Shown here: piece by piece, positions 1 through 64,000 of the stretch
Layout of the letters: every line of letters starts with the position of its first letter
How positions within the stretch are numbered: the stretch's first letter is position 1
Assembly: GCF_009720385.1 (NCBI RefSeq)
Contig: NZ_ML769304.1
Location: forward strand, 62,001 to 126,000
Length of the DNA: 64,000 bases
Source of the DNA: Catellatospora vulcania
GTDB taxonomy: Bacteria; Actinomycetota; Actinomycetes; Mycobacteriales; Micromonosporaceae
Direction of reading: 5' to 3'
The notes under the pieces: model-generated
Seen by the model: the letters and a program-made list of their open reading frames with translations, nothing else
Told to the model about the DNA's origin: nothing
Databases searched by the model: none
Translations under genes and position numbers: made by a program

Positions 1-549
1 CGGCCCGAGAGTGGTCGCGAAATCCTTGCCCTTGGCCGGGCCGAGCTGCACCTGCATCTCAGCGCGCTGCAGGTCGCGGGCCGACCAGTCGTTGAAGATC
101 GTGTACCCGAAGATGTGGTCACGGGCCTGTTCGACCGTCAGGTCCGCGCCCGGTCTGCCGATGACCGCGGCGACTTCGAGTTCGAAGTCCAGGACCTGGC
201 AGCCGGGAGGCACGGCGACATCGTCGTGGGCGCCGATCATCGCGTAGGGGTTGGTGAAGTAGAACGTCGGCGCGGCATACCACTGCTGCGGCACAGTGGC
301 CGTGCCGCCGACAGACCGGACGACTCCTTCGACGTGCTCCTCGAACGCGACGAAGTCCCGGACCGTCGGTGGTTGCAGCGGCGGCAGCAGCCGCACCTCC
401 GCGACGGGGATCTGCGGCCCGGCCGTGTCGGCGGGGTGGCCGGCGACTACGTCGGCGACGGTGAGGCCGCCGGCCAGCGGCTGGATCAGCTCGCCGACGA
501 CGACACCGGCTTTGACCTCGCCGCGGTGGCCGAAGGTGGCGAGTTTCAT
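1..549 (-). CDS. Fumarylacetoacetate hydrolase (FAH) family protein, C-terminus beyond window
   Basis: About 183 N-terminal residues are visible; the gene continues past base 1. The start ATG at 549 overlaps the upstream monooxygenase stop (ATGA), so the two are translationally coupled. The N-terminal cap (MKLATFGHRG) is followed by the FAH fold blocks FNDWSARDLQ and GPAKGKDFATTLG, which carry metal- and substrate-binding residues in this family. FAH proteins hydrolyse or hydrate C-C bonds of ring-cleavage products, acting as Mg2+-dependent acylpyruvate hydrolases or 2-oxo-hept-3-ene-dioate hydratases. Beside a ring hydroxylase and an extradiol dioxygenase it probably processes the ring-opened intermediate. 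The precise substrate cannot be read from the sequence. Confidence 0.93.
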   Translation of the reverse strand, partial: MKLATFGHRGEVKAGVVVGELIQPLAGGLTVADVVAGHPADTAGPQIPVAEVRLLPPLQPPTVRDFVAFEEHVEGVVRSVGGTATVPQQWYAAPTFYFTNPYAMIGAHDDVAVPPGCQVLDFELEVAAVIGRPGADLTVEQARDHIFGYTIFNDWSARDLQRAEMQVQLGPAKGKDFATTLGP

Positions 550-1679
550 GCCGGAGTGCTGACCAATGCGGCGATGCGGCCCATCAGCGCGGGCACGTCG
601 GCGTCGCGGCGGCCTTCCAGCAGCCACTGCCCCAGCTTCAGCGATGCGGCGACTACCTGTCCGGCGCGGTCGTGGCGGCGGTCCATGAACGATTCCCACA
701 ACCGGTCGTCGACCCGATCGGCGGCGACCAGGAGTTCGGCCAGCACAGCGGCGTCTTCCAGAGCCATAGCGGCGCCCTGAGCCAGGGTCGGCGGGCAGGC
801 GTGGGCGGCGTCGCCGATGAGCACGACCCGGCCGCGGTGCCAGGGCCGGTCCAGCAGATGGGCCTCGAACCAGGTGTAGTTGACCTGGTCCGGGTCGGTG
901 AGCCGGTCGCGGATCGCATCGAAGGGCCCGTGGTAGGCCGACGCCAGTTCCAGCATCGTGTCCAGGCGCTGCTGCGCCGACAGGCCGCTGCGGTCCTGGG
1001 CCTTTTCCACGATGTAGGCGTAGAGGCTGTCCGGGCCGGTCGGGCAGTACCCGGCGATGTAGCTGGGGCCGCCATAGAACAGGTCGGTTCGGGTGACCTG
1101 CTGCGGGCGCGGGGTGAACGACCGCCAGATGCCCATCCCGGTGGGTTCGGGCTTCAGGTCGATGCCGAGCAGGGACCGGGTGTGCGAGCGCAGCCCGTCG
1201 GCGCCGACGACCAGGTCGTAGCGACCCATGGCGCCGCCGGTCAACACGACGTCAACGCCGTCGTCATCGCTGGTCAACTGCTCGACGCTCGTCGCGGGCA
1301 GGATCCGTACTCCGGCTTGCCGGGCCCGGTCGTGCATGATCCGGGCCAGGTCGGGCCGGTACATGCCGACGGTCGCGGGCAGGTCACTTCCGCCGGTACG
1401 GTGGTCGGGCAGCTCGGCCAGCAGGGTGCCGTGCGGGTCGGGTGCACGCAGCCCGAGGGTGTCGAAGGCGTACCCGAACGCTTGGACCTGAGTCCAGACG
1501 CCGAGCTGGCGCAGCACCCGCAGCGCGTTGCCCTGCAAGGTGATGCCGGAGCCGAGCGCTGCGGCATCGGGTTTGATCTCGGCGAGGTCGACGGTGACGC
1601 CACCGTCGGCAAGCAGGATCGCGGTTGCGGCGCCGGCCAGGCCGCCACCGACAACCAGGACATGGTTCACTGCGGGCAT
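546..1679 (-). CDS. FAD-dependent aromatic monooxygenase
   Basis: This is a 377-residue group A flavoprotein monooxygenase. The N-terminal Rossmann motif GGGLAGAATA binds the FAD ADP moiety. The C-terminal block GDAAHACPPTLAQGAAMALE is the second FAD signature of the 4-hydroxybenzoate/salicylate hydroxylase family. Such enzymes use NAD(P)H and O2 to hydroxylate a phenolic or heteroaromatic acid. The gene lies 7 bp downstream of the cyclase-family gene and overlaps the FAH gene by 4 bp, so all three form one operon. It probably makes the dihydroxylated substrate for the dioxygenase at 3803-4741. The substrate is not identifiable here. Confidence 0.93.
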   Translation of the reverse strand: MPAVNHVLVVGGGLAGAATAILLADGGVTVDLAEIKPDAAALGSGITLQGNALRVLRQLGVWTQVQAFGYAFDTLGLRAPDPHGTLLAELPDHRTGGSDLPATVGMYRPDLARIMHDRARQAGVRILPATSVEQLTSDDDGVDVVLTGGAMGRYDLVVGADGLRSHTRSLLGIDLKPEPTGMGIWRSFTPRPQQVTRTDLFYGGPSYIAGYCPTGPDSLYAYIVEKAQDRSGLSAQQRLDTMLELASAYHGPFDAIRDRLTDPDQVNYTWFEAHLLDRPWHRGRVVLIGDAAHACPPTLAQGAAMALEDAAVLAELLVAADRVDDRLWESFMDRRHDRAGQVVAASLKLGQWLLEGRRDADVPALMGRIAALVSTPA

Positions 1680-1686
1680 CGTTGCC

Positions 1687-2667
1687 TCATTTCACGGCGA
1701 TGGGGTTGACGGGGGCGCCCACAGCTCCGGTGACGGGGATGGGGGCGGCGGTGAGCCAGAAGTCGTAGACACCGTCGGCGGCGCAGTCGTCGGCAAGGGC
1801 GTCGAGATCCCACATCTCGCCGATGAACAGGCCCATGTGCGGGATGGCCACCTGGTGCAGGGGCTGGAACGCTTCGTCGAACTCGTTGGGCCGCACCTCG
1901 AAGCCCCACGTGTCGGTGGCGATCGCGGCGATCTCACGGCCGTACAGCCAGCCGGCGGTCGTGAACGACAGGCCCGGGGCCGGGCCGCCGGCGTACTCGC
2001 CCCAGCCGTCGCGGCGGGCGCGGGTCAGCTGCCCGGTCCGTACGACGACGATGTCGCCGCTGCCGACCTGCGAGCTGGGGCCTTGGGCGGCGATGGTGGC
2101 GTTGAGGTGCGCGGTGGTGATCGCGAACCCGTCGGGCAGTTCGCCGCCGCCGACGGCACGGCCGACGTCGAGCAGCACTGCTCGTCCGGCGATGACGGCA
2201 GCGACGGTTTCGATACCGGTGACCTGGTCGCCTGCGGAGGTGACGACGTCGCAGGCGCGGCGGCCGTTGTAGGCCATTCCATGGTCGAAGATGTGCCCGA
2301 GCCCGTCCCACTGGGTCGAGCACTGCAGCGGCATGAACACCACGTCGTCGGCGCCGCCGAGCCCATGCGGGAAGCCCTGGCCGCGTTCGGCGTCCAAGCC
2401 GGTGTCGAGCATGGTGTGCACCGGGTTGGTCCGCCGACGCCAGCCGCGCTGGGGCCCGTCGGTGTCGAACCGCTGCGCCAGGGAGAACGACACACCGCGG
2501 CGTACCAGCGCTGCGCCCTGCCGGCGTTTAGCCTCGGTCAAGAAGTTCATCGTGCCGAGCACATCGTGCTCGCCCCATCGGCCGCGGTTGGAGTACGCCT
2601 GCGCGGCTGCGGCGATGGCACCGGCAGGATCGGCGCGGTCCGGCATGGGCGGCGTCGCTGTTTCCAT
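1687..2667 (-). CDS. Cyclase-family (kynurenine formamidase-like) hydrolase
   Basis: A 326-residue protein read from ATG at 2667. A longer in-frame reading back to 2955 would run across the LysR gene and is not used. The block CSTQWDGLGHIF resembles the metal-binding HxGTHxD region of the cyclase superfamily (PF04199), and further His/Asp residues follow around IPHMGLFIGE. Members hydrolyse amide or ester bonds, or act on ring-cleavage products. It is the first gene of the minus-strand catabolic operon, transcribed divergently from the LysR regulator. The shared 33-bp motif lies about 61 bp upstream of its start. Confidence 0.88.
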   Translation of the reverse strand: METATPPMPDRADPAGAIAAAAQAYSNRGRWGEHDVLGTMNFLTEAKRRQGAALVRRGVSFSLAQRFDTDGPQRGWRRRTNPVHTMLDTGLDAERGQGFPHGLGGADDVVFMPLQCSTQWDGLGHIFDHGMAYNGRRACDVVTSAGDQVTGIETVAAVIAGRAVLLDVGRAVGGGELPDGFAITTAHLNATIAAQGPSSQVGSGDIVVVRTGQLTRARRDGWGEYAGGPAPGLSFTTAGWLYGREIAAIATDTWGFEVRPNEFDEAFQPLHQVAIPHMGLFIGEMWDLDALADDCAADGVYDFWLTAAPIPVTGAVGAPVNPIAVK

Positions 2668-2728
2668 GAGGTTCCCTGCTGGTGACGGCGGTGTGACTTG
2701 ACACACTCTGCGGGCCGCCGCACTATCC

Positions 2729-2761
2729 GGGAAGGCGATTGTGCCTATGGCCGTTATTCGC
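2729..2761 (-). promoter_or_regulatory. Putative LysR-regulated promoter motif, copy A
   Basis: Read on the minus strand, this 33-bp stretch matches the plus-strand stretch 3714-3746 at about 24 positions, including the contiguous block TCGCCTTCCC and the preceding GGCACA. Copy A ends 61 nt before the cyclase-family start and copy B 56 nt before the dioxygenase start. The same orientation and distance suggest a shared activator site and promoter. Binding by the neighbouring LysR protein is inference. Confidence 0.6.
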
Positions 2762-2785
2762 GACACGGATGGAAGGGCTGGTCGG

Positions 2786-3694
2786 GTGCCCCGCAACGCG
2801 GACCTGAACCTGCTGCTGCCGCTGCAGGCGCTGCTGGCCGAACGCAGCGTCACGCGCGCCGCAGAGCGCCTCGGCCTCAGCCAGCCGGCCACCAGCGCGG
2901 CTTTGGCGAAACTGCGCCGCCACTTCGGCGACGACCTGCTGATCCGCGTGGGCAACAGCTACCAGCTCACCCCGCTAGCCGTACAGCTGTATGAACGCGT
3001 CACCACCGCCGTGGCCGCCACCGATCGGGTGTTCGCCAGCGAACCCGATTTCGACCCGGCCACCTCCGACCGGCAGTTCACCGTCCTGATGTCCGACTAC
3101 GCCCTGTCGATCCTCGGCCCTGCGGTCTCCGCGCTGCTCGACACCCTGGCCCCGAAGGTGAGGCTGTACGTCCAGCCCACCACCCGAGAGAACGTCGACG
3201 CTGCGCATGAAACGCTGCGTACCACCGACCTGCTGGTTCTCCCCCACGGCTTCGTCACTGACCTGCCCCACCAGGACCTGTACTCCGACGAGTGGATGTG
3301 CCTGGTCAGCGCCGACAACCCCAACGTCGGCGATTCCCTGAGCCTCGACCAGCTTGCCGCGATGCCGTGGGTGCTGACGTATCACCGCGGCACCGCCTTC
3401 ACCACCGCAGCCCACGAGTTGCGCCGGCTCGGCGTCGAGCTCGACGTGCGGATGGTCGCCGAGAGCTACGCCCTGCTCCCCGCCATGATCATCGGTACTC
3501 GGCGGGTGGCTCTCGTCCAACGTCAGCTCGGACTGCAGCTCAGCACCACAGGTCAGGTCCGGGCCGTACCGTGCCCGTTCGAAGCCGCACCGCTGATCGA
3601 GGCGATGTGGTGGCACCCCATGCACGACAGCGACGCAGGCCACCAGTGGCTACGCCAGCGCTTCGCCGAAGCGGCACACCTCGTCCAGCACTGA
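2786..3694 (+). CDS. LysR-family transcriptional regulator
   Basis: A 302-residue LysR-type regulator. The N-terminal winged helix (residues about 5-65) includes SVTRAAERLGLSQPATSAAL followed by FGDDLLIR, typical of the family; the rest is the periplasmic-binding-like effector domain. GTG at 2786 is preferred because GGAAGGG lies 8 nt upstream and because it leaves the shared promoter motif in the intergenic region. An in-frame GTG at 2741 would add 15 residues and overlap that motif. Divergent from the cyclase/monooxygenase/FAH operon and upstream of the dioxygenase, it is the likely aromatic-responsive activator of both. Confidence 0.92.
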   Translation: MPRNADLNLLLPLQALLAERSVTRAAERLGLSQPATSAALAKLRRHFGDDLLIRVGNSYQLTPLAVQLYERVTTAVAATDRVFASEPDFDPATSDRQFTVLMSDYALSILGPAVSALLDTLAPKVRLYVQPTTRENVDAAHETLRTTDLLVLPHGFVTDLPHQDLYSDEWMCLVSADNPNVGDSLSLDQLAAMPWVLTYHRGTAFTTAAHELRRLGVELDVRMVAESYALLPAMIIGTRRVALVQRQLGLQLSTTGQVRAVPCPFEAAPLIEAMWWHPMHDSDAGHQWLRQRFAEAAHLVQH

Positions 3695-3713
3695 GTTTCC
3701 AGGCATCCATGGC

Positions 3714-3746
3714 ACGGATAGGCGCTATCGGCACATTCGCCTTCCC
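3714..3746 (+). promoter_or_regulatory. Putative LysR-regulated promoter motif, copy B
   Basis: Second copy of the motif seen at 2729-2761. It contains an inverted repeat GATAG-GCG-CTATC at 3717-3729, the kind of short dyad within which LysR T-N11-A boxes fall. It lies in the gap between lysR and the dioxygenase gene, 56 nt before that gene's GTG. The dyad is visible; its role is inferred. Confidence 0.6.
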
Positions 3747-3802
3747 CGCCGCAGCCCCATCGGCCGACAGTGGGCTTCCGCCCCGCCGCCCGAGGAGGCC
3801 CC

Positions 3803-4741
3803 GTGACCCGACGACTCATCACCCACCTGCGCCACGTCGACCTGGCCGTACCCGACTTCGCCCGCCAACAGGCGTTCTACACCGCCATGTGGGGTCTGAC
3901 CGAGGTCGCCGCCGACACCGGCATCACGTTCCTGGCCGCCGAGGGCTCACCCGAGCAGTACGTCGTGCGCATCCGCCAAGCCGCTGACAAGCGCCTGGAC
4001 CTGATCGCCTTCGGCGCGGCCACCCCCGCCGACGTCGACACCCTCGCCGGCCGCCTCGCCCACGACGGCGTCGCCCTCATCACCGAGCCCGCCGCCATGG
4101 ACACCCCCGGCGGCGGTTACGGCTTCCGGTTCTTCGACATCGATGGACGCACGGTCGAGATCTCCGCCGACGTGCAGACCCGCACCCACCGCCGCGTCGA
4201 GCAACGCGAGTCCATCCCGGTCCGGCTGTCGCACGTCGTGGTCAACTCCCCCGACCCGACCGCGACCGTCGCGTTCTACGACAAGCATCTCGCGTTCGCG
4301 CTGTCCGACACCCTCACCCACCCACATCTCGGCGACGTCATGTGGTTCATGCGCTGCAACACCTGGCACCACAGCCTGGCGATCGCCCGCGGCCCGCACG
4401 TCGCCCTGCACCACGCGTCGTTCGAGCTGCGCGGCATCGACGAGTTCATGCGCGGATCCGGACGGCTGCTGCGCGCCGGTGTCGAGAAGGTCTGGGGACC
4501 CGGGCGCCACACCGCCGGCGACAACACCTTCAGCTACTTCATCGACCCGCACGGCAACACCGTCGAGTACACCACCGAACTCGAACAGCTCGACGAAGAC
4601 ACCTGGCACCCCCACCTGTACGACTTCAGCGACCCGTCCGTAGCCGATCAGTGGGGCACCGCCAACCCCATGAACGAGTTCGTCGCCAAGCAGTCGTTCA
4701 ACGACCCCGACCGAGGCCTCTTCATCGCGCCGCCTTGCTGA
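3803..4741 (+). CDS. Type I extradiol ring-cleavage dioxygenase (VOC family)
   Basis: A 312-residue two-domain vicinal-oxygen-chelate protein. The N-terminal domain starts LRHVDLAVPD; the catalytic C-terminal domain starts RLSHVVVNSPD. Probable Fe(II) ligands are the His of LSHVVV, the second His of ALHHASFEL and the Glu of NTVEYTTE, as in catechol 2,3-dioxygenases; the block FSYFIDPHGNTVEY is diagnostic. GTG at 3803 is chosen because AGGAGG lies 4 nt upstream; an in-frame ATG at 3770 lacks a good site. It would cleave a catechol- or protocatechuate-like ring meta to the hydroxyls, between the monooxygenase and FAH steps. Confidence 0.9.
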   Translation: MTRRLITHLRHVDLAVPDFARQQAFYTAMWGLTEVAADTGITFLAAEGSPEQYVVRIRQAADKRLDLIAFGAATPADVDTLAGRLAHDGVALITEPAAMDTPGGGYGFRFFDIDGRTVEISADVQTRTHRRVEQRESIPVRLSHVVVNSPDPTATVAFYDKHLAFALSDTLTHPHLGDVMWFMRCNTWHHSLAIARGPHVALHHASFELRGIDEFMRGSGRLLRAGVEKVWGPGRHTAGDNTFSYFIDPHGNTVEYTTELEQLDEDTWHPHLYDFSDPSVADQWGTANPMNEFVAKQSFNDPDRGLFIAPPC

Positions 4742-4871
4742 CCGGCGAACAGCCACACGATCTGGATCACAGCGCCGAACCATCCGGTCGAGTACAGGGC
4801 TCCATCAACGCTGTACACGTTAGAGAGTGCGAAGACAGACGTTCCCAGTCCGGGGAAGAGGGAGGCGAGCG

Positions 4872-6968
4872 CTATCCGATGTCCCTGCCACCGTCGGTCG
4901 GCGCAAGGCGTGCCCGGTCTTGGCCGTGGTCAGCGGTGAGTTGGTGGGCTTGTCTTCGCGCCCAGAGCCTTTCGACGTGCACGCCATGCCAGCCGTCGGG
5001 CATGACGACGCGGTGACGCGGCCAGGTGTCCGGGTCTCCTGGGCCGACTTGCAGGCCGGTGAGGCCGTAGAGGCAACTGGTGAGGAAGCCTGCGAGGTTG
5101 GCGGTGAACGGTCCGGCCTTCGGCTGTTCGGGAAAAACGTCGGGGGCGTATTCCAGGGTGATGCGGAACGGGTCGGTGACGAAGTCGGCGTAGCCGCGCT
5201 CGAACATCTCCAGCGCCGCGCCGCGGTCGCCCAGCCGGGCCCCGTACACGCCCAGAAGCGCCGACAGCATCGGCGCCCCAGCGTATTTGTCGCCGAGGTC
5301 GAGGTAGTAACGCAGGGTCGCCTCGGCCACTTTCGGGTCCGGCTCCCAGCCCAACGGGAACAGCGCCGCAGCCGCCTCCGGCGTTTCGCCCTTCTCCTGG
5401 TCGGGGTGGTAGCCGTCATGGTTGGCGATCACGTCGCTGTCCTCGATCATGGGGATGAGGAGATGGTCGGCAATTTCACGCCAGTGGCTGGGCACGTGCT
5501 CGTGCAGTGCCTGGCCGAGGGCGGCTGCTTCGCGTAGGGCGAGGATCGCGGCGATGTTGGTGAAGGCGTCGTTGTTGTGCGGGGTGGCGGTCTCGGCGAT
5601 GCCGGTGACGCGGCGGATCTCGTAGCCGCGGTCGCTGCGCTCGACCCGGCTGCTCACCCACTGCGCCACCCCGGACATCACGGGCCACGCGTGGTGGCGG
5701 GCGAAGCCCATGTCGCCTGTGGCGTGCACGTAGCGGGCGAACGCCAGGGCGATGTCGGGTCCGACGTGGTGTTCCAGCGAGGTCGCCGCGCCGATGCCCG
5801 GGCCGGCTTCGGCGCCGGTGCTGATGCTGCTTTCCCAGGGGAACTGCAGCCCGCGGTAGCCGTTCAGCGCGGCGTTGGCCGCGGCGGTGTCGGCTCGCAC
5901 AGCGCGGTAGCGCAGGATCGTGGAGGCGGCTTCGGGGTAGGTCAGCAGCAGCGGCGGGACCGCGAACGCCTCGATGTCCCACATAACGTGGCCGCGGTAG
6001 TAGTGGTAGTCCGGCCAGTACGCCAGCCCGAAGATCGATGTGCTGGCCGGCGAGGATGGATGCACGGAGCTGTGCAGGTAGTAGAACGCCGCGTCGGCCA
6101 TCGCCTGCCAGCGGGTGGGAGCGCCGTCCAGGACGATCCGGCCCTGCCACAGCTGGTCCCAGGCCTGGCGGTTCAGTTTGCGCAGGGTGTCGAAGCCGCG
6201 GATCTGCGCGCCGCGCAACAGCCGCCCGGCCTGCAGGTGCGGCTGCGAATGCAGCGTTTCAGCGACCAGGCTGGATATCTGTCGTAGCCGGTAGGAGGTC
6301 TTGGGCCGGGCGGTGAAGGTGTAGTCGGTGCGCAGCGCGGCCACGGGGCTGCGTTCGAGGTCGCGGCGCACGTCGTCGGTGCCGTCGAAGGAGGTCAGGT
6401 ACGCCGCGCCGCAGCTGCTCAGCTGCCCGTAGCTGCGCCAGCGCAGCATCCCGTCGCAGCCGTCAGCGATCGTCTCGACTTCGCCCAGATGCCGGTCGGC
6501 CCACTCCCCCGCCACGCCCGCCGGGTCGATCCCCGCCGAGATGGTGATCTCGCACGGGCGCTCGGCCCGCAGGTGCGTCTCCTGCAGGATCAGCGTCGGA
6601 TGGGTACGGCTGCAGAACGTCGTGACCTGCACATGCACGGGATGATCGCCGGGATCGAACACGAAACGGCTGTGCAGTTCTCCGCATGCGAAGTCGTAGC
6701 GCTGGCCGACGAAGGTGGCACGTTCGGGGGCGTAGTCCAGTGACTTGCCGTCCACCCGGATGTCACCGGAGAGCGGGTACGGGGCGCGGGCGAAGGTCTC
6801 CACCGCCGCGGCCGGATCCACCCCGTCGAACCCGCTGACGATGGCCACACCGTTCAGATAGGGAATGTGGCGCACCCGCAGCCCGACAAGCCCGTTGGAC
6901 AGATACGGCGGAAGATCCCCGGCTCGCCACGTGTCGATCGGATCAGGGCTGATGGGATCACTGGCCAT
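4872..6968 (-). CDS. Glycoside hydrolase family 65-type protein
   Basis: A 698-residue cytoplasmic protein with no signal peptide. It has the family-65 layout: an N-terminal beta-sandwich opening YLSNGLVGLR, a helical linker and an (alpha/alpha)6 barrel. The GH65 signature appears as GHVMWDIEAFAVP, and the catalytic-acid region as TGIAETATPHNNDAFTN, where the Glu aligns with the general acid of phosphorylases and of PGGHG/ATHL1. Family members are trehalose or maltose phosphorylases or glucosyl hydrolases; hydrolase versus phosphorylase cannot be settled here. ATG at 6968 is preferred to an in-frame TTG at 6977. It stands alone, without sugar transport genes beside it. Confidence 0.87.
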   Translation of the reverse strand: MASDPISPDPIDTWRAGDLPPYLSNGLVGLRVRHIPYLNGVAIVSGFDGVDPAAAVETFARAPYPLSGDIRVDGKSLDYAPERATFVGQRYDFACGELHSRFVFDPGDHPVHVQVTTFCSRTHPTLILQETHLRAERPCEITISAGIDPAGVAGEWADRHLGEVETIADGCDGMLRWRSYGQLSSCGAAYLTSFDGTDDVRRDLERSPVAALRTDYTFTARPKTSYRLRQISSLVAETLHSQPHLQAGRLLRGAQIRGFDTLRKLNRQAWDQLWQGRIVLDGAPTRWQAMADAAFYYLHSSVHPSSPASTSIFGLAYWPDYHYYRGHVMWDIEAFAVPPLLLTYPEAASTILRYRAVRADTAAANAALNGYRGLQFPWESSISTGAEAGPGIGAATSLEHHVGPDIALAFARYVHATGDMGFARHHAWPVMSGVAQWVSSRVERSDRGYEIRRVTGIAETATPHNNDAFTNIAAILALREAAALGQALHEHVPSHWREIADHLLIPMIEDSDVIANHDGYHPDQEKGETPEAAAALFPLGWEPDPKVAEATLRYYLDLGDKYAGAPMLSALLGVYGARLGDRGAALEMFERGYADFVTDPFRITLEYAPDVFPEQPKAGPFTANLAGFLTSCLYGLTGLQVGPGDPDTWPRHRVVMPDGWHGVHVERLWARRQAHQLTADHGQDRARLAPTDGGRDIG

Positions 6969-7013
6969 AGCGCGCAAATACCCTGAACTCGACTTTTCGA
7001 ATCTCGCCGAGAC

Positions 7014-7604
7014 TCACGGTAGGCCGGCTCGTTCGTAACCGTGTGGTGCCGCAACCGCGGCTGGCACCCGGCTGGTGCTTGGGACCGGGGGTGCCGGCTC
7101 TTCGGCGGCGGCGTCGCGGGCGATGCCGTAGGCCAGCTGCAGGAAATCGGAGCCCGCGACCGCTGACAACGCCGTGGCGACCAGACGGGTGAAGCGAGGC
7201 GCCAACACCAGACCGGCGGTCAGGGTGGTCGCGGTCCACACCGACACGCAGAACGGGCAGCTGACAAGTTCACCCACGGCATGTCTGACCTGCCCGCCGT
7301 CCTCGTGGACCTGCTCGCAGACCTCACCCTCTCCGGCAGGTTTCTCGTAGCGCGTGAACGGCGCTCGCAGCGGGCTTGTCACGGCGTCCTTCGTGATCAG
7401 CCTGCTCGCTTTGTGCGTGGCGACCGCGAGCAGGGCGACATCGCCCAGGGTGGGCTCGGGAAGCCGCCGGCCGGTGGCGCGCACGAACACAGTCAGGCCC
7501 GCGACAACGCTGCCGTAGGCCGCCAGCAGGGTCAGATAGCCTCTGAGGGGCCGGCGGTGTCCGGCTGCATAGTCATCGCGTAGTTCTTCGAGTTGCCTGG
7601 ACAT
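7014..7604 (-). CDS. DUF1360 family membrane protein
   Basis: A 196-residue protein with hydrophobic segments near LTLLAAYGSVVAGLTVFV and in the C-terminal half. Internal hallmarks of DUF1360 are VATHKASRLITKDAVTSPLR, FTRYEKPAGEGE and the cysteine pair in LVSCPFCVSVW. The start at 7604 has an excellent ribosome site (AGAGGAGG) 5-6 nt upstream. The function of the family is unknown; homologues are often sporulation- or stress-associated. The C-terminal tail is Pro/Ala-rich and probably disordered. Confidence 0.85.
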   Translation of the reverse strand: MSRQLEELRDDYAAGHRRPLRGYLTLLAAYGSVVAGLTVFVRATGRRLPEPTLGDVALLAVATHKASRLITKDAVTSPLRAPFTRYEKPAGEGEVCEQVHEDGGQVRHAVGELVSCPFCVSVWTATTLTAGLVLAPRFTRLVATALSAVAGSDFLQLAYGIARDAAAEEPAPPVPSTSRVPAAVAAPHGYERAGLP

Positions 7605-7700
7605 GAAACCTCCTCTGGTGCTGCCGCGGGCGACTGTCGACGCGACGGAAGCCGGTTGGCGGTCTACTAGACGCTGACGGGACAAGGTGGCACCGGCCCG

Positions 7701-8342
7701 CTACTGCATCACGGACCGCGGAAGACTCGTTGGCACAGCGGTCGTCACGGACCAGTGCTCGACGATCATGGCCAGGTCGAGGCGGTAGAGGTCGTAGAAC
7801 ACTGCGGGCTCGTCGTGCACGCCGCCCGTGCACACGGTCAGCACGAATTCGCCTTCGGCGACGGTCAGCAGGCGGTTGTGGTAGCACATGAGCCGGTTGG
7901 CCAGCACTGCGCACAGAGGAGCAATGCCGTCACCCAGTCCCGGCGCGTGGTGGGCAAGATCGGTGACGATGAATCGGCTGATGTGCGGCAGGTTCCCGCC
8001 GATCAGCACGTTGTCGGTGTAGTAGTCGACCAGTCGGCGGCTGAGCCGGGTCTGCTCGGGATGTTCCGCGTGGTCGGGCGCGTCCGTTTGCGTCGGCAGG
8101 CCGATCGCGGGTTGTAGAGCCAACCAGCGTTCGGCGACTTCATCGCCGCACAGTCTGATGATTTCGAACCCGGTGAAGTCCCCGCTCGCGGCGTGGCCAG
8201 GAAAATCGGCGTGGATTACCACCATGTCGTCGGCGGCTATCATCCGACGGCACCGCCCGCTGCTTTGTAGACCGAGAGCGCGTAAGCGTTGGTACGCGTC
8301 GCAGTCGACCCGGCTCCTCGTATCAGTGACCAAGTCAAGCAT
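7701..8342 (-). CDS. SnoaL-like (NTF2-fold) protein
   Basis: A 213-residue protein. The second half is a SnoaL-like/NTF2 cone: RRLVDYYTDNVLIGG, later FYDLYRLDLAMIVEHWSV, the usual end of 'predicted SnoaL-like aldol condensation' proteins. The first 90 residues are a partial second copy of the same fold, with ASGDFTGFEIIRLCGDEVAERW resembling that terminal motif. The role is unknown; such domains bind small hydrophobic ligands. The start is the ATG at 8342. A near-perfect stress-sigma promoter lies about 40 bp upstream. Confidence 0.75.
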   Translation of the reverse strand: MLDLVTDTRSRVDCDAYQRLRALGLQSSGRCRRMIAADDMVVIHADFPGHAASGDFTGFEIIRLCGDEVAERWLALQPAIGLPTQTDAPDHAEHPEQTRLSRRLVDYYTDNVLIGGNLPHISRFIVTDLAHHAPGLGDGIAPLCAVLANRLMCYHNRLLTVAEGEFVLTVCTGGVHDEPAVFYDLYRLDLAMIVEHWSVTTAVPTSLPRSVMQ

Positions 8343-8379
8343 GATCAGTCCTCGACACTTGGCGACAAGATCATTAGGA

Positions 8380-8405
8380 GTACCCGGCCCGTACCCTCGC
8401 CAAAC
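8380..8405 (-). promoter_or_regulatory. Putative SigB/SigF-type stress promoter
   Basis: On the minus strand the sequence reads GTTTGG, 14 nt, GGGTAC. This fits the published Streptomyces SigB-like consensus GNNT-N14-16-GGGTAC/T. The -10 box is about 37 bp before the SnoaL-like start codon, allowing a leader of roughly 30 nt. The match is direct; recognition by a specific sigma factor is inferred. Confidence 0.6.
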
Positions 8406-8525
8406 AGACGGTGTTCACCTCCGCCCTGCCCTTGGGCGGGCCCCGCCGGACGCCAAGGCCGCGGGCAGTGAACAGCTCGCTATGGTCAAGCGCTCGACGG
8501 CATCGCGAACTTCAAGAACAAAACC

Positions 8526-8909
8526 GTGACGAGATCTGTGCCGTTGTCTCTGCATGAGCACCAAGTGGGAGGCGCAGCACCGACCAGTACTGGTTCGGGT
8601 GGTCACTGCGCAGACAGCGGAGTCTGCGGCATCGACGTCATCGGCATTGCTACCGCCTTGCGGTTGAGCCCCCAGCAGGTCCATGAGTCGCTCGGCGCGC
8701 TCAACGACGGGGGGGTGATCGCGGTACACCACCGGCTCGACGCCGCGGGGGCGGCGATCACCGAGGTGTCATCGGTGTCCCCGATGGCGAGGACCATTCA
8801 TGGTGCCGCCGGCAGGCAGGCTCCCGAAGCGTCGCGGGCGAACTCGTCCGGACACCCGCCCGGGGACATATTCGAAGAGGTCGTGCTACGCGCCACCACA
8901 GGTCCCTGA
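8526..8909 (+). CDS. Small hypothetical protein with possible winged-helix core
   Basis: 127 residues from GTG at 8526. The middle (about residues 35-80, GIDVIGIATALRLSPQQVHE then LNDGGVIAVHH) reads like helix-turn-helix plus wing. The two ends are low-complexity and could be non-coding, and the ribosome site is weak. There is no recognisable family, so this is a tentative gene call. Confidence 0.35.
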   Translation: MTRSVPLSLHEHQVGGAAPTSTGSGGHCADSGVCGIDVIGIATALRLSPQQVHESLGALNDGGVIAVHHRLDAAGAAITEVSSVSPMARTIHGAAGRQAPEASRANSSGHPPGDIFEEVVLRATTGP

Positions 8910-9177
8910 TACCTGCCAGCCCACTTTCACGCGGGCCTGCCCGATCGCCCCCTATCCCGCCGCTGTGACCCGCCCCCTCCCAGACCCAGCCGCCTTGCCG
9001 CCGCTCGCCACCTTCGGGCCGTGGACTCGCACGTATTTGATCTTCAATTTTGCGTGATCAGGTTGTTTGGGCAGGTCATGCGGGAGGAACAGAACAAGAA
9101 AGGATCCGTGCGAGAAAGGAACCCAGCCTGATCGGCGTCTCGCCGGCCATCCACCAGCACGACAACGGGGGTACGAG

Positions 9178-9477
9178 ATGAGCGTGGACGTTCAACGCAG
9201 CCAGAACGGCAGCATGCAGATCGAAGACAAGGTGCAGACCTTACAGAAGGAGCAGGCCGTTCAAGCGGCGACTCAGGCCGGAGAGCAGGCCACTCAAGCT
9301 GCCGCGCAAGCCGGGGCCCAGGCCACTCAGGCTGCGGCACAGGCGGGCCAAGCGGCGACGATGGGAGCCTCGATCACCGGACTGGCCGCCGCGGTGGCCT
9401 CCGGCGCAGCCGGGCTGATCATCGGAATCTTCCTGGGCATGTCGATCGCCCGGGGACGCAGCGAGAACTGGCGGTAA
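9178..9477 (+). CDS. Small Ala/Gln-rich protein with C-terminal membrane helix
   Basis: 99 residues from ATG at 9178, with GGGGG about 8 nt upstream. Residues about 20-58 are built from repeats of ATQAG and ATQAAAQAG, predicted to form an amphipathic or coiled helix. A hydrophobic stretch (ITGLAAAVASGAAGLIIGIF, about residues 64-83) and a basic tail follow. It is probably a tail-anchored membrane protein of unknown function. The region 8910-9177 upstream holds no other gene. Confidence 0.6.
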   Translation: MSVDVQRSQNGSMQIEDKVQTLQKEQAVQAATQAGEQATQAAAQAGAQATQAAAQAGQAATMGASITGLAAAVASGAAGLIIGIFLGMSIARGRSENWR

Positions 9478-9571
9478 GCACGGCCGGTCACACCATAGCC
9501 ACCGGCCGCCGACCTGGATTGGCATGAGGGACGGGGCGTCGGCCAGAGCATCTCGTCGGCGCCCCGTTGGT

Positions 9572-10075
9572 CCGTTGCCGTCAGCGGCCTGCTACCGCCG
9601 CGCCTGGAGCGACCACGGCTACCCAAGTCATGCGTCGTTTCGACCACGCCAGAATCTTCGTGTCCACCGCCGGCACCTATATGCCGCCCGTGTGTCCTAC
9701 TGCTCGGCCAGGCAAAACGACATCCTGCTGATGATCAATCCGGGCCGGCGATCTGGCCGGGTTCAGCGCGTCGATGATCTGGCCGGGTTCAGCGCGTCGA
9801 TGATCCGACCGGGCGACGCACCCCGATCGAAATTCGTTTGCTCTATCTGACACAGATCGGCGGCCGTAGCAATCCTGCCGGTGTCGCCCGGGTAGGCGGA
9901 TTGGTCACTGGTCCTGATGGCTATCGGCGGGGTGGTCCACAGCGTCGGCGCCGCCCTGGTCGCCTACGCCGCCCTGACCCCGTCCGGGCCGTCTTCGGCC
10001 ACCACGAGATCTTCCATGCCTGCACGCTGATCGCCGCTATGCCATCACGTCGCCATCTCTCGCCGTCTTCGCCAG
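9572..10075 (+). pseudogene. Decayed hemolysin III (TrhA/PAQR-like) gene
   Basis: Pieces of a hemolysin III family protein appear in order but in different frames: CYRRAWSDHG (about 9585-9620), then MRRFDHARIFVSTAGTYMPP (9630-9690), then MAIGGVVHSVGA (9916-9951), then LRRPDPVRAVFGHHEIFHAC (about 9966-10025). These match the family's conserved RRLDHAMIFVLIAGTYTP, GGVLYTVGA and RRPDPWPRVFGYHEVFHA blocks. Several frameshifts and an internal stop separate them, so no intact protein can be made. A 26-bp tandem repeat sits between the second and third blocks. Confidence 0.75.
9750..9801. repeat. 26-bp direct tandem repeat (two copies plus a partial third)
   Basis: A 26-nt unit beginning GATCTGGCCGGG and ending GCGTCGAT occurs at 9750-9775 and is repeated exactly at 9776-9801; a degenerate start of a third copy follows to about 9813. 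The unit is not a multiple of three. It lies inside the decayed hemolysin III gene. It probably arose by slippage or duplication. Confidence 0.85.
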
Positions 10076-10117
10076 CCCAGCACACCCCGCCAACGCGCCG
10101 CGAGAGCCCCCTCCAGG

Positions 10118-10855
10118 TCAGCGGCTCGACAGCTCGGGAATGCTGGACAAGTCGGTGGTGATGGTATGGGCGACCTCGCCCAGGCGCAGGTTGTTGCTCC
10201 GGCAGTAGGCGCGGATCAGGGTGAAGGCCTCGTCCACGCTGACGCCGCGTGCCTGCGCGATGGCTCCCTTGGCCTGCTCGATGACGATGCGGCTGTTCAG
10301 CGCGCCCTGCAGCTGCTCACCGAGGCGCTCTCCGCGGATGATGGCCCGCTCCTGCAGCAGACCGATCGAAGCGACGTCGGCCAGCGCCTGGACGATCTCC
10401 ACATCGGTGTCGGCCAGGCGCCCACCGACCTGAGCACTGAACACGTTCATCGCCCCGATGCGCTCAGCGCGCAGCCGCAGCGGGAACGCGTGCACCGAAC
10501 GGAACCCGGCCTGCACCGCCCGGGGCGCGAACAGCGGCCACCGGTCGGCGGCCCGGCTCAGGTCCGCGTTGACCACCGGCGTGCCGGTGCGGAATGCGTC
10601 TAGGCATGGCCCTTCGCGATTCTGCACCTGGAACAGCTCGAGGAGTTTGGCGTTCTCGTCGGAGGCCGCCATGAACTCCAGCCGTCCGTGCTGGTCGGCC
10701 AGCAGCAGCCCGACGGGCGAGGCGTCCAGCAGGTCTGCGGTGCGTCCGGCGAGCAGCTGCAGGAACTCGATGAGGTCGAACTCGTCGACGAGGGTGTCGG
10801 CGATCTCGACGAACACTCGAGCGAGCCGTTGCGCGGATACGGTCGGGGTGGTCAT
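10118..10855 (-). CDS. GAF-ANTAR response regulator
   Basis: 245 residues. An N-terminal GAF sensor (about residues 25-160, with REGPCLDAFRTGTPVV) is followed by a C-terminal ANTAR RNA-binding domain (SRIVIEQAKGAIAQARGVSVDE onward). ANTAR domains bind paired hexaloop hairpins in nascent RNA and block termination. The ATG at 10855 (MTTPTVSAQ) starts right where homology begins. A second GAF-ANTAR gene lies 46 bp upstream on the same strand, so the two may be co-transcribed. The GAF ligand is unknown. Confidence 0.9.
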   Translation of the reverse strand: MTTPTVSAQRLARVFVEIADTLVDEFDLIEFLQLLAGRTADLLDASPVGLLLADQHGRLEFMAASDENAKLLELFQVQNREGPCLDAFRTGTPVVNADLSRAADRWPLFAPRAVQAGFRSVHAFPLRLRAERIGAMNVFSAQVGGRLADTDVEIVQALADVASIGLLQERAIIRGERLGEQLQGALNSRIVIEQAKGAIAQARGVSVDEAFTLIRAYCRSNNLRLGEVAHTITTDLSSIPELSSR

Positions 10856-10901
10856 GGTTGGCTGCCCGCTTCCCTTCCCGGGATATCTGGTGCTCTCACG
10901 A

Positions 10902-11648
10902 CTATGTGTCGAACCTGAGGCGGCGTGCCACCACGTCGGCGGCGACCTCGTAGAGGCGGCGGTCCTGGACATAGGCGTGGGCACGCATCCGCACCATCGC
11001 CTCGGCCAGGCTCACCCCGAGCTGGACCATGACCATCCCCTGGGCCTGGAAGAGCTCGGCCCGCGAACCCAGCGGGTCGTCCAGCCAGCCATCGGCCGGG
11101 CCTGTGCCGGTGTTGTCGTGCCCGTCGAGCAGGGTCGCGACCGCGACCTCGGCGAATGTCAACGCCAGGGTGTATTCGTCGGGCGACAGCATCCCCGTGT
11201 CGGCCCGGAACACGTCCATCACGCCGAGGCGCGCCGCGCCGACCTGCAGAGGGAACGCGAATACCGCCCGCACTCCGCGGGTGTGCACAGCCGGGACATA
11301 GACGGGCCAGCGAGACGGGGCTCCGTCCGTGACATCAGGGACCAGCACCGGGGACATGGACTCGAATGAGTCGATGCAGGGCCCCTCGCCGAGGGTGAGC
11401 TGGAGCTCCTCCAGGCGTTCGGTGGCCGCGTCGGAGGCGGCTGTCACGCCTCGTTGGCCGCCTTCGGCCATCACGGTCAGGCCGGTTCCTGACGCTGACA
11501 GCGCTCGTCCGGCGGCCGAGCACAGGCGCTGCATGCCGGCTGCCACGCCCCGCTCCGCACCGGAAGAGGGTTCTTGTCTAACGAGCGCTTCCACCTGGGC
11601 GTAGCGATCTGTCACGTCGTCACCCCAGTCCCGTGATGGCAAGATCAT
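10902..11648 (-). CDS. GAF-ANTAR response regulator
   Basis: 248 residues with the same layout as its neighbour: a GAF domain containing LGEGPCIDSFESMSPVLVPD, then an ANTAR domain (AELFQAQGMVMVQLGVSLAE through YEVAADVVARRL). The start is ATG at 11648; an in-frame GTG at 11615 is an alternative. Together with the STAS and truncated kinase-like genes nearby it points to stress signalling. The 340 bp upstream (11649-11991) contain no gene I can support. Confidence 0.9.
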   Translation of the reverse strand: MILPSRDWGDDVTDRYAQVEALVRQEPSSGAERGVAAGMQRLCSAAGRALSASGTGLTVMAEGGQRGVTAASDAATERLEELQLTLGEGPCIDSFESMSPVLVPDVTDGAPSRWPVYVPAVHTRGVRAVFAFPLQVGAARLGVMDVFRADTGMLSPDEYTLALTFAEVAVATLLDGHDNTGTGPADGWLDDPLGSRAELFQAQGMVMVQLGVSLAEAMVRMRAHAYVQDRRLYEVAADVVARRLRFDT

Positions 11649-11991
11649 AAGAGAAGGGTGTTACGTATGCCTCGAAGCAAGCTGTCGTCGGCTGCAGCAT
11701 CCGCCCCTCCTGGGCTTTTGCCACCTAGGGCCAGGGCAGCTTTATCGCCATGTACGACATCCGGGCGGCGTACCAGCCACAAGAACACCTTTCACACGGG
11801 TACCCACGCCGCGCCCGATACGAAACCTGAATATCGCAGCGGGGTTGCTGCAGGCGATACCGAACGGCTCCTACAGCCGCTCGTTGGCGCAACTTCTTAC
11901 CGCGGTTCGATCTGCGCAGTCGCCCAGATGCTTCAGAGCCCTCGGCGCCGCTCGGTTCGTCGAAGTTGGGCCGACCGCGTCTGCACCCGTG

Positions 11992-13173
11992 TCACGGTTG
12001 CAGCAGCACCTTGATGTAGCCGTCCTTCTTCTCCTGGAACTGCTGGTATGCCGCGGGCGCGTCGGCCAGCGGCAGCCGGTGGCTGGCGAAGCCGGACACG
12101 CCGAGCGGGTCGGCGTCGGTGAGCAGGGGCAGGATGTCGTCGACCCAGCGGCGTACGTTGGCCTGGCCCATCCGGATCTGGATCTGCTTGTCGAACAGGG
12201 TCATCATCGGCAGCGGGTCGGTCATGCCGCCGTACACGCCGATGATCGAGATGGTGCCGCCGCGGCGGACCGCTTCGATGGCCAGGTTCAGCGCCGCGAG
12301 GCGGTCGATGCCGGCGTTCTCCATGAGCTTGGCGGCCCAGGCGTCCGGCAGGACGCCGGTCATCTGCTGCATCGCCTTGGCGATCGGCGAGCCGTGGGCC
12401 TCCATGCCGACCGCGTCGATCACCGCGTCGGGGCCGCGGCCGCCGGTCATGTCCCGGATGCGGGCGACCATGGTGTCCTGGTCCTCCAGGTCGAGGACCT
12501 CCACACCGCGGGCCATGGCCCGGTCGCGCCGCTCCGCCACGGGGTCGACGCCAATGACCCGGCCGGCACCGCGGTGCAACGCGATCCGGCAGGACATGTC
12601 CCCGATCGGGCCCAGGCCGAGGACCAGCAGTGTGCCGCCCTGCGGCACGGCCGCGTACTCGACCGCCTGCCACGAGGTCGGCAGCACGTCGGACAGGTAC
12701 ACGAACCGGTCGTCAGGCGGACCGGGCGGCACGGTGATCGGCCCGTACTGCGCCTGCGGAACCCGCAGGTACTCCGCCTGCCCACCTGGAACCCGTCCGT
12801 AGAGGCGGGTGTAACCGAACAGCGCCGCGCCCATCCCCTCGGCGCGCACCTGGGTCGTCTCGCACTGGGTCTGCAGGTTCTGATCGCACATGAAGCAGGA
12901 GCCGCAGGCGATCTGGAACGGCACCACCACCCGGTCGCCGGGCTTGAGCCGGGTGACCTGCGAGCCGACCTCCTCCACGATGCCCATCGGCTCGTGGCCG
13001 ATGATGTCGCCCTCGGTCATGAACGGCGCCAGCACCTCGTACAGGTGCAGGTCGGAGCCGCAGATACCGGTGGAGGTCACCTTGATGACCGCATCGGTGG
13101 GTTCCTGGATCACCGGGTCGGCGACCGTGTCCACACGTACGTCACGCTTGCCGTGCCACACCACTGCCTTCAT
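11992..13173 (-). CDS. Zinc-dependent alcohol/formaldehyde dehydrogenase-like MDR protein
   Basis: 393 residues from ATG at 13173, with GGGGGA 8 nt upstream. The catalytic-zinc region is GICGSDLHLYE and GHEPMGIVEEVG. The structural zinc uses Cys residues in CGSCFMCDQNLQTQCE. The Rossmann motif is LGLGPIGDMSCR. The extended insert after the Rossmann fold matches the glutathione-independent formaldehyde dehydrogenase-like branch. It would oxidise an alcohol or aldehyde with NAD+. It is divergent from the DUF4142 gene across 177 bp. Confidence 0.9.
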   Translation of the reverse strand: MKAVVWHGKRDVRVDTVADPVIQEPTDAVIKVTSTGICGSDLHLYEVLAPFMTEGDIIGHEPMGIVEEVGSQVTRLKPGDRVVVPFQIACGSCFMCDQNLQTQCETTQVRAEGMGAALFGYTRLYGRVPGGQAEYLRVPQAQYGPITVPPGPPDDRFVYLSDVLPTSWQAVEYAAVPQGGTLLVLGLGPIGDMSCRIALHRGAGRVIGVDPVAERRDRAMARGVEVLDLEDQDTMVARIRDMTGGRGPDAVIDAVGMEAHGSPIAKAMQQMTGVLPDAWAAKLMENAGIDRLAALNLAIEAVRRGGTISIIGVYGGMTDPLPMMTLFDKQIQIRMGQANVRRWVDDILPLLTDADPLGVSGFASHRLPLADAPAAYQQFQEKKDGYIKVLLQP

Positions 13174-13281
13174 CGCGATTCCCCCTTCGTGCCCATCAGC
13201 CGCTGCCGCCAGCCTGCGGGCGACCAATTGTCATGTATGTCCGTTCCCTGATGGACCGACGGCAAACCAGCAGGCCAATCC

Positions 13282-13308
13282 GTTTGCGGGCTGGCGCCAG
13301 ACGGGTAG
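13282..13308 (+). promoter_or_regulatory. Putative stress-sigma promoter
   Basis: GTTTGC, 15 nt, then CGGGTAG-like GGGTAG ends 42 bp before the DUF4142 start codon. It resembles the SigB-type consensus (GTTT...GGGTA) with spacing at the long end. It is weaker than the match at 8380-8405. Confidence 0.4.
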
Positions 13309-13350
13309 TTGATCGGAATCGAATGCGAGCCACGAAGGGGGCTGAGCACA

Positions 13351-13893
13351 ATGAGGTTCTGGAGACGGACGGCAGTCCTGCTGGCCGGTGCGGCCATGGC
13401 GCTCACGGCGAGCACCACCGCGGCACCAGCGGCTGTCGTACAGCCGTCAGAGCAGGACACCGCCTGGATGATCGCGGCGCACCAGGCCAATCTCGCCGAG
13501 ATCGCGACCGGCAAGATGGCACAGGACAAAGGCAGTTCCGCCGAGGTCAAAGGCCTCGGCCAGCGGTTCGTCACCGACCACACCAAACTCGACGCATCGC
13601 TGACAGCCTTGGCGCAGAAGCTCAACGTGACCCTGCCGGCCGAGCCGAACGCCGAGCAGAAAGCCGTGGCCGACAAGCTTCAGGCCGCCGCGGCAGGAGA
13701 CGCGTTCGACAAGATGTGGATCGAGCAGCAGCTCGCGGCACATACCAAGTCCATGAAGGCGACTCAGCAGGAAATCGACAAGGGCGAGGCCGCGCAGGTC
13801 AAGCAGGCCGCTGAGGCGGCGATGCCGGTCATCACCGCACACCATGAGGCCCTGATGAAGGCTGCGCCCGACTTTGGGGTGAAGCCGCAGTGA
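13351..13893 (+). CDS. Secreted DUF4142 protein
   Basis: 180 residues from ATG at 13351, with AAGGGGG 10 nt upstream. An N-terminal signal peptide (basic MRFWRRT, hydrophobic core, AAPAA cleavage region) leads into an all-helical ferritin-like DUF4142 domain: DTAWMIAAHQANLAEIATG, FVTDHTKLDASL, and QQLAAHTKSMKAT, with the typical spaced His residues. It is an extracytoplasmic protein of unknown activity, and the family is often stress-induced. A strong hairpin terminator follows at 13916. Confidence 0.88.
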   Translation: MRFWRRTAVLLAGAAMALTASTTAAPAAVVQPSEQDTAWMIAAHQANLAEIATGKMAQDKGSSAEVKGLGQRFVTDHTKLDASLTALAQKLNVTLPAEPNAEQKAVADKLQAAAAGDAFDKMWIEQQLAAHTKSMKATQQEIDKGEAAQVKQAAEAAMPVITAHHEALMKAAPDFGVKPQ

Positions 13894-13915
13894 CCTCGGC
13901 AATCACTGTCAAGCG

Positions 13916-13948
13916 CTGCCCCGTGCCCGCGACCCGCGCACGGGGCAG
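13916..13948 (+). terminator. Hairpin terminator after DUF4142 gene
   Basis: CTGCCCCGTGC and GCACGGGGCAG form a perfect 11-bp stem with an 11-nt loop, 22 bp after the stop codon. There is no T-run, as is usual in high-GC actinobacteria. Confidence 0.75.
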
Positions 13949-14074
13949 TGATCGGAGGTGGTGTGGTTTCACAGCACCCACATCGGGTAAACAAGACTAT
14001 TACGGTAATAGGCGGCTATCGCCTCGTCCCGCTGCTGCGTCACGGCCGGTAGAAGTCGAGTAGCGCGTAGGGCG

Positions 14075-14326
14075 GTGGCCGATGTGAACTTGCTGACCCA
14101 ACCTTTCGACCCACCTCCCGCTGGCGTTCCAGTGCTCATTTTCGATGCTGCCGGCGGCCTCAGCCGAGTACGGACATTCGGACGCTCCTCCGAATCGCCT
14201 GGCGGGTGGGGACTGAGGATCGCCGACGAGGTATGCGACCGGGTCGACCTCTACAGCCGACCGGGAACGAACGTATGGCGATTGGTACTACACCTGAACT
14301 GCTGCGCCCCCGCCGTCAACGCCTGA
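14075..14326 (+). pseudogene. C-terminal half of an anti-sigma-factor kinase-like HATPase domain
   Basis: 83 codons from GTG at 14075. The sequence VLIFDAAGGLSR then PGGWGLRIADEVCDRVDLYS and GTNVWRLVL matches the D-x-G-G (G1) and GGxGL (G2) boxes of RsbW/HATPase_c_2 proteins. The N-terminal half with the catalytic N-box is missing; no trace was found in 13949-14074. It is most likely a truncated remnant. It lies beside a STAS gene of opposite orientation, the usual partner type. Confidence 0.5.
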
Positions 14327-14391
14327 ATCAGGCTCAACCGTCTATCAGCCCTGACGACGGCTTTCTGCCGCAGCGACAAACATCGACCTTC

Positions 14392-14811
14392 TTACGTGGC
14401 CGGTTGCGGCCTGACTGGTGTCGCCCGGTCCACGACCAGCCGCCGGTCGAGGGCAGGCGGCGTCTTGGCCGACGCCCAGTCCTGCGGCAGGGTGTCGCAC
14501 ATGGCGGCAAGGCGGTCCAGGCCCGCGATTTCGAGGACCTGGCGGGTGATCGCCGACGATCCGCACAGCGTTATCGGCACGTCCGGTAGCTGCTCCGACA
14601 TGTTGTAGAGGTAGTGAATCAAGCCAGATCCGCCGAAGGTGACGCTGGCAAGATCCACGTACAGAATGTCGCAGGACATGCCGACCAGTTGACGTTGAGC
14701 GACGTCCACGTCGACGGGGTCGACCAAGTCGACGTCGCCAGCTATGGACATGCAGGCCACTCGCCCTTCGGGGCTGCGAGCGACGCTGATGCTCATGGGG
14801 TGCTTGTCCAC
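14392..14811 (-). CDS. STAS-domain anti-anti-sigma factor-like protein
   Basis: 139 residues from GTG at 14811, which has GAGGTGAGGA just upstream; an internal ATG at 14796 is possible. The STAS fold shows SIAGDVDLVD, then DLASVTFGGSGLIHYLYN. The Ser in FGGSG sits where SpoIIAA/RsbV carry the phosphorylated serine, although the usual DSS/DST is GGS here. It would bind an anti-sigma kinase and release a stress sigma factor; the adjacent kinase-like gene is truncated. Confidence 0.82.
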   Translation of the reverse strand: MDKHPMSISVARSPEGRVACMSIAGDVDLVDPVDVDVAQRQLVGMSCDILYVDLASVTFGGSGLIHYLYNMSEQLPDVPITLCGSSAITRQVLEIAGLDRLAAMCDTLPQDWASAKTPPALDRRLVVDRATPVRPQPAT

Positions 14812-15051
14812 GTCCTCACCTCTGGCTCGTCGAACACGCCTGCCGAGGTCTGGGGCAGTGGATGATCAATCAGTCAACACGAAATATTCTACTCGTACGG
14901 CCGGGATGTGTACCCCTGTCGATCGACCCCGTATGCGGTTTCTGACCCTCGTTTGACGCGCCCATGAGCCCCGGCGGCTACCGCGTCCCCGACGGCGGCC
15001 GGCCGCGGCGGCTTGGTTCGCAAGGCACCCCTATCAGCGCCTCGACCTGCC

Positions 15052-15076
15052 GTTTGAAGGCCGTCATATCTGGTAA
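15052..15076 (+). promoter_or_regulatory. Possible stress-sigma promoter
   Basis: GTTTGA, 13 nt, TGGTAA, ending 34 bp before the SRPBCC gene. It resembles GTTT...GGGTA, with one mismatch in the -10 core. This is a weak call, noted because two better matches precede genes of the same neighbourhood. Confidence 0.3.
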
Positions 15077-15110
15077 CGATCTTTCGGACATATTCGGCGG
15101 GAGGCCCGTG

Positions 15111-15581
15111 ATGAGCACGGTGACAGAGTCGGTGGACGTCCATGTACCAGTCCGCACGGCCTACAACCAATGGACCCGGGTCGAGTCTTTCCCGAATTTC
15201 ATGAAGGGTGTCGAGTCTGTCGAGCAGGTCGACGCCACGCACAGCCACTGGGTCGTCAACATGGCCGGGGCGGTCCGGGAATTCGACACCGAGATCACTG
15301 ACCAGCACCCGGATGAGCGGATCGCCTGGAAGAGCACGAGCGGTCAGACCGAGCACGCCGGATTTGTCACCTTCCACAGGCTCGGCGAGTCCGACACGCG
15401 GGTGACGGTGCACCTGGATTGGAAGCCCGAAGGCTTCTTGGAAAATCTCGGCTGCGCAATCGGGGCCGACCGGCGCCAGGTCAAAGCCGACGCTCAACGG
15501 TTCAAGAAGTTCATCGAAGAACGCGGCAGCGATACGAGGGCCGGGCGAGGCGAGGTCGAGACTCCGAACAAGCGCGTCTGA
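15111..15581 (+). CDS. SRPBCC (START-like) family protein
   Basis: 156 residues from ATG at 15111, with GGGAGG 7 nt upstream. It is a typical polyketide cyclase/coenzyme Q-binding protein fold: ESVDVHVPVRTAYNQWTRVE, FPNFMKGVESVEQ, then EHAGFVTFHRLGESDTRVTV and a C-terminal helix. It binds a hydrophobic ligand in its cavity; the ligand is unknown. The tail after residue 140 is polar. The 300 bp upstream (14812-15110) carry only the promoter candidate. Confidence 0.85.
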   Translation: MSTVTESVDVHVPVRTAYNQWTRVESFPNFMKGVESVEQVDATHSHWVVNMAGAVREFDTEITDQHPDERIAWKSTSGQTEHAGFVTFHRLGESDTRVTVHLDWKPEGFLENLGCAIGADRRQVKADAQRFKKFIEERGSDTRAGRGEVETPNKRV

Positions 15582-15659
15582 AATCGCCACGCCACGGCCG
15601 GATGCAGCACGGGTGTGCGAGTTGCTCGCGTGCCGCGGTGAAGCTCGCTCGCGTGGTGC

Positions 15660-16712
15660 CTACTGGGCGTCGAAGACGAAGAGCGGCTTGGCACCATGGG
15701 CGGGCGACTCGGCAAGCACGAGGGCTTCGCCGAAGCGCTCGAGCGGGAAAGGCTGGCCTTCGGGGATGCTCAGCACGCCCTCGGCGACGAGGCTGCGCAC
15801 CTCAGACAGCGCGCGCAGTGCATCCTCGGGCGAGGTGGCGCCGAACCAGCGGTTGAGCCAGAAGCCACGGACGGCTTTGGTCTCGTAGATGACCGACCGC
15901 GCCTGCAGCGGGATCGTCAGCGCCGCCGGGTCGGTCTGCCGATGGGTGGACAGTGCTCCATAGACCACCAGCTGTCCTCCCGGAGCCAGCGCCTGCGACA
16001 CCTGGGCGCCCACGACACCCGCGACGCAGTCGACAGCCTTGCGCACGCCGTCCGGGCCTGCTATCTCGGCCACGCGGCGCAGCAGGTCCTCGTCCTCGGT
16101 GCAGATGACCTCGTCCCCGCCGAGTGCTTTGATCTCCGCAACGGCCTCGCGCCGCCGCACGACGTTGACGGTACGAATGCCAAGATGTTTGGACAGCGCG
16201 ATGACCAGCCGCCCGACGGTGGAACCGGCAGCCGTCTGCAAGAGCCATTCACCCGGCTGTACGTCGAGTTCGCGCGTCACGAGCAGCAGTGCGGTCAGCG
16301 GGTTGACGGCGAGTTGGCAGGCGCTGTAGTCGCTCAGCTGGCTGGGGACCGGCAGGAGCCTTCGGGTATCGGCGACGAGGTATTCCTGCCAGGTGCCTGC
16401 CACAGAGGGTCCGGGCACTGCCGGGATGGCGACGGCGACCACGCGCTCGCCGATCTTGAAGCCGTCGGTGTCCGGGCCCAGGGCCTCGATATGGCCCACG
16501 CATTCCATGTGACCACCGACGGTGGGGAACTCGGGGGTGAACCCGTAGCGGCCGCGCAGTACGTGCAGATCGCTGGCGTGGATCGGCGTCGCCTTCACCC
16601 GGATCAGCGCCTGACCGGTTCGTGGCGCGGGGACAGGGCGGGATTCCAGTCGCAGGACGTCGGCAGGCTCACCGACCTTGCCGGCTACGAGCGCGCGCAT
16701 GGTTTGAGGCAT
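15660..16712 (-). CDS. Zinc-free MDR oxidoreductase (quinone/enoyl reductase-like)
   Basis: 350 residues of the medium-chain dehydrogenase fold. It opens MRALVAGKVGEPADVLRLE, then shows IHASDLHVLRGRYG, GHMECVGHIEALG, and the nucleotide-binding AAGSTVGRLVIALSKHLG. The zinc ligands of alcohol dehydrogenases are absent, as in mitochondrial 2-enoyl reductase and quinone reductases. It probably uses NADPH. It is a single gene with no operon partner. The 282 bp upstream (16713-16994) show no supported gene. Confidence 0.87.
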   Translation of the reverse strand: MPQTMRALVAGKVGEPADVLRLESRPVPAPRTGQALIRVKATPIHASDLHVLRGRYGFTPEFPTVGGHMECVGHIEALGPDTDGFKIGERVVAVAIPAVPGPSVAGTWQEYLVADTRRLLPVPSQLSDYSACQLAVNPLTALLLVTRELDVQPGEWLLQTAAGSTVGRLVIALSKHLGIRTVNVVRRREAVAEIKALGGDEVICTEDEDLLRRVAEIAGPDGVRKAVDCVAGVVGAQVSQALAPGGQLVVYGALSTHRQTDPAALTIPLQARSVIYETKAVRGFWLNRWFGATSPEDALRALSEVRSLVAEGVLSIPEGQPFPLERFGEALVLAESPAHGAKPLFVFDAQ

Positions 16713-16994
16713 GACCGGCCTTTCGTCTCTCAGCAGTGTTCGCCTTGAACGATCCGTGGACCCAGTACGGGCTCCCGCCGACGACGACTCTGTTCGCCCC
16801 GGTTACGAGCCTGAGGAACCCCTGCGGGGCCGCCCACGCCGCCGCTGGGCCGCCTCCACGGTCACGGCATTTCCCGGTCAGCCGATGCCTGCTCTGTCTG
16901 AGGCACGAACGTTGGAGTGGTTTGGCGCAATAACCCACGTTATGCCGCGTAGCTTCTATCTCGGGATGTTACGCGATCCAGCGCGGGGTGGAAC

Positions 16995-17840
16995 ATGATC
17001 GAGCCGGGCACTGCACCGCTGTCGTACGAGGTGTTCGTATCCGAGCAGGTCCCCACGACCGCCACGCTGCCCAGCGGTGCTCCGCTGATGTGGTCGCCGA
17101 TCTCGACCACCCTCGTCTCCGGCGCCACCGACGCAGTTCTGGTCGACCCGCCGCTGACTGCCGAGCAGGCCCGGCGGGTCGGTGACTGGGTCGAACGCTC
17201 CGGCAAGCGGCTGACCCACGTCTACATCACCCACGGCCACGGCGACCACTGGTTCGGCCTGTCGCCGCTGGCAGATCGGTTTCCCGGTACGACAGTCCAC
17301 GCCACCGAGGGCACGATCCGCCGCATGCGCGCCATGGCCGCCGGCCGGGCGGCGACCTGGGACCAGATGCTGCCCGGCCAGATCGCCGACACCCCCGTGA
17401 CCGCCCAGCCGGTCCCCGCCGACGGCCTCACCCTGGAGGGACACCCACTGCACCCGATCGAAGTCGGCCACAGCGACACCGACGACACGACCGTGCTGCA
17501 CGTGCCGGCGCTGGGGCTGGTCATCGCCGGCGACGTCGCCTACAACAACGTGCACCAGTACCTCGCCGACGGCGGCTTCGACGGCGGGATCGACGCCTGG
17601 CTGCAGGCCATCGACATCGTGCGCACACTACAGCCGACAGCCGTGGTCGCCGGACACAAGGACCCCAGCCGCAGCGACGACCCCGCCATCCTCGACGAGA
17701 CCGCCGAATACCTGCACACCGCCCGCCAGGTGATCGCCGGCAAGCCCACAGCGCGCGAGTTCTTCGATGAGATGACCCGGCGCTACCCCGATCGCGTCAA
17801 CCCAGGCACCGTCTGGCTCAGCGCCCGACAGCTGCCATGA
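16995..17840 (+). CDS. Metallo-beta-lactamase-fold hydrolase
   Basis: 281 residues. The metal site motif THGHGDHW (HxHxDH) occurs near residue 80. A further His is in EVGHSDTDDT, an Asp in IAGDVAYNN and the last His in VAGHKDP. The architecture matches stand-alone MBL hydrolases acting on thioesters, lactones or esters. The substrate is unknown. ATG at 16995 follows GGGGTGG. Confidence 0.9.
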   Translation: MIEPGTAPLSYEVFVSEQVPTTATLPSGAPLMWSPISTTLVSGATDAVLVDPPLTAEQARRVGDWVERSGKRLTHVYITHGHGDHWFGLSPLADRFPGTTVHATEGTIRRMRAMAAGRAATWDQMLPGQIADTPVTAQPVPADGLTLEGHPLHPIEVGHSDTDDTTVLHVPALGLVIAGDVAYNNVHQYLADGGFDGGIDAWLQAIDIVRTLQPTAVVAGHKDPSRSDDPAILDETAEYLHTARQVIAGKPTAREFFDEMTRRYPDRVNPGTVWLSARQLP

Positions 17841-17990
17841 AGCATCGGGGATTGTGGCGAACTCAAGCCTGGTCGGAAGCGGTTGCTGGACCACGGTCCC
17901 GGGGCGAACAGCCCCGTGACCGCTCAGCTGGCATTGAACGATCCGACGTCGGCGAAGATCGCCTCCGGTTCGCAGCTGCGCCACGCGCGG

Positions 17991-18926
17991 TCAGGACATC
18001 GTCAGCACCATGCGGAAGCGTGCGGCGCCGCTCATCATGCGGTCGTAGGCCGCGGCGGCGTCGGTGAACGGCACCTGCTCGATCATCGCCGAGATGCCCT
18101 GATCGGCGGTGAAGCGCAGGTTGTCCTCGTTCTCGATCGCGGAACCGGTGAGCAGGCCGAGCACCCGCGCCTGGCCCATGATCAGCGCCAGTGGCGGGAT
18201 CTCGATCGGCTCGTGGGAAGCGCCCAGGACCATCAGCGTGCCGGGCTTGGCCAGGCCGGGGATCAACCGCGTCATCGAGGCGCCACTGGCGGCCGTGGCC
18301 ACGATCAGGTCCGCTCCGCCGAGATTCTGCAACTGCGCGCCGACGTCGGCGGCGACGCTGTCGATGTAATGGTGGGCGCCCAAGCGCCTGGCGAGTTCGG
18401 CCTTGTCGGTGCCGCGGGCGACGGCCACGACGCGGGCTCCCATCCGGCGCGCGTACTGCACGCCAAGGTGCCCCAGGCCGCCGATGCCCTGCACCGCGAC
18501 GAGCGCGTCCGGTCGCACGGGCGCTTTGACCAGCCCGTTGTAGGTAGTGAAGCCGGCGCACAGCAGCGGCGCGGCTTCCTCGAATGACAGGCCGTCGGGT
18601 ATCGCGACCAGCGCCGACTGGCGGGCGTAGGCGTACTCGGCGTAGCCGCCGTCGATGGTCACTCCGGTCATCGGCTGGTCGGTGCAGCTCGTGAAGTTGC
18701 CGCGCCGGCACTGGTCGCACACCGCGCAGTGTCCGCCGAGGAAACCGACGCCGACCCGGTCGCCGAGCGACCACCGGGTCACACCCTCGCCGACCGCGTC
18801 GATGCGACCGGCCAGTCCGTGTCCAGGCACGACGGCAGGCTCGCCGGGTTCGTGGGGATGGACGGCGAGGCTGTCGCTGTGGCAGATGCCGCAGGCCGCC
18901 GCACCTCGCACGTGTCTAACACGCAT
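17991..18926 (-). CDS. Zinc alcohol dehydrogenase lacking its usual N-terminus
   Basis: 311 residues from ATG at 18926, which has GGGGGAGGG upstream. Residues 12-18 (ACGICHSD) match the AdhP/cinnamyl-type catalytic zinc block, but the 25-30 residues that normally precede it are missing. The GHE motif reads PGHGLAG, so the conserved Glu is replaced by Gly. The structural zinc Cys set (GGHCAVCDQCRRGNFTSC), the third catalytic ligand (PLLCAGFTTYN) and the Rossmann motif GIGGLGHLG are intact. It may be a truncated, poorly active enzyme. Confidence 0.78.
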   Translation of the reverse strand: MRVRHVRGAAACGICHSDSLAVHPHEPGEPAVVPGHGLAGRIDAVGEGVTRWSLGDRVGVGFLGGHCAVCDQCRRGNFTSCTDQPMTGVTIDGGYAEYAYARQSALVAIPDGLSFEEAAPLLCAGFTTYNGLVKAPVRPDALVAVQGIGGLGHLGVQYARRMGARVVAVARGTDKAELARRLGAHHYIDSVAADVGAQLQNLGGADLIVATAASGASMTRLIPGLAKPGTLMVLGASHEPIEIPPLALIMGQARVLGLLTGSAIENEDNLRFTADQGISAMIEQVPFTDAAAAYDRMMSGAARFRMVLTMS

Positions 18927-19571
18927 CTGCTGCACCCTCCCCCGTTTCGCACCTGCTCCAGCCGACTCGGTCCCGCCGTCGCTTGAGTCGGCCGTGGCGT
19001 AAGCGCCTGCCCTGACCACCCTGCCATCGATGATCGAAACGGTCGTCGGCTACAGCCTCAGTACCCCTTTGAAGAACCAGGACAGGTGGGTGATTCCGCC
19101 CTGAGGGCGCCAGGCGGCAGTAACCACGATCCGTCGAACGGTTCCAGCCGAGGTAACTGTTATCGGAGCGGCCAGCCGAAAGTGTTCTTCCCCAAGCTGG
19201 CCGAGTTGGTCTCCCACCACCACTTAAGGACCTTCGCTGCGCTCCAGGTCTGCCGATCGGTGTTCGACGTCGACCCGAACCCAGGGGTCAACGCTTCGTA
19301 CTGGAACGGGCAGAACCCCTGGGTGCGGGTCCTAGAATGCTCACGAACGCTCAAGGGTTGACGAATGAGCTGGTCCGCAAGGATCAGGTGGTCGATCGTG
19401 GGAACCGTCGGGGCGCAGTGGATCGTGAGCCGCGGCGCTCCTGTTCCGGCGAACATCGCCCGACACGGCAGCAAATACCCCGCAAGCACGCCGTGTGCCT
19501 ATAGCGTCACTTTCCGTATGGCTGACTGGGTACTGCGGGTGTTCCGCGGTCATCACCTACGGGGGTAGTTC
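18927..19571. other. 645-bp stretch without a supportable gene
   Basis: Short open frames on both strands here (for example 19086-19361 plus and 19160-19489 minus) show no known motif, and codon-position GC is not convincing. The region may contain the eroded 5' end of the adjacent dehydrogenase and the promoter of the secreted protein at 19572. Confidence 0.5.
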
Positions 19572-20108
19572 ATGTCCGTATCCAGAATCGCGCGATGGGC
19601 CGTCACCGTGGCCGCGGTCGCAGCAGCGGCAGTGGCCGGGTCGGCGGGAGCCGCATCGGCCGCTAAGCCCGGCGACAAGCCCAGCGAGCCGCCGACGGGA
19701 CCGGTGAGCAGGTTCGAGGTGCCGCTGACCGGCCAGGCAACCTTCGCCGACCTGGGCACGCTCACCTTCGCTGGCAAGGTCCTGCTCGCCGTGCCGCCGA
19801 ACCCGATCAGCCCGCAGGGCTTCCAGATCATCCACACCAGGCTCGTCGACGGCCTGGGCACCGGCACCGAGGTGTCCTGCGCCGCGCGGGGCAGCCAGCA
19901 CTTCCGGCTCGCATCGGCGAGCACGCTGGAGTTCACCGGCACGTACAACATGGTGCCGCCGAACCCGATCCAGCCCGGCGACCCGGCTGAGGCCTGCTGG
20001 GGCAAGCGGCTGGACGTCGAGTTCACGGTGAACCTGGACGCCGCGGGCAACGTGGTGGGTCTGCCGACGGCGGTCGCGGTCGGTTCGCCGGAGCAGCCGC
20101 AGCCCTGA
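19572..20108 (+). CDS. Secreted protein of unknown function
   Basis: 178 residues from ATG at 19572, preceded by GGGGG. It has a clear signal peptide (SRIARWAVT, Ala/Val core, GAASA cleavage site). The mature part looks all-beta and carries the phrase VPPNPI twice (PPNPISPQGF and PPNPIQPGD), suggesting an internal repeat. Two Cys (VSCAARG and EACWGK) could form a disulphide. The family is not recognised. Confidence 0.75.
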   Translation: MSVSRIARWAVTVAAVAAAAVAGSAGAASAAKPGDKPSEPPTGPVSRFEVPLTGQATFADLGTLTFAGKVLLAVPPNPISPQGFQIIHTRLVDGLGTGTEVSCAARGSQHFRLASASTLEFTGTYNMVPPNPIQPGDPAEACWGKRLDVEFTVNLDAAGNVVGLPTAVAVGSPEQPQP

Positions 20109-20187
20109 GTGGTTTCGGGTGGCGGGGCCGCACGGTCGGAGTGTCCGGCTGGTGCGGCCTCGCTGCCGTATGCGGCAGAATCGGCTG

Positions 20188-20410
20188 GTGATCTACCCTT
20201 GTCGGCAGGACGGTCACCGGATCCGGGTTGGCTGAGGTCCGGCGGGCGGCCGACGCGGTGGGCGCCGGGGCCGCGGTCGTGGCGATGGTCGATGTGCTGC
20301 CGTTCACCGCCGCGCTGACCGTCGCGGCGGACCGGGGCATCGAGGTGTTCCCGCACCTGTGGAGGGACGCGAGCGCGGTCGACCTCCGTCGCCGCAGCCG
20401 GCCACAGTGA
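20188..20410 (+). pseudogene. Fragment of 2-phosphosulfolactate phosphatase (ComB)
   Basis: The frame from GTG at 20188 gives DGHRIRV and stops near 20235; the next frame continues LAEVRRAADAVGAGAAVVAM, VDVLPFTAALTVAADRG and IEVFPHLWRD before a stop at 20408. This is the N-terminal third of the ComB family (HRVRFEWG, VVVVDVLSFTTAVTVA, FPYRWRD). A frameshift plus loss of the other ~150 residues makes it a remnant. Confidence 0.7.
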
Positions 20411-20429
20411 CGCCGCGGTCGCGTCGCGG

Positions 20430-21431
20430 CTACATCGGCTGCACCGTGGGGGCGCGCCAGGTGTGGTTCAGGTTGCGCGTGGCGAAGCGGTCGCTCGCCT
20501 CGATCAGGTGGTGCAGGATGCCGGGCTGGTCGAAGGCGTGTCCCGCGTCGTCGACGATGAACAGTTCGCTGTCGGGAAGGGCGCGATGCAGGTCCCACGC
20601 TGTGCGGGCGGGGCAGACGGCGTCATACCGTCCCTGCACCAGCACCACTGGGATGCCGGAGAGCTTGGCCGCCTCGTTGATCAGCTGCCCCTCCTCGAGG
20701 AAGGCCCCCTGCACGAAGTAGTGGTTCTCGATGCGGGCGATCGCGGCGGCGTAGTCGTCCTGCGAGAAGGTCTGCACCAGCTCCGGGTCGGGCAGCAACG
20801 TGAGGATCGTGCCCTCCCACCGGCCCCAGGCCACGGCCGCCTCGATCCGGGTGTCGCGGTCCGGGTGCGACAGGCGGCGCTGGTAGGCGCCGAGGAGATC
20901 GTGCCGCTCGTCCAGCGGGATCGGCGCGACGAAGTCTTCCCAGTGGTCCGGGAAGAGCCAGCTGGCGCCTTCCTGGAAAGCCCACAGGAGCTCGGCGCGA
21001 CGAGCGGTGAAGATGCCGCGGAGGATCATCTCCGTGACCCGGTCAGGATGCTTCTGGGCATAGGCCAGCGCCAGGGTGACACCCCACGATCCGCCGGCGA
21101 CCATCCAGCGCTCGATGCCCAGGCTCTCGCGCAGCCTCTCGATGTCGGCGACCAGGTGCCAGGTCGTGTTGGCGCTGAGGTCCACGCCGGCTTCACTGGC
21201 GTGCGGCACGCTCTGTCCGCAGTTTCTCTGGTCGAAGAGGATCACCGAATAGAAGCGTGGGTCGAACAGTCGCCGATACTCCGGCTTGGAGCCGGCTCCG
21301 GGCCCGCCGTGAAGGAATACCACGGGCTTTCCGGTGGGATTTCCGGAGATCTCCCAGTGTAGGGAATTGCCGTCTCCGACATCGAGGAAACCCTCCATGT
21401 ATGGATTGGTCTCCGGATAGAACGTGCGCAT
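20430..21431 (-). CDS. pip: Prolyl aminopeptidase (proline iminopeptidase)
   Basis: 333 residues, alpha/beta hydrolase of peptidase family S33. The oxyanion region is FLHGGPGAG, the nucleophile elbow GGSWG, the catalytic Asp lies in QGRYDAVCP and the His in DDAGHAFD. The full-length match to Pip (MRTFYPETNPYMEGFL to ATRNLNHTWRA) is clear. It removes N-terminal proline from peptides in the cytoplasm. ATG at 21431 is used; upstream in-frame codons lack homology. It is monocistronic. Confidence 0.95.
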   Translation of the reverse strand: MRTFYPETNPYMEGFLDVGDGNSLHWEISGNPTGKPVVFLHGGPGAGSKPEYRRLFDPRFYSVILFDQRNCGQSVPHASEAGVDLSANTTWHLVADIERLRESLGIERWMVAGGSWGVTLALAYAQKHPDRVTEMILRGIFTARRAELLWAFQEGASWLFPDHWEDFVAPIPLDERHDLLGAYQRRLSHPDRDTRIEAAVAWGRWEGTILTLLPDPELVQTFSQDDYAAAIARIENHYFVQGAFLEEGQLINEAAKLSGIPVVLVQGRYDAVCPARTAWDLHRALPDSELFIVDDAGHAFDQPGILHHLIEASDRFATRNLNHTWRAPTVQPM

Positions 21432-21651
21432 GCTTGCCTCCCCGCAGGCGGTCGCGTGTCGTGCGTGCCAGACGTCCGAGAGTAGCCGAAGCCGCCGTGT
21501 CGTCAAGCGAGCAAAGTGGACAATCGGCTTTTGCAGAGGCCAGGACAAGGTAGTCGGATGATGCCAACATACCTGTTCAGGCCCTATCGCCAACAGCCGT
21601 CAAAGGTGCCACACCAAAGAGACCCGGGAGCGCGTCATCGACGTTGTGCTA

Positions 21652-21667
21652 TGTGACGACGCTCACA
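21652..21667. promoter_or_regulatory. Perfect Crp/GlxR-type palindrome
   Basis: TGTGA-CGACGC-TCACA matches the TGTGA-N6-TCACA consensus exactly, with A and T extending the arms. A possible -10 (GATAAG, 21690-21695) lies where a class II Crp-dependent promoter would need it, giving a transcript start near 21700 and a leader of about 230 nt before the radical-SAM gene. A second dyad, TGTCC-TGTGT-GGACA, abuts it at 21668-21682. Confidence 0.65.
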
Positions 21668-21761
21668 TGTCCTGTGTGGACAGTGCAGTGATAAGCATGG
21701 ATTCATCGACAATCGTCATCCCCAAAGCGTTGCGGGCATAGATCGGCGTTTGGTAGCGTTC

Positions 21762-21782
21762 CCCCCGGCAACCGACCGGGGG
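21762..21782 (+). other. GC hairpin in the leader of the radical-SAM operon
   Basis: CCCCCGG and CCGGGGG form a 7-bp stem around loop CAACCGA, about 150 nt before the first gene. It may be an attenuator, mRNA stabiliser or part of a structured leader. I could not match it to a known riboswitch. Confidence 0.4.
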
Positions 21783-21929
21783 AGGTTTCGGCGACGATCA
21801 TTCGCGCCGATTCTCAGCCATGGTGTGGCACTGGGCCGCCCGATGCATTCCCCGATCTGCTGTCGATCGGTCAAGTAGGGGCCGAGTCCGCTCCAGAATG
21901 CGATAGAACTGAAACGGGGTTCTCTTGTC

Positions 21930-23507
21930 ATGTCCGTTGACTCGACTCAATTAATCGTGTTCGTGAATGCCGCCGACACCTCAAGACACACCTCCAGCGC
22001 CAACGCCTCCATCTACCCCAATCTCGGCCTGTTGACGTTGATGAGCGCCCTGCGGGAGCAGCTCGGCGACGGGCCGGTGCGGGTGGCCTATTTCGACGGC
22101 ACGGTGCACGGGAACCAGAAGCTGGCCGACTTCATCGACGGCAACGCCCACCGCATCCACGCGATGTGCTTCAGCGTGCTGACCGCCAACTACGGCGCAT
22201 CGGTCGAGCTGGCCGCGCGGGCCAAGCGACGCAACCCCGCAGTCACCACGGTGTTCGGCAACGACCACTTCTCCGCCCTCTACGACAACGCGATGCGCAG
22301 CCAGCCCGCGATCGACTTCGGGTTCTACGGCAACGACGTCGTCACCGGGTTCGCCGACTTCATGCGCGACGGCGTCGCCGGATCGCGCGGGCCGCTGTCG
22401 GGGTACGCGGGGCTGGTGTACCGTGCCGCGGACGGCACCGTGCTGCGCAATCCCGAGCGCCCTGCGGAGTACGGTTCGCTGCCGCTGGTCGACTACTCCC
22501 TGGCGGACACCCTCTTCCCGCACCAGGAGCACTACCTGCGCGGGCAGCAGGACGTCTACTTCTTCATGCGGGATCGGGAGCTGCGCAGCCAGGTGGTCGA
22601 CATCGGCCGCGGCTGCATCAAGTTCGCCGGCGAGCGGCTCGACGGCATCCCCCTGAACGCCTGCGACTTCTGCGGGATCATCCCCGGCAGCAGGGAGATC
22701 ATCGCGCCGGAGGCCGACCGGGCCTGGCGCATCCTCGAGAACGTGTACCGGCAGGGCTTCAACTACTTCTACGTCACCGCCGACGAGCTGCCGCTGACGC
22801 TGTGGCGCATGCTGCGCGGCATGGCCGAGCACGTGCCGCCGTGGTTCGCCGAGCTGCCCCCGCACGAGCGGCCGAAGATGTTCGGGTACACCCGCGCGGA
22901 GGCCTTCGCCACCGTGCCGGACCGGGTGGCGACGCTGATCAACGTGCTCGGCTTCGACCACTTCTTCATCGGGTTCGACGGGCTGTCCGACATCTCCCTG
23001 CGGGTCATGAACAAGCAGTCGGCGGGCGGCAAGGGCCGCAAGGACGCGCCGATGGACCACAACCTGCGCGCGCTGGACAGCGTGGTCAGCCAGGGCGGCA
23101 TGGTCACGGCGGGCCTGGTGCTGACCCACCTCGGCATCACGCCGAACCTGATGGCGGAGAACCTGGCGGTGCTGACCCGGATCGTCGAGAGCCACCCGAA
23201 GACGTTCGCGGCCCTGGACTTCGGCCCGCTGTGCCCGATCCCGGGATCGCAGTCCTTCCGCTACCTCACCCACCCCGAGCACGCCGAGAGCAGGGCGAAG
23301 GAGTTCGGGTTGCGGGTGGACCGCGACTACCTGGAGTCGGTCAAGGAGAAGTACCGCACCGGCGACCTGTTCGACATGGACGAGCTGATCAAGGACTTCA
23401 TCCGCGGCTGCTGCCCGGACATCACCACCGACGCCGTCGACGAGCACGTCGACCAGATCTCGGCGCTGGCGAACAAGTACGAGATCGTCATCGGGGGCGG
23501 TGTGTGA
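21930..23507 (+). CDS. Radical-SAM-like enzyme with unusual Cys spacing
   Basis: 525 residues. Residues about 8-190 form a Rossmann domain like the B12-binding part of BchE-type enzymes (PNLGLLTLMSALRE; FSVLTANYGASVELAARAKR), but no DxHxxG cobalamin motif is present. The cluster region is GRGC(229)IKFAGERLDG...NAC(245)DFC(248)GI, i.e. C-X15-C-X2-C instead of C-X3-C-X2-C; the aromatic residue before the last Cys is kept. A TIM-barrel-like region (FFIGFDGLSD; MVTAGLVLTHLG) follows. It is first in a nine-gene operon and its stop overlaps the next start (TGATG). Radical-SAM chemistry is likely; the substrate is unknown. Confidence 0.8.
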   Translation: MSVDSTQLIVFVNAADTSRHTSSANASIYPNLGLLTLMSALREQLGDGPVRVAYFDGTVHGNQKLADFIDGNAHRIHAMCFSVLTANYGASVELAARAKRRNPAVTTVFGNDHFSALYDNAMRSQPAIDFGFYGNDVVTGFADFMRDGVAGSRGPLSGYAGLVYRAADGTVLRNPERPAEYGSLPLVDYSLADTLFPHQEHYLRGQQDVYFFMRDRELRSQVVDIGRGCIKFAGERLDGIPLNACDFCGIIPGSREIIAPEADRAWRILENVYRQGFNYFYVTADELPLTLWRMLRGMAEHVPPWFAELPPHERPKMFGYTRAEAFATVPDRVATLINVLGFDHFFIGFDGLSDISLRVMNKQSAGGKGRKDAPMDHNLRALDSVVSQGGMVTAGLVLTHLGITPNLMAENLAVLTRIVESHPKTFAALDFGPLCPIPGSQSFRYLTHPEHAESRAKEFGLRVDRDYLESVKEKYRTGDLFDMDELIKDFIRGCCPDITTDAVDEHVDQISALANKYEIVIGGGV

Positions 23508-24808
23508 TGGCGGCGAAGCGGGACATGCTCGACGACCTCGCCGACGTGCGCTACACGCCGGCGGAGCCGGACGGCGAGCTGCTGGACGCGGCGGCGTACG
23601 CCACCGAGTCGCTGGTCAAGCTGGGGGTCAGTTTCACCGGCTCCGAGCGGGACAAGGCGCCGTGGCTCGTGGCGGCCCGGCCGTTCGCGCTGGGCGACGA
23701 CCTGTGGGAGCGGCTGGAGCGGCTCGGCGCCGCGGTGTTCGCACTGGTCGACGCCGCACAGGACCTCTACCGGGAGGGCGACGCGGCGGTGCGCGGACAC
23801 CTGGACACCGGTGTCCCGGAGGACCTGCGCGGCTTCGACCTGGCACGCTACATCGAGATGTTCCGGCTGGACGTCGTGGTGAGCGGGGGCAGGCCGCTGC
23901 TCACCGAGGTCGAGGAGATCTTCGGCAACGCCGGCAAGGCGCACGCGTTCGAGCGGGCGTACGGGGTGTCGGCGGCACCGCTGTTCGACACGTTCCGCCG
24001 GCTGGGGTTCGCCCACATCTGGCTCGACGACGGCTACCCGATGTACCGCTCGGAAAACGAGCTCGTCGCGCAGCGGATGGGCGAGGACTTCGGCATGGAC
24101 GTCGACGTCGAGCCGTTCTCCCGGTTCCGCGACGACGGCCGGATCGGGTGGCGCTTCTGCTACGTCAAGGAGTTCCGCCAGTACGACGCCAGGCTCCGGG
24201 CGGAGATCCTCGGCAGCGCCGAGCAGCTGGTCAACCCGCTGTTCCACGGGTACGGCACGAAGGGGCTGCTGTCGCTGTCGTGGGACGAGCGGCTCGAGGA
24301 CGAGCTCGCGGCGCGGATGGGCGCTGCGCAGCTGTCGGTGCTGCGTGAGGGCGTCCCCCGTTCGGCGCTCATGCCGAAGGATCCGACGCCGGAGTTCCTG
24401 GCCGACCTCAAGGCGCACGGCCGCCGCAAGGTGCTCAAGGTGGTGGACTCCGACGGCGTCGAGTTCACCTGGGGCAGCCGGGGCGTCTACTTCGGCGACC
24501 AGTCCGCGAGCCGGTGGCACGCCGCCGTGGACGCCGCGGCCGCCGGGCACATCCCCGGGCATCCCGAGCACGCAGACACAAGTTTCCTGATCAGCGACCT
24601 GGCGGACAGCGACCGCTTCGACGTGCAGTTCCTGCATCCGCACTCCGGTCAGCTGTGCCTGATGCCCCGGGCCCGGCTGCGGCTGACCCCGATCTTCACC
24701 CGGGCCGGCACCGGAAGCAGCATGCTCGGCGGCCACGCGACGTTCGTCAACACCAGCCGCAAGGTCCACCTCGGCAGGCATGCCGTCTGCACACCCTTCA
24801 CCAAATGA
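23507..24808 (+). CDS. Uncharacterised protein, probably a divergent ATP-grasp-like ligase
   Basis: 433 residues, start ATG 23507 overlapping the radical-SAM stop. There is no clear annotated family, but the order of blocks recalls circularly permuted ATP-grasp enzymes: NPLFHGYGTKGLLSLSWDE (cf. 'P..s...sKa.LalLwd'), KVLKVVDSDGVEF with WGSRGVYFGDQSASRW (cf. the ATP-binding 'lKP..g.gG.GV..g..w'), then RLRLTPIFTRAG and GGHATFVNTSRKVH near the end. The protein at 29873 is a more canonical member, so the operon would hold two ligases. The function is inferred only from fold resemblance. Confidence 0.7.
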   Translation: MAAKRDMLDDLADVRYTPAEPDGELLDAAAYATESLVKLGVSFTGSERDKAPWLVAARPFALGDDLWERLERLGAAVFALVDAAQDLYREGDAAVRGHLDTGVPEDLRGFDLARYIEMFRLDVVVSGGRPLLTEVEEIFGNAGKAHAFERAYGVSAAPLFDTFRRLGFAHIWLDDGYPMYRSENELVAQRMGEDFGMDVDVEPFSRFRDDGRIGWRFCYVKEFRQYDARLRAEILGSAEQLVNPLFHGYGTKGLLSLSWDERLEDELAARMGAAQLSVLREGVPRSALMPKDPTPEFLADLKAHGRRKVLKVVDSDGVEFTWGSRGVYFGDQSASRWHAAVDAAAAGHIPGHPEHADTSFLISDLADSDRFDVQFLHPHSGQLCLMPRARLRLTPIFTRAGTGSSMLGGHATFVNTSRKVHLGRHAVCTPFTK

Positions 24809-24819
24809 GGAGCTCGGCA

Positions 24820-25980
24820 ATGATGAGGCACAGGTCGTCGCGGTGGACAGCGGTGCTGGTCGCGGCCGGGCTGATCCTGTCCGGATGCGGCAACGGGCTG
24901 CTGGGCGATCCTGGCGGCGCGGCGTCCGACGACGGCCCGATCCGGCTGGGCATGCTCGCTCCGCGGACGGGCAGTGAGGCCGCGATCGGTCCCTACATGC
25001 AGAACGGCGCGCAGCTGGCGATCGACGAGATCAACGCCAAGGGCGGCGTGGACGGCCGCATGCTGGAGCTGGTCGTCGAGGACGACGCGTGCGACCCCAA
25101 GACGGCGGTCGCGGGCGCGAACAAGCTCATCGCCGCGGGCGTGCACGTGTCGGTGGGCGGCTACTGCTCCGGCGCGACGCTGCCGACCCTGCCGGTGTTC
25201 CACCGCGTCAAAATCCCGATGATCATCCCGGCGGCCAACTCGTACGAGCTGGTCGAGCAGAAGCTCGACAACGTCTTCCTGATCAACGGCACCGGCGACC
25301 AGCAGGCCGCGGCGGCGGCGACGTGGATCGGCAAGCAGCGCGCGGCCTCGGTCGTGGTGATGCACGACAACACCAGCGCCCCCCGGGACATGGCGGTGCG
25401 TACGCAGAGCCGCCTGGCCTCGACGGGAGTGAAGGTCGCGGTGGAGATCGTGACTCCGAAGGAGAGCGACTACTCCGCGAACGTGGCCGTCGCGCTGCGC
25501 GCCAAACCGGACCTCATCTACTGGACCGGCTATTTCCAGGAGGGCGGGCTCATCATCCGCCAGCTGCGCCACGCCGGCTACCGCGGCGCGATCATGGTGG
25601 GCGACGGCGCGGTGTCGGCCAAGCTCGTCGAGATCGCCGGTGCGACCGAGGCCGCAGGGGTGTTCGCCACCATGACCCAGACACCGGACACGCTGCCCGG
25701 GGCGCAGGGCTGGCTGTCGGCCTACAAGACCAAGTTCGGCCAGGAGCCGGGCCCCTACTCCAACCAGAGCTACGACGCGGTGCGGCTCGCGGCCGAGGCC
25801 GTCCGGGCGGCGGGCGGCACCGACGGCGCCAAGGTCATCGCGGCGCTGGCCAAGGTCGACGGGTTCCCGATGTTCTCCGGCCCGCTGCGGTTCACCCCGG
25901 AGCACACCCTCAGCAGCGGCGGCTTCCAGATCCTCGTCGTCAAGGACGGCAGGTTCACGCTGGCCGACCCGCTGACGTAG
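24820..25980 (+). CDS. livJ: Liv-type ABC transporter substrate-binding lipoprotein
   Basis: 386 residues, ATG at 24820 with GAGGAG 8 nt upstream. The lipoprotein signal ends LSGC. The mature type I periplasmic-binding fold shows IRLGMLAPRTGSEAAIG, GAQLAIDEINAKGGVDG, and GGYCSGATLPTLPVF, the branched-chain amino acid/amide-binding pattern. It starts 11 bp after the ATP-grasp-like gene and is followed at once by four transporter genes. The ligand need not be leucine; in this context an amino-acid-like precursor or product is plausible. Confidence 0.93.
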   Translation: MMRHRSSRWTAVLVAAGLILSGCGNGLLGDPGGAASDDGPIRLGMLAPRTGSEAAIGPYMQNGAQLAIDEINAKGGVDGRMLELVVEDDACDPKTAVAGANKLIAAGVHVSVGGYCSGATLPTLPVFHRVKIPMIIPAANSYELVEQKLDNVFLINGTGDQQAAAAATWIGKQRAASVVVMHDNTSAPRDMAVRTQSRLASTGVKVAVEIVTPKESDYSANVAVALRAKPDLIYWTGYFQEGGLIIRQLRHAGYRGAIMVGDGAVSAKLVEIAGATEAAGVFATMTQTPDTLPGAQGWLSAYKTKFGQEPGPYSNQSYDAVRLAAEAVRAAGGTDGAKVIAALAKVDGFPMFSGPLRFTPEHTLSSGGFQILVVKDGRFTLADPLT

Positions 25981-25988
25981 GGGGGCCC

Positions 25989-26882
25989 ATGCTGCAGGTG
26001 CTCTGGAACGGGATCTTCGTCGGCTCCTTCTACGCGCTCGTCGCGCTCGGCTACGGGATGGTCTACGGCGTCATCAGGCTGCTCAACTTCGCCCACGGCG
26101 ACCTCTACATGGTCGGCGCGTTCGTCGGCTTCATCTCGCTCAGCGCGCTGGGCGTACGCACCGGCGGTGTCGGCATCCCGCTGCTGATCCTCACGCTGGT
26201 GGCCACGATGCTGGTCACGGGGCTGCTCGGCGTGGCGCTCGAACGGCTCGCCTACCGGCCGCTGCGCGGGTCGTCACGGCTGTCACTGCTGATCACCGCG
26301 GTGGGAGCGTCGTTCGCGCTGGAGTACGGCGTCCGGATCGTGGCCGGCGCCGACCCGCAGGTCTACCCGGTGCGCTTCGACCTGGCGGCGCTCGAGGTGC
26401 TCGGTGTGCGCCTGTCCGGGCAGCAGCTGGCGCTCATCGGGTTCGCGCTGGCGCTGATGGTCGCGCTGCACCTGCTGGTGTCGCGGACCAGGCGGGGGCG
26501 GGCGATGCGCGCCATCGCGCTCGATCCGCGTGCCAGCGCGCTCATGGGCATCGACGTGAACGCGGTGGTGTCCCAGACGTTCTTCATCGGGTCGGCGCTG
26601 GCGGGCGCGGCCGGGTTCATGGCCGGCGCGTACTACGGCAAGATCGATTTCTTGATGGGGTTCGTCATCGGCCTCAAGGCGTTCACCGCAGCCGTCATCG
26701 GCGGCATCGGCAACATCTACGGCACCATGGCCGGCGGGATCCTGCTCGGCCTCGTCGAGTCGGTGGGCACCTCGGTGCTGGGCGGGCAATGGCGTGACGT
26801 GCTCACCTTCGGCGTGCTGATCCTGTTCCTCTCGATCCGGCCCACCGGGTTGTGGGGCGCCCCGGTCGCGGAGCGTGCCTGA
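25989..26882 (+). CDS. livH: Liv-type ABC transporter permease (LivH)
   Basis: 297 residues with about eight membrane segments. The family opening GIFVGSFYALVALGYGMVYG and INFAHGDLYM-type motif LLNFAHGDLYMVGAF are present, and FTAAVIGGIGNIYGTMAGG marks the cytoplasmic coupling region. It starts 8 bp after livJ and overlaps livM (TGATG). Confidence 0.95.
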   Translation: MLQVLWNGIFVGSFYALVALGYGMVYGVIRLLNFAHGDLYMVGAFVGFISLSALGVRTGGVGIPLLILTLVATMLVTGLLGVALERLAYRPLRGSSRLSLLITAVGASFALEYGVRIVAGADPQVYPVRFDLAALEVLGVRLSGQQLALIGFALALMVALHLLVSRTRRGRAMRAIALDPRASALMGIDVNAVVSQTFFIGSALAGAAGFMAGAYYGKIDFLMGFVIGLKAFTAAVIGGIGNIYGTMAGGILLGLVESVGTSVLGGQWRDVLTFGVLILFLSIRPTGLWGAPVAERA

Positions 26883-27826
26883 TGTCGCTGCCCGCGGTGC
26901 TCAACGCCAGATGGATCGGCTGGCTCGGCTTCGCCGCCGCGCTGCTGGCGCCGTTCGTCATCGCCACGCCGTACGCGATGTCCATCATGACCAGTGCCGC
27001 CGTGTTCGTGATGCTCGCGACCGGGCTGAACATCGTCGTCGGATACTGCGGGCTGCTCGACCTGGGCTACGCGGCGTTCTTCGCCGTGGGCGCGTACACG
27101 GCCGGCATCATGTCCACGCGGCTGGACCTGCCGCTGCTGGCCACGGTGCCGGCGGTGGTGCTGGTGACGGCGGGCGCCGGGGTCCTGATCGGGCTGCCCA
27201 CCCTGCGGCTGCGCAGCGACTACCTGGCCATCGTCACCCTCGGGTTCGGCGAGATCATCCGGGTCACCGCCGGAAACCTCGACTTCACCGGCGGCCCGTC
27301 GGGGATCTACGGCATCCCGGGGCTGGCGGTGGGAGGCCTGGACCTGAGCGATCCGGTGGTCTTCTACTACGCGGTCGTCGTCGTGGTCTCGGTGGCCGTC
27401 GTGGGCGCCGCCCGGCTGTCCTCGTCGCGGCTGGGCCGGGCCTGGCGGTTCATCCGGGAGGACGAGGACGCGGCCGAGGCGTGCGGCATCGACACGTACC
27501 GGACCAAGCTCGCGGCGTACGTCGCGGGAGCGGTCTGGGGCGGACTGGCGGGGGTGCTGTTCGCGGCTCAGCTGTCGGCCATCTCTCCGGCGAGCTTCAC
27601 CTTTCTGCAGTCGGTGCTCGTGCTGGTCGCGGTGGTGCTCGGCGGGCAGGGCGTCTCGCGCGGCGTGGTCGTCGGCGCGGTGTTCATCGCGCTCGGCCCC
27701 GAACTGCTGCGCGACGTGGCCGACTACCAGTACGCGGCCTTCGGCGTGCTCCTGATCGTGATCATGATCCTCCGGCCACGGGGGCTCTGGCCCGGCAGGG
27801 CGGGCCTCGGGAGGCGCGATGCTTGA
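26882..27826 (+). CDS. livM: Liv-type ABC transporter permease (LivM)
   Basis: 314 residues, polytopic. Typical LivM blocks are LNIVVGYCGLLDLGYAAFFA, LRLRSDYLAIVTLGFGEIIR and the coupling region GRAWRFIREDEDAAEACGID. Its 3' end overlaps livG by 8 bp. It forms the heterodimeric channel with LivH. Confidence 0.95.
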   Translation: MSLPAVLNARWIGWLGFAAALLAPFVIATPYAMSIMTSAAVFVMLATGLNIVVGYCGLLDLGYAAFFAVGAYTAGIMSTRLDLPLLATVPAVVLVTAGAGVLIGLPTLRLRSDYLAIVTLGFGEIIRVTAGNLDFTGGPSGIYGIPGLAVGGLDLSDPVVFYYAVVVVVSVAVVGAARLSSSRLGRAWRFIREDEDAAEACGIDTYRTKLAAYVAGAVWGGLAGVLFAAQLSAISPASFTFLQSVLVLVAVVLGGQGVSRGVVVGAVFIALGPELLRDVADYQYAAFGVLLIVIMILRPRGLWPGRAGLGRRDA

Positions 27827-28604
27827 GATCGACCAGGTGCGCCTGTCGTTCGGCGGCGTGCACGCCCTCGACGGGGTCTCGCTCACCCTCGGCCCGGCCG
27901 AGGTGTGGTCGATGGTCGGCCCGAACGGCGCCGGCAAGACCGCCCTGTTCAACTGCGTGACCGGGTTCGCACGGCCGCAGCAGGGCGCCATCCGCTTCCA
28001 CGGGAGCGACCTGGTGGGGCTGCGCCCCTCGGCGATCGTGGCGCGGGGGGTGGCCCGCACGTTCCAGCACCTGCGCCTGTTCGGCGAGCTGTCGGTGCTG
28101 GAGAACGTACGCGCCGGCACCCACCGCGGCACCGGCCAGCACGTGCTCGACGCGCTGCTGCACACCCGCCGGTTCCGGCGTTCGGAACGCGACAGCACCG
28201 TCGAGGCCGAGCGGTGGCTGGACTTCGTCGGACTCCACGCCGATCGGGGCAGGGCGGCCGGCACGCTGTCCTACGGCAACCGGCGCATGGTCGAGATCGC
28301 CCGGGCGCTGGCGTGCCGGCCCCGCCTGCTGCTGCTGGACGAGCCCGCCGCCGGGCTCAACCACAGCGAGAAGGGCGCCCTCGCCGACCTGATCGCGCGC
28401 ATCCGCGACCTGGGCACCGCCGTGCTCCTCATCGAACACGACATGTCGCTGGTCATGGACATCTCCGACCAGGTCGTGGTGCTGAACTTCGGCCGGCGGA
28501 TCGCGCAGGGCACACCCGAGGACGTCAGCCAGGACCCGGTCGTGGTGGAGGCCTACCTGGGCCGCGAGCGCGATGACGAGACGGACGGTGAGCCTGGTGC
28601 TTGA
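27819..28604 (+). CDS. livG: Liv-type ABC transporter ATPase (LivG)
   Basis: 261 residues. Walker A is GPNGAGKT and Walker B LLLLDEPAAG; the signature region reads LSYGNRRMVEIARAL, a Liv-type variant of LSGGQ; the H-loop is EHDM. The LivG marker block ARTFQHLRLFGELSVLENV is present. It overlaps livM and livF. Confidence 0.95.
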   Translation: MLEIDQVRLSFGGVHALDGVSLTLGPAEVWSMVGPNGAGKTALFNCVTGFARPQQGAIRFHGSDLVGLRPSAIVARGVARTFQHLRLFGELSVLENVRAGTHRGTGQHVLDALLHTRRFRRSERDSTVEAERWLDFVGLHADRGRAAGTLSYGNRRMVEIARALACRPRLLLLDEPAAGLNHSEKGALADLIARIRDLGTAVLLIEHDMSLVMDISDQVVVLNFGRRIAQGTPEDVSQDPVVVEAYLGRERDDETDGEPGA

Positions 28605-29322
28605 GATCACAGGCCTGGAAGTCGGCTACGACGGGGTGCGGGCGGTCGCCGGCCTGTCCCTGGCCGTCCGCGAAGGAGAGATCGTCACCCTGCTGGGGGC
28701 CAACGGGGCCGGGAAGACCACCACCCTGCTGGCGGTGTCGGGGCTGGTCCGCCCGTCGGCGGGCACTGTCTGCTGGCAGGGGCGCGACATCACCCGCGCG
28801 CACCCCAAGGACATCGTCGCGGCCGGCATCGTGCACGTGCCGGAAGGACGCCGGGTCTTCAGCACGATGAGCGTGCACGAGAACCTCCAGCTCGGCGGGC
28901 ACCTGGTCGCCCGCAACACGGCCGCCGAGCGGATCGCGCACGTCTACGAGCTGCTGCCGCGGCTGCGGGAGCGGCGCGCGCAGGCGGCCGGCACCCTGTC
29001 CGGCGGCGAGCAGCAGTTGCTGGCCATCGGGCGGGCGATGGTCGCCGGTCCGAAGCTGCTGCTGCTGGACGAGCCGTCGATGGGGCTGGCACCCCTCATG
29101 GTCGACCTGGTCATGGGCATCATCGACCGGCTGCGGGGCGAGGGTGTCTCGGTGCTGCTCGTGGAGCAGAACGCCCGCGCGGCGCTGCGTATCGCCGACT
29201 CGGGTGTGGTCATCGAGAACGGCGTGGCGACGACGTCCGGATCGGCTCGTGACCTTTTGGCCGACGAAGCCGTCGTCAAGGCGTACCTGGGACGTGCCAG
29301 AAAATCAACTCGTTTGGCATGA
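28573..29322 (+). CDS. livF: Liv-type ABC transporter ATPase (LivF)
   Basis: 249 residues from ATG 28573, or about 8 fewer if the GTG at 28597 is used. Walker A is GANGAGKTT, signature LSGGEQQLLAIGRAM, Walker B LLLLDEPSMGLAP, and the LivF hallmark VHVPEGRRVFSTMSVHENL. It overlaps livG by up to 32 bp. With LivG it powers the importer. Confidence 0.94.
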   Translation: MTRRTVSLVLEITGLEVGYDGVRAVAGLSLAVREGEIVTLLGANGAGKTTTLLAVSGLVRPSAGTVCWQGRDITRAHPKDIVAAGIVHVPEGRRVFSTMSVHENLQLGGHLVARNTAAERIAHVYELLPRLRERRAQAAGTLSGGEQQLLAIGRAMVAGPKLLLLDEPSMGLAPLMVDLVMGIIDRLRGEGVSVLLVEQNARAALRIADSGVVIENGVATTSGSARDLLADEAVVKAYLGRARKSTRLA

Positions 29323-29376
29323 AACGTCACGCTTACGATGTCAGCCGTACCAGTCGACACCACAGTGAGGTTTGAC

Positions 29377-29841
29377 ATGTCCGACGCCGTCGCCCGAACC
29401 ACCGCCGCCCTTCGCGACCTCAACGTCGCGGGCGAGATCCGCACCTTCATCGAGCCCGTCCCCACCGCCGCGGCGGCCGCGGCCCAGCTCGGCTGCGAGG
29501 TCGGCGCGATCGCCAACAGCCTCGTCTTCGACGCCGACGGGGAACCGCTGCTGATCCTGGCCAGCGGGGCACACCGCGTCAACACCGCCAAGGTGGCCGC
29601 GCTGCTGGGCGCCGCCCGGATCCGCCGGGCCACGCCCGCGTTCGTGCTGGCCGCCACGGGTCAGGAGGTCGGCGGCGTCGCGCCGGTCGGGCACCCGGCG
29701 GCGATCCGCACCGTAGTGGACACCTGGCTGGGCCGCTACGAGCAGGTGTGGGCCGGAGCAGGCGACGAGATGACGATGTTCTGCACCTCGCTCAGGGAAC
29801 TGGAACGCATCACCGGCGGCAAGGTCGCCGACATCGAATGA
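29377..29841 (+). CDS. YbaK/ProX-type aminoacyl-tRNA deacylase
   Basis: 154 residues from ATG 29377 (GTGAGG 6 nt upstream). The YbaK fold is clear: CEVGAIANSLVFDADGEP, ASGAHRVNTAKVAALL, then GQEVGGVAPVGHP, which contains the conserved GG(V/T)xPxGH catalytic loop. Such free-standing domains hydrolyse misacylated tRNA (Ala-, Cys- or other aa-tRNA(Pro)). Its position 54 bp after livF and 31 bp before the ATP-grasp gene suggests co-transcription and a possible protective role. Confidence 0.9.
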   Translation: MSDAVARTTAALRDLNVAGEIRTFIEPVPTAAAAAAQLGCEVGAIANSLVFDADGEPLLILASGAHRVNTAKVAALLGAARIRRATPAFVLAATGQEVGGVAPVGHPAAIRTVVDTWLGRYEQVWAGAGDEMTMFCTSLRELERITGGKVADIE

Positions 29842-29872
29842 CGCACCCCTCGGGGCGTCGGAGAGGATGACT

Positions 29873-31234
29873 ATGGCCACCAGCGCGGAGAACGCGATCA
29901 CGCGACGTTTCCTGCACGAGTCGCGGGGAGACGGCCGGGTCGCGTCCGTCAGGTTCGCCGACTTCCCCGACTTCATGACCTACGGCAGCGACCGGAACTT
30001 CAACCGGCCGTTCTTCCTGGACGCCGGGCAGTACGCCGGGATCCGGGCCGATCTCGCCGCCATGTTCGCGCTGATGTGCTCCCTGCCGGACCGCCTGTTC
30101 GGCGGGAGCATCCAGGCGCTGGCCGACGCGACGGGCACGCCCGCGCTGCAGGCCGAGGCGATCCTGCGCACGGCGACCGACGAGCCGGTGTGCATCGGCC
30201 GGGCCGACCTATACCAGGAGCAGACCGGCTTCCGGATGCTGGAGTACAACCTCACCAGCGGGCTCGGCGGCTGGCACGGCACCCTGCTCAACCGGGTGAT
30301 GCTGCACGACGATCACCTGCGCGCGTTCGTGGCCGACGAGTCCCTCGGATACGGCGACAGCCTGCGTGGGCTGGTGGACACGATGCTGGCCACCAGCCTG
30401 CCGAAGGACGCCCCGTCGCGCCCGTTCGTGGCGGTGACCGACTGGCCGACCAGCTTCCCCATCGAGGAGCAGCGCATGCGCACGATGGCGACGCTCATGG
30501 GCCCGATGGGCGTGGATGCCGAGGCGTGCCACATGGGACAGCTGGAGTACCGCCAGGGCGGCGTGTACCTCGCCGGGCGCCGCGTCGACGTCGTCTACCG
30601 CATGTACCTGCTGGACCACCTGCTGGAGGGCCCGCAGCCGGCGGAGCTGCTGCGCCCCCTGCTGGAGGCGGTCGAGCGCGGCGCGGTGGGGCTGTGCGCC
30701 CCGTTCGACATCGAGCTCTACGGGAACAAGGCGTGCATGGCGCTGCTCAGCGACGAGCGCCACCGCGGCGCTTTCGAGCCGCACGAACTCGACCTGGTCG
30801 AGCGGATGCTGCCGTGGACCCGGCAGGTGCGCCGGGAACGGGTCCGCGCCGACGGCGAGGAGGTCGACCTGCTCGACTACGCCCTGGCCCACCGCAGCGA
30901 ACTGGTCCTCAAACCGAACTGCGCCTACGACGGCCACGGGGTGACCGCCGGTTGGACCGTCGACGACGAGCAGTGGGCCGACCTGGTGAAGGCGGCCGTC
31001 GACGGGTCGTACATCGTGCAGCGCCGCGTCGTGCCCGTACGGGAACGGGTGGTGGATCCGACCGCACCGGACGGCTACGCCCGCGCCATCCTCAACTGGG
31101 GGATCTTCGTCGGCGTCTCCCCCGCCGACGCGGGCGCCTACGTGAAGGGCACCACCGACCACGACGCGGGGGTCGTCAGCGTCGACCGGGGCGCCCGCTT
31201 CGGCTGCGTGTTCCACCACGCCGGGCAGCGATGA
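29873..31234 (+). CDS. Circularly permuted ATP-grasp ligase-like protein
   Basis: 453 residues from ATG 29873; GGAGAGG ends 6 nt upstream, whereas the ATG at 29867 abuts it. Blocks in order: FRMLEYNLTSGLGGWHG (substrate/pre-ATP-grasp region), VDVVYRMYLLDHLLEG, LYGNKACMALLSDE, and ELVLKPNCAYDGHGVTAGW then YIVQRRVVPV (ATP-binding Lys, glycine loop and hinge). This is the arrangement of glutathionylspermidine-synthase-type ATP-grasp proteins, which form amide bonds through acyl-phosphates. Its stop overlaps the MFS start (ATGA). Confidence 0.82.
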   Translation: MATSAENAITRRFLHESRGDGRVASVRFADFPDFMTYGSDRNFNRPFFLDAGQYAGIRADLAAMFALMCSLPDRLFGGSIQALADATGTPALQAEAILRTATDEPVCIGRADLYQEQTGFRMLEYNLTSGLGGWHGTLLNRVMLHDDHLRAFVADESLGYGDSLRGLVDTMLATSLPKDAPSRPFVAVTDWPTSFPIEEQRMRTMATLMGPMGVDAEACHMGQLEYRQGGVYLAGRRVDVVYRMYLLDHLLEGPQPAELLRPLLEAVERGAVGLCAPFDIELYGNKACMALLSDERHRGAFEPHELDLVERMLPWTRQVRRERVRADGEEVDLLDYALAHRSELVLKPNCAYDGHGVTAGWTVDDEQWADLVKAAVDGSYIVQRRVVPVRERVVDPTAPDGYARAILNWGIFVGVSPADAGAYVKGTTDHDAGVVSVDRGARFGCVFHHAGQR

Positions 31235-32553
31235 GGATCGGGCAGGCCCGGACCGCAACAGCCGCCGACTTCACCAAGCTGTGGTTCGGCGAGAGCGTAT
31301 CCCTCGTCGGGGCGCAGGTCGCGCTGCTGGCCCTGCCGCTCACCGTGCTGGAGGTCCTGCACGCGTCGGTCCGCGAGGTCGGGCTGCTCAACGCCCTGAG
31401 CTTCGTCCCGTTCACCGGGGCGCTGCTGGTCGGGGTGTGGATCGACCGGGTGCGCCGCAGGCACGCGATGATCGGCAGCAACATCATCCGCGCCGGGGTG
31501 CTGCTCACGCTGCCGCTGCTCGCCTGGACGGGCCAGCTTCGCCTGGAGATCGTGTACGGCGCGGCGCTCGTCCTCGGCGCTTGCTCGGTGATCTTCGATG
31601 TGGCCTACCAGTCGTACCTGCCCGCGCTGGTCGCTCCGACGGAACTGGTGCGCGCCAACAGCCGGATGGAGGGCAGCGCGGCGCTGGCCCAGGTCGCCGG
31701 TCCGGGGGCGGCCGGAATCCTCGTAGACCTGCTGACGGCGCCGATCGCGCTGGTCGCCAACGGCCTGTCCTACCTGGTCTCGCTGTGGTCGCTGCTGCTG
31801 ATCCGCCGCCCTGAGGTTCCGCCCGCCCCGCGGCGCGAGCGCGGCAGCCTCTGGCGCGACATCGGCGACGGCCTGCGGCTGACCTTCTCCAACAACCTGC
31901 TCCGCGCCTGCCTGGGCCAGGCCGCCACGTACAACATGTGCTGGCTGGCGCAGCAGACGGTGTTCCTGCCCTACGCGACCGAGCGGCTCGGCATGTCGCC
32001 GAGCCTGCTGGGACTGGTCATGGGCAGCGGCGCGGTCGGCTCGGTCGGCGGGGCCGTGGTGGCGGGCAGGCTCGCGCGCCGGCGGGGACACGGGCCCGCG
32101 ATCCTCATCGCGACCCTGCTGAGCGGCGCGGCCCCGGCGCTGCTTCCGGTCGTGCACGACCAGCGGCCGGTGGGCCTGGCGTTGCTGGTCGTCTCGTTCT
32201 TCCTCGGCGGAGCGGGTCTCAGCATCGCCAACGTGCACATGGTCAGCCTGCGCCAGGCAGTGACGCCGCCGGACACGCTCGGGCGGGTCAACGCCAGCTA
32301 CCGGTTCGTCGCCTGGGGGGTGATGCCCCTCGGGGCGCTGGCGGGCGGGTTCCTCGCCGACGCGGCCGGCCTGCGGGTCGCGCTGGTGGTGATCGCCGCG
32401 GTGTTCCTGTCTGCTCCGATGTGGATCCTCTTCTCGAAGGTCCCCGAACTCCGTTCCCTCGACGCGGCAACGCGGCCGAGCCGGCCGGATCCGGTCGAAT
32501 CCGGCATGGTGTACACGGCCCGCGCGCCATACGACGACCAGCCCGGCAGCTGA
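31231..32553 (+). CDS. MFS exporter
   Basis: 440 residues with 10-12 hydrophobic segments, of the enterobactin/macrolide-efflux (EntS/MefA-like) branch: FTKLWFGESVSLVGAQVALL, GVWIDRVRRRHAMI, SRMEGSAALAQVAGPGAAG, VNASYRFVAWGVMPLGAL. This branch exports natural products and drugs. It is the last gene of the operon, followed by a hairpin at 32592-32614, and is the probable product exporter and self-resistance determinant. Confidence 0.92.
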   Translation: MRIGQARTATAADFTKLWFGESVSLVGAQVALLALPLTVLEVLHASVREVGLLNALSFVPFTGALLVGVWIDRVRRRHAMIGSNIIRAGVLLTLPLLAWTGQLRLEIVYGAALVLGACSVIFDVAYQSYLPALVAPTELVRANSRMEGSAALAQVAGPGAAGILVDLLTAPIALVANGLSYLVSLWSLLLIRRPEVPPAPRRERGSLWRDIGDGLRLTFSNNLLRACLGQAATYNMCWLAQQTVFLPYATERLGMSPSLLGLVMGSGAVGSVGGAVVAGRLARRRGHGPAILIATLLSGAAPALLPVVHDQRPVGLALLVVSFFLGGAGLSIANVHMVSLRQAVTPPDTLGRVNASYRFVAWGVMPLGALAGGFLADAAGLRVALVVIAAVFLSAPMWILFSKVPELRSLDAATRPSRPDPVESGMVYTARAPYDDQPGS

Positions 32554-32591
32554 GCGGGGTGCGATTGACAAAGCCGTGGCCCGCCGCGAAC

Positions 32592-32614
32592 GGCCCGTCT
32601 CCGGCTGACGGGCC
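32592..32614. terminator. Hairpin between convergent genes
   Basis: GGCCCGT and ACGGGCC form a 7-bp stem with a 9-nt loop, 38 bp after the MFS stop and before the converging gene's stop. It could terminate both. Confidence 0.5.
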
Positions 32615-32702
32615 GACGTCGGGTTCGAACAGGGCGTCAGCTACCTCGGCGGCGTGACCGGGCAGACCTCAGCGGCCTGGGGGCAATTCATACGAGCCGG
32701 GT

Positions 32703-33278
32703 TCACCCGCGGGCGGCGCGCCAGGTCCACCCGTCACGCCGGGCGCGACCGGGCAGCTCGCCGCGGCCGGTGCACCACAGCAGAACCTCGGCGGGCTCGC
32801 CATCGGGGGCTTCCGGGAACAGCCGGGCCACGATCAGCGCAGCCTGGTCGGCGGGCGGGCGCCAAGCCGGGTCCAGGGTGCGGGTGATGTCGTGGGTGTG
32901 CAGCAGGGTCTCCGCCATACCCATGGCAGCGAAGCCGCTCGGGTCGCAGGGGCCCCAGTGCCAGGCGCGCAGGTCCGGGTCGGCGGCGGCGAGCGCGGTG
33001 GCCAGCAGCCCGCCCGCCGCGGTGATGATCTGCAGGAGCTGCGCGTTGGTGGCCTCGGGGCGCACCGTCAGGTCGCAGGGCAGGTAGGCGTCGTCGGGGG
33101 CGGCGGCGAGCTGGCCGGCGTACGCGGTGAGGTCGTGGGCGATGTGGGCGGCGGTGTCGCGGCAGCTCCAGTCGAGTGTGCCGGCGGGCGCGCCCCAGTC
33201 GGCCGCGAGGTGCGGGGCGAGGGCGGTTTGCAGGGCTTGCAGGGCCTGCCTGACGTCGTCGTGACCGGGATCGCGCAT
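32703..33278 (-). CDS. Maleylpyruvate-isomerase-like (DinB/MDMPI) protein
   Basis: 191 residues. It is an N-terminal mycothiol-dependent four-helix bundle: LDWSCRDTAAHIAHDLTAYA and GMAETLLHTHDITRTL carry the three spaced His residues of the metal site. A C-terminal domain follows (GELPGRARRDGWTWRA). Such proteins use mycothiol as a thiol cofactor in isomerisation or detoxification. It is a single gene on the minus strand. Confidence 0.85.
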   Translation of the reverse strand: MRDPGHDDVRQALQALQTALAPHLAADWGAPAGTLDWSCRDTAAHIAHDLTAYAGQLAAAPDDAYLPCDLTVRPEATNAQLLQIITAAGGLLATALAAADPDLRAWHWGPCDPSGFAAMGMAETLLHTHDITRTLDPAWRPPADQAALIVARLFPEAPDGEPAEVLLWCTGRGELPGRARRDGWTWRAARG

Positions 33279-33380
33279 CGGTGCACTGTGTCACGTTCGG
33301 TGGGGGCGGCGACACCCGTTTCGCCGAGCTGCTGAAACTGTTAGCAAGGTCTGCCAATTGATTTCAGTAGATCACCAGGC

Positions 33381-33396
33381 TGTGAACGGCGTCACG
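33381..33396. promoter_or_regulatory. Crp-like site upstream of sugar ABC operon
   Basis: TGTGA-ACGGCG-TCACG differs from the TGTGA-N6-TCACA consensus at one base. It lies 144 bp before the binding-protein start, consistent with catabolite control of a sugar importer. Confidence 0.5.
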
Positions 33397-33470
33397 CATG
33401 CATATTGTGGTGTTTTTACGGTTTTGTGGACGCCGTTTGGTAACGGGGCTGCAAGAAAAGGCGCAAGGAC

Positions 33471-33485
33471 TTTCTGAATCAGAAA
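33471..33485. promoter_or_regulatory. Putative LacI-family operator
   Basis: TTTCTGA-A-TCAGAAA is a perfect 7-bp inverted repeat. It is nested within a wider dyad, GCAAGAA (33451-33457) and TTCTTGC (33487-33493), 47-89 bp before the malE-like start. The LacI-type regulator encoded at the end of the same operon is the obvious candidate ligand; that link is inferred. Confidence 0.55.
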
Positions 33486-33539
33486 CTTCTTGCTAACGTC
33501 GCGCGCTGGAAGGACAGGCATACCCCCGAGGAGCGAATA

Positions 33540-34841
33540 ATGCGTCGCACCGCCAGAGGGATCGCCGTTCTTGCCTCCGCTGCCATCGCACTTGCGGTGA
33601 CGGCCTGTGGCAACGACGCGACCGAGGCACCCACCACCAAGACCGACCCCGCGGCCCTGTCGGCCGAGCTGACGTGGTGGGACACGTCGGACCCCGCCAA
33701 CGAGGGTCCGGCATACAAGGAGCTCATCACCGAGTTCAACAAGACCTACCCGAACGTGAAGATCAACTACCAGTCGGTCCCGTTCGGCGAGGCGCAGAAC
33801 AAGTTCAAGACCGCCGCCGCGGCCAACTCCGGCGCTCCGGACGTGCTGCGCGCCGAGGTGGCGTGGGTGCCGGAGTTCGCGTCCCTGGGCTACCTGTACA
33901 ACCTCGACGGCAGCGAGCTGCTGGCCGACGAGTCCGACTTCTTCGCCACCCCGATGTCGGCGAACAAGTTCGACGGCAAGACCTACGGTGTTCCGCAGGT
34001 CACCGACTCGCTCGCGCTGATGTACAACAAGAAGATCTTCACCGATGCGGGTATCACCGAGGCGCCCAAGACCTGGGCCGACGTGAAGACCGCCGCCGCG
34101 GCGATCAAGGCCAAGACCAAGAAGGACGGCCTGTTCATCAACGCCGGTGGCTACTTCCTGCTGCCGTTCATCTACGGCGAGGGCGGCGACCTGGTCGACA
34201 CCGCCGCCAAGAAGATCACCGTGAACTCCGCGGCCAACGTCGCGGGCATCCAGGTTGCCGCCGACCTGGTCAAGTCGGGCGCCGCGGTCAAGCCGCCGGC
34301 GAACGACTCGTACGGCACCATGATGACCCTGTTCAAGGAGCAGAAGGTCGCCATGATCATCAACGGCCCGTGGGAGGTCAACAACCTCCGCAACGCCCCG
34401 ACCTTCGGCGGCATCGACAACCTCGGCGTCGCCGCGGTTCCGGCGGGCTCGGCGAAGGCCGGCGCACCGGTCGGCGGCCACAACTACGTGCTGTACTCCG
34501 GCATGGCGCAGGACAAGGCCGCCGCGGCCATCGCGTTCGTGAAGTTCATGTCCTCGGCGTCCTCGCAGGCGTTCCTGGCCGACAAGCTGGGCACCCTGCC
34601 CACCCGCAAGTCGGCGTACGAGATCGACAAGGTGAAGAACAACGCGATCATCGCGGCGTTCCAGCCGGTCGTGGCCGCCGCCGTGGCCCGCCCGTGGATC
34701 CCCGAGGGCGGCCAGTTCTTCGGCCCGCTCGACACGATGGCCACCGAGGTCCTGATCCAGGGCAAGGACCCGAAGACCTCCCTCGACGGGGTCGCGAACA
34801 AGTACAAGACCGAGGTCGTCACCGCCTACACGGCGTCCTGA
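33540..34841 (+). CDS. ABC transporter sugar-binding lipoprotein (MalE-like)
   Basis: 433 residues, ATG 33540. The lipoprotein signal ends AVTACGN. The family-1 solute-binding fold shows LTWWDTSDPANEGPAYKE, YGVPQVTDSLALMYNKK, FKEQKVAMIINGPWEV. The arrangement binding protein-permease-permease-LacI regulator, without an ATPase, is typical of actinobacterial maltodextrin/cellobiose systems energised by a shared MsiK ATPase encoded elsewhere. Maltooligosaccharide is the likely but unproven ligand. Confidence 0.93.
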   Translation: MRRTARGIAVLASAAIALAVTACGNDATEAPTTKTDPAALSAELTWWDTSDPANEGPAYKELITEFNKTYPNVKINYQSVPFGEAQNKFKTAAAANSGAPDVLRAEVAWVPEFASLGYLYNLDGSELLADESDFFATPMSANKFDGKTYGVPQVTDSLALMYNKKIFTDAGITEAPKTWADVKTAAAAIKAKTKKDGLFINAGGYFLLPFIYGEGGDLVDTAAKKITVNSAANVAGIQVAADLVKSGAAVKPPANDSYGTMMTLFKEQKVAMIINGPWEVNNLRNAPTFGGIDNLGVAAVPAGSAKAGAPVGGHNYVLYSGMAQDKAAAAIAFVKFMSSASSQAFLADKLGTLPTRKSAYEIDKVKNNAIIAAFQPVVAAAVARPWIPEGGQFFGPLDTMATEVLIQGKDPKTSLDGVANKYKTEVVTAYTAS

Positions 34842-34849
34842 CCCTCACC

Positions 34850-34881
34850 TGAGGCCGGTCCCCCGCGCGGGGGCCGGCCTC
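34850..34881 (+). terminator. Strong intercistronic hairpin between malE- and malF-like genes
   Basis: TGAGGCCGG(T)CCCCCGC pairs with GCGGGGGCCGGCCTCA around a tiny loop, with one bulged base; 16 bp are GC-rich. It starts 9 bp after the binding-protein stop. It probably gives partial termination or stabilises the upstream message, so that binding protein exceeds permeases. Confidence 0.75.
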
Positions 34882-34925
34882 AGGCCCATCCCCCGCGCCC
34901 CGCTTTCACCCCTCGGAGCACGCCC

Positions 34926-35942
34926 GTGAGCACAGACACCGCCACGCCGGCCCGGACCAGCCCCCCGCCGCGTGAGACCCGACGACCCGGCCGGCTGCGG
35001 CGCAGCTGGGACAAGCACTGGTACGCCTGGGTGATGGTCGCCCCCGTCGTGCTGGTACTCGGCGTCCTGATCTTCTATCCGCTCGGCCGCGGCATCCTGC
35101 TGTCGTTCACCAACCTCACCGAGGCGAACCAGCTCGCCGAGATCTGCAGCAAGTCGATCACCGGCAGCGAGGTGTGCAAGCCCAACCCGAACGCGTGGGA
35201 GATCGTCGGCGTCGACAACTACGTCAACCTGCTCACCGGCAAGGTCGGCGAGTTCTGGCGGCAGTTCGGCGTCACGCTCATCTGGACGGTCACCTGCGTG
35301 GTGTTCCACTACGGCCTGGGACTGGGCCTGGCCGTGCTGCTCAACCGGCCGATGCGCGGCCGTGGCCTCTACCGGATGCTGCTGATCCTGCCGTGGGCGG
35401 TGCCCGCGTTCGTGTCGGCGTTCGCGTGGCGGTTCATGTTCAACGAGCAGTTCGGCCTAATCAACTCGCTGTTCGAGTCCGTCGGCCTGGACCGCGTCGA
35501 GTGGTTCGCCGACTGGAAGACCGCGCTGCTCACGGCGATCATTGCCAACATCTGGCTGGGCGTGCCGTTCATGATGGTCACCCTGCTCGGCGGGATGCAG
35601 ACCATCCCCGGCGAGCAGTACGAGGCCGCCGAGATCGACGGAGCCACCCCGTGGCAGCGGTTCGTCAACATCACGCTGCCCGGCCTGCGCTCGGTCAGCA
35701 TGACCGTCCTGCTGCTGGGCTTCATCTGGACGTTCAACATGTTCCCGATCATCTTCCTGGTCACCGGCGGCGAGCCGGCCGGGCAGACCGAGATCCTGGT
35801 GACCGGCGCGTTCCGGTCGGCGTTCGAGGGCATCCGCAACTACTCGCTGTCCTCGACGTACGGCGTGCTGATCCTGTCCATCCTGCTCGTCTTCTCCGTG
35901 TTCTACCGGCGGGCGCTGCGCAAGCAAGGCGAGGTGTGGTGA
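34926..35942 (+). CDS. ABC sugar transporter permease (MalF-like)
   Basis: 338 residues from GTG 34926 (CGGAG upstream). There are six membrane helices after a proline-rich cytoplasmic N-terminus, and the EAA loop reads YEAAEIDGATPWQRFVNITLPGL in shortened form EAAEIDGATPWQRF. Its stop is 1 bp from the next start. Confidence 0.93.
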   Translation: MSTDTATPARTSPPPRETRRPGRLRRSWDKHWYAWVMVAPVVLVLGVLIFYPLGRGILLSFTNLTEANQLAEICSKSITGSEVCKPNPNAWEIVGVDNYVNLLTGKVGEFWRQFGVTLIWTVTCVVFHYGLGLGLAVLLNRPMRGRGLYRMLLILPWAVPAFVSAFAWRFMFNEQFGLINSLFESVGLDRVEWFADWKTALLTAIIANIWLGVPFMMVTLLGGMQTIPGEQYEAAEIDGATPWQRFVNITLPGLRSVSMTVLLLGFIWTFNMFPIIFLVTGGEPAGQTEILVTGAFRSAFEGIRNYSLSSTYGVLILSILLVFSVFYRRALRKQGEVW

Positions 35943-35943
35943 C

Positions 35944-36846
35944 ATGACGATGACCATGGCCCCCGGCACGACGGCCGGGCAGTCCGCGCCCACCCCGCAG
36001 ACCAACAAGCAGAGCCGGGCCAAGCGCAGCCCGCTGGCTTCGCTCGGGCTGCACGCCACGCTGATCGGCGCGTCGCTGATCGCGGTGTTCCCGATCGCGT
36101 GGGTGGTGCTGAGCTCGTTCAAGCCCAAGCAGTGGGTGCAGAGCAGCGAGCTGTCGCTGGTCAAGGAACCAACCCTGGGCAACTACGAGTACGTGCTGTT
36201 CGAGACGAACTTCCCGACCTGGATGCTCAACTCGGTGATCATCGCGCTGTGCACGATGGTGATCGGCATCCTGATGTCGGCGACCACCGGGTACGCGCTG
36301 TCGCGGTTCAACTTCCCGGGGCGGCGCAAGCTGATGATGGTGTTCCTGGTGACGCAGATGTTCCCGGTCGCCATCCTGATCGTGCCGATTTACCAGATCA
36401 TGGCGACGTTGGGGCTGATCAACACGCATGCGTCGCTGGTGATCGCGTACCTGACGATCGCGGTGCCGTTCTGTTCGTGGATGTTGAAGGGGTACTTCGA
36501 CTCGATTCCGACGTCGCTGGACGAGGCGGCGTCGATCGACGGGTGCGGGCCGTTCCAGACGTTCTGGCGGGTGATCATGCCGCTGGCGCGGCCGGGTATC
36601 GCGGTGACGGCGTTCTACACGTTCCTGACGGCGTGGGGCGAGGTCGCGTACGCGTCGGCGTTCATCCAGACCGACGACCGGTTCACGCTGGCGTACGGCA
36701 TGCAGCAGTTCGTGCCGCAGTTCAACGCGCAGTGGGAGTACCTGACCGCCGCGGCGGTGCTGGTGACGGTGCCCGCCGGGCTGGTCTTCCTGTACGCCCA
36801 GCGCCACCTGGTGTCCGGCCTGACCGCCGGTGGAACGAAGGGCTGA
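35944..36846 (+). CDS. ABC sugar transporter permease (MalG-like)
   Basis: 300 residues and six membrane helices. The EAA loop is LDEAASIDGCGPFQTFWRVI. The C-terminal block YLTAAAVLVTVPAGLVF is typical of MalG. It pairs with the upstream permease. Confidence 0.93.
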   Translation: MTMTMAPGTTAGQSAPTPQTNKQSRAKRSPLASLGLHATLIGASLIAVFPIAWVVLSSFKPKQWVQSSELSLVKEPTLGNYEYVLFETNFPTWMLNSVIIALCTMVIGILMSATTGYALSRFNFPGRRKLMMVFLVTQMFPVAILIVPIYQIMATLGLINTHASLVIAYLTIAVPFCSWMLKGYFDSIPTSLDEAASIDGCGPFQTFWRVIMPLARPGIAVTAFYTFLTAWGEVAYASAFIQTDDRFTLAYGMQQFVPQFNAQWEYLTAAAVLVTVPAGLVFLYAQRHLVSGLTAGGTKG

Positions 36847-36847
36847 G

Positions 36848-37864
36848 GTGGGTACGCAGACGCGGGCACGCCTGGCCGACATCGCCGCACAGGCGCAGGT
36901 CAGCCAGGCGACCGTGTCCCGGGTGCTCAACGACCGGCCGGGGGCGTCGGCGAGCACGCGGCAGGCGGTGCTGACGGCGCTGGACGTGCTGGGCTACGAG
37001 CGGCCGGGTCATCTGCACCGGACCGGGGCGGGGCTGGTCGGGCTGATCCTGCCGGAGCTGGACAACCCGATCTTTCCGGCGTTCGCGCAGATCGCCGAGT
37101 CGACGCTGGCCCAGCAGGGGTACACGTCGATGCTGTGCACGCAGACGCCGGGCACGGTCAGCGAGGACGAGTACGTCGACATGATGCGTGAGCGGGATGT
37201 CGCCGGGATCGTGTTCATGTCGGGTATGCACGCGGCGGCTGACGGCGATCCTGCGCGTTATCACCGGCTGACCACTGACGGGGTGCCGTTCGTGCTGGTC
37301 AACGGGTTTCTGCCGGGGGTCGCGGCGCCGTTCGTGTCGTGTGACGAGCACGGGGCGGCGGAGCTGGCCGTCGCGCATCTGGCGTCGCTGGGGCATCGGC
37401 GGATCGGGCTGCTCTGCGGGCCGCGGCGGTACACCCCGACGCGGCGCAAGGTGGCCGGGTACGCCGCGGCGATGGCCGGGTTGTACGACGGGGACCTGGA
37501 GGAGCTGATCGAGATCGCGCCGTTCGGCGTCGAGGGCGGGCACGGGGCGGCGCTGCGGCTGCTGGAGCGCGGCGTGACGGCGATGCTGTGCGGGTCGGAC
37601 CTGATGGCGCTGGGCGCGATCCGGGCGGTGCGGGCCAACGGGCTGTCCGTGCCGGGGGACGTGTCGGTGGTCGGGTTCGACGACTCGCTGCTGATGGCGT
37701 ACACCGATCCGCCGCTGACCACGCTGCGCCAGCCGGTGCGGGCGATGGCCCAGGCGGCGGTGCGGGCGCTGCTCGACGAGATCGGCGGGTACGCGGCCCC
37801 GCACAGCGAGTACATGTTCCGGCCGGAACTGGTCGTGCGGGGGTCGACGGCGGCGCTGCGCTGA
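36848..37864 (+). CDS. LacI-family transcriptional regulator
   Basis: 338 residues from GTG 36848, immediately after the malG-like stop. The N-terminal HTH (ARLADIAAQAQVSQATVSRV, LNDRPGASASTRQAVLTAL) is followed by the sugar-binding core (GLILPELDNPIFPAFAQ; SVVGFDDSLLMAYTDPPLTT). As the last gene of the importer operon it is the likely local repressor. Confidence 0.93.
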   Translation: MGTQTRARLADIAAQAQVSQATVSRVLNDRPGASASTRQAVLTALDVLGYERPGHLHRTGAGLVGLILPELDNPIFPAFAQIAESTLAQQGYTSMLCTQTPGTVSEDEYVDMMRERDVAGIVFMSGMHAAADGDPARYHRLTTDGVPFVLVNGFLPGVAAPFVSCDEHGAAELAVAHLASLGHRRIGLLCGPRRYTPTRRKVAGYAAAMAGLYDGDLEELIEIAPFGVEGGHGAALRLLERGVTAMLCGSDLMALGAIRAVRANGLSVPGDVSVVGFDDSLLMAYTDPPLTTLRQPVRAMAQAAVRALLDEIGGYAAPHSEYMFRPELVVRGSTAALR

Positions 37865-37897
37865 CAACGTTCTCCGGGCCCCGCCTAGGATGGCTTC

Positions 37898-38272
37898 ATG
37901 ACCTTGAGCAAACCGACTGTGGAATTCCCCGGGGGCGAGGCCCCGACCGACCTGGTGATCACCGACCTGGTGGTCGGCACCGGCGACGAGGCCGTACCCG
38001 GCCGCCAGGTCGTCGTGCACTACGTGGGTGTGACCTTCGACGGCGGCGAGGAGTTCGACGCGTCCTGGAACCGCGGCTCTCCGTTCACGTTCCCGCTCGG
38101 CGGCGGGCGTGTCATCGAGGGCTGGGACAAGGGCGTGGCCGGCATGAAGGTCGGCGGCCGCCGCCAGCTGATCATCCCGGCCAAGCTCGCGTACGGCAAC
38201 CGCGGCGCCGGCGGCATGATCAAGCCCGGCGACACCCTGGTCTTCGTCGTAGACCTCCTCGAGGTCCGCTGA
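37898..38272 (+). CDS. FKBP-type peptidyl-prolyl cis-trans isomerase
   Basis: 124 residues, a single FKBP domain without signal peptide: VVVHYVGVTFDGGEEFDASW, PFTFPLGGGRVIEGWDKGV, GGRRQLIIPAKLAYGNRG, GDTLVFVVDLLEV. The active-site aromatic and Asp residues of FKBP12 are all present. It is cytoplasmic. Confidence 0.95.
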   Translation: MTLSKPTVEFPGGEAPTDLVITDLVVGTGDEAVPGRQVVVHYVGVTFDGGEEFDASWNRGSPFTFPLGGGRVIEGWDKGVAGMKVGGRRQLIIPAKLAYGNRGAGGMIKPGDTLVFVVDLLEVR

Positions 38273-38280
38273 CCCACTCC

Positions 38281-38359
38281 CCCGACGATCTTGCGCGTAC
38301 GGTGGGGACGACACACTCGTTCCGGGCGTATCGCCAACAGTTCGCGCAAGATCGTCGGG
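38281..38359. repeat. Perfect 17-bp inverted repeat (REP-like/terminator)
   Basis: CCCGACGATCTTGCGCG at 38281-38297 is repeated inverted at 38343-38359 with 45 nt between; a partial third copy (GATCTTGCG) occurs near 38387. It follows the FKBP stop directly and may act as terminator. The GATCTTGCGCG core resembles dispersed intergenic repeats of actinomycetes. Confidence 0.7.
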
Positions 38360-38406
38360 ATCATAGCGGGGCCACGGCGAGGGATCTTGCGGGTTAGACT
38401 CGCGCG

Positions 38407-38985
38407 GTGCCCGTTTTGACCGTCGATGATCTGCTGCCGTGGGAGCCGCGGCGTGTCCTGGTCACGGGCACGTCCGGGGCGGGGAAGACCACGCTGAGCA
38501 GGGAGATCGCCGCGGCTTTGGCGATGCCGCGGGTCGAGCTGGACGCGCTGCACCACGGGGCCGGCTGGGTGCCGAGGGCCGCGTTCGCCGACGAGGTCGG
38601 CGTCTTCGCCGCGCAGCCGCGCTGGGTGACCGAGTGGCAGTACACGGACAAGCTGGGCGACCTGCTGTCCGGCCGCGCCGACACGGTCGTCTGGTTGGAC
38701 CATCCGCGCCCGCTGGTGATGTGGCAGGTCACCCGGCGCACGGTGCGCCGCAGGTGGCAGCGCGAGCAGCTGTGGAACGGCAACGTCGAGGGGCCGCTGT
38801 ACACGATCCTCACCGACCCCGAGCACGTGATCCGCTGGGCGTGGCGTACCCACGGCAAGCCCGCCGGGCGGGTGGCGGCGCTGCTGGAGCAGCGCGGCGA
38901 GCAGGTCGCGGTGGTCCGGCTGCGCGGCCGGGCCCAGGTCCAGCGGTGGGTACGACGGTTGCGGGAAGGTTCTCTGCTCGGCTAG
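38407..38985 (+). CDS. P-loop nucleoside/shikimate-kinase-like NTPase
   Basis: 192 residues from GTG 38407. Walker A is GTSGAGKTT. The following ALAMPRVELDALHHGAGWVP and the lid region VTRRTVRRRWQREQLWNGN are typical of the adenylate-kinase-like 'topology modulation' family. The phosphate acceptor is unknown. It converges with the OsmC gene, 3 bp apart. Confidence 0.83.
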   Translation: MPVLTVDDLLPWEPRRVLVTGTSGAGKTTLSREIAAALAMPRVELDALHHGAGWVPRAAFADEVGVFAAQPRWVTEWQYTDKLGDLLSGRADTVVWLDHPRPLVMWQVTRRTVRRRWQREQLWNGNVEGPLYTILTDPEHVIRWAWRTHGKPAGRVAALLEQRGEQVAVVRLRGRAQVQRWVRRLREGSLLG

Positions 38986-38988
38986 CGG

Positions 38989-39462
38989 TCAGCCCTGGCC
39001 GGGGGTGACGATCACCGGCTCGTGGCGTACCGGGAAGTTCACCGAGTTGGCGATGAAGCAGGCCCGGTGCGCGTCGTGGTGCAGGGCGAGCGCCCGCTCG
39101 GTCATCGCGGCGTCGGCGACGGTGACGTGGGGGCGCAGGACCGCCTCGGTGAAGCGGCCGCCGCCGTCGTCCTCGGTCATCGTCGCCTGCGGCTGGTCGG
39201 TGTAGCCGGTGACGACGACGCCGTCGACCGCGCACAGGTGCAGGTACCAGAGCAGGTGGCATTGGGACAGCGACGCCAGGAGCAGCTGTTCGGGGTTCCA
39301 GCGGCCGGGGTCGCCGCGGAACGCCGGGTCCGACGAGCCGGGCAGGGTCGGCAGGCCGGGCGCGCTGACCTCGTGGGTACGCCGGTAGGTGCGGTAGCTG
39401 TCGGTGCCGGTGCCCTCGTTGCCGGTCCATTCGACGGTCAGCTCGTACCGGTGCTCGCGCAT
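38989..39462 (-). CDS. OsmC-family peroxide/thiol protein
   Basis: 157 residues. The reactive Cys pair lies in LLASLSQCHLLWYLHLC and HRACFIANSVNFPV; WNPEQLLLASLSQCH is the family signature. OsmC-like proteins reduce organic hydroperoxides. Confidence 0.9.
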   Translation of the reverse strand: MREHRYELTVEWTGNEGTGTDSYRTYRRTHEVSAPGLPTLPGSSDPAFRGDPGRWNPEQLLLASLSQCHLLWYLHLCAVDGVVVTGYTDQPQATMTEDDGGGRFTEAVLRPHVTVADAAMTERALALHHDAHRACFIANSVNFPVRHEPVIVTPGQG

Positions 39463-39525
39463 GGCGGCAGCCTAGTGCACGCGGTAGAGGTCACGTATGC
39501 GGTCAAAGCGACCTAAACTCGGCCT

Positions 39526-40203
39526 ATGGAGCTCTCGCTGGCCGAGCAGCTGGTCCTGCTCAGTTATGACGATGTGACCGGCAGGGCGCTGGTGCCCATC
39601 AACCATCTGGACTGCGGCATCGAGGGTGCGGTCCTGCTCAGCCTGGCCAACGCCGGGCGGATCGCGATACGCCGCGGGCATGTGGAGGTCGTGGACCACA
39701 CGCTCACCGGCGACCCGTCACAGGACGCCGCGCTCATGGAGATCAGCGACGACGCCAAGGGCCACGCGCCCGACTGGTGGATCTACCACCTGGCATCCCC
39801 GCACCACCGCCAGCGGCTGCTGGACAACCTCGTGGCCAAGGGCGTGCTGCGGCACGAGGACCACCGGGTGGTCGGCGTCTTCCACCGGCCCCGCTATCCG
39901 CTGGCCGACCAGGCGGTCAAGAAGGAACTGGTGGACCGGCTGCGCAACGTGGTCAACCGGATCGCCGAGCCCGACCGCGACTCGGTCAGCCTGCTCGCGC
40001 TCACCCACACCATGATGCTGGACCGCCACTACTACCCCGAGGTCAACCACGACGACATGCGCCACCGCGTCATGGAGCTGGCCGAGGGCGAGTGGGCAGC
40101 CCCGGCCCTCGGCAAGGTGATCTACGCGATGAACATGGCCGTCATGGCCGCGGTCACCGGCGGCATCGCGTCGTCGTCCACCGCCGCGGTCTCCGGCAGC
40201 TGA
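39526..40203 (+). CDS. GPP34 (GOLPH3-like) family protein
   Basis: 225 residues: LSLAEQLVLLSYDDVTGRAL, LDCGIEGAVLLSLANAGRI, then RLRNVVNRIAEPDRDSVSLLAL. This fold binds phosphoinositides in eukaryotic GOLPH3; in actinobacteria GPP34 proteins are common and of unknown role, perhaps membrane-associated. The final 20 residues are small and hydrophobic. Confidence 0.9.
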   Translation: MELSLAEQLVLLSYDDVTGRALVPINHLDCGIEGAVLLSLANAGRIAIRRGHVEVVDHTLTGDPSQDAALMEISDDAKGHAPDWWIYHLASPHHRQRLLDNLVAKGVLRHEDHRVVGVFHRPRYPLADQAVKKELVDRLRNVVNRIAEPDRDSVSLLALTHTMMLDRHYYPEVNHDDMRHRVMELAEGEWAAPALGKVIYAMNMAVMAAVTGGIASSSTAAVSGS

Positions 40204-40266
40204 CAGCCGGCGCGTGTCATGTTGATCACGATGCGCCGCGGCGGGTAGGCGGCCTACCGTACCGAC

Positions 40267-41250
40267 ATGCACGGCATCCCCCGTACCGATGAGGACCTGG
40301 CCCACACCTACCGCGACTTCGCACTGCGGGAGGCGGCCGGAAGGTCTCCGGCCTACGAGCGGCTGTGTCTCGGGGTGGCCGCCGACGCCGAGGTGCTCGG
40401 CCTCGTCGGCGCGCTGCCGCTGGCCAAACGCCAGCCGAACCTGCTGCTGGGCGCGGTCCGGCTGCTCGGCGGGCCGGTCGGCGACTACGCAGCGTTCCGG
40501 GACTGGGTGGTCGCGCACTGGGCCGCGGTACGCGAGCAGCTGCTGGCCCGCAGCACGCAGACCAACGAGGCCGCACGGTGCGCGACACTGCTGCCGGTGC
40601 TCGCCGCGCTGCCGCAGCCGCTCGCACTGATCGAGGTCGGCGCGTCCGCGGGGCTGTGCCTGTACCCGGACCGGTACCGCTACCGGTATGGCGACCGCGC
40701 GCCGCTCGGGCCGGCCGGTGCGCCGCTGCTGGAGTGCTCCGTCGACGGGTCGGTGCCCGTGCCGGACCGGCTGCCGCAGGTCGTGTGGCGTACGGGCATC
40801 GACCTGAACCCGCTCGACGTCACCGACCCTGACGACGTGCGCTGGCTGCAGAGCCTGATCTGGCCGGAGCACACCGAACGCCGCGAGCGGCTGACCGCGG
40901 CCGCGGCGATCGCCGCCGCCGAACCGCCACTGCTGGTCCGCGGCGACCTCAACGAGTCCCTGGCACGGCTGGCCGAGCAGGCCCCCGCCGAGGCGACGCT
41001 GGTCGTGTTCCACACCGCGGTGCTCGCCTACCTCGACGCGGCGGGCGTGGATCGGTTCGCGGCGCAGATGGGCGAGCTGGCTGGGCGGCGGCCGGGCACG
41101 GTGTGGCTGAGCAACGAGGCACCCGGAGTGGTGCCGCAGGTGGCCGCGCGGTTGCCCGGCGAGGCTCCACCGGGCCGGTTCGTCCTCGCCGTGGACGGGC
41201 GGCCGGTCGCCTTCACCATGCCGCATGGCCAGGGCGTCGCATGGCTCTGA
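40267..41250 (+). CDS. DUF2332 family protein
   Basis: 327 residues. Hallmarks are YRDFALREAAGRSPAYERLC, TQTNEAARCATLLPVLAALP, LALIEVGASAGLCLYPDRY and GIDLNPLDVTDPDDVRWL, as in the DUF2332 family of actinobacteria. The LIEVGASAGL block resembles a methyltransferase motif I but activity is unproven. Confidence 0.88.
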   Translation: MHGIPRTDEDLAHTYRDFALREAAGRSPAYERLCLGVAADAEVLGLVGALPLAKRQPNLLLGAVRLLGGPVGDYAAFRDWVVAHWAAVREQLLARSTQTNEAARCATLLPVLAALPQPLALIEVGASAGLCLYPDRYRYRYGDRAPLGPAGAPLLECSVDGSVPVPDRLPQVVWRTGIDLNPLDVTDPDDVRWLQSLIWPEHTERRERLTAAAAIAAAEPPLLVRGDLNESLARLAEQAPAEATLVVFHTAVLAYLDAAGVDRFAAQMGELAGRRPGTVWLSNEAPGVVPQVAARLPGEAPPGRFVLAVDGRPVAFTMPHGQGVAWL

Positions 41251-41321
41251 GCCGCACCGTCCAATCTCTACATGACCTGCGGCCGCGTCGGCCATAGAGT
41301 GTTGCCGTCGAAGGGACAGCG

Positions 41322-42032
41322 ATGGCGCAGCACGACGGTGGCCCGGCGGGGCGGACCGAGAAGGACAACACGGCGCTCGACGTCGCCGCCAGTTCGGTCG
41401 CAGGGCTTGGCCTGCTGGTGGGGGCGCTGGGCGCGGCCGGGCTGGTGCTCGTGCTGTGCACCAATTCGCTGGCCGGGGTCGGTCTGACCCTGGTCAACAT
41501 CGCGGTCCCGGCGATCGCGTTCGGGTACGCGCTGCTCGACGCCGCCCCGCGCGGCTCGGCCCGGCCGCGGCGGATCGGGGCGATCACGCTGGCCGTGCTC
41601 ATCGCGGCGGGCGCGACCGGGCTCAGCTGGGGGCTGTCCGGGGTGGCGATGCGCCAGTTCGCACCCGCGGACTACATCGGCCGCTACGGCGAGCGCGTGC
41701 AGGTGACCGTCATGGACGCCGACTGCCGCCACGGGACCATCTGGCGGCGCGGGCCGCGGGCCGACTTCTACTGCGAGGGCGCGACGTGGCGGGCCGGCGG
41801 CCGGGACGAGCGCGGCCGGTTGACCCTGTTCTACCAGGAGATGGAGCCGCGTTCGCAGAGCCGCTCGATCGACGCGTACGTGCTCGGCAACGAGGGGTAC
41901 AGCGTGGAGCGGGTCGGCGAGGTCGAGTCCTGGGCGTGGTGGGCCGGGCGTCCGCTGTGGCTGCTGCTGGGCCTGCCGGTGCTGGCCCTCGGCGTGCTGC
42001 TGCGACGGGATCTGGTCGCCCCGCGGGCCTGA
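41322..42032 (+). CDS. Membrane protein of unknown function
   Basis: 236 residues from ATG 41322. There are three hydrophobic segments in the N-terminal half (about 25-110), an extracellular-looking middle with two Cys (DADCRHGT; ADFYCEGA) that could pair, and a C-terminal helix (PLWLLLGLPVLALGVLL). No family recognised. Confidence 0.72.
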   Translation: MAQHDGGPAGRTEKDNTALDVAASSVAGLGLLVGALGAAGLVLVLCTNSLAGVGLTLVNIAVPAIAFGYALLDAAPRGSARPRRIGAITLAVLIAAGATGLSWGLSGVAMRQFAPADYIGRYGERVQVTVMDADCRHGTIWRRGPRADFYCEGATWRAGGRDERGRLTLFYQEMEPRSQSRSIDAYVLGNEGYSVERVGEVESWAWWAGRPLWLLLGLPVLALGVLLRRDLVAPRA

Positions 42033-42233
42033 CCGAATGGGCGCGAACCCGCCCGGCGGCCGCGGCACCGACCCTGCGGTGAGTTCCGCGGCGGGACCGT
42101 CGGCCACGTCGAGATGTTCCTTCTACAGGTCCAGGTACTGGTCCTGGCCGAGGAGGCGTCCGCCGCGCTCGCGCGCGACCGACGGGAGCGGGTTCACCGT
42201 GCGCTCGGGCGGCCCGAGTGGGAAGCTGTCTCG

Positions 42234-42566
42234 ATGGCGCGTATCCGATCGATCGTCCTGAAGGTGAACGACATCCCCAGAGCGGCCGCATTCTGGACCC
42301 GGGCGCTGGGCTACGAGGCCTCACCGGCCGACCCGGCGTTCCTCGTCCCGCCGGACGGCGACGGCCCCAGGCTGCACCTCGACGCCGACGACCGGACCCA
42401 CCTCGACCTGTGGGCGGCGAGCGCCGCCGAGCAGCAGGCCGAGGTCGAGCGCCTGGTCGCGCTCGGCGCGGTGCAGGTCGACTGGGACTATCCCGAGGAC
42501 GCGGACTTCGTGGTGCTCGCCGACCCGGAGGGCAACCTGTTCTGCGTGGTGAACACCGCCGCTTGA
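42234..42566 (+). CDS. VOC-family (glyoxalase/bleomycin-resistance-like) protein
   Basis: 110 residues from ATG 42234 (GGGAAG upstream); upstream in-frame codons lack homology. One VOC domain: IRSIVLKVNDIPRAAAFWTR, HLDLWA, then VLADPEGNLFCVVN. It resembles small glyoxalase-like dimers. The ligand is unknown. Confidence 0.85.
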   Translation: MARIRSIVLKVNDIPRAAAFWTRALGYEASPADPAFLVPPDGDGPRLHLDADDRTHLDLWAASAAEQQAEVERLVALGAVQVDWDYPEDADFVVLADPEGNLFCVVNTAA

Positions 42567-42579
42567 CCGGCGCGCTACC

Positions 42580-43422
42580 GTGCGGGTCGTGATCAGACCG
42601 GTCTCCGCCCCATACCGTGTCACGGCCACCGTCGTGGCGCTGCTCGGGCTGTCCGCCGCCGCGCCTTTCCTGTACCGGACCGGGCCGGTCGGGTACGCCG
42701 CGCTGCTGGTTCCGCTGGGGCTGCTGCTGGCGCTGGCGTGGGCGGTGCGGCTCGGGCAGTGGATGCTGGCGGCCGGTGCTCCTCCGTGGCCGGCCCGGCT
42801 GACCCTGCATCTGGCGCAGGGCGCGCAGGCGGGGCAGCGGGGGCGGGCGGTCCGGGTCGCCGACGCGGTCGCCCGCGCGGGGGACGCGGACGTCACGCCG
42901 GCCGGGTACGCGGTGTGGGCGGTGCTGCGTCGTGGCAGCGCCCCGCAGCTGCACCAGCGGGTGGTGTGGGAGCGGTGGCTGCGTGAGCTGACCGGTGAGC
43001 AGCGGGTGCTGGTGCGCCGCCGCGCGGGGGTGGCCGTGCTCGACGTCGAGGGCCAGGGCCGGATCTGGCCGTCGAGCTTCACGCTGCGCCGTCGACCCTG
43101 GGGTGTGGTGCTGACACCGCTGGGCGGCACGTCGGCGTCCGGCGACCTGTCGGTGTGGCGGCTGCTGACGGTGCTCGTCATGGTGGTGGCGCTGCTGGCC
43201 GGTCCGGCACTGGGACGCCGGGACTACCTGGACGCGGTGTGGGCGACCGCTTACATCGTCGTGCTCGCATTCGCCGTCGGGCAGTGGTTCGGGGTGATGC
43301 CGCCGGGGCGGCAGAGCCGGGAGCGGCCTGCCAGCACACGAATCCCCGGGGCGCGCACCAAAGCCGCCAAGCCACACCGCGGCGGCCGCTTCAGCGGCAC
43401 ATCGAAGACCCGTAAGCGTTAG
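42580..43422 (+). CDS. Hypothetical membrane protein
   Basis: 280 residues from GTG 42580. There are two N-terminal membrane helices (about residues 12-60), a soluble middle, two more helices (LLTVLVMVVALLAGPALG; WATAYIVVLAFAVGQWF) and a basic Arg/Lys/Ser tail. No family recognised. It ends 2 bp before the IS607-type element region. Confidence 0.65.
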   Translation: MRVVIRPVSAPYRVTATVVALLGLSAAAPFLYRTGPVGYAALLVPLGLLLALAWAVRLGQWMLAAGAPPWPARLTLHLAQGAQAGQRGRAVRVADAVARAGDADVTPAGYAVWAVLRRGSAPQLHQRVVWERWLRELTGEQRVLVRRRAGVAVLDVEGQGRIWPSSFTLRRRPWGVVLTPLGGTSASGDLSVWRLLTVLVMVVALLAGPALGRRDYLDAVWATAYIVVLAFAVGQWFGVMPPGRQSRERPASTRIPGARTKAAKPHRGGRFSGTSKTRKR

Positions 43423-43454
43423 AAAGGTCACCTTCTACATCGCATGCCATGTAG

Positions 43455-43489
43455 AGGGAAGGAAGAGAAAGGGGTGCCCTTCCTTCCCT
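43455..43489 (-). ncRNA. Hairpin downstream of tnpB, candidate omega-RNA segment or terminator
   Basis: AGGGAAGGAAG and CTTCCTTCCCT form a perfect 11-bp stem with a 13-nt loop just past the tnpB stop. TnpB nucleases use an RNA derived from the transposon end at the tnpB 3' side, so this structure may belong to it. It could equally be a terminator. Confidence 0.4.
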
Positions 43490-43499
43490 ACCGTTACCT

Positions 43500-44879
43500 T
43501 CAGTGTGCTCTAGTGAGCGCGCTGTTGGCAGTCCCGCCTTGCGGTGGGACGGTCCCGGTGTTACCGGCTGATGCCGTGCCGGGTTGACGTTTCACGGCCT
43601 CCTGCCCGCTGGTGCGGGTCTTCTGGATGGCTCCACGTCCTGCCACCGGGCTACTCCCGGCGGGGTCGATCTCGGCCACGAGGGCGGCCAGGTTCCGGGC
43701 GGCGTTGAGGTCGCGGTCGATGACCAGGCCGCACGCCTTGCAGTCGTATACGCGCTTGGACAGGGCGAGTTTGGTTTTCACCGCGCCGCAGCCCGAGCAG
43801 GTTTTCGAGGATGGATACCAGCGGTCGGCCACGTGTAGCCGGCCACCGTTCCAGGTGGTCTTGTAGGTGAGCTCACGGCGCAGCTCGCCGAACCCGGCGT
43901 CGGCGATGTGCCGGGCCAGTTTGCGGTTGCGCAGCATGCCGGACACGTTGAGGTCCTCGACCACGAGTGTGCCGTGTTCGCGGGCCAGGCGGGTGGTGAG
44001 TTTGTGCAGGCCGTCGCGGCGTAGGTTCGCCACCCGGGCGTGGGCGCGGGCGATACGGACTCGGGCGCGCTGCCACCGGTTCGACGGGTGCGCGCCGGTG
44101 CGCCGGTCCGGGCCGCTCTTGCGGGACAGGGCGCGGCCGAGTGCCCGCAGCCTGTGCTGCGCCTGGTTCAGGTGGCGCGGGTTGGGCACGAACTTGCCGG
44201 TCGACAGGACGGCCAGGTGCGTGATCCCGACGTCCACGCCGATGATCGAGTCGGGGCGGGCCGGGGTGCGTACGGTGCGTTCGATCTCGACGGTGAACGC
44301 GACATGCCACCGGCCGCCGTCGCGGCGCACCGTGGCCGACATGATCCGCGCAGTGCCCGCTTCCAGGCGGCGGGCGAGTTTGCGGGCGGACTCGTGCAGT
44401 TTCAGCCGGCCCAGCCGGGGCAGTACGACGTGCTTGCGGTCGGGCTCGACCCGGATCGTGCCGGTCGTGAACCGCACCGAGGGTGTCGATCGGCGGCGGG
44501 ACTTGAACCGCGGGAACCCGACCGGGTGCCCGGCTCGCTTGCCCGTGCGGGAGTCCGACCAGTTCTTCAGAGCGCGGGCGAGCGCGTCCAGGCCGGTATT
44601 GAACGCCTCCTTCGAGCACTCGTTCCACCACGGCGCGACGTCGGGCTTTGCGGCGTTCCACGCCTTGCGCAGGGCAGGCAGCGACCATGACACCGACGCA
44701 GTGAGCTGCTCGTGCGGCACGCCGTATGTGCGCTCAGCCGCCCGCTGGTCCATAACCGCCTTCACCCGGGCCAGTGCCCAGTTGTGCGCGAGCCTGGCCG
44801 CCCCGGCGTGGGCGAGTACGTCACGTTCCTGGGCGGGGGTGAGGTCGAGGGCGAACCGGTACGCCTGGATCTTCTTCAT
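43500..44879 (-). CDS. tnpB: TnpB RNA-guided nuclease-like transposon protein
   Basis: 459 residues from ATG 44879 (MKKIQAYRF), overlapping the tnpA stop (ATGA). Near-complete TnpB: N-terminal helix-turn-helix/REC-like part, then a RuvC domain with Asp216 (IIGVDVGI), Glu308 (VVEDLNVSG) and Asp388 (VIDRDLNAARN). The zinc ribbon is CSGCG...CKACG. All three catalytic acids are present, so it is probably an active RNA-guided DNase. The C-terminal 45 residues are low-complexity. Confidence 0.93.
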   Translation of the reverse strand: MKKIQAYRFALDLTPAQERDVLAHAGAARLAHNWALARVKAVMDQRAAERTYGVPHEQLTASVSWSLPALRKAWNAAKPDVAPWWNECSKEAFNTGLDALARALKNWSDSRTGKRAGHPVGFPRFKSRRRSTPSVRFTTGTIRVEPDRKHVVLPRLGRLKLHESARKLARRLEAGTARIMSATVRRDGGRWHVAFTVEIERTVRTPARPDSIIGVDVGITHLAVLSTGKFVPNPRHLNQAQHRLRALGRALSRKSGPDRRTGAHPSNRWQRARVRIARAHARVANLRRDGLHKLTTRLAREHGTLVVEDLNVSGMLRNRKLARHIADAGFGELRRELTYKTTWNGGRLHVADRWYPSSKTCSGCGAVKTKLALSKRVYDCKACGLVIDRDLNAARNLAALVAEIDPAGSSPVAGRGAIQKTRTSGQEAVKRQPGTASAGNTGTVPPQGGTANSALTRAH

Positions 44880-45457
44880 GCCGGGCTGTCCTGCATGGCG
44901 GCTTCGACCGCGCGCCGGGCGCGGTCGGCCGCCGCACGGGCACCGTACAGGCGGGCGCACAGCGCCGTCAGGATCTCGGTAACGTCACGCACCAGGTCGT
45001 CGTCCACCTCGGCCGGGTCGACCACCAGCAGCCGACGGCCCTGCGCGGCGAGGGCGGCTTCGACGTACTCGGCGCCGAAGCGGGCGAACCGGTCGCGGTG
45101 CTCGACCACGATCGTCGTAACGGCCGGGTCACGCAGTAGGGCGAGGAACTCCTTGCGGTGCCCATCGAGCGCCGAGCTGACCTCGGTCACCACGCGCGAC
45201 ACCGAATGCCGCTGACTCGTGGCCCACACGGTGACCCGGGCGACCTGCCGGTCCAGGTCCGCTTTCTGATCCGACGAACAGACGCCGGCGTACACCACGA
45301 CCTGCCCGGCGCCAGCTTTCGCCCCGGTCACCGGCTCGCCGACCATAATGAGCCGGCCCAGCCGGTACGTGGGAACGGGCAGCGTCCCCGCCTCATAGCG
45401 CCGCCGCGCGGTCGCGTACGAGATACCGGTGGCCGCTGCCCACCCCTTCAAGTTCAC
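44876..45457 (-). CDS. tnpA: IS607-type serine recombinase with altered active site
   Basis: 193 residues. The N-terminal MerR-like HTH (MNLKGWAAATGISYATARRR) precedes the resolvase domain, as in IS607 TnpA. The catalytic motif normally Y-x-R-V-S-S reads Y56-A-G58-V-C60-S: Arg is Gly and the nucleophilic Ser is Cys. Other motifs (SSDQKADLDRQ; VVEHRDRFARFG; VVDPAE) are intact. Transposition activity is doubtful. Confidence 0.9.
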   Translation of the reverse strand: MNLKGWAAATGISYATARRRYEAGTLPVPTYRLGRLIMVGEPVTGAKAGAGQVVVYAGVCSSDQKADLDRQVARVTVWATSQRHSVSRVVTEVSSALDGHRKEFLALLRDPAVTTIVVEHRDRFARFGAEYVEAALAAQGRRLLVVDPAEVDDDLVRDVTEILTALCARLYGARAAADRARRAVEAAMQDSPA

Positions 45458-45544
45458 GCGTCACTTTAGCAAACTAGAGAGCACTAAAGCAGATCGATGC
45501 TGCCGCCAACTGTCCCTAGGGAAGGAATGCTTGCGGCGGTTCGG

Positions 45545-45898
45545 TCAGGTGGTGGTGTTGCGGCGGCGGCGACGGCGCACCGGGCCGTCGTCGGCGATGA
45601 AGGTGCGGGTGAGGGCCATCGCGATGATGATGCCGATGACCGCGCAGGCCACCTGCACCAGCAGCTCGGACCAGCTCCAGGTGAAGTGCCAGCCTGCCCA
45701 GTTCCAGTCCAGGCGGGCCGGCCACATGGTCTCCCAGCCCATCTGGCGCGAGACCCAGGTGCCCAGCAGTGCGGCCAGAATGCCTACCACGAAGGTAGCG
45801 ATGATTCCGATGTCCTGGCGGCCGGGGAGAACCAGCCGGCCGAGGGTGCCGATCACGATTCCGATAAGGATTGCGCTCAGGATTCCGGTCGCCGTCAT
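45545..45898 (-). CDS. GlsB/YeaQ/YmgE-family stress membrane protein
   Basis: 117 residues. The family opening GILSAILIGIVIGTLGRLVLPGRQ is followed by more membrane segments and a Trp-rich loop (MWPARLDWNWAGWHFTW). The end is highly basic (VRRRRRRN). The role in bacteria is unclear; often stress-induced. Confidence 0.85.
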   Translation of the reverse strand: MTATGILSAILIGIVIGTLGRLVLPGRQDIGIIATFVVGILAALLGTWVSRQMGWETMWPARLDWNWAGWHFTWSWSELLVQVACAVIGIIIAMALTRTFIADDGPVRRRRRRNTTT

Positions 45899-45996
45899 GG
45901 CGGGCGACTACCCATCCGCTCGGCCTTTAATCCTCGCCGCGATACCGGTTCCGTGCGGCCCGGGACAGGCCTATCCCGACGGTGCCGCAACGGCTG

Positions 45997-46434
45997 TCAG
46001 GACCAGGGTTTTTCCAGCTGGATGGTGGTGACCGAGTCGACGATGACGGTGTAGCGCTCGGGGCGGTCGGTGAGGATGTAGGCGTCGGTGCGCACCGCGA
46101 GCATGGTCAGGTCGGAGTCGGCGAGCTCGTGCAGGCGGTCCGGGCCGGGGCGGGTGAGGTCCATGAACCTGCCCAGGCTGCGCCAGTCGGCGGTGGACTC
46201 GACCACGACGCAGTTGTCGTTGGTGCGCAGCACGTCGACCAGGTGGGCGTCGGCGCCGCGGGCGAGTGCCTCGGCCAGCGACGCCGAGGTGACGGCGAAG
46301 AGCTCGCCCTCGTCGTCGAACTCGCCGATGATCTCGCCGACGGTCTCGTGTGCGCCGAACGCGCAGATCGCTGAGGCGTCGAGGATGAGGCGGATCGGCG
46401 GGATGCCGATCTCGCCGTCGCCGGTTTCGGTCAC
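45997..46434 (-). CDS. PIN-domain toxin-like protein (VapC-like)
   Basis: 145 residues from GTG 46434, overlapping the antitoxin stop by 4 bp. The PIN fold's acidic residues are visible: ILDASAICAFG (first Asp), SLAEALARG (Glu), and DSDLTMLAVRTDAYILTDRP (later Asp residues). VapC toxins are Mg2+-dependent RNases that often cut tRNA or rRNA. Confidence 0.8.
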   Translation of the reverse strand: MTETGDGEIGIPPIRLILDASAICAFGAHETVGEIIGEFDDEGELFAVTSASLAEALARGADAHLVDVLRTNDNCVVVESTADWRSLGRFMDLTRPGPDRLHELADSDLTMLAVRTDAYILTDRPERYTVIVDSVTTIQLEKPWS

Positions 46435-46712
46435 GCCGCCCAGCCCATGCGCCGGCGCAGTTCGTCACGGTCGGCGCTGCCGTGCTCGGCGCGCCGGGCG
46501 GCGTCGTCGAGCTGCTCGCGGGCCCACAGGCGGGCGCGGCGGCGGCGTTCCTCGGTCAGCGGCTCGCCGTGGTGGCGCTGGTAGGCCTCCGCCTCCGCGT
46601 CCTGGGCGATCTTGCGCCGGACCAGGCGGTTCACCTCGGCGGAGGCGTTCTCGTGCGTCTTGAGGTACGCGACGACGTCGTCGGCCAGGTAGAAGCTTTT
46701 GGTCTCACCCAT
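46431..46712 (-). CDS. Ribbon-helix-helix antitoxin-like protein (VapB-like)
   Basis: 93 residues from ATG 46712. The N-terminal ribbon-helix-helix is KSFYLADDVVAYLKTHENAS followed by AEVNRLVRRKI; a charged C-terminal segment would wrap the toxin. It is upstream of and overlapping the PIN gene, the usual antitoxin-first order. It probably autoregulates through the dyad at 46720-46738. Confidence 0.78.
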   Translation of the reverse strand: MGETKSFYLADDVVAYLKTHENASAEVNRLVRRKIAQDAEAEAYQRHHGEPLTEERRRRARLWAREQLDDAARRAEHGSADRDELRRRMGWAA

Positions 46713-46719
46713 GTCCAAT

Positions 46720-46738
46720 AGAGTAGCGCGCATTCTCT
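46720..46738. promoter_or_regulatory. Possible operator between TA pair and RNA-repair operon
   Basis: AGAGTA-GCGCGC-ATTCTCT is an imperfect dyad with AGAG/CTCT arms. It lies in the 89-bp gap separating the divergent antitoxin and RNA ligase genes. RHH antitoxins bind such dyads; binding here is inferred. Confidence 0.35.
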
Positions 46739-46801
46739 GATAGGGCCATGCGGTGGTAATCCATTGGCTCCGGCGGGCGTGGGACGGCTACAACATACGG
46801 C

Positions 46802-47587
46802 GTGATCGTGAAGTATCCGCGGACGCCGCATCTGGCCGGATCGCGCCTGCAGCCGGGTGACGAGGACCTGGCCCAGGTGCCGTTCGCGCGTATCCGCGGC
46901 CGCCACGTGGTCGCCGAGGAGAAGCTCGACGGGGCGAACGCCGGGATCAGCTTCACCGCCGACGGCGCGCTGCGGCTGCAGTCGCGCGGGCACCACCTGT
47001 CCGGCGGGCCGCGCGAACGGCAGTTCGCGGTGCTCAAGTCGTGGGCGGCGACGATAGCCCCGCTGCTGTGGGAGCGGCTGGGCGACCGCTACGTCTGCTA
47101 CGGCGAGTGGATGTACGCCAAGCACACCGTCTTCTACGACGCGCTGCCGCACTACTTCTGCGAGTTCGATGTGCTGGACACGGCGACGGGCGAGTTCCTG
47201 GACACGCCGCGGCGGCGTGAGCTGCTGGACGGGCTGCCGGTGCGCAGCGTGCCGGTGCTGGCGGCGGGGCCGTTCGAGCGGCTGGAGCAGTTGACGGCGC
47301 TGGTGGGGCCGTCGGTGTGCCGTACGCCTGGGTGGCGTGACGGGCTCGCGGCGGCCGCGGTGGAGGCCGGGGTCGACCCGGCGCGGGCCGCGGCGGAGAG
47401 CGACCGGGCCGACGAGATGGAGGGGCTCTACCTCAAGGTCGAGGAGGGCGGGCGGGTCGTCGAGCGGTACAAGTGGGTGCGGCACAGCTTCCTGACCGCG
47501 GTGCTGGACTCGGGTTCGCACTGGGCGGACCGGCCGATCGTGGCCAACCGCCTGGCCGACCCGGAGGTGCTCTATGCAGGTCTTTGA
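46802..47587 (+). CDS. ATP-dependent RNA ligase
   Basis: 261 residues. The nucleotidyltransferase motif I is EEKLDGANAG with Lys41 as the AMP-accepting residue. Further motifs: SRGHHLSGG (Ia), YGEWMYAKHTVFYDALPHYF then EFDV (III/IIIa), EGLYLKVEEGG (IV) and ERYKWVRHSF (V). The layout fits the Rnl2-like RNA ligase family. It seals 3'-OH/5'-phosphate RNA ends. The gene overlaps the end-healing enzyme by 14 bp, so sealing and healing are coupled. Confidence 0.92.
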   Translation: MIVKYPRTPHLAGSRLQPGDEDLAQVPFARIRGRHVVAEEKLDGANAGISFTADGALRLQSRGHHLSGGPRERQFAVLKSWAATIAPLLWERLGDRYVCYGEWMYAKHTVFYDALPHYFCEFDVLDTATGEFLDTPRRRELLDGLPVRSVPVLAAGPFERLEQLTALVGPSVCRTPGWRDGLAAAAVEAGVDPARAAAESDRADEMEGLYLKVEEGGRVVERYKWVRHSFLTAVLDSGSHWADRPIVANRLADPEVLYAGL

Positions 47588-48734
47588 GCGGCTGTGCCCG
47601 GCCGGGCCGGGCTGGGTGCTGGACTGGGCCGCGGTCGAGCAGGCGTTCGCCTGGGTGCGGCGGCTGGCCGGGGTGCCGCAGGATGCGGTGCATCATGCCG
47701 AGGGCGACGTGCTGACGCATACCCGGATGGCGGCCGAGGTGCTGGTGTCGCTGGCGCAGTGGCGGGACCGGCCGCGCGACGAGCAGGTGCGGCTGTTCGC
47801 GGCGGTGCTGCTGCACGACGTGGCCAAGCCCGACTGCACCCGGCACGAAGACGGGCGGATCACCGCGCACGGGCACTCGCGGCGCGGCGAGCTGACCGCC
47901 CGGCGGGTGCTGTGGGAGCTGGGCGCGCCGATCGAGTGGCGCGAGCACGTGGCGGCGCTGGTGCGCCACCATCAGGTGCCGTTCTGTGCCCTGGAGCGTC
48001 CCGATCTGGAGCAGATCGTGCTGCGGGTGTCGCTGACGGCGCGCAACGACGACCTGGCGCTGCTGGCCACCGCCGACATTCTCGGCCGGGTCTGCGCCGA
48101 TGCGGACACGGTGCTGGAGAACGTCGGGCTGTTCCGGGAGTACTGCGCGGACCTGGGGGTGCTGGACCGGCCGTGGGAGTTCGCGTCGGACCATGCGCGG
48201 TTCGTGTACTTCCGTACGCCGGGGCGCGATCCGCGCTATGCCGCGTTCGACGACACCCGGCTGACCGTGACGGTGCTGTCGGGGCTGCCGGGCGCGGGAA
48301 AGGACACCTGGCTGGCGGCGAACCGGCCCGAGTTGCCGGTGGTCAGTCTGGACGCGATCCGGGCGCAGTCGGGGGTGGACCCGGCCGGTGACCAGCGGGC
48401 GGTCGCCGCGGCGGCGCACGAGCTGGCACGCGGGCACCTGCGGGCGGGGCGCTCGTTCGTGTGGAACGCGACGAACGTGTCGCGCCAGCACCGGGAGATC
48501 TGCATCGGGCTGGCGGCGGCGTACCGGGCGCGGGTCGAGGTGGTGGCGCTGGAAGCCCCTGGTCCGGTGCTGCGGGCGCGCAACGCGGGCAGGCCGGTGC
48601 CGGTGCCGAACGCGGTGATCGATAAGCTGATCGGCAAGTGGGAGACCCCGGACGTCACCGAGTCGCACACCCTACACCGGCTGGACACGAATGATCGTGC
48701 ACTTCACGTGATCACACGGTCACGGATGGCCTAG
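47574..48734 (+). CDS. HD-Pnk: HD phosphoesterase fused to polynucleotide kinase
   Basis: 386 residues. The N-terminal HD domain has GDVLTHTRMAAE, LLHDVAKPD (about residue 80), HGHSRRGEL and VRHHQVPF, all its metal-binding His/Asp. The C-terminal P-loop kinase begins near residue 225 with LSGLPGAGKDTWL and has VVSLDAIRAQ and WNATNVSRQHR. This matches HD-Pnk enzymes, first studied in Runella, that remove 2',3'-cyclic or 3' phosphates and phosphorylate 5'-OH ends. With the ligase it forms a complete repair pair. Confidence 0.9.
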   Translation: MQVFERLCPAGPGWVLDWAAVEQAFAWVRRLAGVPQDAVHHAEGDVLTHTRMAAEVLVSLAQWRDRPRDEQVRLFAAVLLHDVAKPDCTRHEDGRITAHGHSRRGELTARRVLWELGAPIEWREHVAALVRHHQVPFCALERPDLEQIVLRVSLTARNDDLALLATADILGRVCADADTVLENVGLFREYCADLGVLDRPWEFASDHARFVYFRTPGRDPRYAAFDDTRLTVTVLSGLPGAGKDTWLAANRPELPVVSLDAIRAQSGVDPAGDQRAVAAAAHELARGHLRAGRSFVWNATNVSRQHREICIGLAAAYRARVEVVALEAPGPVLRARNAGRPVPVPNAVIDKLIGKWETPDVTESHTLHRLDTNDRALHVITRSRMA

Positions 48735-48743
48735 AGTAGGCAA

Positions 48744-49547
48744 GTGATCGAATCGCAGAGCGTCACTGACGCACTACGTATAGCAGCCGAAAGACGTCAA
48801 AACTGCGGTTTCTTCTTCGACTTCGACGGAACCCTGTCCGAGATCCGCGACGACCCCGCCGGGGTCGAGCCGGTGCCGGGCGTCGTCGCGGCCATCGCCG
48901 AGATCGCCGAGCACATCCGCACCGTCGCGGTCGTGTCGGGACGCCCCGTCGAATTCCTGCGCAAGCACTTCGGCGGCCTGCCGGTGCGGCTGTACGGCCT
49001 CTACGGCATGGAGTCCCTCGACGAGAACGGCACCCTGTGGACCGACCCGGAGGTCGTGCCATGGATCTCCGCGGTCGCCGACGTGGCCAAGCGGGCCGTC
49101 ACCGAGCTGGACCCCGACGTGCTGGTCGAGGACAAACGGCTGTCGGTCGCCCTGCACTACCGCACCGCACCGCACCTGCGCGCCCAGGTCGAACGCTGGG
49201 GCGGCGACCGGGCCGCCGAATACGGCCTGGCGCCGCTGCCCGGCCGCATGGTCCTCGAACTCAAACCGCCGATCCGGCGCGACAAGGGCGGCGTCATGCA
49301 CAGCGCCACCCGCGACCTCGACTGCGTCTGGTACTTCGGCGACGACCTCGGCGACCTGCCCGCGCTCACCGCGCTGGCCGACCGCGCCAAGGCCGACCCG
49401 GACTTCGCGGTGTTCCGGGTCGGGGTGTCCAACCCCGAGACCGGCGACCAGGTCGCCGCCATGATGGACGTCATCGTCGGCTCGCCGCGTGACCTGCTGC
49501 CGCTGCTGCGCCAGGCCGGGCAGGCCTTCACCCCCTCGCACACCTGA
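48744..49547 (+). CDS. otsB: Trehalose-6-phosphate phosphatase
   Basis: 267 residues from GTG 48744. HAD motifs: FFFDFDGTLSEI, VVSGRPVEFL, LELKPPIRRDKGG and YFGDDLGDLPA. It hydrolyses trehalose-6-phosphate to trehalose. The synthase otsA is not nearby. It lies 9 bp after HD-Pnk, so may be read through from it. A hairpin follows at 49556. Confidence 0.92.
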   Translation: MIESQSVTDALRIAAERRQNCGFFFDFDGTLSEIRDDPAGVEPVPGVVAAIAEIAEHIRTVAVVSGRPVEFLRKHFGGLPVRLYGLYGMESLDENGTLWTDPEVVPWISAVADVAKRAVTELDPDVLVEDKRLSVALHYRTAPHLRAQVERWGGDRAAEYGLAPLPGRMVLELKPPIRRDKGGVMHSATRDLDCVWYFGDDLGDLPALTALADRAKADPDFAVFRVGVSNPETGDQVAAMMDVIVGSPRDLLPLLRQAGQAFTPSHT

Positions 49548-49555
49548 CCGGCCCT

Positions 49556-49588
49556 CCGGCGGCGCAGGATTGAGTTCCGCGCCGCCGG
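49556..49588 (+). terminator. Hairpin terminator after otsB
   Basis: CCGGCGGCGC and GCGCCGCCGG form a perfect 10-bp stem with a 13-nt loop, 8 bp past the stop. Confidence 0.7.
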
Positions 49589-49602
49589 GGTAAGCGCTGA
49601 TC

Positions 49603-50619
49603 ATGCCCGAATCAGTCATGGTGTTCTCACCGTCCCCGCAGCTCACCGTCACCATCGAGCAGGTCGGCGACGAGGAGGAGATCCATCTTCACGCCGGCGG
49701 GCAGGGCGTCTGGGTCGCCCGCATGATCAAATCCTTGGGCGTACGCGTCGTGCTGTGCTCCGCGTTCGGCGACGAGACCGGCCACGTGGTGCGCACCCTC
49801 ATCCTCGACGAGGGCCTGGAGGTCGGCGCGATCGACGTGGCGGCCCGCAACGGCGCGTACGTGCACGACCGCCGCGACGGCACCCGCAACGAGATCGCGC
49901 AGGCCCCCGGGCAGCCGCTGAGCCGCCACGACCAGGACGAGCTCTACAATGTCGCGCTCGCCGAGGGCCTGCGCGCCGAGGTCGCGATGCTGGCCGGGGT
50001 GGCCGACCCGCAGGTGCTGCCGCCTGACATGTACCGGCGGCTGGCGGGCGATCTGCGCCGCAACGGCACCAAGGTCGTCGCGGACCTGTCCGGCGAATAC
50101 CTCAACGCCGTCCTGGAGGGCGGCGTCGACGTGCTCAAGGTGTCCCACGAGGAGGTGCTGCGCGACGGCCGGGCCACCGAGGAGACCATCCCCGGCCTGG
50201 TCGCGGCAATGTACCGGCTGCGGGAGGAGGGGGCGGCGAACGTCGTGCTCAGCCGCGCCGAGCACCCGGCGCTCGTGCTCATCGGCGACGAGGTGCGCCA
50301 GGTCGAGCTGCCCCGCCTGGAGCCGGCCGACCACCGCGGCGCGGGGGACTCGATGACCGCGGGCGTCGCCGCCATGCTGGCCCGGGGCCGCGACCTGGAG
50401 GAGGCCGTACGCACCGGTGCGGCCGCGGGCGCGCTCAACGTCACCCGGCACGGGCTGGGCACCGGCCGTGCCGACGTGATCAGCCAGTTCACCACCCGAG
50501 TGAAGCTGACGGCGCTGCCGGGCGCCAGCTCCGGCGCTCCCCCGCCCGCGTCCGGCGCCGCCAGAAGCGGCGGTCACACGTCCCCTGAACAGCTCGCAGA
50601 TGAGGTGAAGCGGTCATGA
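49603..50619 (+). CDS. PfkB-family carbohydrate kinase
   Basis: 338 residues. The catalytic block is RGAGDSMTAGVAAML, with Asp as base. The N-terminal substrate loop, usually GGKGxNVA in 1-phosphofructokinase/LacC enzymes, reads AGGQGVWVARM, losing Lys and Asn. The substrate is therefore uncertain. The last 40 residues are a Pro/Ser-rich tail. The stop overlaps surE (ATGA). Confidence 0.88.
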   Translation: MPESVMVFSPSPQLTVTIEQVGDEEEIHLHAGGQGVWVARMIKSLGVRVVLCSAFGDETGHVVRTLILDEGLEVGAIDVAARNGAYVHDRRDGTRNEIAQAPGQPLSRHDQDELYNVALAEGLRAEVAMLAGVADPQVLPPDMYRRLAGDLRRNGTKVVADLSGEYLNAVLEGGVDVLKVSHEEVLRDGRATEETIPGLVAAMYRLREEGAANVVLSRAEHPALVLIGDEVRQVELPRLEPADHRGAGDSMTAGVAAMLARGRDLEEAVRTGAAAGALNVTRHGLGTGRADVISQFTTRVKLTALPGASSGAPPPASGAARSGGHTSPEQLADEVKRS

Positions 50620-51398
50620 CCCGGGTTCTGGTCACCAACGACGACGGCATCGAGGCCCCCGGCCTGCACCGGCTCGCGCTGGCCGCGGCCAAGGCGGGCT
50701 ACGACGTGGTGGTGGCGGCCCCGGCCCGCGACTCCAGCGGCGCGAGCGCCGCCATCAGCGCCGTCGCCCAGGACGGGCGCGTCGTCGTCGAGGAGCGCAA
50801 GCTGCCGGGCCTGGACGGGGTGCCCGCGTATGCGGTCACCGGCACGCCGGCGCTGGCCGCGCTGATCGCCACCCGGGGCGCGTTCGGCGACCCGCCCGAC
50901 GTGGTGCTGTCGGGCATCAACCGGGGCGCGAACGCCGGACCGGCTGTGCTGCACTCCGGCACCGTCGGCGCGGCGCTGACCGGGGCCACGTACGGCTGCA
51001 AGGGCCTGGCCGTGTCGCTGAACCTGGCCGACGGGGACCTCACCGACGACGACCGGTACTGGGACACCGCCGCGCTGTACGCGGTCGCGCTGCTGTCGCT
51101 GCTGGATGGGCTGCCGAAGGAGACCGTGCTCAACCTGAACGTGCCCGACCTGCCCGCCGACCAGGTGCGCGGGCTGTGCCGGGCCCGGTTCGGCCGGTTC
51201 GGCCAGGTGCAGATGCGTATCGCCGAGCGCGGCAGCGGCTTCGTGCGCACCGCGCTGGAGGACACCGGGGCGCGGCTGGAGCCGGGCACCGACATGGCGC
51301 TGCTGGCCGACGGGTACGCCACGGTCACGCCGCTGCAGCCCCTCGGTGAGGCCGCCGTCGACCTGCCCGACCTGTCCGGCGTGCTCACCGCGGCCTGA
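50616..51398 (+). CDS. surE: 5'/3'-nucleotidase SurE
   Basis: 260 residues. The SurE start VLVTNDDGIEAPGLH carries the metal-binding Asp pair; PARDSSGASAAIS and SGINRGANAGPAVLHSGTVGAA complete the active site. It dephosphorylates nucleoside monophosphates in stationary phase. It is coupled to the kinase gene. Confidence 0.94.
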   Translation: MTRVLVTNDDGIEAPGLHRLALAAAKAGYDVVVAAPARDSSGASAAISAVAQDGRVVVEERKLPGLDGVPAYAVTGTPALAALIATRGAFGDPPDVVLSGINRGANAGPAVLHSGTVGAALTGATYGCKGLAVSLNLADGDLTDDDRYWDTAALYAVALLSLLDGLPKETVLNLNVPDLPADQVRGLCRARFGRFGQVQMRIAERGSGFVRTALEDTGARLEPGTDMALLADGYATVTPLQPLGEAAVDLPDLSGVLTAA

Positions 51399-51406
51399 AC
51401 GGCCGC

Positions 51407-51484
51407 CCCCGCCCGGGTCGATCATGAAGTTGAGGGTGTCGACACGCGTCGAACCCCATGAGGTCATGATCGACCCGGGCGGGG
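51407..51484. repeat. Perfect 21-bp inverted repeat between convergent genes
   Basis: Arms at 51407-51427 and 51464-51484 are exact inverse complements (core GGGTCGATCATGA), around a 36-nt loop holding GTGTCGACAC. It lies between the convergent surE and membrane protein genes and probably terminates both. The GATCATGA core resembles dispersed REP-like elements. Confidence 0.75.
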
Positions 51485-51491
51485 CGGCGCG

Positions 51492-51971
51492 CTACGGGGT
51501 GTTGGAGAGGCTGGCGAGCAGGGCGCTGCCGCCGCAGCAGACCAGCAGGATCGCCGGCAGGACGACGAGCATGATGGCGTAGTTGGACCACATGCCGAAC
51601 GTGGTGACGTCGTTGCCCTGGCCGTCGTGGACGCGGTTGCGCCAGCCGCCGAACCGGAACGCGAGCTGGTGGCCGGCACCGGGATGCACGGTCAGCTTCG
51701 TCTTGATCATCGGCATGCCGAACGGGTCGGTCACCTTCACCTCGTGCGGCCCCGCGGGGACCACGACGTGGTAGGTGCCCTCGCCGCCGAACGGCACCTG
51801 CCGACCGTCGACCTTGAGCTTGGAGGTGGACGCCGCCGAGACGAGGTACGGGCCGCGGTTGAAGCTCACGACCAGCACACCATGGCCCTCCGGCACGGGC
51901 ACGGGCATCGGGTACGCGGTGAAGGGCATGACAGGGCCGGGGTGGAAGGGCTGCACCATGCGGGAGATCAT
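51492..51971 (-). CDS. Membrane-anchored protein of unknown function
   Basis: About 159 residues from ATG 51971; ATG 51959 is equally possible. It has a Pro-rich start, a beta-rich middle with short turns (VVVPAGPHEVKVTDPFG; HQLAFRFGGW) like carbohydrate- or PEGA-type domains, then one C-terminal helix (AIMLVVLPAILLVCCGGSAL). It is likely tail-anchored. Confidence 0.65.
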   Translation of the reverse strand: MISRMVQPFHPGPVMPFTAYPMPVPVPEGHGVLVVSFNRGPYLVSAASTSKLKVDGRQVPFGGEGTYHVVVPAGPHEVKVTDPFGMPMIKTKLTVHPGAGHQLAFRFGGWRNRVHDGQGNDVTTFGMWSNYAIMLVVLPAILLVCCGGSALLASLSNTP

Positions 51972-52003
51972 GCCAGAACGTGCCGAACCTGCGCGACCAT
52001 CCA

Positions 52004-52042
52004 CATACGACAAAGCATCCGTCGCCGGATGCCTGTCGTATG
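52004..52042 (-). terminator. Long two-part hairpin after DUF6582 gene
   Basis: CATACGACA pairs with TGTCGTATG and, inside it, GCATCCG with CGGATGC (16 bp in all, AA/C internal loop). It lies 11 bp past the DUF6582 stop on the minus strand. Confidence 0.7.
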
Positions 52043-52052
52043 GGGCTTTGGC

Positions 52053-52361
52053 TCAGTGCGCCGGGTTCGCGGTGTGCGGTTTGCGGCCGAGCTGGCGCCA
52101 GCCGGTCTCGGCGACGTCGACGCCGTAGTGTCCGGCGGCAGCCAGCAGGTTGGCGAAGGCGAGGTCTCGTTCGTCGTCGTTGACGTCCTTGACCTGGTCG
52201 AAGCGGGCCAGCGCGTTACGGACGTGATCGGCGTCGGTCAGCGGCAGCTTGCGCTTGTCGGGAAACGCGAACACCGACTCGGGCAGGCGGTTCTTGTCCG
52301 CCGTGCTGAGCTCGCCGTCGACCTCGTGCGCCCGCCACGTGGCTTTGGTCTTGGTTGTCAT
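52053..52361 (-). CDS. DUF6582 family protein
   Basis: 102 residues. LPESVFAFPDKRKLPLTDAD then HVRNALARFDQVKDVNDDER is the typical 'DUF6582' segment found in phage-like and actinobacterial proteins. The function is unknown. It has its own start and a strong terminator, so is monocistronic. Confidence 0.82.
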   Translation of the reverse strand: MTTKTKATWRAHEVDGELSTADKNRLPESVFAFPDKRKLPLTDADHVRNALARFDQVKDVNDDERDLAFANLLAAAGHYGVDVAETGWRQLGRKPHTANPAH

Positions 52362-52398
52362 GATTGGTGATTACCCGGTGCTGGACAGGGGCCAAACG

Positions 52399-54606
52399 TC
52401 ACATCATGAGCTGGTCGATGGTCATGGGCAGGTCGCGCAGGCGGCGGCCGGTGGCGTGGAAGACGGCGTTGCCGATCGCCGCCGCGATGCCGACCAGGCC
52501 GATCTCCCCGATGCCCTTGGTTCCCGACGGGGTGTAGCGGTCCGGCTCGCCGACGAAGACGGCCTCGATCTCGGGCACGTCGGCGTTGACGGCCACCAGG
52601 TAGTCGCCGAAGGTGCCGTTGGCGACCCGGCCCGTGCCGGGGTCGGTCAGGGTGTCCTCGAACAGGGCCTGGCCGATGCCGCCGACGGTCGCGCCGAGGA
52701 TCTGGCTGCGGGCCAGCTTCTGGTTGAGGATGCGCCCGCCGTCGGTGACGCTGACGACCCGGCGCACCCGCAGCCGGCCGATCATCGGGTCGATGGCGAC
52801 CTCGACGAACCGGGCCCCGTACGCGCCCGCGTGGACCATGCCCGCGGCGGCCGCGTCCGGTGGCCGCAGGCGGCCGTCGCCGGACGCCTCGACCAGGCTC
52901 TGCCCGGCGAGCAGGTCGGCGATCGGCACCCGCACCGACAGGTCGTCCCGGCGGCACAGCGCGCCGTCGCGGCAGACCACGTCGTCGGGGCCCAGACCGT
53001 GCAGCGGAGAGTCCTCGGCGGCCAGGTCGAGCAGTGCGCCCTGCAGGTGCGACACGGCGTCGATGACGGCGTTGGACAGTGACGAGGCCAGCCCGGAGCC
53101 GCCGGAGTGGGCCGAGGCGGGCAGGTCGCTGTCGCCGAGCTGGAAGTCGACCTGCTGCGGGTGCAGGCCGAGCAGGTCGGCGGTGAGCTGCGTGATGATC
53201 GTGTAGGTGCCGGTGCCGATGTCGGTGGCGGCGGACCGGACCGCGGCGGTGCCATCGGCGTACACGGTGACCCGCGCCTGGGACATGGGCATGTAGGCGA
53301 AGAAGCCCGCGGTGGCCATGCCCCAGCCGATGAGCAGGTCGCCCTCGCGCATCGACGACGGCCGCGGATCGCGCCGCGACCAGCCGAACAGCTCCGCGCC
53401 GACCCGGCAGCACTCGATCACGGCGTTGGACGACCAGGGCTTGCCCGTGGCCGGGTCGAGTTCGGTGGCGAGGTTGTGCAGCCGCAGTTCGAGCGGATCC
53501 ATGCCCAGCTCGTGCGCGAGCTCGTCCATGGCGGTCTCGATCGCCCAGTTGCCCTCGGCCTCGCCGGGCGCGCGCATGGACGTCGGGTAGCGGCGGTTGA
53601 GGCGTACGGTGCGTTCCACCGTCGCGACGTTCGGGCACTGGTAGAGGTGCGGTGTGCCGCTGGTGAGCAGCCCGACCGCCGGGAAGTCGATCGACGACAG
53701 GCAGGTCGCCCGGTGCTCGATCATGGTGAGCGTGCCGTCGCGGGCGGCGCCTATACGCACCTGGTGCTCGCTGCTGGGCCGGTGCCCGACCAGCTTGAAC
53801 ATCTGCGGGCGGGTCAGCATGAGCTTGACGGGGCGGCCGAGTTCCCGGGCGGCACCGGCGGCCAGCAGCTTGTACGGCCACTGGTTGAGCCCGGCGCCGA
53901 AGCCGCCGCCGAGGTAGGGCACGTGTACGCGTACGCCCGACTCGGGCACGCCGAACATGACGGCCAGGGTCGTCCGCAGCGCGTTGGTGCCCTGCGTGCT
54001 GTCGTGGATCTCCAGGTGGTCGCCGTCCCACGCGGCGACGCAGCCCATCAGGCCGAGCGGGTTGTTGGTGTTCTCGGGAGTGGTGTAGGTCGCGCCGACG
54101 CGCACGTCGGCGGCGGCCCAGCCGGCCTCGGTGTCACCGCGTGACGTGTCGGGCGACAGCGCCAGCGTCTCGAGCCGACCGCCGGCGGGGTCGAGCAGCG
54201 GCGGCTCGGCCGCGTAGGTGACCTCGATGAGCCGGGCGGCTTCCGTCGCCTCCTGCGGCGTGTCCGCGACGACCACGGCGATCTCCTGGCCGTGGAAGGT
54301 GATCCGGCCGTCCTGCATCGGCGCGACCGGGGCCTCGCCGAACAGCACGGGCGGCGGGGCGTTCAGGCGCGGGAAGTTCTCGTGCGTGAACACGGCCCGT
54401 ACCCCGGGCAGGGTCAGCAGCGCGCTGGTGTCGATCTTCGTGACGGTGCCGGCCGGGATGGTCGAGGTGACCACCACGGCGTGCAGCATGCCGGGCAGCG
54501 CGATGTCGCTGGAGTACGGCGCGCTGCCGGTGACCTTGTGCGGTCCGTCGACCCGGTCGATGCCCTTGCCGACCCAGGTGCCGAGATCGGGCTTGGTGGC
54601 GGTCAT
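52399..54606 (-). CDS. Molybdopterin-binding subunit of aldehyde/xanthine oxidase family
   Basis: 735 residues from ATG 54606. Typical MoCo subunit blocks: VDGPHKVTGSAPYSSDIALP, VRVHVPYLGGGFGAGLNQW, YPTSMRAPGEAEGNWAIE, and the active-site Glu in GTKGIGEIGLVG. The layout of three separate subunits resembles PaoABC/YagTSR aldehyde oxidases. It oxidises aldehydes or N-heterocycles by hydroxylation with water. It overlaps the FAD subunit gene. Confidence 0.93.
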   Translation of the reverse strand: MTATKPDLGTWVGKGIDRVDGPHKVTGSAPYSSDIALPGMLHAVVVTSTIPAGTVTKIDTSALLTLPGVRAVFTHENFPRLNAPPPVLFGEAPVAPMQDGRITFHGQEIAVVVADTPQEATEAARLIEVTYAAEPPLLDPAGGRLETLALSPDTSRGDTEAGWAAADVRVGATYTTPENTNNPLGLMGCVAAWDGDHLEIHDSTQGTNALRTTLAVMFGVPESGVRVHVPYLGGGFGAGLNQWPYKLLAAGAARELGRPVKLMLTRPQMFKLVGHRPSSEHQVRIGAARDGTLTMIEHRATCLSSIDFPAVGLLTSGTPHLYQCPNVATVERTVRLNRRYPTSMRAPGEAEGNWAIETAMDELAHELGMDPLELRLHNLATELDPATGKPWSSNAVIECCRVGAELFGWSRRDPRPSSMREGDLLIGWGMATAGFFAYMPMSQARVTVYADGTAAVRSAATDIGTGTYTIITQLTADLLGLHPQQVDFQLGDSDLPASAHSGGSGLASSLSNAVIDAVSHLQGALLDLAAEDSPLHGLGPDDVVCRDGALCRRDDLSVRVPIADLLAGQSLVEASGDGRLRPPDAAAAGMVHAGAYGARFVEVAIDPMIGRLRVRRVVSVTDGGRILNQKLARSQILGATVGGIGQALFEDTLTDPGTGRVANGTFGDYLVAVNADVPEIEAVFVGEPDRYTPSGTKGIGEIGLVGIAAAIGNAVFHATGRRLRDLPMTIDQLMM

Positions 54607-55592
54607 CGCGACGCCTCCGTCATCGTGAGCAGCTGGCGCGACAGCGTGCGCACCGCGAGATCGACCTTGAACGCGGTGCCGGGCACGGTGAACGCCGAGG
54701 CCATGACGGCCCGGCCGGCCTGCTCGAAGCGCACCGGGTCGACGTGGGTGCCGCGCAGCATCTCCTCGGCCTCGCGGGCCCGCCACGGCACGGAGCCGAC
54801 GCCCCCGAGCGCGATCCGGATGTCGCCGATCATGTCGCCGTCCATCTGCAGCGCGACCGCGGCAGAGGTCAGCGCGAACTCGTAGGAGGCCCGGTCGCGG
54901 ACCTTCAGGTAGCCCGAGCGCCAGCCCTGGGGCAGCAGCGGGATGTCGATCTCGGTGATCAGGTCGCCGTGGCCGAGCACGTTCTCGATGGACGGGCCCT
55001 CGTCGGCGCGTACCCAGAACTCGGTCAGCGGGATGCGCCGCTGCCCGGACGGCCCGTCGACCAGCACGGACGCTTCGACGGCGATCAGCGGCACGGCCAC
55101 GTCCGAGGCGTGCAGCGCGATACAGCGCTCGTCGACGCCGAGCACGGCGTGCATGCGGGCGACATTGTCGACGGCGGCGCAGCCCGAGTCGGGGCTGCGG
55201 CGGTTGCAGGCCGACACGGTCGGATCGCGGAAGTACCGGCAGCGCGTGCGCTGCAGCAGGTTGCCGCCGATGGTGGCCATGTTGCGCAGCTGCACCGACG
55301 CGCCGAGCAGCAGGGCCTCGCGCACGAACGTGAGGCGCTGCTCGACCACGGGCTCGGCGGCCAGCTGCTCCATCGTGGTGAGCGCGCCGACCTTGAGCTG
55401 CTGGCTCTCGACGAGGATGCCGCGCAGCGGCAGCCGGGTGATGTCGACCAGCCGGTCAGGGGTCCACACGCCGTCCTTCATCAGGTCCACCTGGGTGGTG
55501 CCGCCGGCCAGGAACGCGGCCTGCGGGTCGGCGGCCACCGCGGCGACGGCCTCGCCGACGGCGGTGGGGCGGTCGTAGAGGAAGGCGCGCAT
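54603..55592 (-). CDS. FAD-binding subunit of aldehyde/xanthine oxidase family
   Basis: 329 residues. The FAD motif FLAGGTTQVDLM and ATIGGNLLQRTR are present. The Cys-rich insert CRYFRDPTVSACNRRSPDSG then C resembles the extra [4Fe-4S] site of PaoB and 4-hydroxybenzoyl-CoA reductase beta subunits. The start overlaps the iron-sulphur subunit stop by one base. Confidence 0.93.
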   Translation of the reverse strand: MRAFLYDRPTAVGEAVAAVAADPQAAFLAGGTTQVDLMKDGVWTPDRLVDITRLPLRGILVESQQLKVGALTTMEQLAAEPVVEQRLTFVREALLLGASVQLRNMATIGGNLLQRTRCRYFRDPTVSACNRRSPDSGCAAVDNVARMHAVLGVDERCIALHASDVAVPLIAVEASVLVDGPSGQRRIPLTEFWVRADEGPSIENVLGHGDLITEIDIPLLPQGWRSGYLKVRDRASYEFALTSAAVALQMDGDMIGDIRIALGGVGSVPWRAREAEEMLRGTHVDPVRFEQAGRAVMASAFTVPGTAFKVDLAVRTLSRQLLTMTEASR

Positions 55593-56107
55593 CAGTCCGT
55601 TCCCTTCGCCACGTCACGGATGGCGGCGACGATGTTGTCGTACGCGCCGCACCGGCACAGGTTGCCCGACATGTACTCGCGGATGTCGGCGTCGCTGCCC
55701 GCGCGGCCCTCGCGCAGCAGGCACGCCGCGGACATGAGCTGACCGGGGGTGCAGAAACCGCACTGGAACGCGTCGTGGCGCATGAACGCCTCCTGCAGCG
55801 GGTGCGGCCCCAGCTCACCGGCCAGCCCTTCGACCGTGGTGACCTGCCTGCCGTCGACCTGCGCGGCGAGCATGAGGCACGACAGCACCCGCTGCCCGTC
55901 CACGTGGACCGTGCACGCGCCGCAGGCGCCCTGGTCGCAGCCGCGTTTCGTGCCGGTCAGCCCAGCCGTGTCGCGCAGCGCCTCCAGCAACGTGGTACGG
56001 GTGTCGACGCGCCACTGCGCCGGTGCGCCGTTGACGACGGTGAACACGTCGACGGTGTACTGATCCTGCGCAGATGGGGCGCGTGCGGTGGTTCGGGTGG
56101 TTTTCAC
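55592..56107 (-). CDS. [2Fe-2S] subunit of aldehyde/xanthine oxidase family
   Basis: 171 residues from GTG 56107. The plant-type cluster is GCDQGACGACTV with a distal Cys (VLSCLM), and the second cluster FQCGFCTPGQ plus LCRCGAY. No Tat signal is seen, so the complex is probably cytoplasmic, unlike E. coli PaoABC. First gene of the three-gene operon. Confidence 0.94.
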   Translation of the reverse strand: MKTTRTTARAPSAQDQYTVDVFTVVNGAPAQWRVDTRTTLLEALRDTAGLTGTKRGCDQGACGACTVHVDGQRVLSCLMLAAQVDGRQVTTVEGLAGELGPHPLQEAFMRHDAFQCGFCTPGQLMSAACLLREGRAGSDADIREYMSGNLCRCGAYDNIVAAIRDVAKGTD

Positions 56108-56383
56108 GGGACGCCTCCGGCCGCCGCCCGGTCGCCGTATGGCCCTGCCGCGCCGGCGACCGGCATGGAATGGACATCTCAGAATGCCATTGGACGCCGC
56201 AGCTCAGAGCCGCTTTCGCACAACCCGCACACGGCGCGCTGACGGTCTCCGGCGCGGCGCAGGTCCGTGACGACCTCGAACGGGGTGGGGTGAAACGGTG
56301 TAAAGGGTGGTGTAGGGGGCATGGGGGCTTAGGGTGTTGATGGATCACCCCCGACCGTGTGGATCGAGTACGGGAGGGAACGT

Positions 56384-56764
56384 ATGGGAGACAAGCAGTT
56401 CTTTCGCAAGGTCGCCGAGTTGTCGGGGCTGACCGTGGAGGAGGCCGCCGACACCACGCGCGCCACGCTGGAGTGCCTGGCCGCGCGGCTGAGCAACGGC
56501 GAGAACCGGCATCTGGCGATGCACCTGCACGAGGGCCTGCGGGACTCGCTGCCGCCCAACGAGCGCATCCAGTGTTTCGACCTGCCGGAGTTGCTGCGGC
56601 GGGTCAAGGAGCGCACCGGGCTCAACGAGCGCGACACCGACGCCGGGGTGCGCGGCGTGCTGACGGCCCTGCGGGAGGACCTGGGCGACGAGACGTTCGA
56701 CCACGTCATGCAGCAGCTTCCCAACGATTTCCGGACCATGGCCCGGGCCCGGGCCGCAGCCTAG
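56384..56764 (+). CDS. DUF2267 family protein
   Basis: 126 residues, ATG 56384 after GGGAGG. Helical DUF2267 domain: FFRKVAELSGLTVEEAADTT, LAARLSNGENRHLAMHLHEG, VRGVLTALREDLGDETFDHV. Its function is unknown. The 275 bp before it (56108-56383) hold only promoter sequence. It converges with the next gene, overlapping by 4 bp. Confidence 0.88.
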   Translation: MGDKQFFRKVAELSGLTVEEAADTTRATLECLAARLSNGENRHLAMHLHEGLRDSLPPNERIQCFDLPELLRRVKERTGLNERDTDAGVRGVLTALREDLGDETFDHVMQQLPNDFRTMARARAAA

Positions 56765-57516
56765 GGCTTGCGGTAGGCCACCAGGCTGGTGCGGTCGGCG
56801 GACCCCGCGGTCTCCGACCGCACCAGTCCCACCTCCGGGGCGTAGTAACGGTGCAGCCGTACGTTTCGCAGCAGCGGCGAGGTCTGCTCGATCGCCACCA
56901 CGTCGCGGTACGCACCCCCGGGCACGCTGACCTGCTGGTCCACGGCGAGCACCCGGGCGGAGTCCTCGGCCCGGCCGCGGCTGTACCCGATCCGCCAGCG
57001 TTGCCCGGCCACCGGCCGGGCGGACATCGCGATGCCGGGCTGCGCGCCCTCGGTGCCGGCCCGCCAGCCGTCGACGCCGGTGAGGGTGCCGTTGACGTAA
57101 TCGCGAGCGGCCTCGCCGAGCAGCCACACGTTGCCGGCGCTGTCCTGGGCGTACCAGCGGGTCTGGTCGCTGACGAGGCCGCCGCCGGCATCCGTGACCT
57201 GCGCGCGGGCCGCCACCGTGGCGATGCCGGCCACGGCGGGGCCGGGAGCGACGGTGACCTCGGTGCGCACGTCTCCGTCGGGGCCAGGAGCGCTGTAGCT
57301 CCAGCGGGCGCCTATGGCCAGCGGCAGGTACGGGTTGTCGACGCGGTCGGTGAAGTCGGCCGGGTCGAGCCGGACGGGTTGCGCGCCCTGCGGCAGCGGG
57401 GACGGGGCCGGGGTGGGCGCGGGCGTGGGCCCGGCGGCCTGCTGGACGGCGCCGGGGCCGACCAGCAGGCTCGCGGTCAGGGCCAGCGCGAGGGTGAGCG
57501 GCTGCAGGTGGACCAC
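56761..57516 (-). CDS. Secreted protein of unknown function
   Basis: 251 residues from GTG 57516. A signal peptide (LTLALALTASLLVGPGAVQQA) is followed by a Pro/Thr/Ala linker (PTPAPTPAPSPLP). The mature part is beta-rich: FTDRVDNPYLPLAIGARWSY and YYAPEVGLVRSET resemble secreted lipoprotein-like 'YP repeats' of actinomycetes, but no Cys is present. No named family. Confidence 0.75.
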   Translation of the reverse strand: MVHLQPLTLALALTASLLVGPGAVQQAAGPTPAPTPAPSPLPQGAQPVRLDPADFTDRVDNPYLPLAIGARWSYSAPGPDGDVRTEVTVAPGPAVAGIATVAARAQVTDAGGGLVSDQTRWYAQDSAGNVWLLGEAARDYVNGTLTGVDGWRAGTEGAQPGIAMSARPVAGQRWRIGYSRGRAEDSARVLAVDQQVSVPGGAYRDVVAIEQTSPLLRNVRLHRYYAPEVGLVRSETAGSADRTSLVAYRKP

Positions 57517-57595
57517 TCACCCATGCTCGCAACGCACCTGCACCAGAAATGTGCGTTTGGCAGTAACCGCCCGCCTACATCCCGATATTGGAAGG

Positions 57596-58894
57596 ATGAG
57601 CGGCGTGAACGAGCGCAGCACGCATGTGATCGTCATCGGCGGCGGGTTCGCCGGCGTGGCGTGCGCCAGGACCCTGACCGGGCAGCCCGACATCCGGGTG
57701 ACGCTGCTGGACCGCAACGGCTACCACCAGTTCCAGCCGCTGCTCTACCAGGTGGCGACCGCCGAGATCGACCCTGCCGACGTCTCCTACGACCTGGCGG
57801 AGATGTTCGCCGAGTACGACAACGTCGAGGTCCGCACCGCCGATGTCGTCGCCGTCGACCCGCACACCCACACCGTGTCGCTGGCCGACGGCAGCACCGT
57901 CACCGGCGACGTGCTGGTGCTCGCGGCCGGTGCGCAGGCGAACTTCTTCAACGTGCCCGGCGCCGCCCAGCACGCGTTCCCGCTCTACACCCTCGACGAC
58001 GCGCTGACGCTGCGCGAACGGCTGCGCTCGGTGTACCAGGAGGCGGCGGCCGAGGGGCCCGCCAGCGCCGGCGAGATCACGTTCGTGGTCGTCGGCGGCG
58101 GGGCGACCGGTGTGGAGACCGCGGGGGCGCTGGCCGAACTCGTCGGCACGATCCTGCCGCGGCAGTTCGAGAAGCTGGCGCTGATCCGGTCCCGGGTCGT
58201 GCTCGTCGACCACGGCCACGCGGTGCTCGCGCCGTTCGGGCCGGGCGCGCAGGCCTACGCGGCCGAGCAGCTGCAACGACGCGGGGTGCGGCTGCGGCTG
58301 GGCGTCACCGCGACGGAGGTGGCCGCCGACCACGTGGTCCTCGACGACGGCACCACCGTGCCGACGAGGGCGACCATCTGGGGCGGCGGCATCTCCGCGG
58401 CGCAGCTGGTCGGCGAGTGCGGCATGGCCACCGGCCGGGGCGGCCGCATCGACGTTCGTCCCGACCTGACCGTGGACGGCTACCCCGGCGTGTACGCCGC
58501 CGGCGACGCCGCGAACGTCGCCGGCAGCGACGGCCTGCCCCTGCCGCAGCTCGCGTCGGTGGCGCAGCAGGCCGGACGGGCCGTCGGGTTCAACATCATC
58601 GCCGATGCGTGCGGGCGGCCGCGCAGCCCGTTCGCGTACCACGACAAGGGCATCATGGCGATGATCGGCCGGGACGCGGCCATCGCCGAACTCGGCGCGC
58701 GCCACCACGAGCTGCACGGGCGGATCGCGTTCGCGGCCTGGCTCGGCATCCACGCCTACCTGATGGCCGACGCCCGCGCCGAGACCAACGCGTTCATCAC
58801 CTGGGCCGAGGAGTTCTACCTGCATCCCGGCCACTGCCCGGAGCGGCTGCTCACGCCGCCCGCCACCACCGCTGCCGCCAGGAGCGCATCATGA
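57596..58894 (+). CDS. Type II NADH dehydrogenase-like FAD oxidoreductase
   Basis: 432 residues. FAD motif VIVIGGGFAGVACARTL, then NGYHQFQPLLYQVATAEI (the NDH-2 hallmark), NAD motif VVVGGGATGVETAGAL and the C-terminal FAD block GVYAAGDAAN. GGAAGG abuts ATG 57596, so GTG 57605 may be the true start. It would pass electrons from NAD(P)H to quinone. First of six coupled genes. Confidence 0.9.
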   Translation: MSGVNERSTHVIVIGGGFAGVACARTLTGQPDIRVTLLDRNGYHQFQPLLYQVATAEIDPADVSYDLAEMFAEYDNVEVRTADVVAVDPHTHTVSLADGSTVTGDVLVLAAGAQANFFNVPGAAQHAFPLYTLDDALTLRERLRSVYQEAAAEGPASAGEITFVVVGGGATGVETAGALAELVGTILPRQFEKLALIRSRVVLVDHGHAVLAPFGPGAQAYAAEQLQRRGVRLRLGVTATEVAADHVVLDDGTTVPTRATIWGGGISAAQLVGECGMATGRGGRIDVRPDLTVDGYPGVYAAGDAANVAGSDGLPLPQLASVAQQAGRAVGFNIIADACGRPRSPFAYHDKGIMAMIGRDAAIAELGARHHELHGRIAFAAWLGIHAYLMADARAETNAFITWAEEFYLHPGHCPERLLTPPATTAAARSAS

Positions 58895-60315
58895 CCGCAC
58901 CCGCGACGCCCGCGCCCGCGGACGTGTTCGTCATCTTCGGCATCACCGGCGACCTGGCCAAGGTCATGACGTTCCGGTCGCTGTACCGCCTCGACCGGCG
59001 CGGGCTGCTCGACTGCCCGATCATCGGCGTCGCCGGTCAGGACTGGAGCATCGAGCAGCTGCGCGACCACGCCCGCGAATGCATCGCCGGCACCGGCGAG
59101 CCGATCGACGACGCCGTGTTCGAACGGTTCGCGGCCCGGCTGTCGTACCTGTCGGGCGACTTCACCGACGCCGCGCTGTACCAGCGGCTCGCGACCGCCG
59201 TCGGTGACGCGCGGACCCCGGTGTCGTACCTGGAGATCCCGCCGTCGCTGTTCGCGACCGTCGTCAAGGGGCTGTCCGAGGCCGGGATCGTGCGCGGCGG
59301 GCGGGTCGTGGTGGAGAAGCCGTTCGGCCACGACCTGGCCTCGGCCCGGGAACTGGCCGACCAGCTGCACCAGTACCTCGACGAGAAGCAGCTGTTCCGC
59401 ATCGACCACTTCCTCGGCAAGATGGGCACCGAGGAGCTGGTGTACCTGCGGTTCGCGAACACGATGCTGGAACCGGTGTGGAACCGCAACTTCATCGACA
59501 GCGTGCAGATCACCATGGCCGAGAGCTTCGGTGTCGAGGACCGCGGCCACTTCTACGACCCGGTCGGGGCGCTGCGCGACGTCGTCGTAAACCACCTGAT
59601 GCAGGTGCTGGCCGGCGGGGCGATGGAACCGCCCGCCGGGCGCAACCCCGCCGCGCTCAAGAATGCGAGCACCGCGCTGTGGGGCGCCGTGCTCGACGCG
59701 GACCCCGCGAACTACGTGCGCGGGCAGTACGACGGCTACCAGAGCATCGACGGGGTCAAACCCGGCTCGACCACCGAGACGTACGCCGCCCTGAAACTGG
59801 AGATCGACAACTGGCGCTGGTCCGGGGTGCCGTTCTTCATCCGCACCGGCAAATGCCTGCCGGTGACGCAGACCGAGTTCCGGGTGGTGTTCAAGCGCCC
59901 GCCGCGGCTGGGCCTGCCCGCGTTCGCCGGGCGCACCCCGGAACCGGACCAGTTCATCATCAAACTCGACCCCACCACGGGGACCCGGCTGCGGCTGGAC
60001 GCCCGCCGCGCCGACGCCGACGGCGCCGAGCCGATCACCCTGGACATGGAGTTCGCGACCGAGGGCGGCGAGGGCCCGACCCCGTACGAGGTGCTGCTGC
60101 ACGCAGCCCTGCTCGGCGACGCGAACCGCTTCACCCGCCAGGACGGCGTCGAGGAGACCTGGCGCATCCTGCAACCGCTGCTCGACAAGCCGTCGGCGAT
60201 CGAGTCCTACGCTCCCGGCACCTGGGGCCCGCCCGGCGCGGAGCAGCTCGTCGCGGGTCACGGCTGGCGCGGCCCGTGGATCGTCGACGAGAACCCGCCC
60301 GGAAAGATGCCATGA
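58891..60315 (+). CDS. zwf: Glucose-6-phosphate dehydrogenase
   Basis: 474 residues, ATG overlapping the previous stop (ATGA). Nucleotide-binding GITGDLAKVM, substrate block VVVEKPFGHDLASA and active-site RIDHFLGKMG are present, with the C-terminal FFIRTGKCLPVTQTEF. It makes 6-phosphogluconolactone and NAD(P)H. The coupling to an NDH-2-like gene suggests an electron-supply module rather than the usual zwf-opcA setting. Confidence 0.94.
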   Translation: MTAPATPAPADVFVIFGITGDLAKVMTFRSLYRLDRRGLLDCPIIGVAGQDWSIEQLRDHARECIAGTGEPIDDAVFERFAARLSYLSGDFTDAALYQRLATAVGDARTPVSYLEIPPSLFATVVKGLSEAGIVRGGRVVVEKPFGHDLASARELADQLHQYLDEKQLFRIDHFLGKMGTEELVYLRFANTMLEPVWNRNFIDSVQITMAESFGVEDRGHFYDPVGALRDVVVNHLMQVLAGGAMEPPAGRNPAALKNASTALWGAVLDADPANYVRGQYDGYQSIDGVKPGSTTETYAALKLEIDNWRWSGVPFFIRTGKCLPVTQTEFRVVFKRPPRLGLPAFAGRTPEPDQFIIKLDPTTGTRLRLDARRADADGAEPITLDMEFATEGGEGPTPYEVLLHAALLGDANRFTRQDGVEETWRILQPLLDKPSAIESYAPGTWGPPGAEQLVAGHGWRGPWIVDENPPGKMP

Positions 60316-60392
60316 CCATGGCTTTCTCACATCCGGCGTGCGTCGGAGCACCCGGGATGATCATCCTTGCGGAGCTGTTGGGGGAACTCTGA
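60312..60392 (+). CDS. 26-residue ORF coupled to zwf and the GMC gene
   Basis: ATG at 60312 overlaps the zwf stop (ATGA) and its stop at 60390-60392 overlaps the GMC start (TGATG). The peptide starts MTMAFSHPAC and ends LAELLGEL, with a short hydrophobic middle (MIILAELL). It fills the gap exactly. It may be a translational coupler or a small functional peptide; no family recognised. Confidence 0.45.
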   Translation: MTMAFSHPACVGAPGMIILAELLGEL

Positions 60393-61987
60393 TGGACGCC
60401 TACGACGTGATCATTATCGGGACCGGCGCCGGCGGCGGCACCCTGGCCCGCTACCTCGCCCCGTCCGGCAAGCGCATCCTGCTGCTCGAACGCGGCGACT
60501 GGCTGCCCCGCGAACCCGAGAACTGGGACACCGCCGAGGTCTTCATCGACAGCCGCTACATCTCCCCCGACACCTGGTACGACCGGCACGGCTCGGCGTT
60601 CCAGCCGCAGGTCCACTACTTCGTCGGCGGCGCCACCAAGCTCTACGGCGCGGCCCTCTACCGGCTGCGCCGCGAGGACTTCGGCCAGCTCCAGCACCAC
60701 GACGGCATCAGCCCGGCGTGGCCCATCTCCTACGAGGAGATGGAGCCCTATTACACGATGGCCGAGCAGCTCTACGAGGTGCACGGCAACCGCGGCGAGG
60801 ACCCCACCGAACCGCCCGCGTCCGGGCCGTACCCGTTCCCGGCGGTGTCCCACGAACCACGTATCCAGCAGCTGTCCGACGACCTCGCCAACGCCGGCTA
60901 CCGCCCGTTCCACGCCCCCGTCGGGGTGCGGCTCAACGAGCAGAACATGCCCTACAGCATCTGCGTACGCTGCCAGCACTGCGACGGCTTCCCCTGCCCG
61001 CTGCACGCCAAGTCCGACGCGGAGACCCTCGCGGTGCGGCCCGCGCTGCAGGCGCCCAACGTCACCCTGCTGACCCACGCCCACGTCACCCGGCTGGAGA
61101 CCAACGCCGCCGGGACCGCGGTGACCCAGGTCGTCGTCGACCACGAAGGCCACGAGGAGCGCTACGCCGCCGACATCATCGTCGTGTCCGCCGGCGCCGC
61201 CAACTCGGCGAAACTGCTGCTCATGTCGGCCAACGACCGCCACCCGCGGGGCCTGGCCAACGCTTCGGACCAGGTCGGGCGCAACTACATGTACCACCTG
61301 TCCCAGGCCGTGCTCGCCCTGTCCCGCGAACCGAACAACACCCGGTTCCAGAAGACGCTGGGCCTCAACGACTTCTATTTCCGCGGACCCGACTTCGACT
61401 ACCCCATGGGCAACATCCAGATGATCGGCAAATCCGAGGCCGACATGTACCGCGGCGAGAAGCCCTTGGCGACGAAACTCGCGCCGAGCTGGGCACTGGC
61501 CGACGTCGCCCGGCACGCCGTCGACTTCTGGCTGTCCACCGAGGACCTGCCGCAGCCCGACAACCGGGTCACCGTCAGCCGGGACGGCAGCATCGTGCTG
61601 GACTACACGCCGAGCAACCCGACCGCCGCCAAACGCCTCTACCACCAGCTCAAGTCGATGCTCGGCACGATGCGGCTGCACGAGGACCACCTGATCCACC
61701 GGTTCGCCTACATGAAGACCGACATTCCCATCGCCGGAGTCGCCCACCAGGCCGGCACCTGCCGCTTCGGCGCCGACCCGGCCACCAGCGTGCTCGACGC
61801 GCACTGCAAGGCGCACGAACTCGACAACCTGTACGTCGTCGACACGAGCTTCTTCCCGAGCATCGGCGCGGTCAACCCGGCGCTCACCGCGATGGCCAAC
61901 GCTCTGCGCGTCGGCGAGCACCTGGCCGGACGCCTCGGCGTCAGCTACGCCGCATCCGCCGCCACGGCCCCGGGAGCGCCCCGGTGA
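60392..61987 (+). CDS. GMC-family oxidoreductase
   Basis: 531 residues. FAD motif IIIGTGAGGGTLARYLA, GMC signatures YFVGGATKLYGAALYRL, and the C-terminal catalytic block AGVAHQAGTCRFGADP and FPSIGAVNPALTAMANALR. A Cys-rich patch CVRCQHCDGFPCPLHAK lies mid-protein. It probably oxidises a sugar or alcohol to aldehyde/acid. It overlaps the SCP2-like gene. Confidence 0.92.
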   Translation: MDAYDVIIIGTGAGGGTLARYLAPSGKRILLLERGDWLPREPENWDTAEVFIDSRYISPDTWYDRHGSAFQPQVHYFVGGATKLYGAALYRLRREDFGQLQHHDGISPAWPISYEEMEPYYTMAEQLYEVHGNRGEDPTEPPASGPYPFPAVSHEPRIQQLSDDLANAGYRPFHAPVGVRLNEQNMPYSICVRCQHCDGFPCPLHAKSDAETLAVRPALQAPNVTLLTHAHVTRLETNAAGTAVTQVVVDHEGHEERYAADIIVVSAGAANSAKLLLMSANDRHPRGLANASDQVGRNYMYHLSQAVLALSREPNNTRFQKTLGLNDFYFRGPDFDYPMGNIQMIGKSEADMYRGEKPLATKLAPSWALADVARHAVDFWLSTEDLPQPDNRVTVSRDGSIVLDYTPSNPTAAKRLYHQLKSMLGTMRLHEDHLIHRFAYMKTDIPIAGVAHQAGTCRFGADPATSVLDAHCKAHELDNLYVVDTSFFPSIGAVNPALTAMANALRVGEHLAGRLGVSYAASAATAPGAPR

Positions 61988-62349
61988 CCGACCCGACCGC
62001 CGACTACTTCCAGAGTCTCGGCGAACACGGCCGCTACCCGCTGCTGCGCGCCACCAAGGGCACCATCCGGTTCGACCTCGGCGGCGACGGCCACGCCGAA
62101 CACTGGCGCGTCACCATCGACAAAGGCCGCATCGAGGTCGGCCGCGGCAGCGAACCCGCCGACTGCGTCGTGCACGTCGCCAAGAACCTGTTCGACGGCA
62201 TGGTCACCGGCCAGGTCAACACCATGGCCGCGGTGCTGCGCGGCCAGATCGACGTCGAAGGCGAGCTGCACCTCATCGTCATGCTGCAACGGCTGTTCCC
62301 CGGGCGGCCGTCGCTGCCCGCACCGGCAACCCGGAGGCACCGGAAATGA
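61984..62349 (+). CDS. SCP2 sterol-carrier-like domain protein
   Basis: 121 residues from GTG 61984. GTIRFDLGGDG, WRVTIDKGRIEVGRG and ADCVVHVAKNLFDGMVTGQV form a single SCP2 fold, which binds lipids or hydrophobic substrates. Overlapped by both neighbours. It may present substrate or stabilise the GMC enzyme. Confidence 0.85.
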   Translation: MTDPTADYFQSLGEHGRYPLLRATKGTIRFDLGGDGHAEHWRVTIDKGRIEVGRGSEPADCVVHVAKNLFDGMVTGQVNTMAAVLRGQIDVEGELHLIVMLQRLFPGRPSLPAPATRRHRK

Positions 62350-64000
62350 CCACCACCGGCTCTGTCAGCACCCTGGACGGCAACACGTTCGTCGTCAGCG
62401 ACACCGCCGGCGACATCGACGCCTCACCCACCGAACCCAACGGCCTGTTCTCCTGGGACACCCGCTACCTGTCCCGGTGGGTGCTCACCCTCGACGGCCA
62501 CCGCCTCAACCCGCTGTCCACCGACGACCTGCACTACTTCGAGACCCGGTTCTTCCTCGTGCCCGGCACCGGCACCGTGTACGTCGACGCGACCCTGTCG
62601 ATCATCCGCCGCCGCGAGGTCGTCGACGGGTTCCGCGAGGAGCTCACCATCCTCAACCACAGCGCGACCCCCGTCGACCTCACCCTGCGGCTCGACGCCG
62701 CCGCCGACTTCGCCGACCTGTTCGAGGTCAAGGACCACCTCAAGAAGAAGGGCAAGTACTACACCCGCATCGAGGACAACCTGCTGCTGCTCGGGTACGA
62801 GCGCGAGACGTACCGCCGCGAGACCCTCATCAACACCGCCGCCTCCACCCACGTCGACGCGCACGGTCAGACCGCCGAGGCCCCCGCCGCCGCCATCGAC
62901 GACGACGGCGTCACGTTCACCGTGCACCTCGGCGGGCACAGCAGCTGGACCACCGACCTGCATGTGCGCTGCTCGCTGTGGGGCTGGGCGGCCAACCAGC
63001 GCGTCACCGCCCGCACCGAGTCCGGGCACACCCGCAAGGACATGGAAGAGGATCTCGAGGAGTGGTTCGCCGGGGCCCCGAAACTGGAATGCGACTGGGA
63101 ACCCCTCAAGCACACCTACCGGCGCAGCCTCACCGACCTGGCCGCGCTGCGGTTCGCCCCGATGACCTCCGGTGAACGCACCCTGCCCGCCGCCGGGCTG
63201 CCCTGGTTCATGACCATGTTCGGCCGCGACAGCATCCTCACCAGCCTGCAGGCGCTGCCGTACGCGCCGTCGCTGGCCGCCACCACGCTGGCCGAGCTGG
63301 GAGCCCGCCAGGGCAGCCGGATCGACGACTTCCGCGACGAGGACCCCGGCAAGATCCTGCACGAGATGCGCTACGGCGAGCTCACCGCCTTCGAGGAACG
63401 CCCGCACTCCCCCTACTACGGCTCCGCCGACAGCACCGCCCTGTTCCTCATCCTGCTCGACGAGTACGAGCGCTGGAGCGGCGACACCAAGCTGGTCCGC
63501 GACCTCGAATTCGAGGCCCGCGCCGCCCTCGACTGGATCGACCAGTACGCCGACCTGCGCGGCGACGGCTACGTCTGGTACGAGACCCGCAACCCCGACA
63601 CCGGCCTGGAGAACCAGTGCTGGAAGGACTCCTGGGACTCCATCTCCTACTCCGACGGCCGCCTGCCCGGCTTCCCCCGCGCCACCTGCGAACTGCAGGG
63701 CTACACCTACGACGCCAAGAAACGCGCCGCACGCCTGGCCCGTACCGTCTGGCAGGACCCGACCCTGGCCGACCGGCTCGACGAGGAGGCCGCCGACCTC
63801 AAACGCCGCTTCAACCGCGACTTCTGGATCGAGGACCGCAAGTACTACGCCCTGGCGCTGGACGCCGACGGCACCCAGGTCGACTCCCTGTCCTCGAACA
63901 TCGGGCACCTGCTCTGGTCCGGCATCGTCGAGCGCCGCCGCGCCCACCACGTCGTCGAACACCTGCTCGGGCCACGCCTCTACTCCGGCTGGGGCATCCG
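62346..64000 (+). CDS. Glycogen-debranching-type amylo-alpha-1,6-glucosidase, C-terminus beyond window
   Basis: About 551 residues are visible. An N-terminal beta domain (FVVSDTAGDIDASPTEPNGL, FSWDTRYLSRWVL) is followed by an (alpha/alpha)6 barrel with PWFMTMFGRDSILTSLQAL and WYETRNPDTGLENQCWKDSW. It belongs to the family of GDE/GH15-like proteins in actinobacteria. ATG overlaps the SCP2 stop (ATGA). Confidence 0.9.
   Translation, partial: MTTTGSVSTLDGNTFVVSDTAGDIDASPTEPNGLFSWDTRYLSRWVLTLDGHRLNPLSTDDLHYFETRFFLVPGTGTVYVDATLSIIRRREVVDGFREELTILNHSATPVDLTLRLDAAADFADLFEVKDHLKKKGKYYTRIEDNLLLLGYERETYRRETLINTAASTHVDAHGQTAEAPAAAIDDDGVTFTVHLGGHSSWTTDLHVRCSLWGWAANQRVTARTESGHTRKDMEEDLEEWFAGAPKLECDWEPLKHTYRRSLTDLAALRFAPMTSGERTLPAAGLPWFMTMFGRDSILTSLQALPYAPSLAATTLAELGARQGSRIDDFRDEDPGKILHEMRYGELTAFEERPHSPYYGSADSTALFLILLDEYERWSGDTKLVRDLEFEARAALDWIDQYADLRGDGYVWYETRNPDTGLENQCWKDSWDSISYSDGRLPGFPRATCELQGYTYDAKKRAARLARTVWQDPTLADRLDEEAADLKRRFNRDFWIEDRKYYALALDADGTQVDSLSSNIGHLLWSGIVERRRAHHVVEHLLGPRLYSGWGI

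Follow-up and report, generated by a model that had tools for sequence, protein, structure and literature searches.

We describe in the soil bacterium Catellatospora vulcania a rare eleven-gene cassette that may make, mask, export and guard against a small non-proteinogenic amino acid, a reading of the sequence to which we give a roughly even chance. The cassette lies in a 64,000-nucleotide stretch of contig NZ_ML769304.1, referred to here as the window, and consists of a ten-gene run on the + strand plus a divergent prolyl aminopeptidase gene on the − strand. A preliminary description had proposed a modified amino acid, with a YbaK protein acting as an editing enzyme and with a dedicated exporter; this idea gained ground from a compact gene run on a Streptomyces chartreusis plasmid, from loci pairing the radical-SAM-type enzyme with a LysE exporter, and from the ProXp-x-type affinity of the cassette YbaK. 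Its overall interpretation is supported in part, the full gene set having been found at none of nine loci of the enzyme outside Catellatospora. No published account of the cassette was found in the open-licence literature, as judged by titles and abstract openings.

Gene Organization and Conservation of the Cassette

The gene order and the single strand given in the preliminary description were confirmed, and all of its genes are present. Its count of nine genes had to be corrected to ten, the number to which its own gene list sums. The largest intergenic gap is 54 bp, between livF and ybaK, in agreement with the limit of 54 bp proposed earlier, provided that ybaK starts at 29377; the listed open reading frame starts at 29338, and in Catellatospora tritici a stop codon lies just upstream of the 29377 start. 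A terminator scan returned two sites, compared with 3.0 expected in shuffled sequences, none of them between genes.

C. tritici shares with the window a stretch of DNA that starts at the stop codon of the aminopeptidase gene and ends two bases beyond that of the MFS gene (20430–32555), with an identity of 87.4% over 20430–21520 and 91.4% over 21728–32555. No other long match to C. tritici was found between positions 10001 and 45000 of the window, the longest other one being 950 bp at 66.5%. Since the similarity to C. tritici extends no further than the cassette in the flanks searched and the dN/dS values of all eleven genes fall between 0.10 and 0.30, the gene set is not a chance arrangement.

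A B12-Binding Radical-SAM-Type Enzyme with an Enlarged Cysteine Loop

The first gene of the run (21930–23507, +) encodes a protein of 525 aa, previously labeled as a radical-SAM enzyme. The label stands on three cysteines, invariant across the aligned sequences, and on a predicted fold; Pfam itself gives only B12-binding (PF02310, 35.2 bits against a cut-off of 32.1), with no match to Radical_SAM (PF04055) at E values up to 5. The cysteines are spaced C229-X15-C245-X2-C248 (CX15CX2C) and the canonical CX3CX2C motif is absent; more distant relatives show CX8CX2C, and a 23% relative with CX6CX2C (locus L082) does match PF04055. The predicted model contains the combined fold, with the radical-SAM part over most of its length, and in a Foldseek comparison it came nearest to AprD4, TsrM, MgmA and OxsB, with TokK and CysS also close in fold, at 11–16% identity to these structures. 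What the cassette enzyme has in common with the cobalamin-dependent radical SAM enzymes TsrM, MgmA, TokK, CysS and OxsB, and with AprD4 as a protein of similar fold, is the B12-binding domain and the modelled radical-SAM fold, whereas it differs in carrying CX15CX2C instead of CX3CX2C and in lacking a Pfam Radical_SAM match.

QueE is not known to contain a B12-binding domain. That a radical SAM cluster can accommodate a larger first cysteine loop is illustrated by the CX14CX2C motif of QueE (PMC4389238). The likeness to QueE is by motif and concerns this loop only, and the QueE product, 7-carboxy-7-deazaguanine (PMC4389238), is a different one. On the model and the conserved cysteines, a radical-SAM assignment of the first gene is plausible.

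Putative ATP-Grasp-Type Proteins and the MFS Exporter

Two ATP-grasp-like ligases had been proposed for the operon, and the evidence for them is uneven. The better candidate is the ninth gene (cpATPg, 29867–31234, +): its score against Pfam CP_ATPgrasp_2 (PF14403) is 18.9 bits, under the cut-off of 32, while the motifs R-A-D-x-Y, E-x-N, K288, LSDE and LKP are invariant in all eight aligned sequences, so that it is likely a circularly permuted ATP-grasp ligase. The other one, the 433-residue product of orf2 (23507–24808, +), matched no Pfam or NCBIfam family and gave only a weak profile signal. Aligned with the family of the ninth gene by hhalign, it scored 29.3, compared with 23.0 for the best of 30 column shuffles (p 0.0068, with a probability of only 5.6%); the signal was weak against 8 sequences and somewhat better against 16. 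The predicted fold of this protein, built on an alignment of two rows, has a pLDDT of 32.6. A divergent circularly permuted ATP-grasp protein is possible for orf2.

The run ends with an MFS exporter gene (31231–32553, +; Pfam MFS_1, 154 bits). MFS genes directly adjoin cpATPg relatives in 7 of the 19 neighborhoods examined, including one (L063) in which a 46% relative of the cassette MFS protein is immediately next to the cpATPg relative. No Liv permeases were present in these 19 loci, which returned only generic ABC ATPase matches and three LivJ-like matches at 26–28%.

The Liv-Type Importer

The five-subunit J-H-M-G-F set is complete, with LivH, LivM, LivG and LivF as the closest models of the last four. 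It comprises a solute-binding lipoprotein (livJ, 24820–25980; Peripla_BP_6, 214 bits), two permeases with BPD_transp_2 domains (livH, 25989–26882; livM, 26882–27826) and two ATPases, one with ABC_tran and BCA_ABC_TP_C (livG, 27819–28604) and the other with ABC_tran (livF, 28573–29322), all on the + strand. The best PDB matches of LivJ were the amino-acid binding protein 3ip5 and the E. coli leucine-binding protein. Because all five subunits score under the NCBIfam cut-offs of their closest Liv models, we use the name Liv-type for the importer, which implies no branched-chain ligand.

An Additional YbaK/ProXp-Type Deacylase

The aminoacyl-tRNA deacylase gene ybaK (29377–29841, +) belongs to Pfam tRNA_edit (PF04073, 98 bits). 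Its product reached 48.1 bits against TIGR00011 (Cys-tRNAPro deacylase, YbaK proper), missing the cut-off of 153.25. It is an additional copy, 51–54% identical to the one present in all 11 genomes of the genus, and a tree places it together with the YbaK encoded on the S. chartreusis plasmid (support 80/0.87).

The best solved relative is PDB 2CX5 (TTHA1699), at a modest 78.2 bits; this nearest structure is what likens the cassette copy to ProXp-x. The ProXp-x class, which 2CX5 represents and whose traits include an A73 preference, deacylates 2-aminobutyryl-tRNA (PMC11295145). The general YbaK copy of the genus also has 2CX5 as its best match and fits it better (102.7 bits), so the name ProXp-x marks no special substrate here. 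Taken together with the Liv-type importer, the ProXp-x similarity suggests a product with a side chain the size of 2-aminobutyrate or valine. A proline analogue would be another conceivable product, on account of the aminopeptidase and of the tRNAPro-linked YbaK family.

The Divergent Prolyl Aminopeptidase

The gene on the opposite strand (20430–21431, −) encodes a prolyl aminopeptidase (proline iminopeptidase; TIGR01249, 374.8 bits against a cut-off of 259.75; PDB 1qtr, E 1e-117). Its most likely start is the ATG at 21431, the listed open reading frame extending to 21593. The protein is 91% identical to that of C. tritici, and among the 11 genus genomes searched a close copy exists only in the two that bear the radical-SAM-type gene. 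In genome G133, the cassette-type enzyme is the only close copy. Its dS is 0.46, compared with 0.17–0.29 for the operon genes; this higher value and the single close copy in G133 may point to a different history or role.

Distribution and Neighborhoods of the Cassette Genes

The radical-SAM-type gene occurs in 2 of 11 Catellatospora genomes. A family-wide search gave matches in 26 of 200 genomes at E 0.001. In three of them (C. vulcania itself, G133 and G098) the match spans the protein; in the remaining 23 mainly the B12 domain aligned, and these were dropped. At class level, 2 of 394 genomes matched at E 1e-10, namely C. vulcania and the distant G771, and in the genus of the latter 2 of 246 did so at E 1e-30. 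Plasmid matches came to eight records; closer examination covered these apart from H8 (65% covered, 27% identity) and H9 (20% covered), with the best of three places taken in record H3.

Orf2 is rarer. Among 354 genomes of the family 13 matched at E 0.1, two of them real (C. vulcania and G133), the remaining 11 (E 0.008–0.1) being dropped as chance matches; a phylum-wide search returned only C. vulcania (1 of 396), and a search without a positive control found none at E 1e-8 in 169 genomes of the genus of G771. The sole relative found outside Catellatospora, at 46%, is on a plasmid of Streptomyces sp. NBC_01724, apart from Liv genes and from a cassette-type radical-SAM gene.

On the S. chartreusis plasmid, a 71% relative of the radical-SAM-type enzyme stands between YbaK and EamA genes, and in Paraburkholderia sabiae and the actinomycete genome G1173 the enzyme gene is followed by a LysE exporter gene. 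Five of the nine outside loci lie in NRPS-urease-like clusters and one in a cluster of another kind; locus L140 contains generic ABC ATPases. Relatives of the Liv permeases, LivJ, orf2, cpATPg and the MFS protein were found at none of the nine (E 1e-4, 20–35 kb each), nor were aminopeptidase relatives, and a YbaK relative was found at one. At these nine loci the enzyme gene thus lies apart from Liv and ligase genes, which tells in part against the single unit first proposed. Since Liv permeases, orf2 and ATP-grasp genes adjoin none of the outside relatives and YbaK only one, the full set appears lineage-specific; on this sample, the ten-gene run looks like a smaller core around which Catellatospora has gathered further genes. 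The link to tRNA editing rests on few loci.

A Possible Amino Acid Pathway and Its Alternatives

Judging by its fold and neighbors, the radical-SAM-type enzyme would build the amino acid, with C-methylation or a radical rearrangement of a common amino acid as the probable reaction. The cpATPg protein, perhaps with Orf2, would then link it to another residue, possibly proline, and the MFS protein would export the peptide or the amino acid. The divergent aminopeptidase, whose family is clear, could free the amino acid again; the Liv-type importer could recapture it or a precursor, and the extra YbaK/ProXp protein may clear tRNA mischarged with the product, much as FthB does for fluorothreonine. 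A broader claim would be that the CX15CX2C B12 family makes a free amino acid, 2-aminobutyrate- or valine-sized and misread by aminoacyl-tRNA synthetases, and travels with a ProXp-x-type editor and an exporter, Catellatospora adding prolyl-type masking by ATP-grasp proteins, unmasking by the aminopeptidase and Liv-type recapture. Taken whole, we consider this broader claim doubtful.

The importer makes up five of the ten operon genes and a prolyl aminopeptidase suits peptide breakdown, so the cell might instead be a consumer or resister that takes up an environmental amino acid or peptide, converts or detoxifies it with the radical-SAM-type enzyme and the ligases, and is protected by YbaK. There is a parallel in canavanine users that carry CtdA, a stand-alone editing enzyme found in bacteria that live alongside plants producing canavanine (PMC10018355). 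Synthesis is nevertheless the better match for an exporter and ATP-grasp-type proteins, and the S. chartreusis, P. sabiae and G1173 loci each have an exporter gene next to the enzyme gene, with no importer relative found; uptake followed by modification is thus unlikely.

Quite unlikely, in our estimate, is a peptide natural product, in which the radical-SAM-type enzyme would act on a ligase-made peptide or a carrier-bound residue rather than on a free amino acid and YbaK would be a helper with another role. The five relatives in NRPS-urease-like clusters would fit this, as would the fold-close TokK and CysS, which according to their structure titles were crystallized with pantetheine-linked substrates; yet the ten operon proteins match no NRPS or carrier family, and no peptide-making gene was seen beside the enzyme gene in S. 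chartreusis, P. sabiae (the plasmid tables being incomplete) or G1173 (inspected by eye). A housekeeping-like Liv importer that accidentally neighbors a separate radical-SAM/ligase set would explain the lack of Liv permeases at the 9 outside loci and the 19 cpATPg loci. We regard such a pair of unrelated units as improbable: the importer genes are embedded in the run of overlapping genes and conserved with it at 89–96% identity, and the shared DNA stops at the cassette ends.

Relation to Known Systems

For synthesis with self-protection, a close precedent is the guarding of the 4-fluorothreonine producer Streptomyces cattleya by the deacylase FthB and the transporter FthC (PMC7162832). Both loci combine a dedicated extra trans-acting aminoacyl-tRNA deacylase with a transporter or exporter, but FthB is described as ProXp-ST1-related (PMC11295145), whereas the cassette deacylase is nearest to 2CX5; the putative maker here is of the B12-binding radical-SAM type, and the cassette goes beyond the fth system in having an aminopeptidase, ATP-grasp-type proteins and a Liv-type importer. 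The amb cluster of Pseudomonas aeruginosa makes toxic AMB within a tripeptide and has the LysE-type AmbA (PMC4357302). The proposed masking resembles it in placing a toxic amino acid within a peptide, and LysE-type exporters recur beside the P. sabiae and G1173 relatives; amb uses NRPS and oxygenases instead of radical-SAM and ATP-grasp proteins, and no editing enzyme is among the five genes named in that account.

If the proposed pathway is correct, genomes could be mined for amino-acid antimetabolites by way of YbaK/ProXp-type editing enzymes, a use for which fluorothreonine offers a precedent. In that case, cells would also have in this family of B12 radical enzymes a new way of making unusual free amino acids. 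The S. chartreusis locus is a compact case, its three genes encoding one enzyme, one editing protein and one exporter.

Extent and conservation of the cassette

Ten genes lie on the + strand between positions 21930 and 32553; several overlap, and no gap between neighbours exceeds 54 bp. By domain and family models they encode, in order, a B12-binding radical-SAM-type protein (rSAM; 525 aa, CX15CX2C cysteine spacing), a 433-residue protein (orf2), LivJHMGF, a YbaK-type enzyme, a likely circularly permuted ATP-grasp (cpATPg) and an MFS protein. This bears out the gene order of a preliminary description, which had counted nine genes from a list that itself sums to ten. Upstream of the run, a prolyl aminopeptidase gene (20430–21431; TIGR01249 score of 374.8 bits, where the cut-off is 259.75) diverges on the − strand. 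The host genome, of the genus Catellatospora (family Micromonosporaceae), comprises 8.8 Mb in 36 contigs.

A related-locus search revealed that Catellatospora tritici NEAU-YM18 carries an rSAM 95% identical to the window copy. A blastn comparison of window positions 10001–45000 with this locus returned two long matches: 20430–21520 (87.4%), beginning at the aminopeptidase stop codon, and 21728–32555 (91.4%), closing two bases past the MFS stop. Beyond both, the longest remaining match was 950 bp at 66.5%. The rSAM was present in 2 of 11 genus genomes, and the same pair carried a close aminopeptidase copy. Given these match boundaries and the presence in two of eleven genomes, the eleven genes therefore form an accessory cassette of ~12.1 kb. 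Seven of the nine remaining genus genomes had only a 44–47% identical aminopeptidase copy, which was absent from the other two (G118 and G016); a second, 44–47% copy also occurs in the window's own genome, and G133, taken to be the C. tritici assembly, lacks one.

The ten operon proteins are 89–96% identical between the window and C. tritici, with dN/dS values of 0.10–0.30 for their genes. The aminopeptidase gene showed a dN/dS of 0.11 and a dS of 0.46, about twice the dS of the operon genes.

Directly downstream, positions 33540–37864 resemble by eye a sugar ABC transporter operon, comprising genes for a solute-binding protein, a pair of permeases and a LacI-type regulator; this region lies outside the DNA common to the window and C. 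tritici. Two genes at 43500–45457, some 11 kb further downstream than the cassette, resemble on visual inspection a serine recombinase and a TnpB-like protein of an IS607-type element, and adjoining small genes at 45997–46733 likewise resemble a PIN-domain toxin–antitoxin pair.

Editing enzyme and importer

YbaK in the cassette is additional to another copy, 51–54% identical, that every one of the 11 genus genomes holds. The cassette protein shares 63–64% identity with a YbaK on a Streptomyces chartreusis plasmid, and in trees it joined that copy, apart from the general genus copies, with support that is moderate at best (80 in IQ-TREE and 0.87 in FastTree, the outgroup branch being long). Among solved structures, the cassette enzyme matches 2CX5 best (78 bits); a review gives 2CX5 as the representative of ProXp-x, which deacylates 2-aminobutyryl-tRNA; 2-aminobutyrate is mischarged by ProRS, ValRS, LeuRS and IleRS (PMC11295145). 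Because the general genus copy scores higher against 2CX5 (102.7 bits), the predicted ProXp-x type by itself gives no pointer to a special substrate of the cassette enzyme. Precedents for such a dedicated editing enzyme are described for FthB, which acts with the transporter FthC in a fluorothreonine producer (PMC7162832), and for CtdA, which edits against canavanine (PMC10018355). LivJ of the importer comes closest to leucine-binding proteins and to 3ip5, an amino-acid binding protein.

The candidate ligases

Both gene 2 (orf2) and gene 9 (cpATPg) had been described as ATP-grasp-like. For gene 9, a circularly permuted ATP-grasp remains likely: its score against the Pfam model is 18.9, below the cut-off of 32, and all eight aligned sequences, those of the window and C. 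tritici among them, share R-A-D-x-Y, E-x-N, K288, LSDE and LKP without variation. Gene 2 could not be assigned to a family. Its profile aligned in order to that of gene 9 at the YGxK / DE and VLK stretches (hhalign score 29.3 versus a maximum of 23.0 across 30 column shuffles; probability only 5.6%).

The sole outside relative of gene 2 found (46%) lies on a Streptomyces plasmid, flanked by arginine-deiminase-like and valyl-tRNA synthetase genes; after the synthetase gene comes an alpha/beta hydrolase, which scores best against a proline-iminopeptidase subfamily model without reaching its cut-off. On this plasmid, of Streptomyces sp. NBC_01724 (locus L131, 11267–18773), a radical SAM gene precedes these four in the row, and the synthetase matches the alt_ValS model. 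This ValRS could confer self-resistance, provided that the chromosome encodes its own.

Relatives of gene 9 were found in 49 of 200 family genomes at E 0.001, many as weak partial matches. Among 19 neighbourhoods drawn from these matches, an MFS relative directly adjoined the cpATPg relative in seven (L063, L065, L066, L069, L079, L080 and L081), the closest being 46% identical (L063). LivJ-like matches (26–28%) lay some kb distant in three, a YbaK-like match (30%) lay ~3 kb away in one (L072), and a Liv permease was found in none of the 19. In L063 (6775–11979), L064 and L067, cpATPg relatives cluster with MFS genes and with genes that by eye resemble further ATP-grasp ligases; one such gene in L063 gave only Pfam matches below cut-off, and a fragment taken from L064 gave none.

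Neighbourhoods of rSAM relatives

A tblastn search with rSAM matched 8 of 72,556 plasmid records, six with at least 80% query coverage. The closest plasmid relative (71%) lies on the S. chartreusis plasmid in the gene run YbaK–rSAM–EamA transporter. In Paraburkholderia sabiae and genome G1173, a LysE-type transporter gene follows rSAM. Five further loci place rSAM inside NRPS clusters with urease-like subunits, and one (L140) in another kind of cluster.

All eleven cassette proteins were searched at E 1e-4 against these nine outside loci, L028 being extended by the following stretch L029, and against the orf2 locus L131. A YbaK relative occurred in one of the nine, and relatives of orf2, cpATPg, MFS, LivJ, the Liv permeases and the aminopeptidase in none; the sole ABC-importer matches were generic ABC ATPases in L140. 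The common thread of the outside loci is thus rSAM with amino-acid export, in three of nine and once together with YbaK. The Liv importer and ligases are an addition, seen within the loci examined only in Catellatospora. Of the proposed operon-wide association, the links of rSAM to an exporter and to YbaK recur outside the genus to this extent; those to the Liv permeases, orf2 and cpATPg were seen in none of the nine loci.

Proposed pathway

The most likely mechanism is a route to a toxic amino acid. The rSAM would build the small toxic amino acid, one or both ligases would couple it to another residue, and the MFS protein would export the product. The aminopeptidase could then free the amino acid again, the Liv-type importer would take it back up, and YbaK would remove it from mischarged tRNA. 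Gene content, boundaries, conservation and domain families are directly supported, as are the rSAM/exporter adjacency in three outside loci and the single YbaK/rSAM/exporter run. All substrates and products, the direction of flow and a single transcript are what we infer.

All cassette parts that could be assigned to a family belong to known kinds. Judged on titles and abstract openings, neither the cassette combination nor a CX15CX2C B12-binding enzyme beside an editing enzyme was found among the open-licence papers retrieved. The AMB pathway, as described in PMC4357302, offers an existing example of comparable design built from other enzymes: the toxic amino acid is made within a tripeptide, with export probably handled by a LysE-type protein.

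A recurrent NRPS and urease-like cluster

The NRPS loci represent a recurrent cluster in five actinomycete genomes or plasmids (L028, 13808–19703, continuing into the following stretch L029, 41–1366; L132; L133; L135; and, by eye, L136). It combines an NRPS, a phosphotransferase-like gene, a B12-binding rSAM of the cassette type, urease-like subunits and one more gene, which resembles 2OG-oxygenases in L028 and L133. The L028 urease alpha subunit may differ from ordinary urease, since it scores below the TIGR01792 cut-off (589.6 against 680) yet passes a subfamily model.
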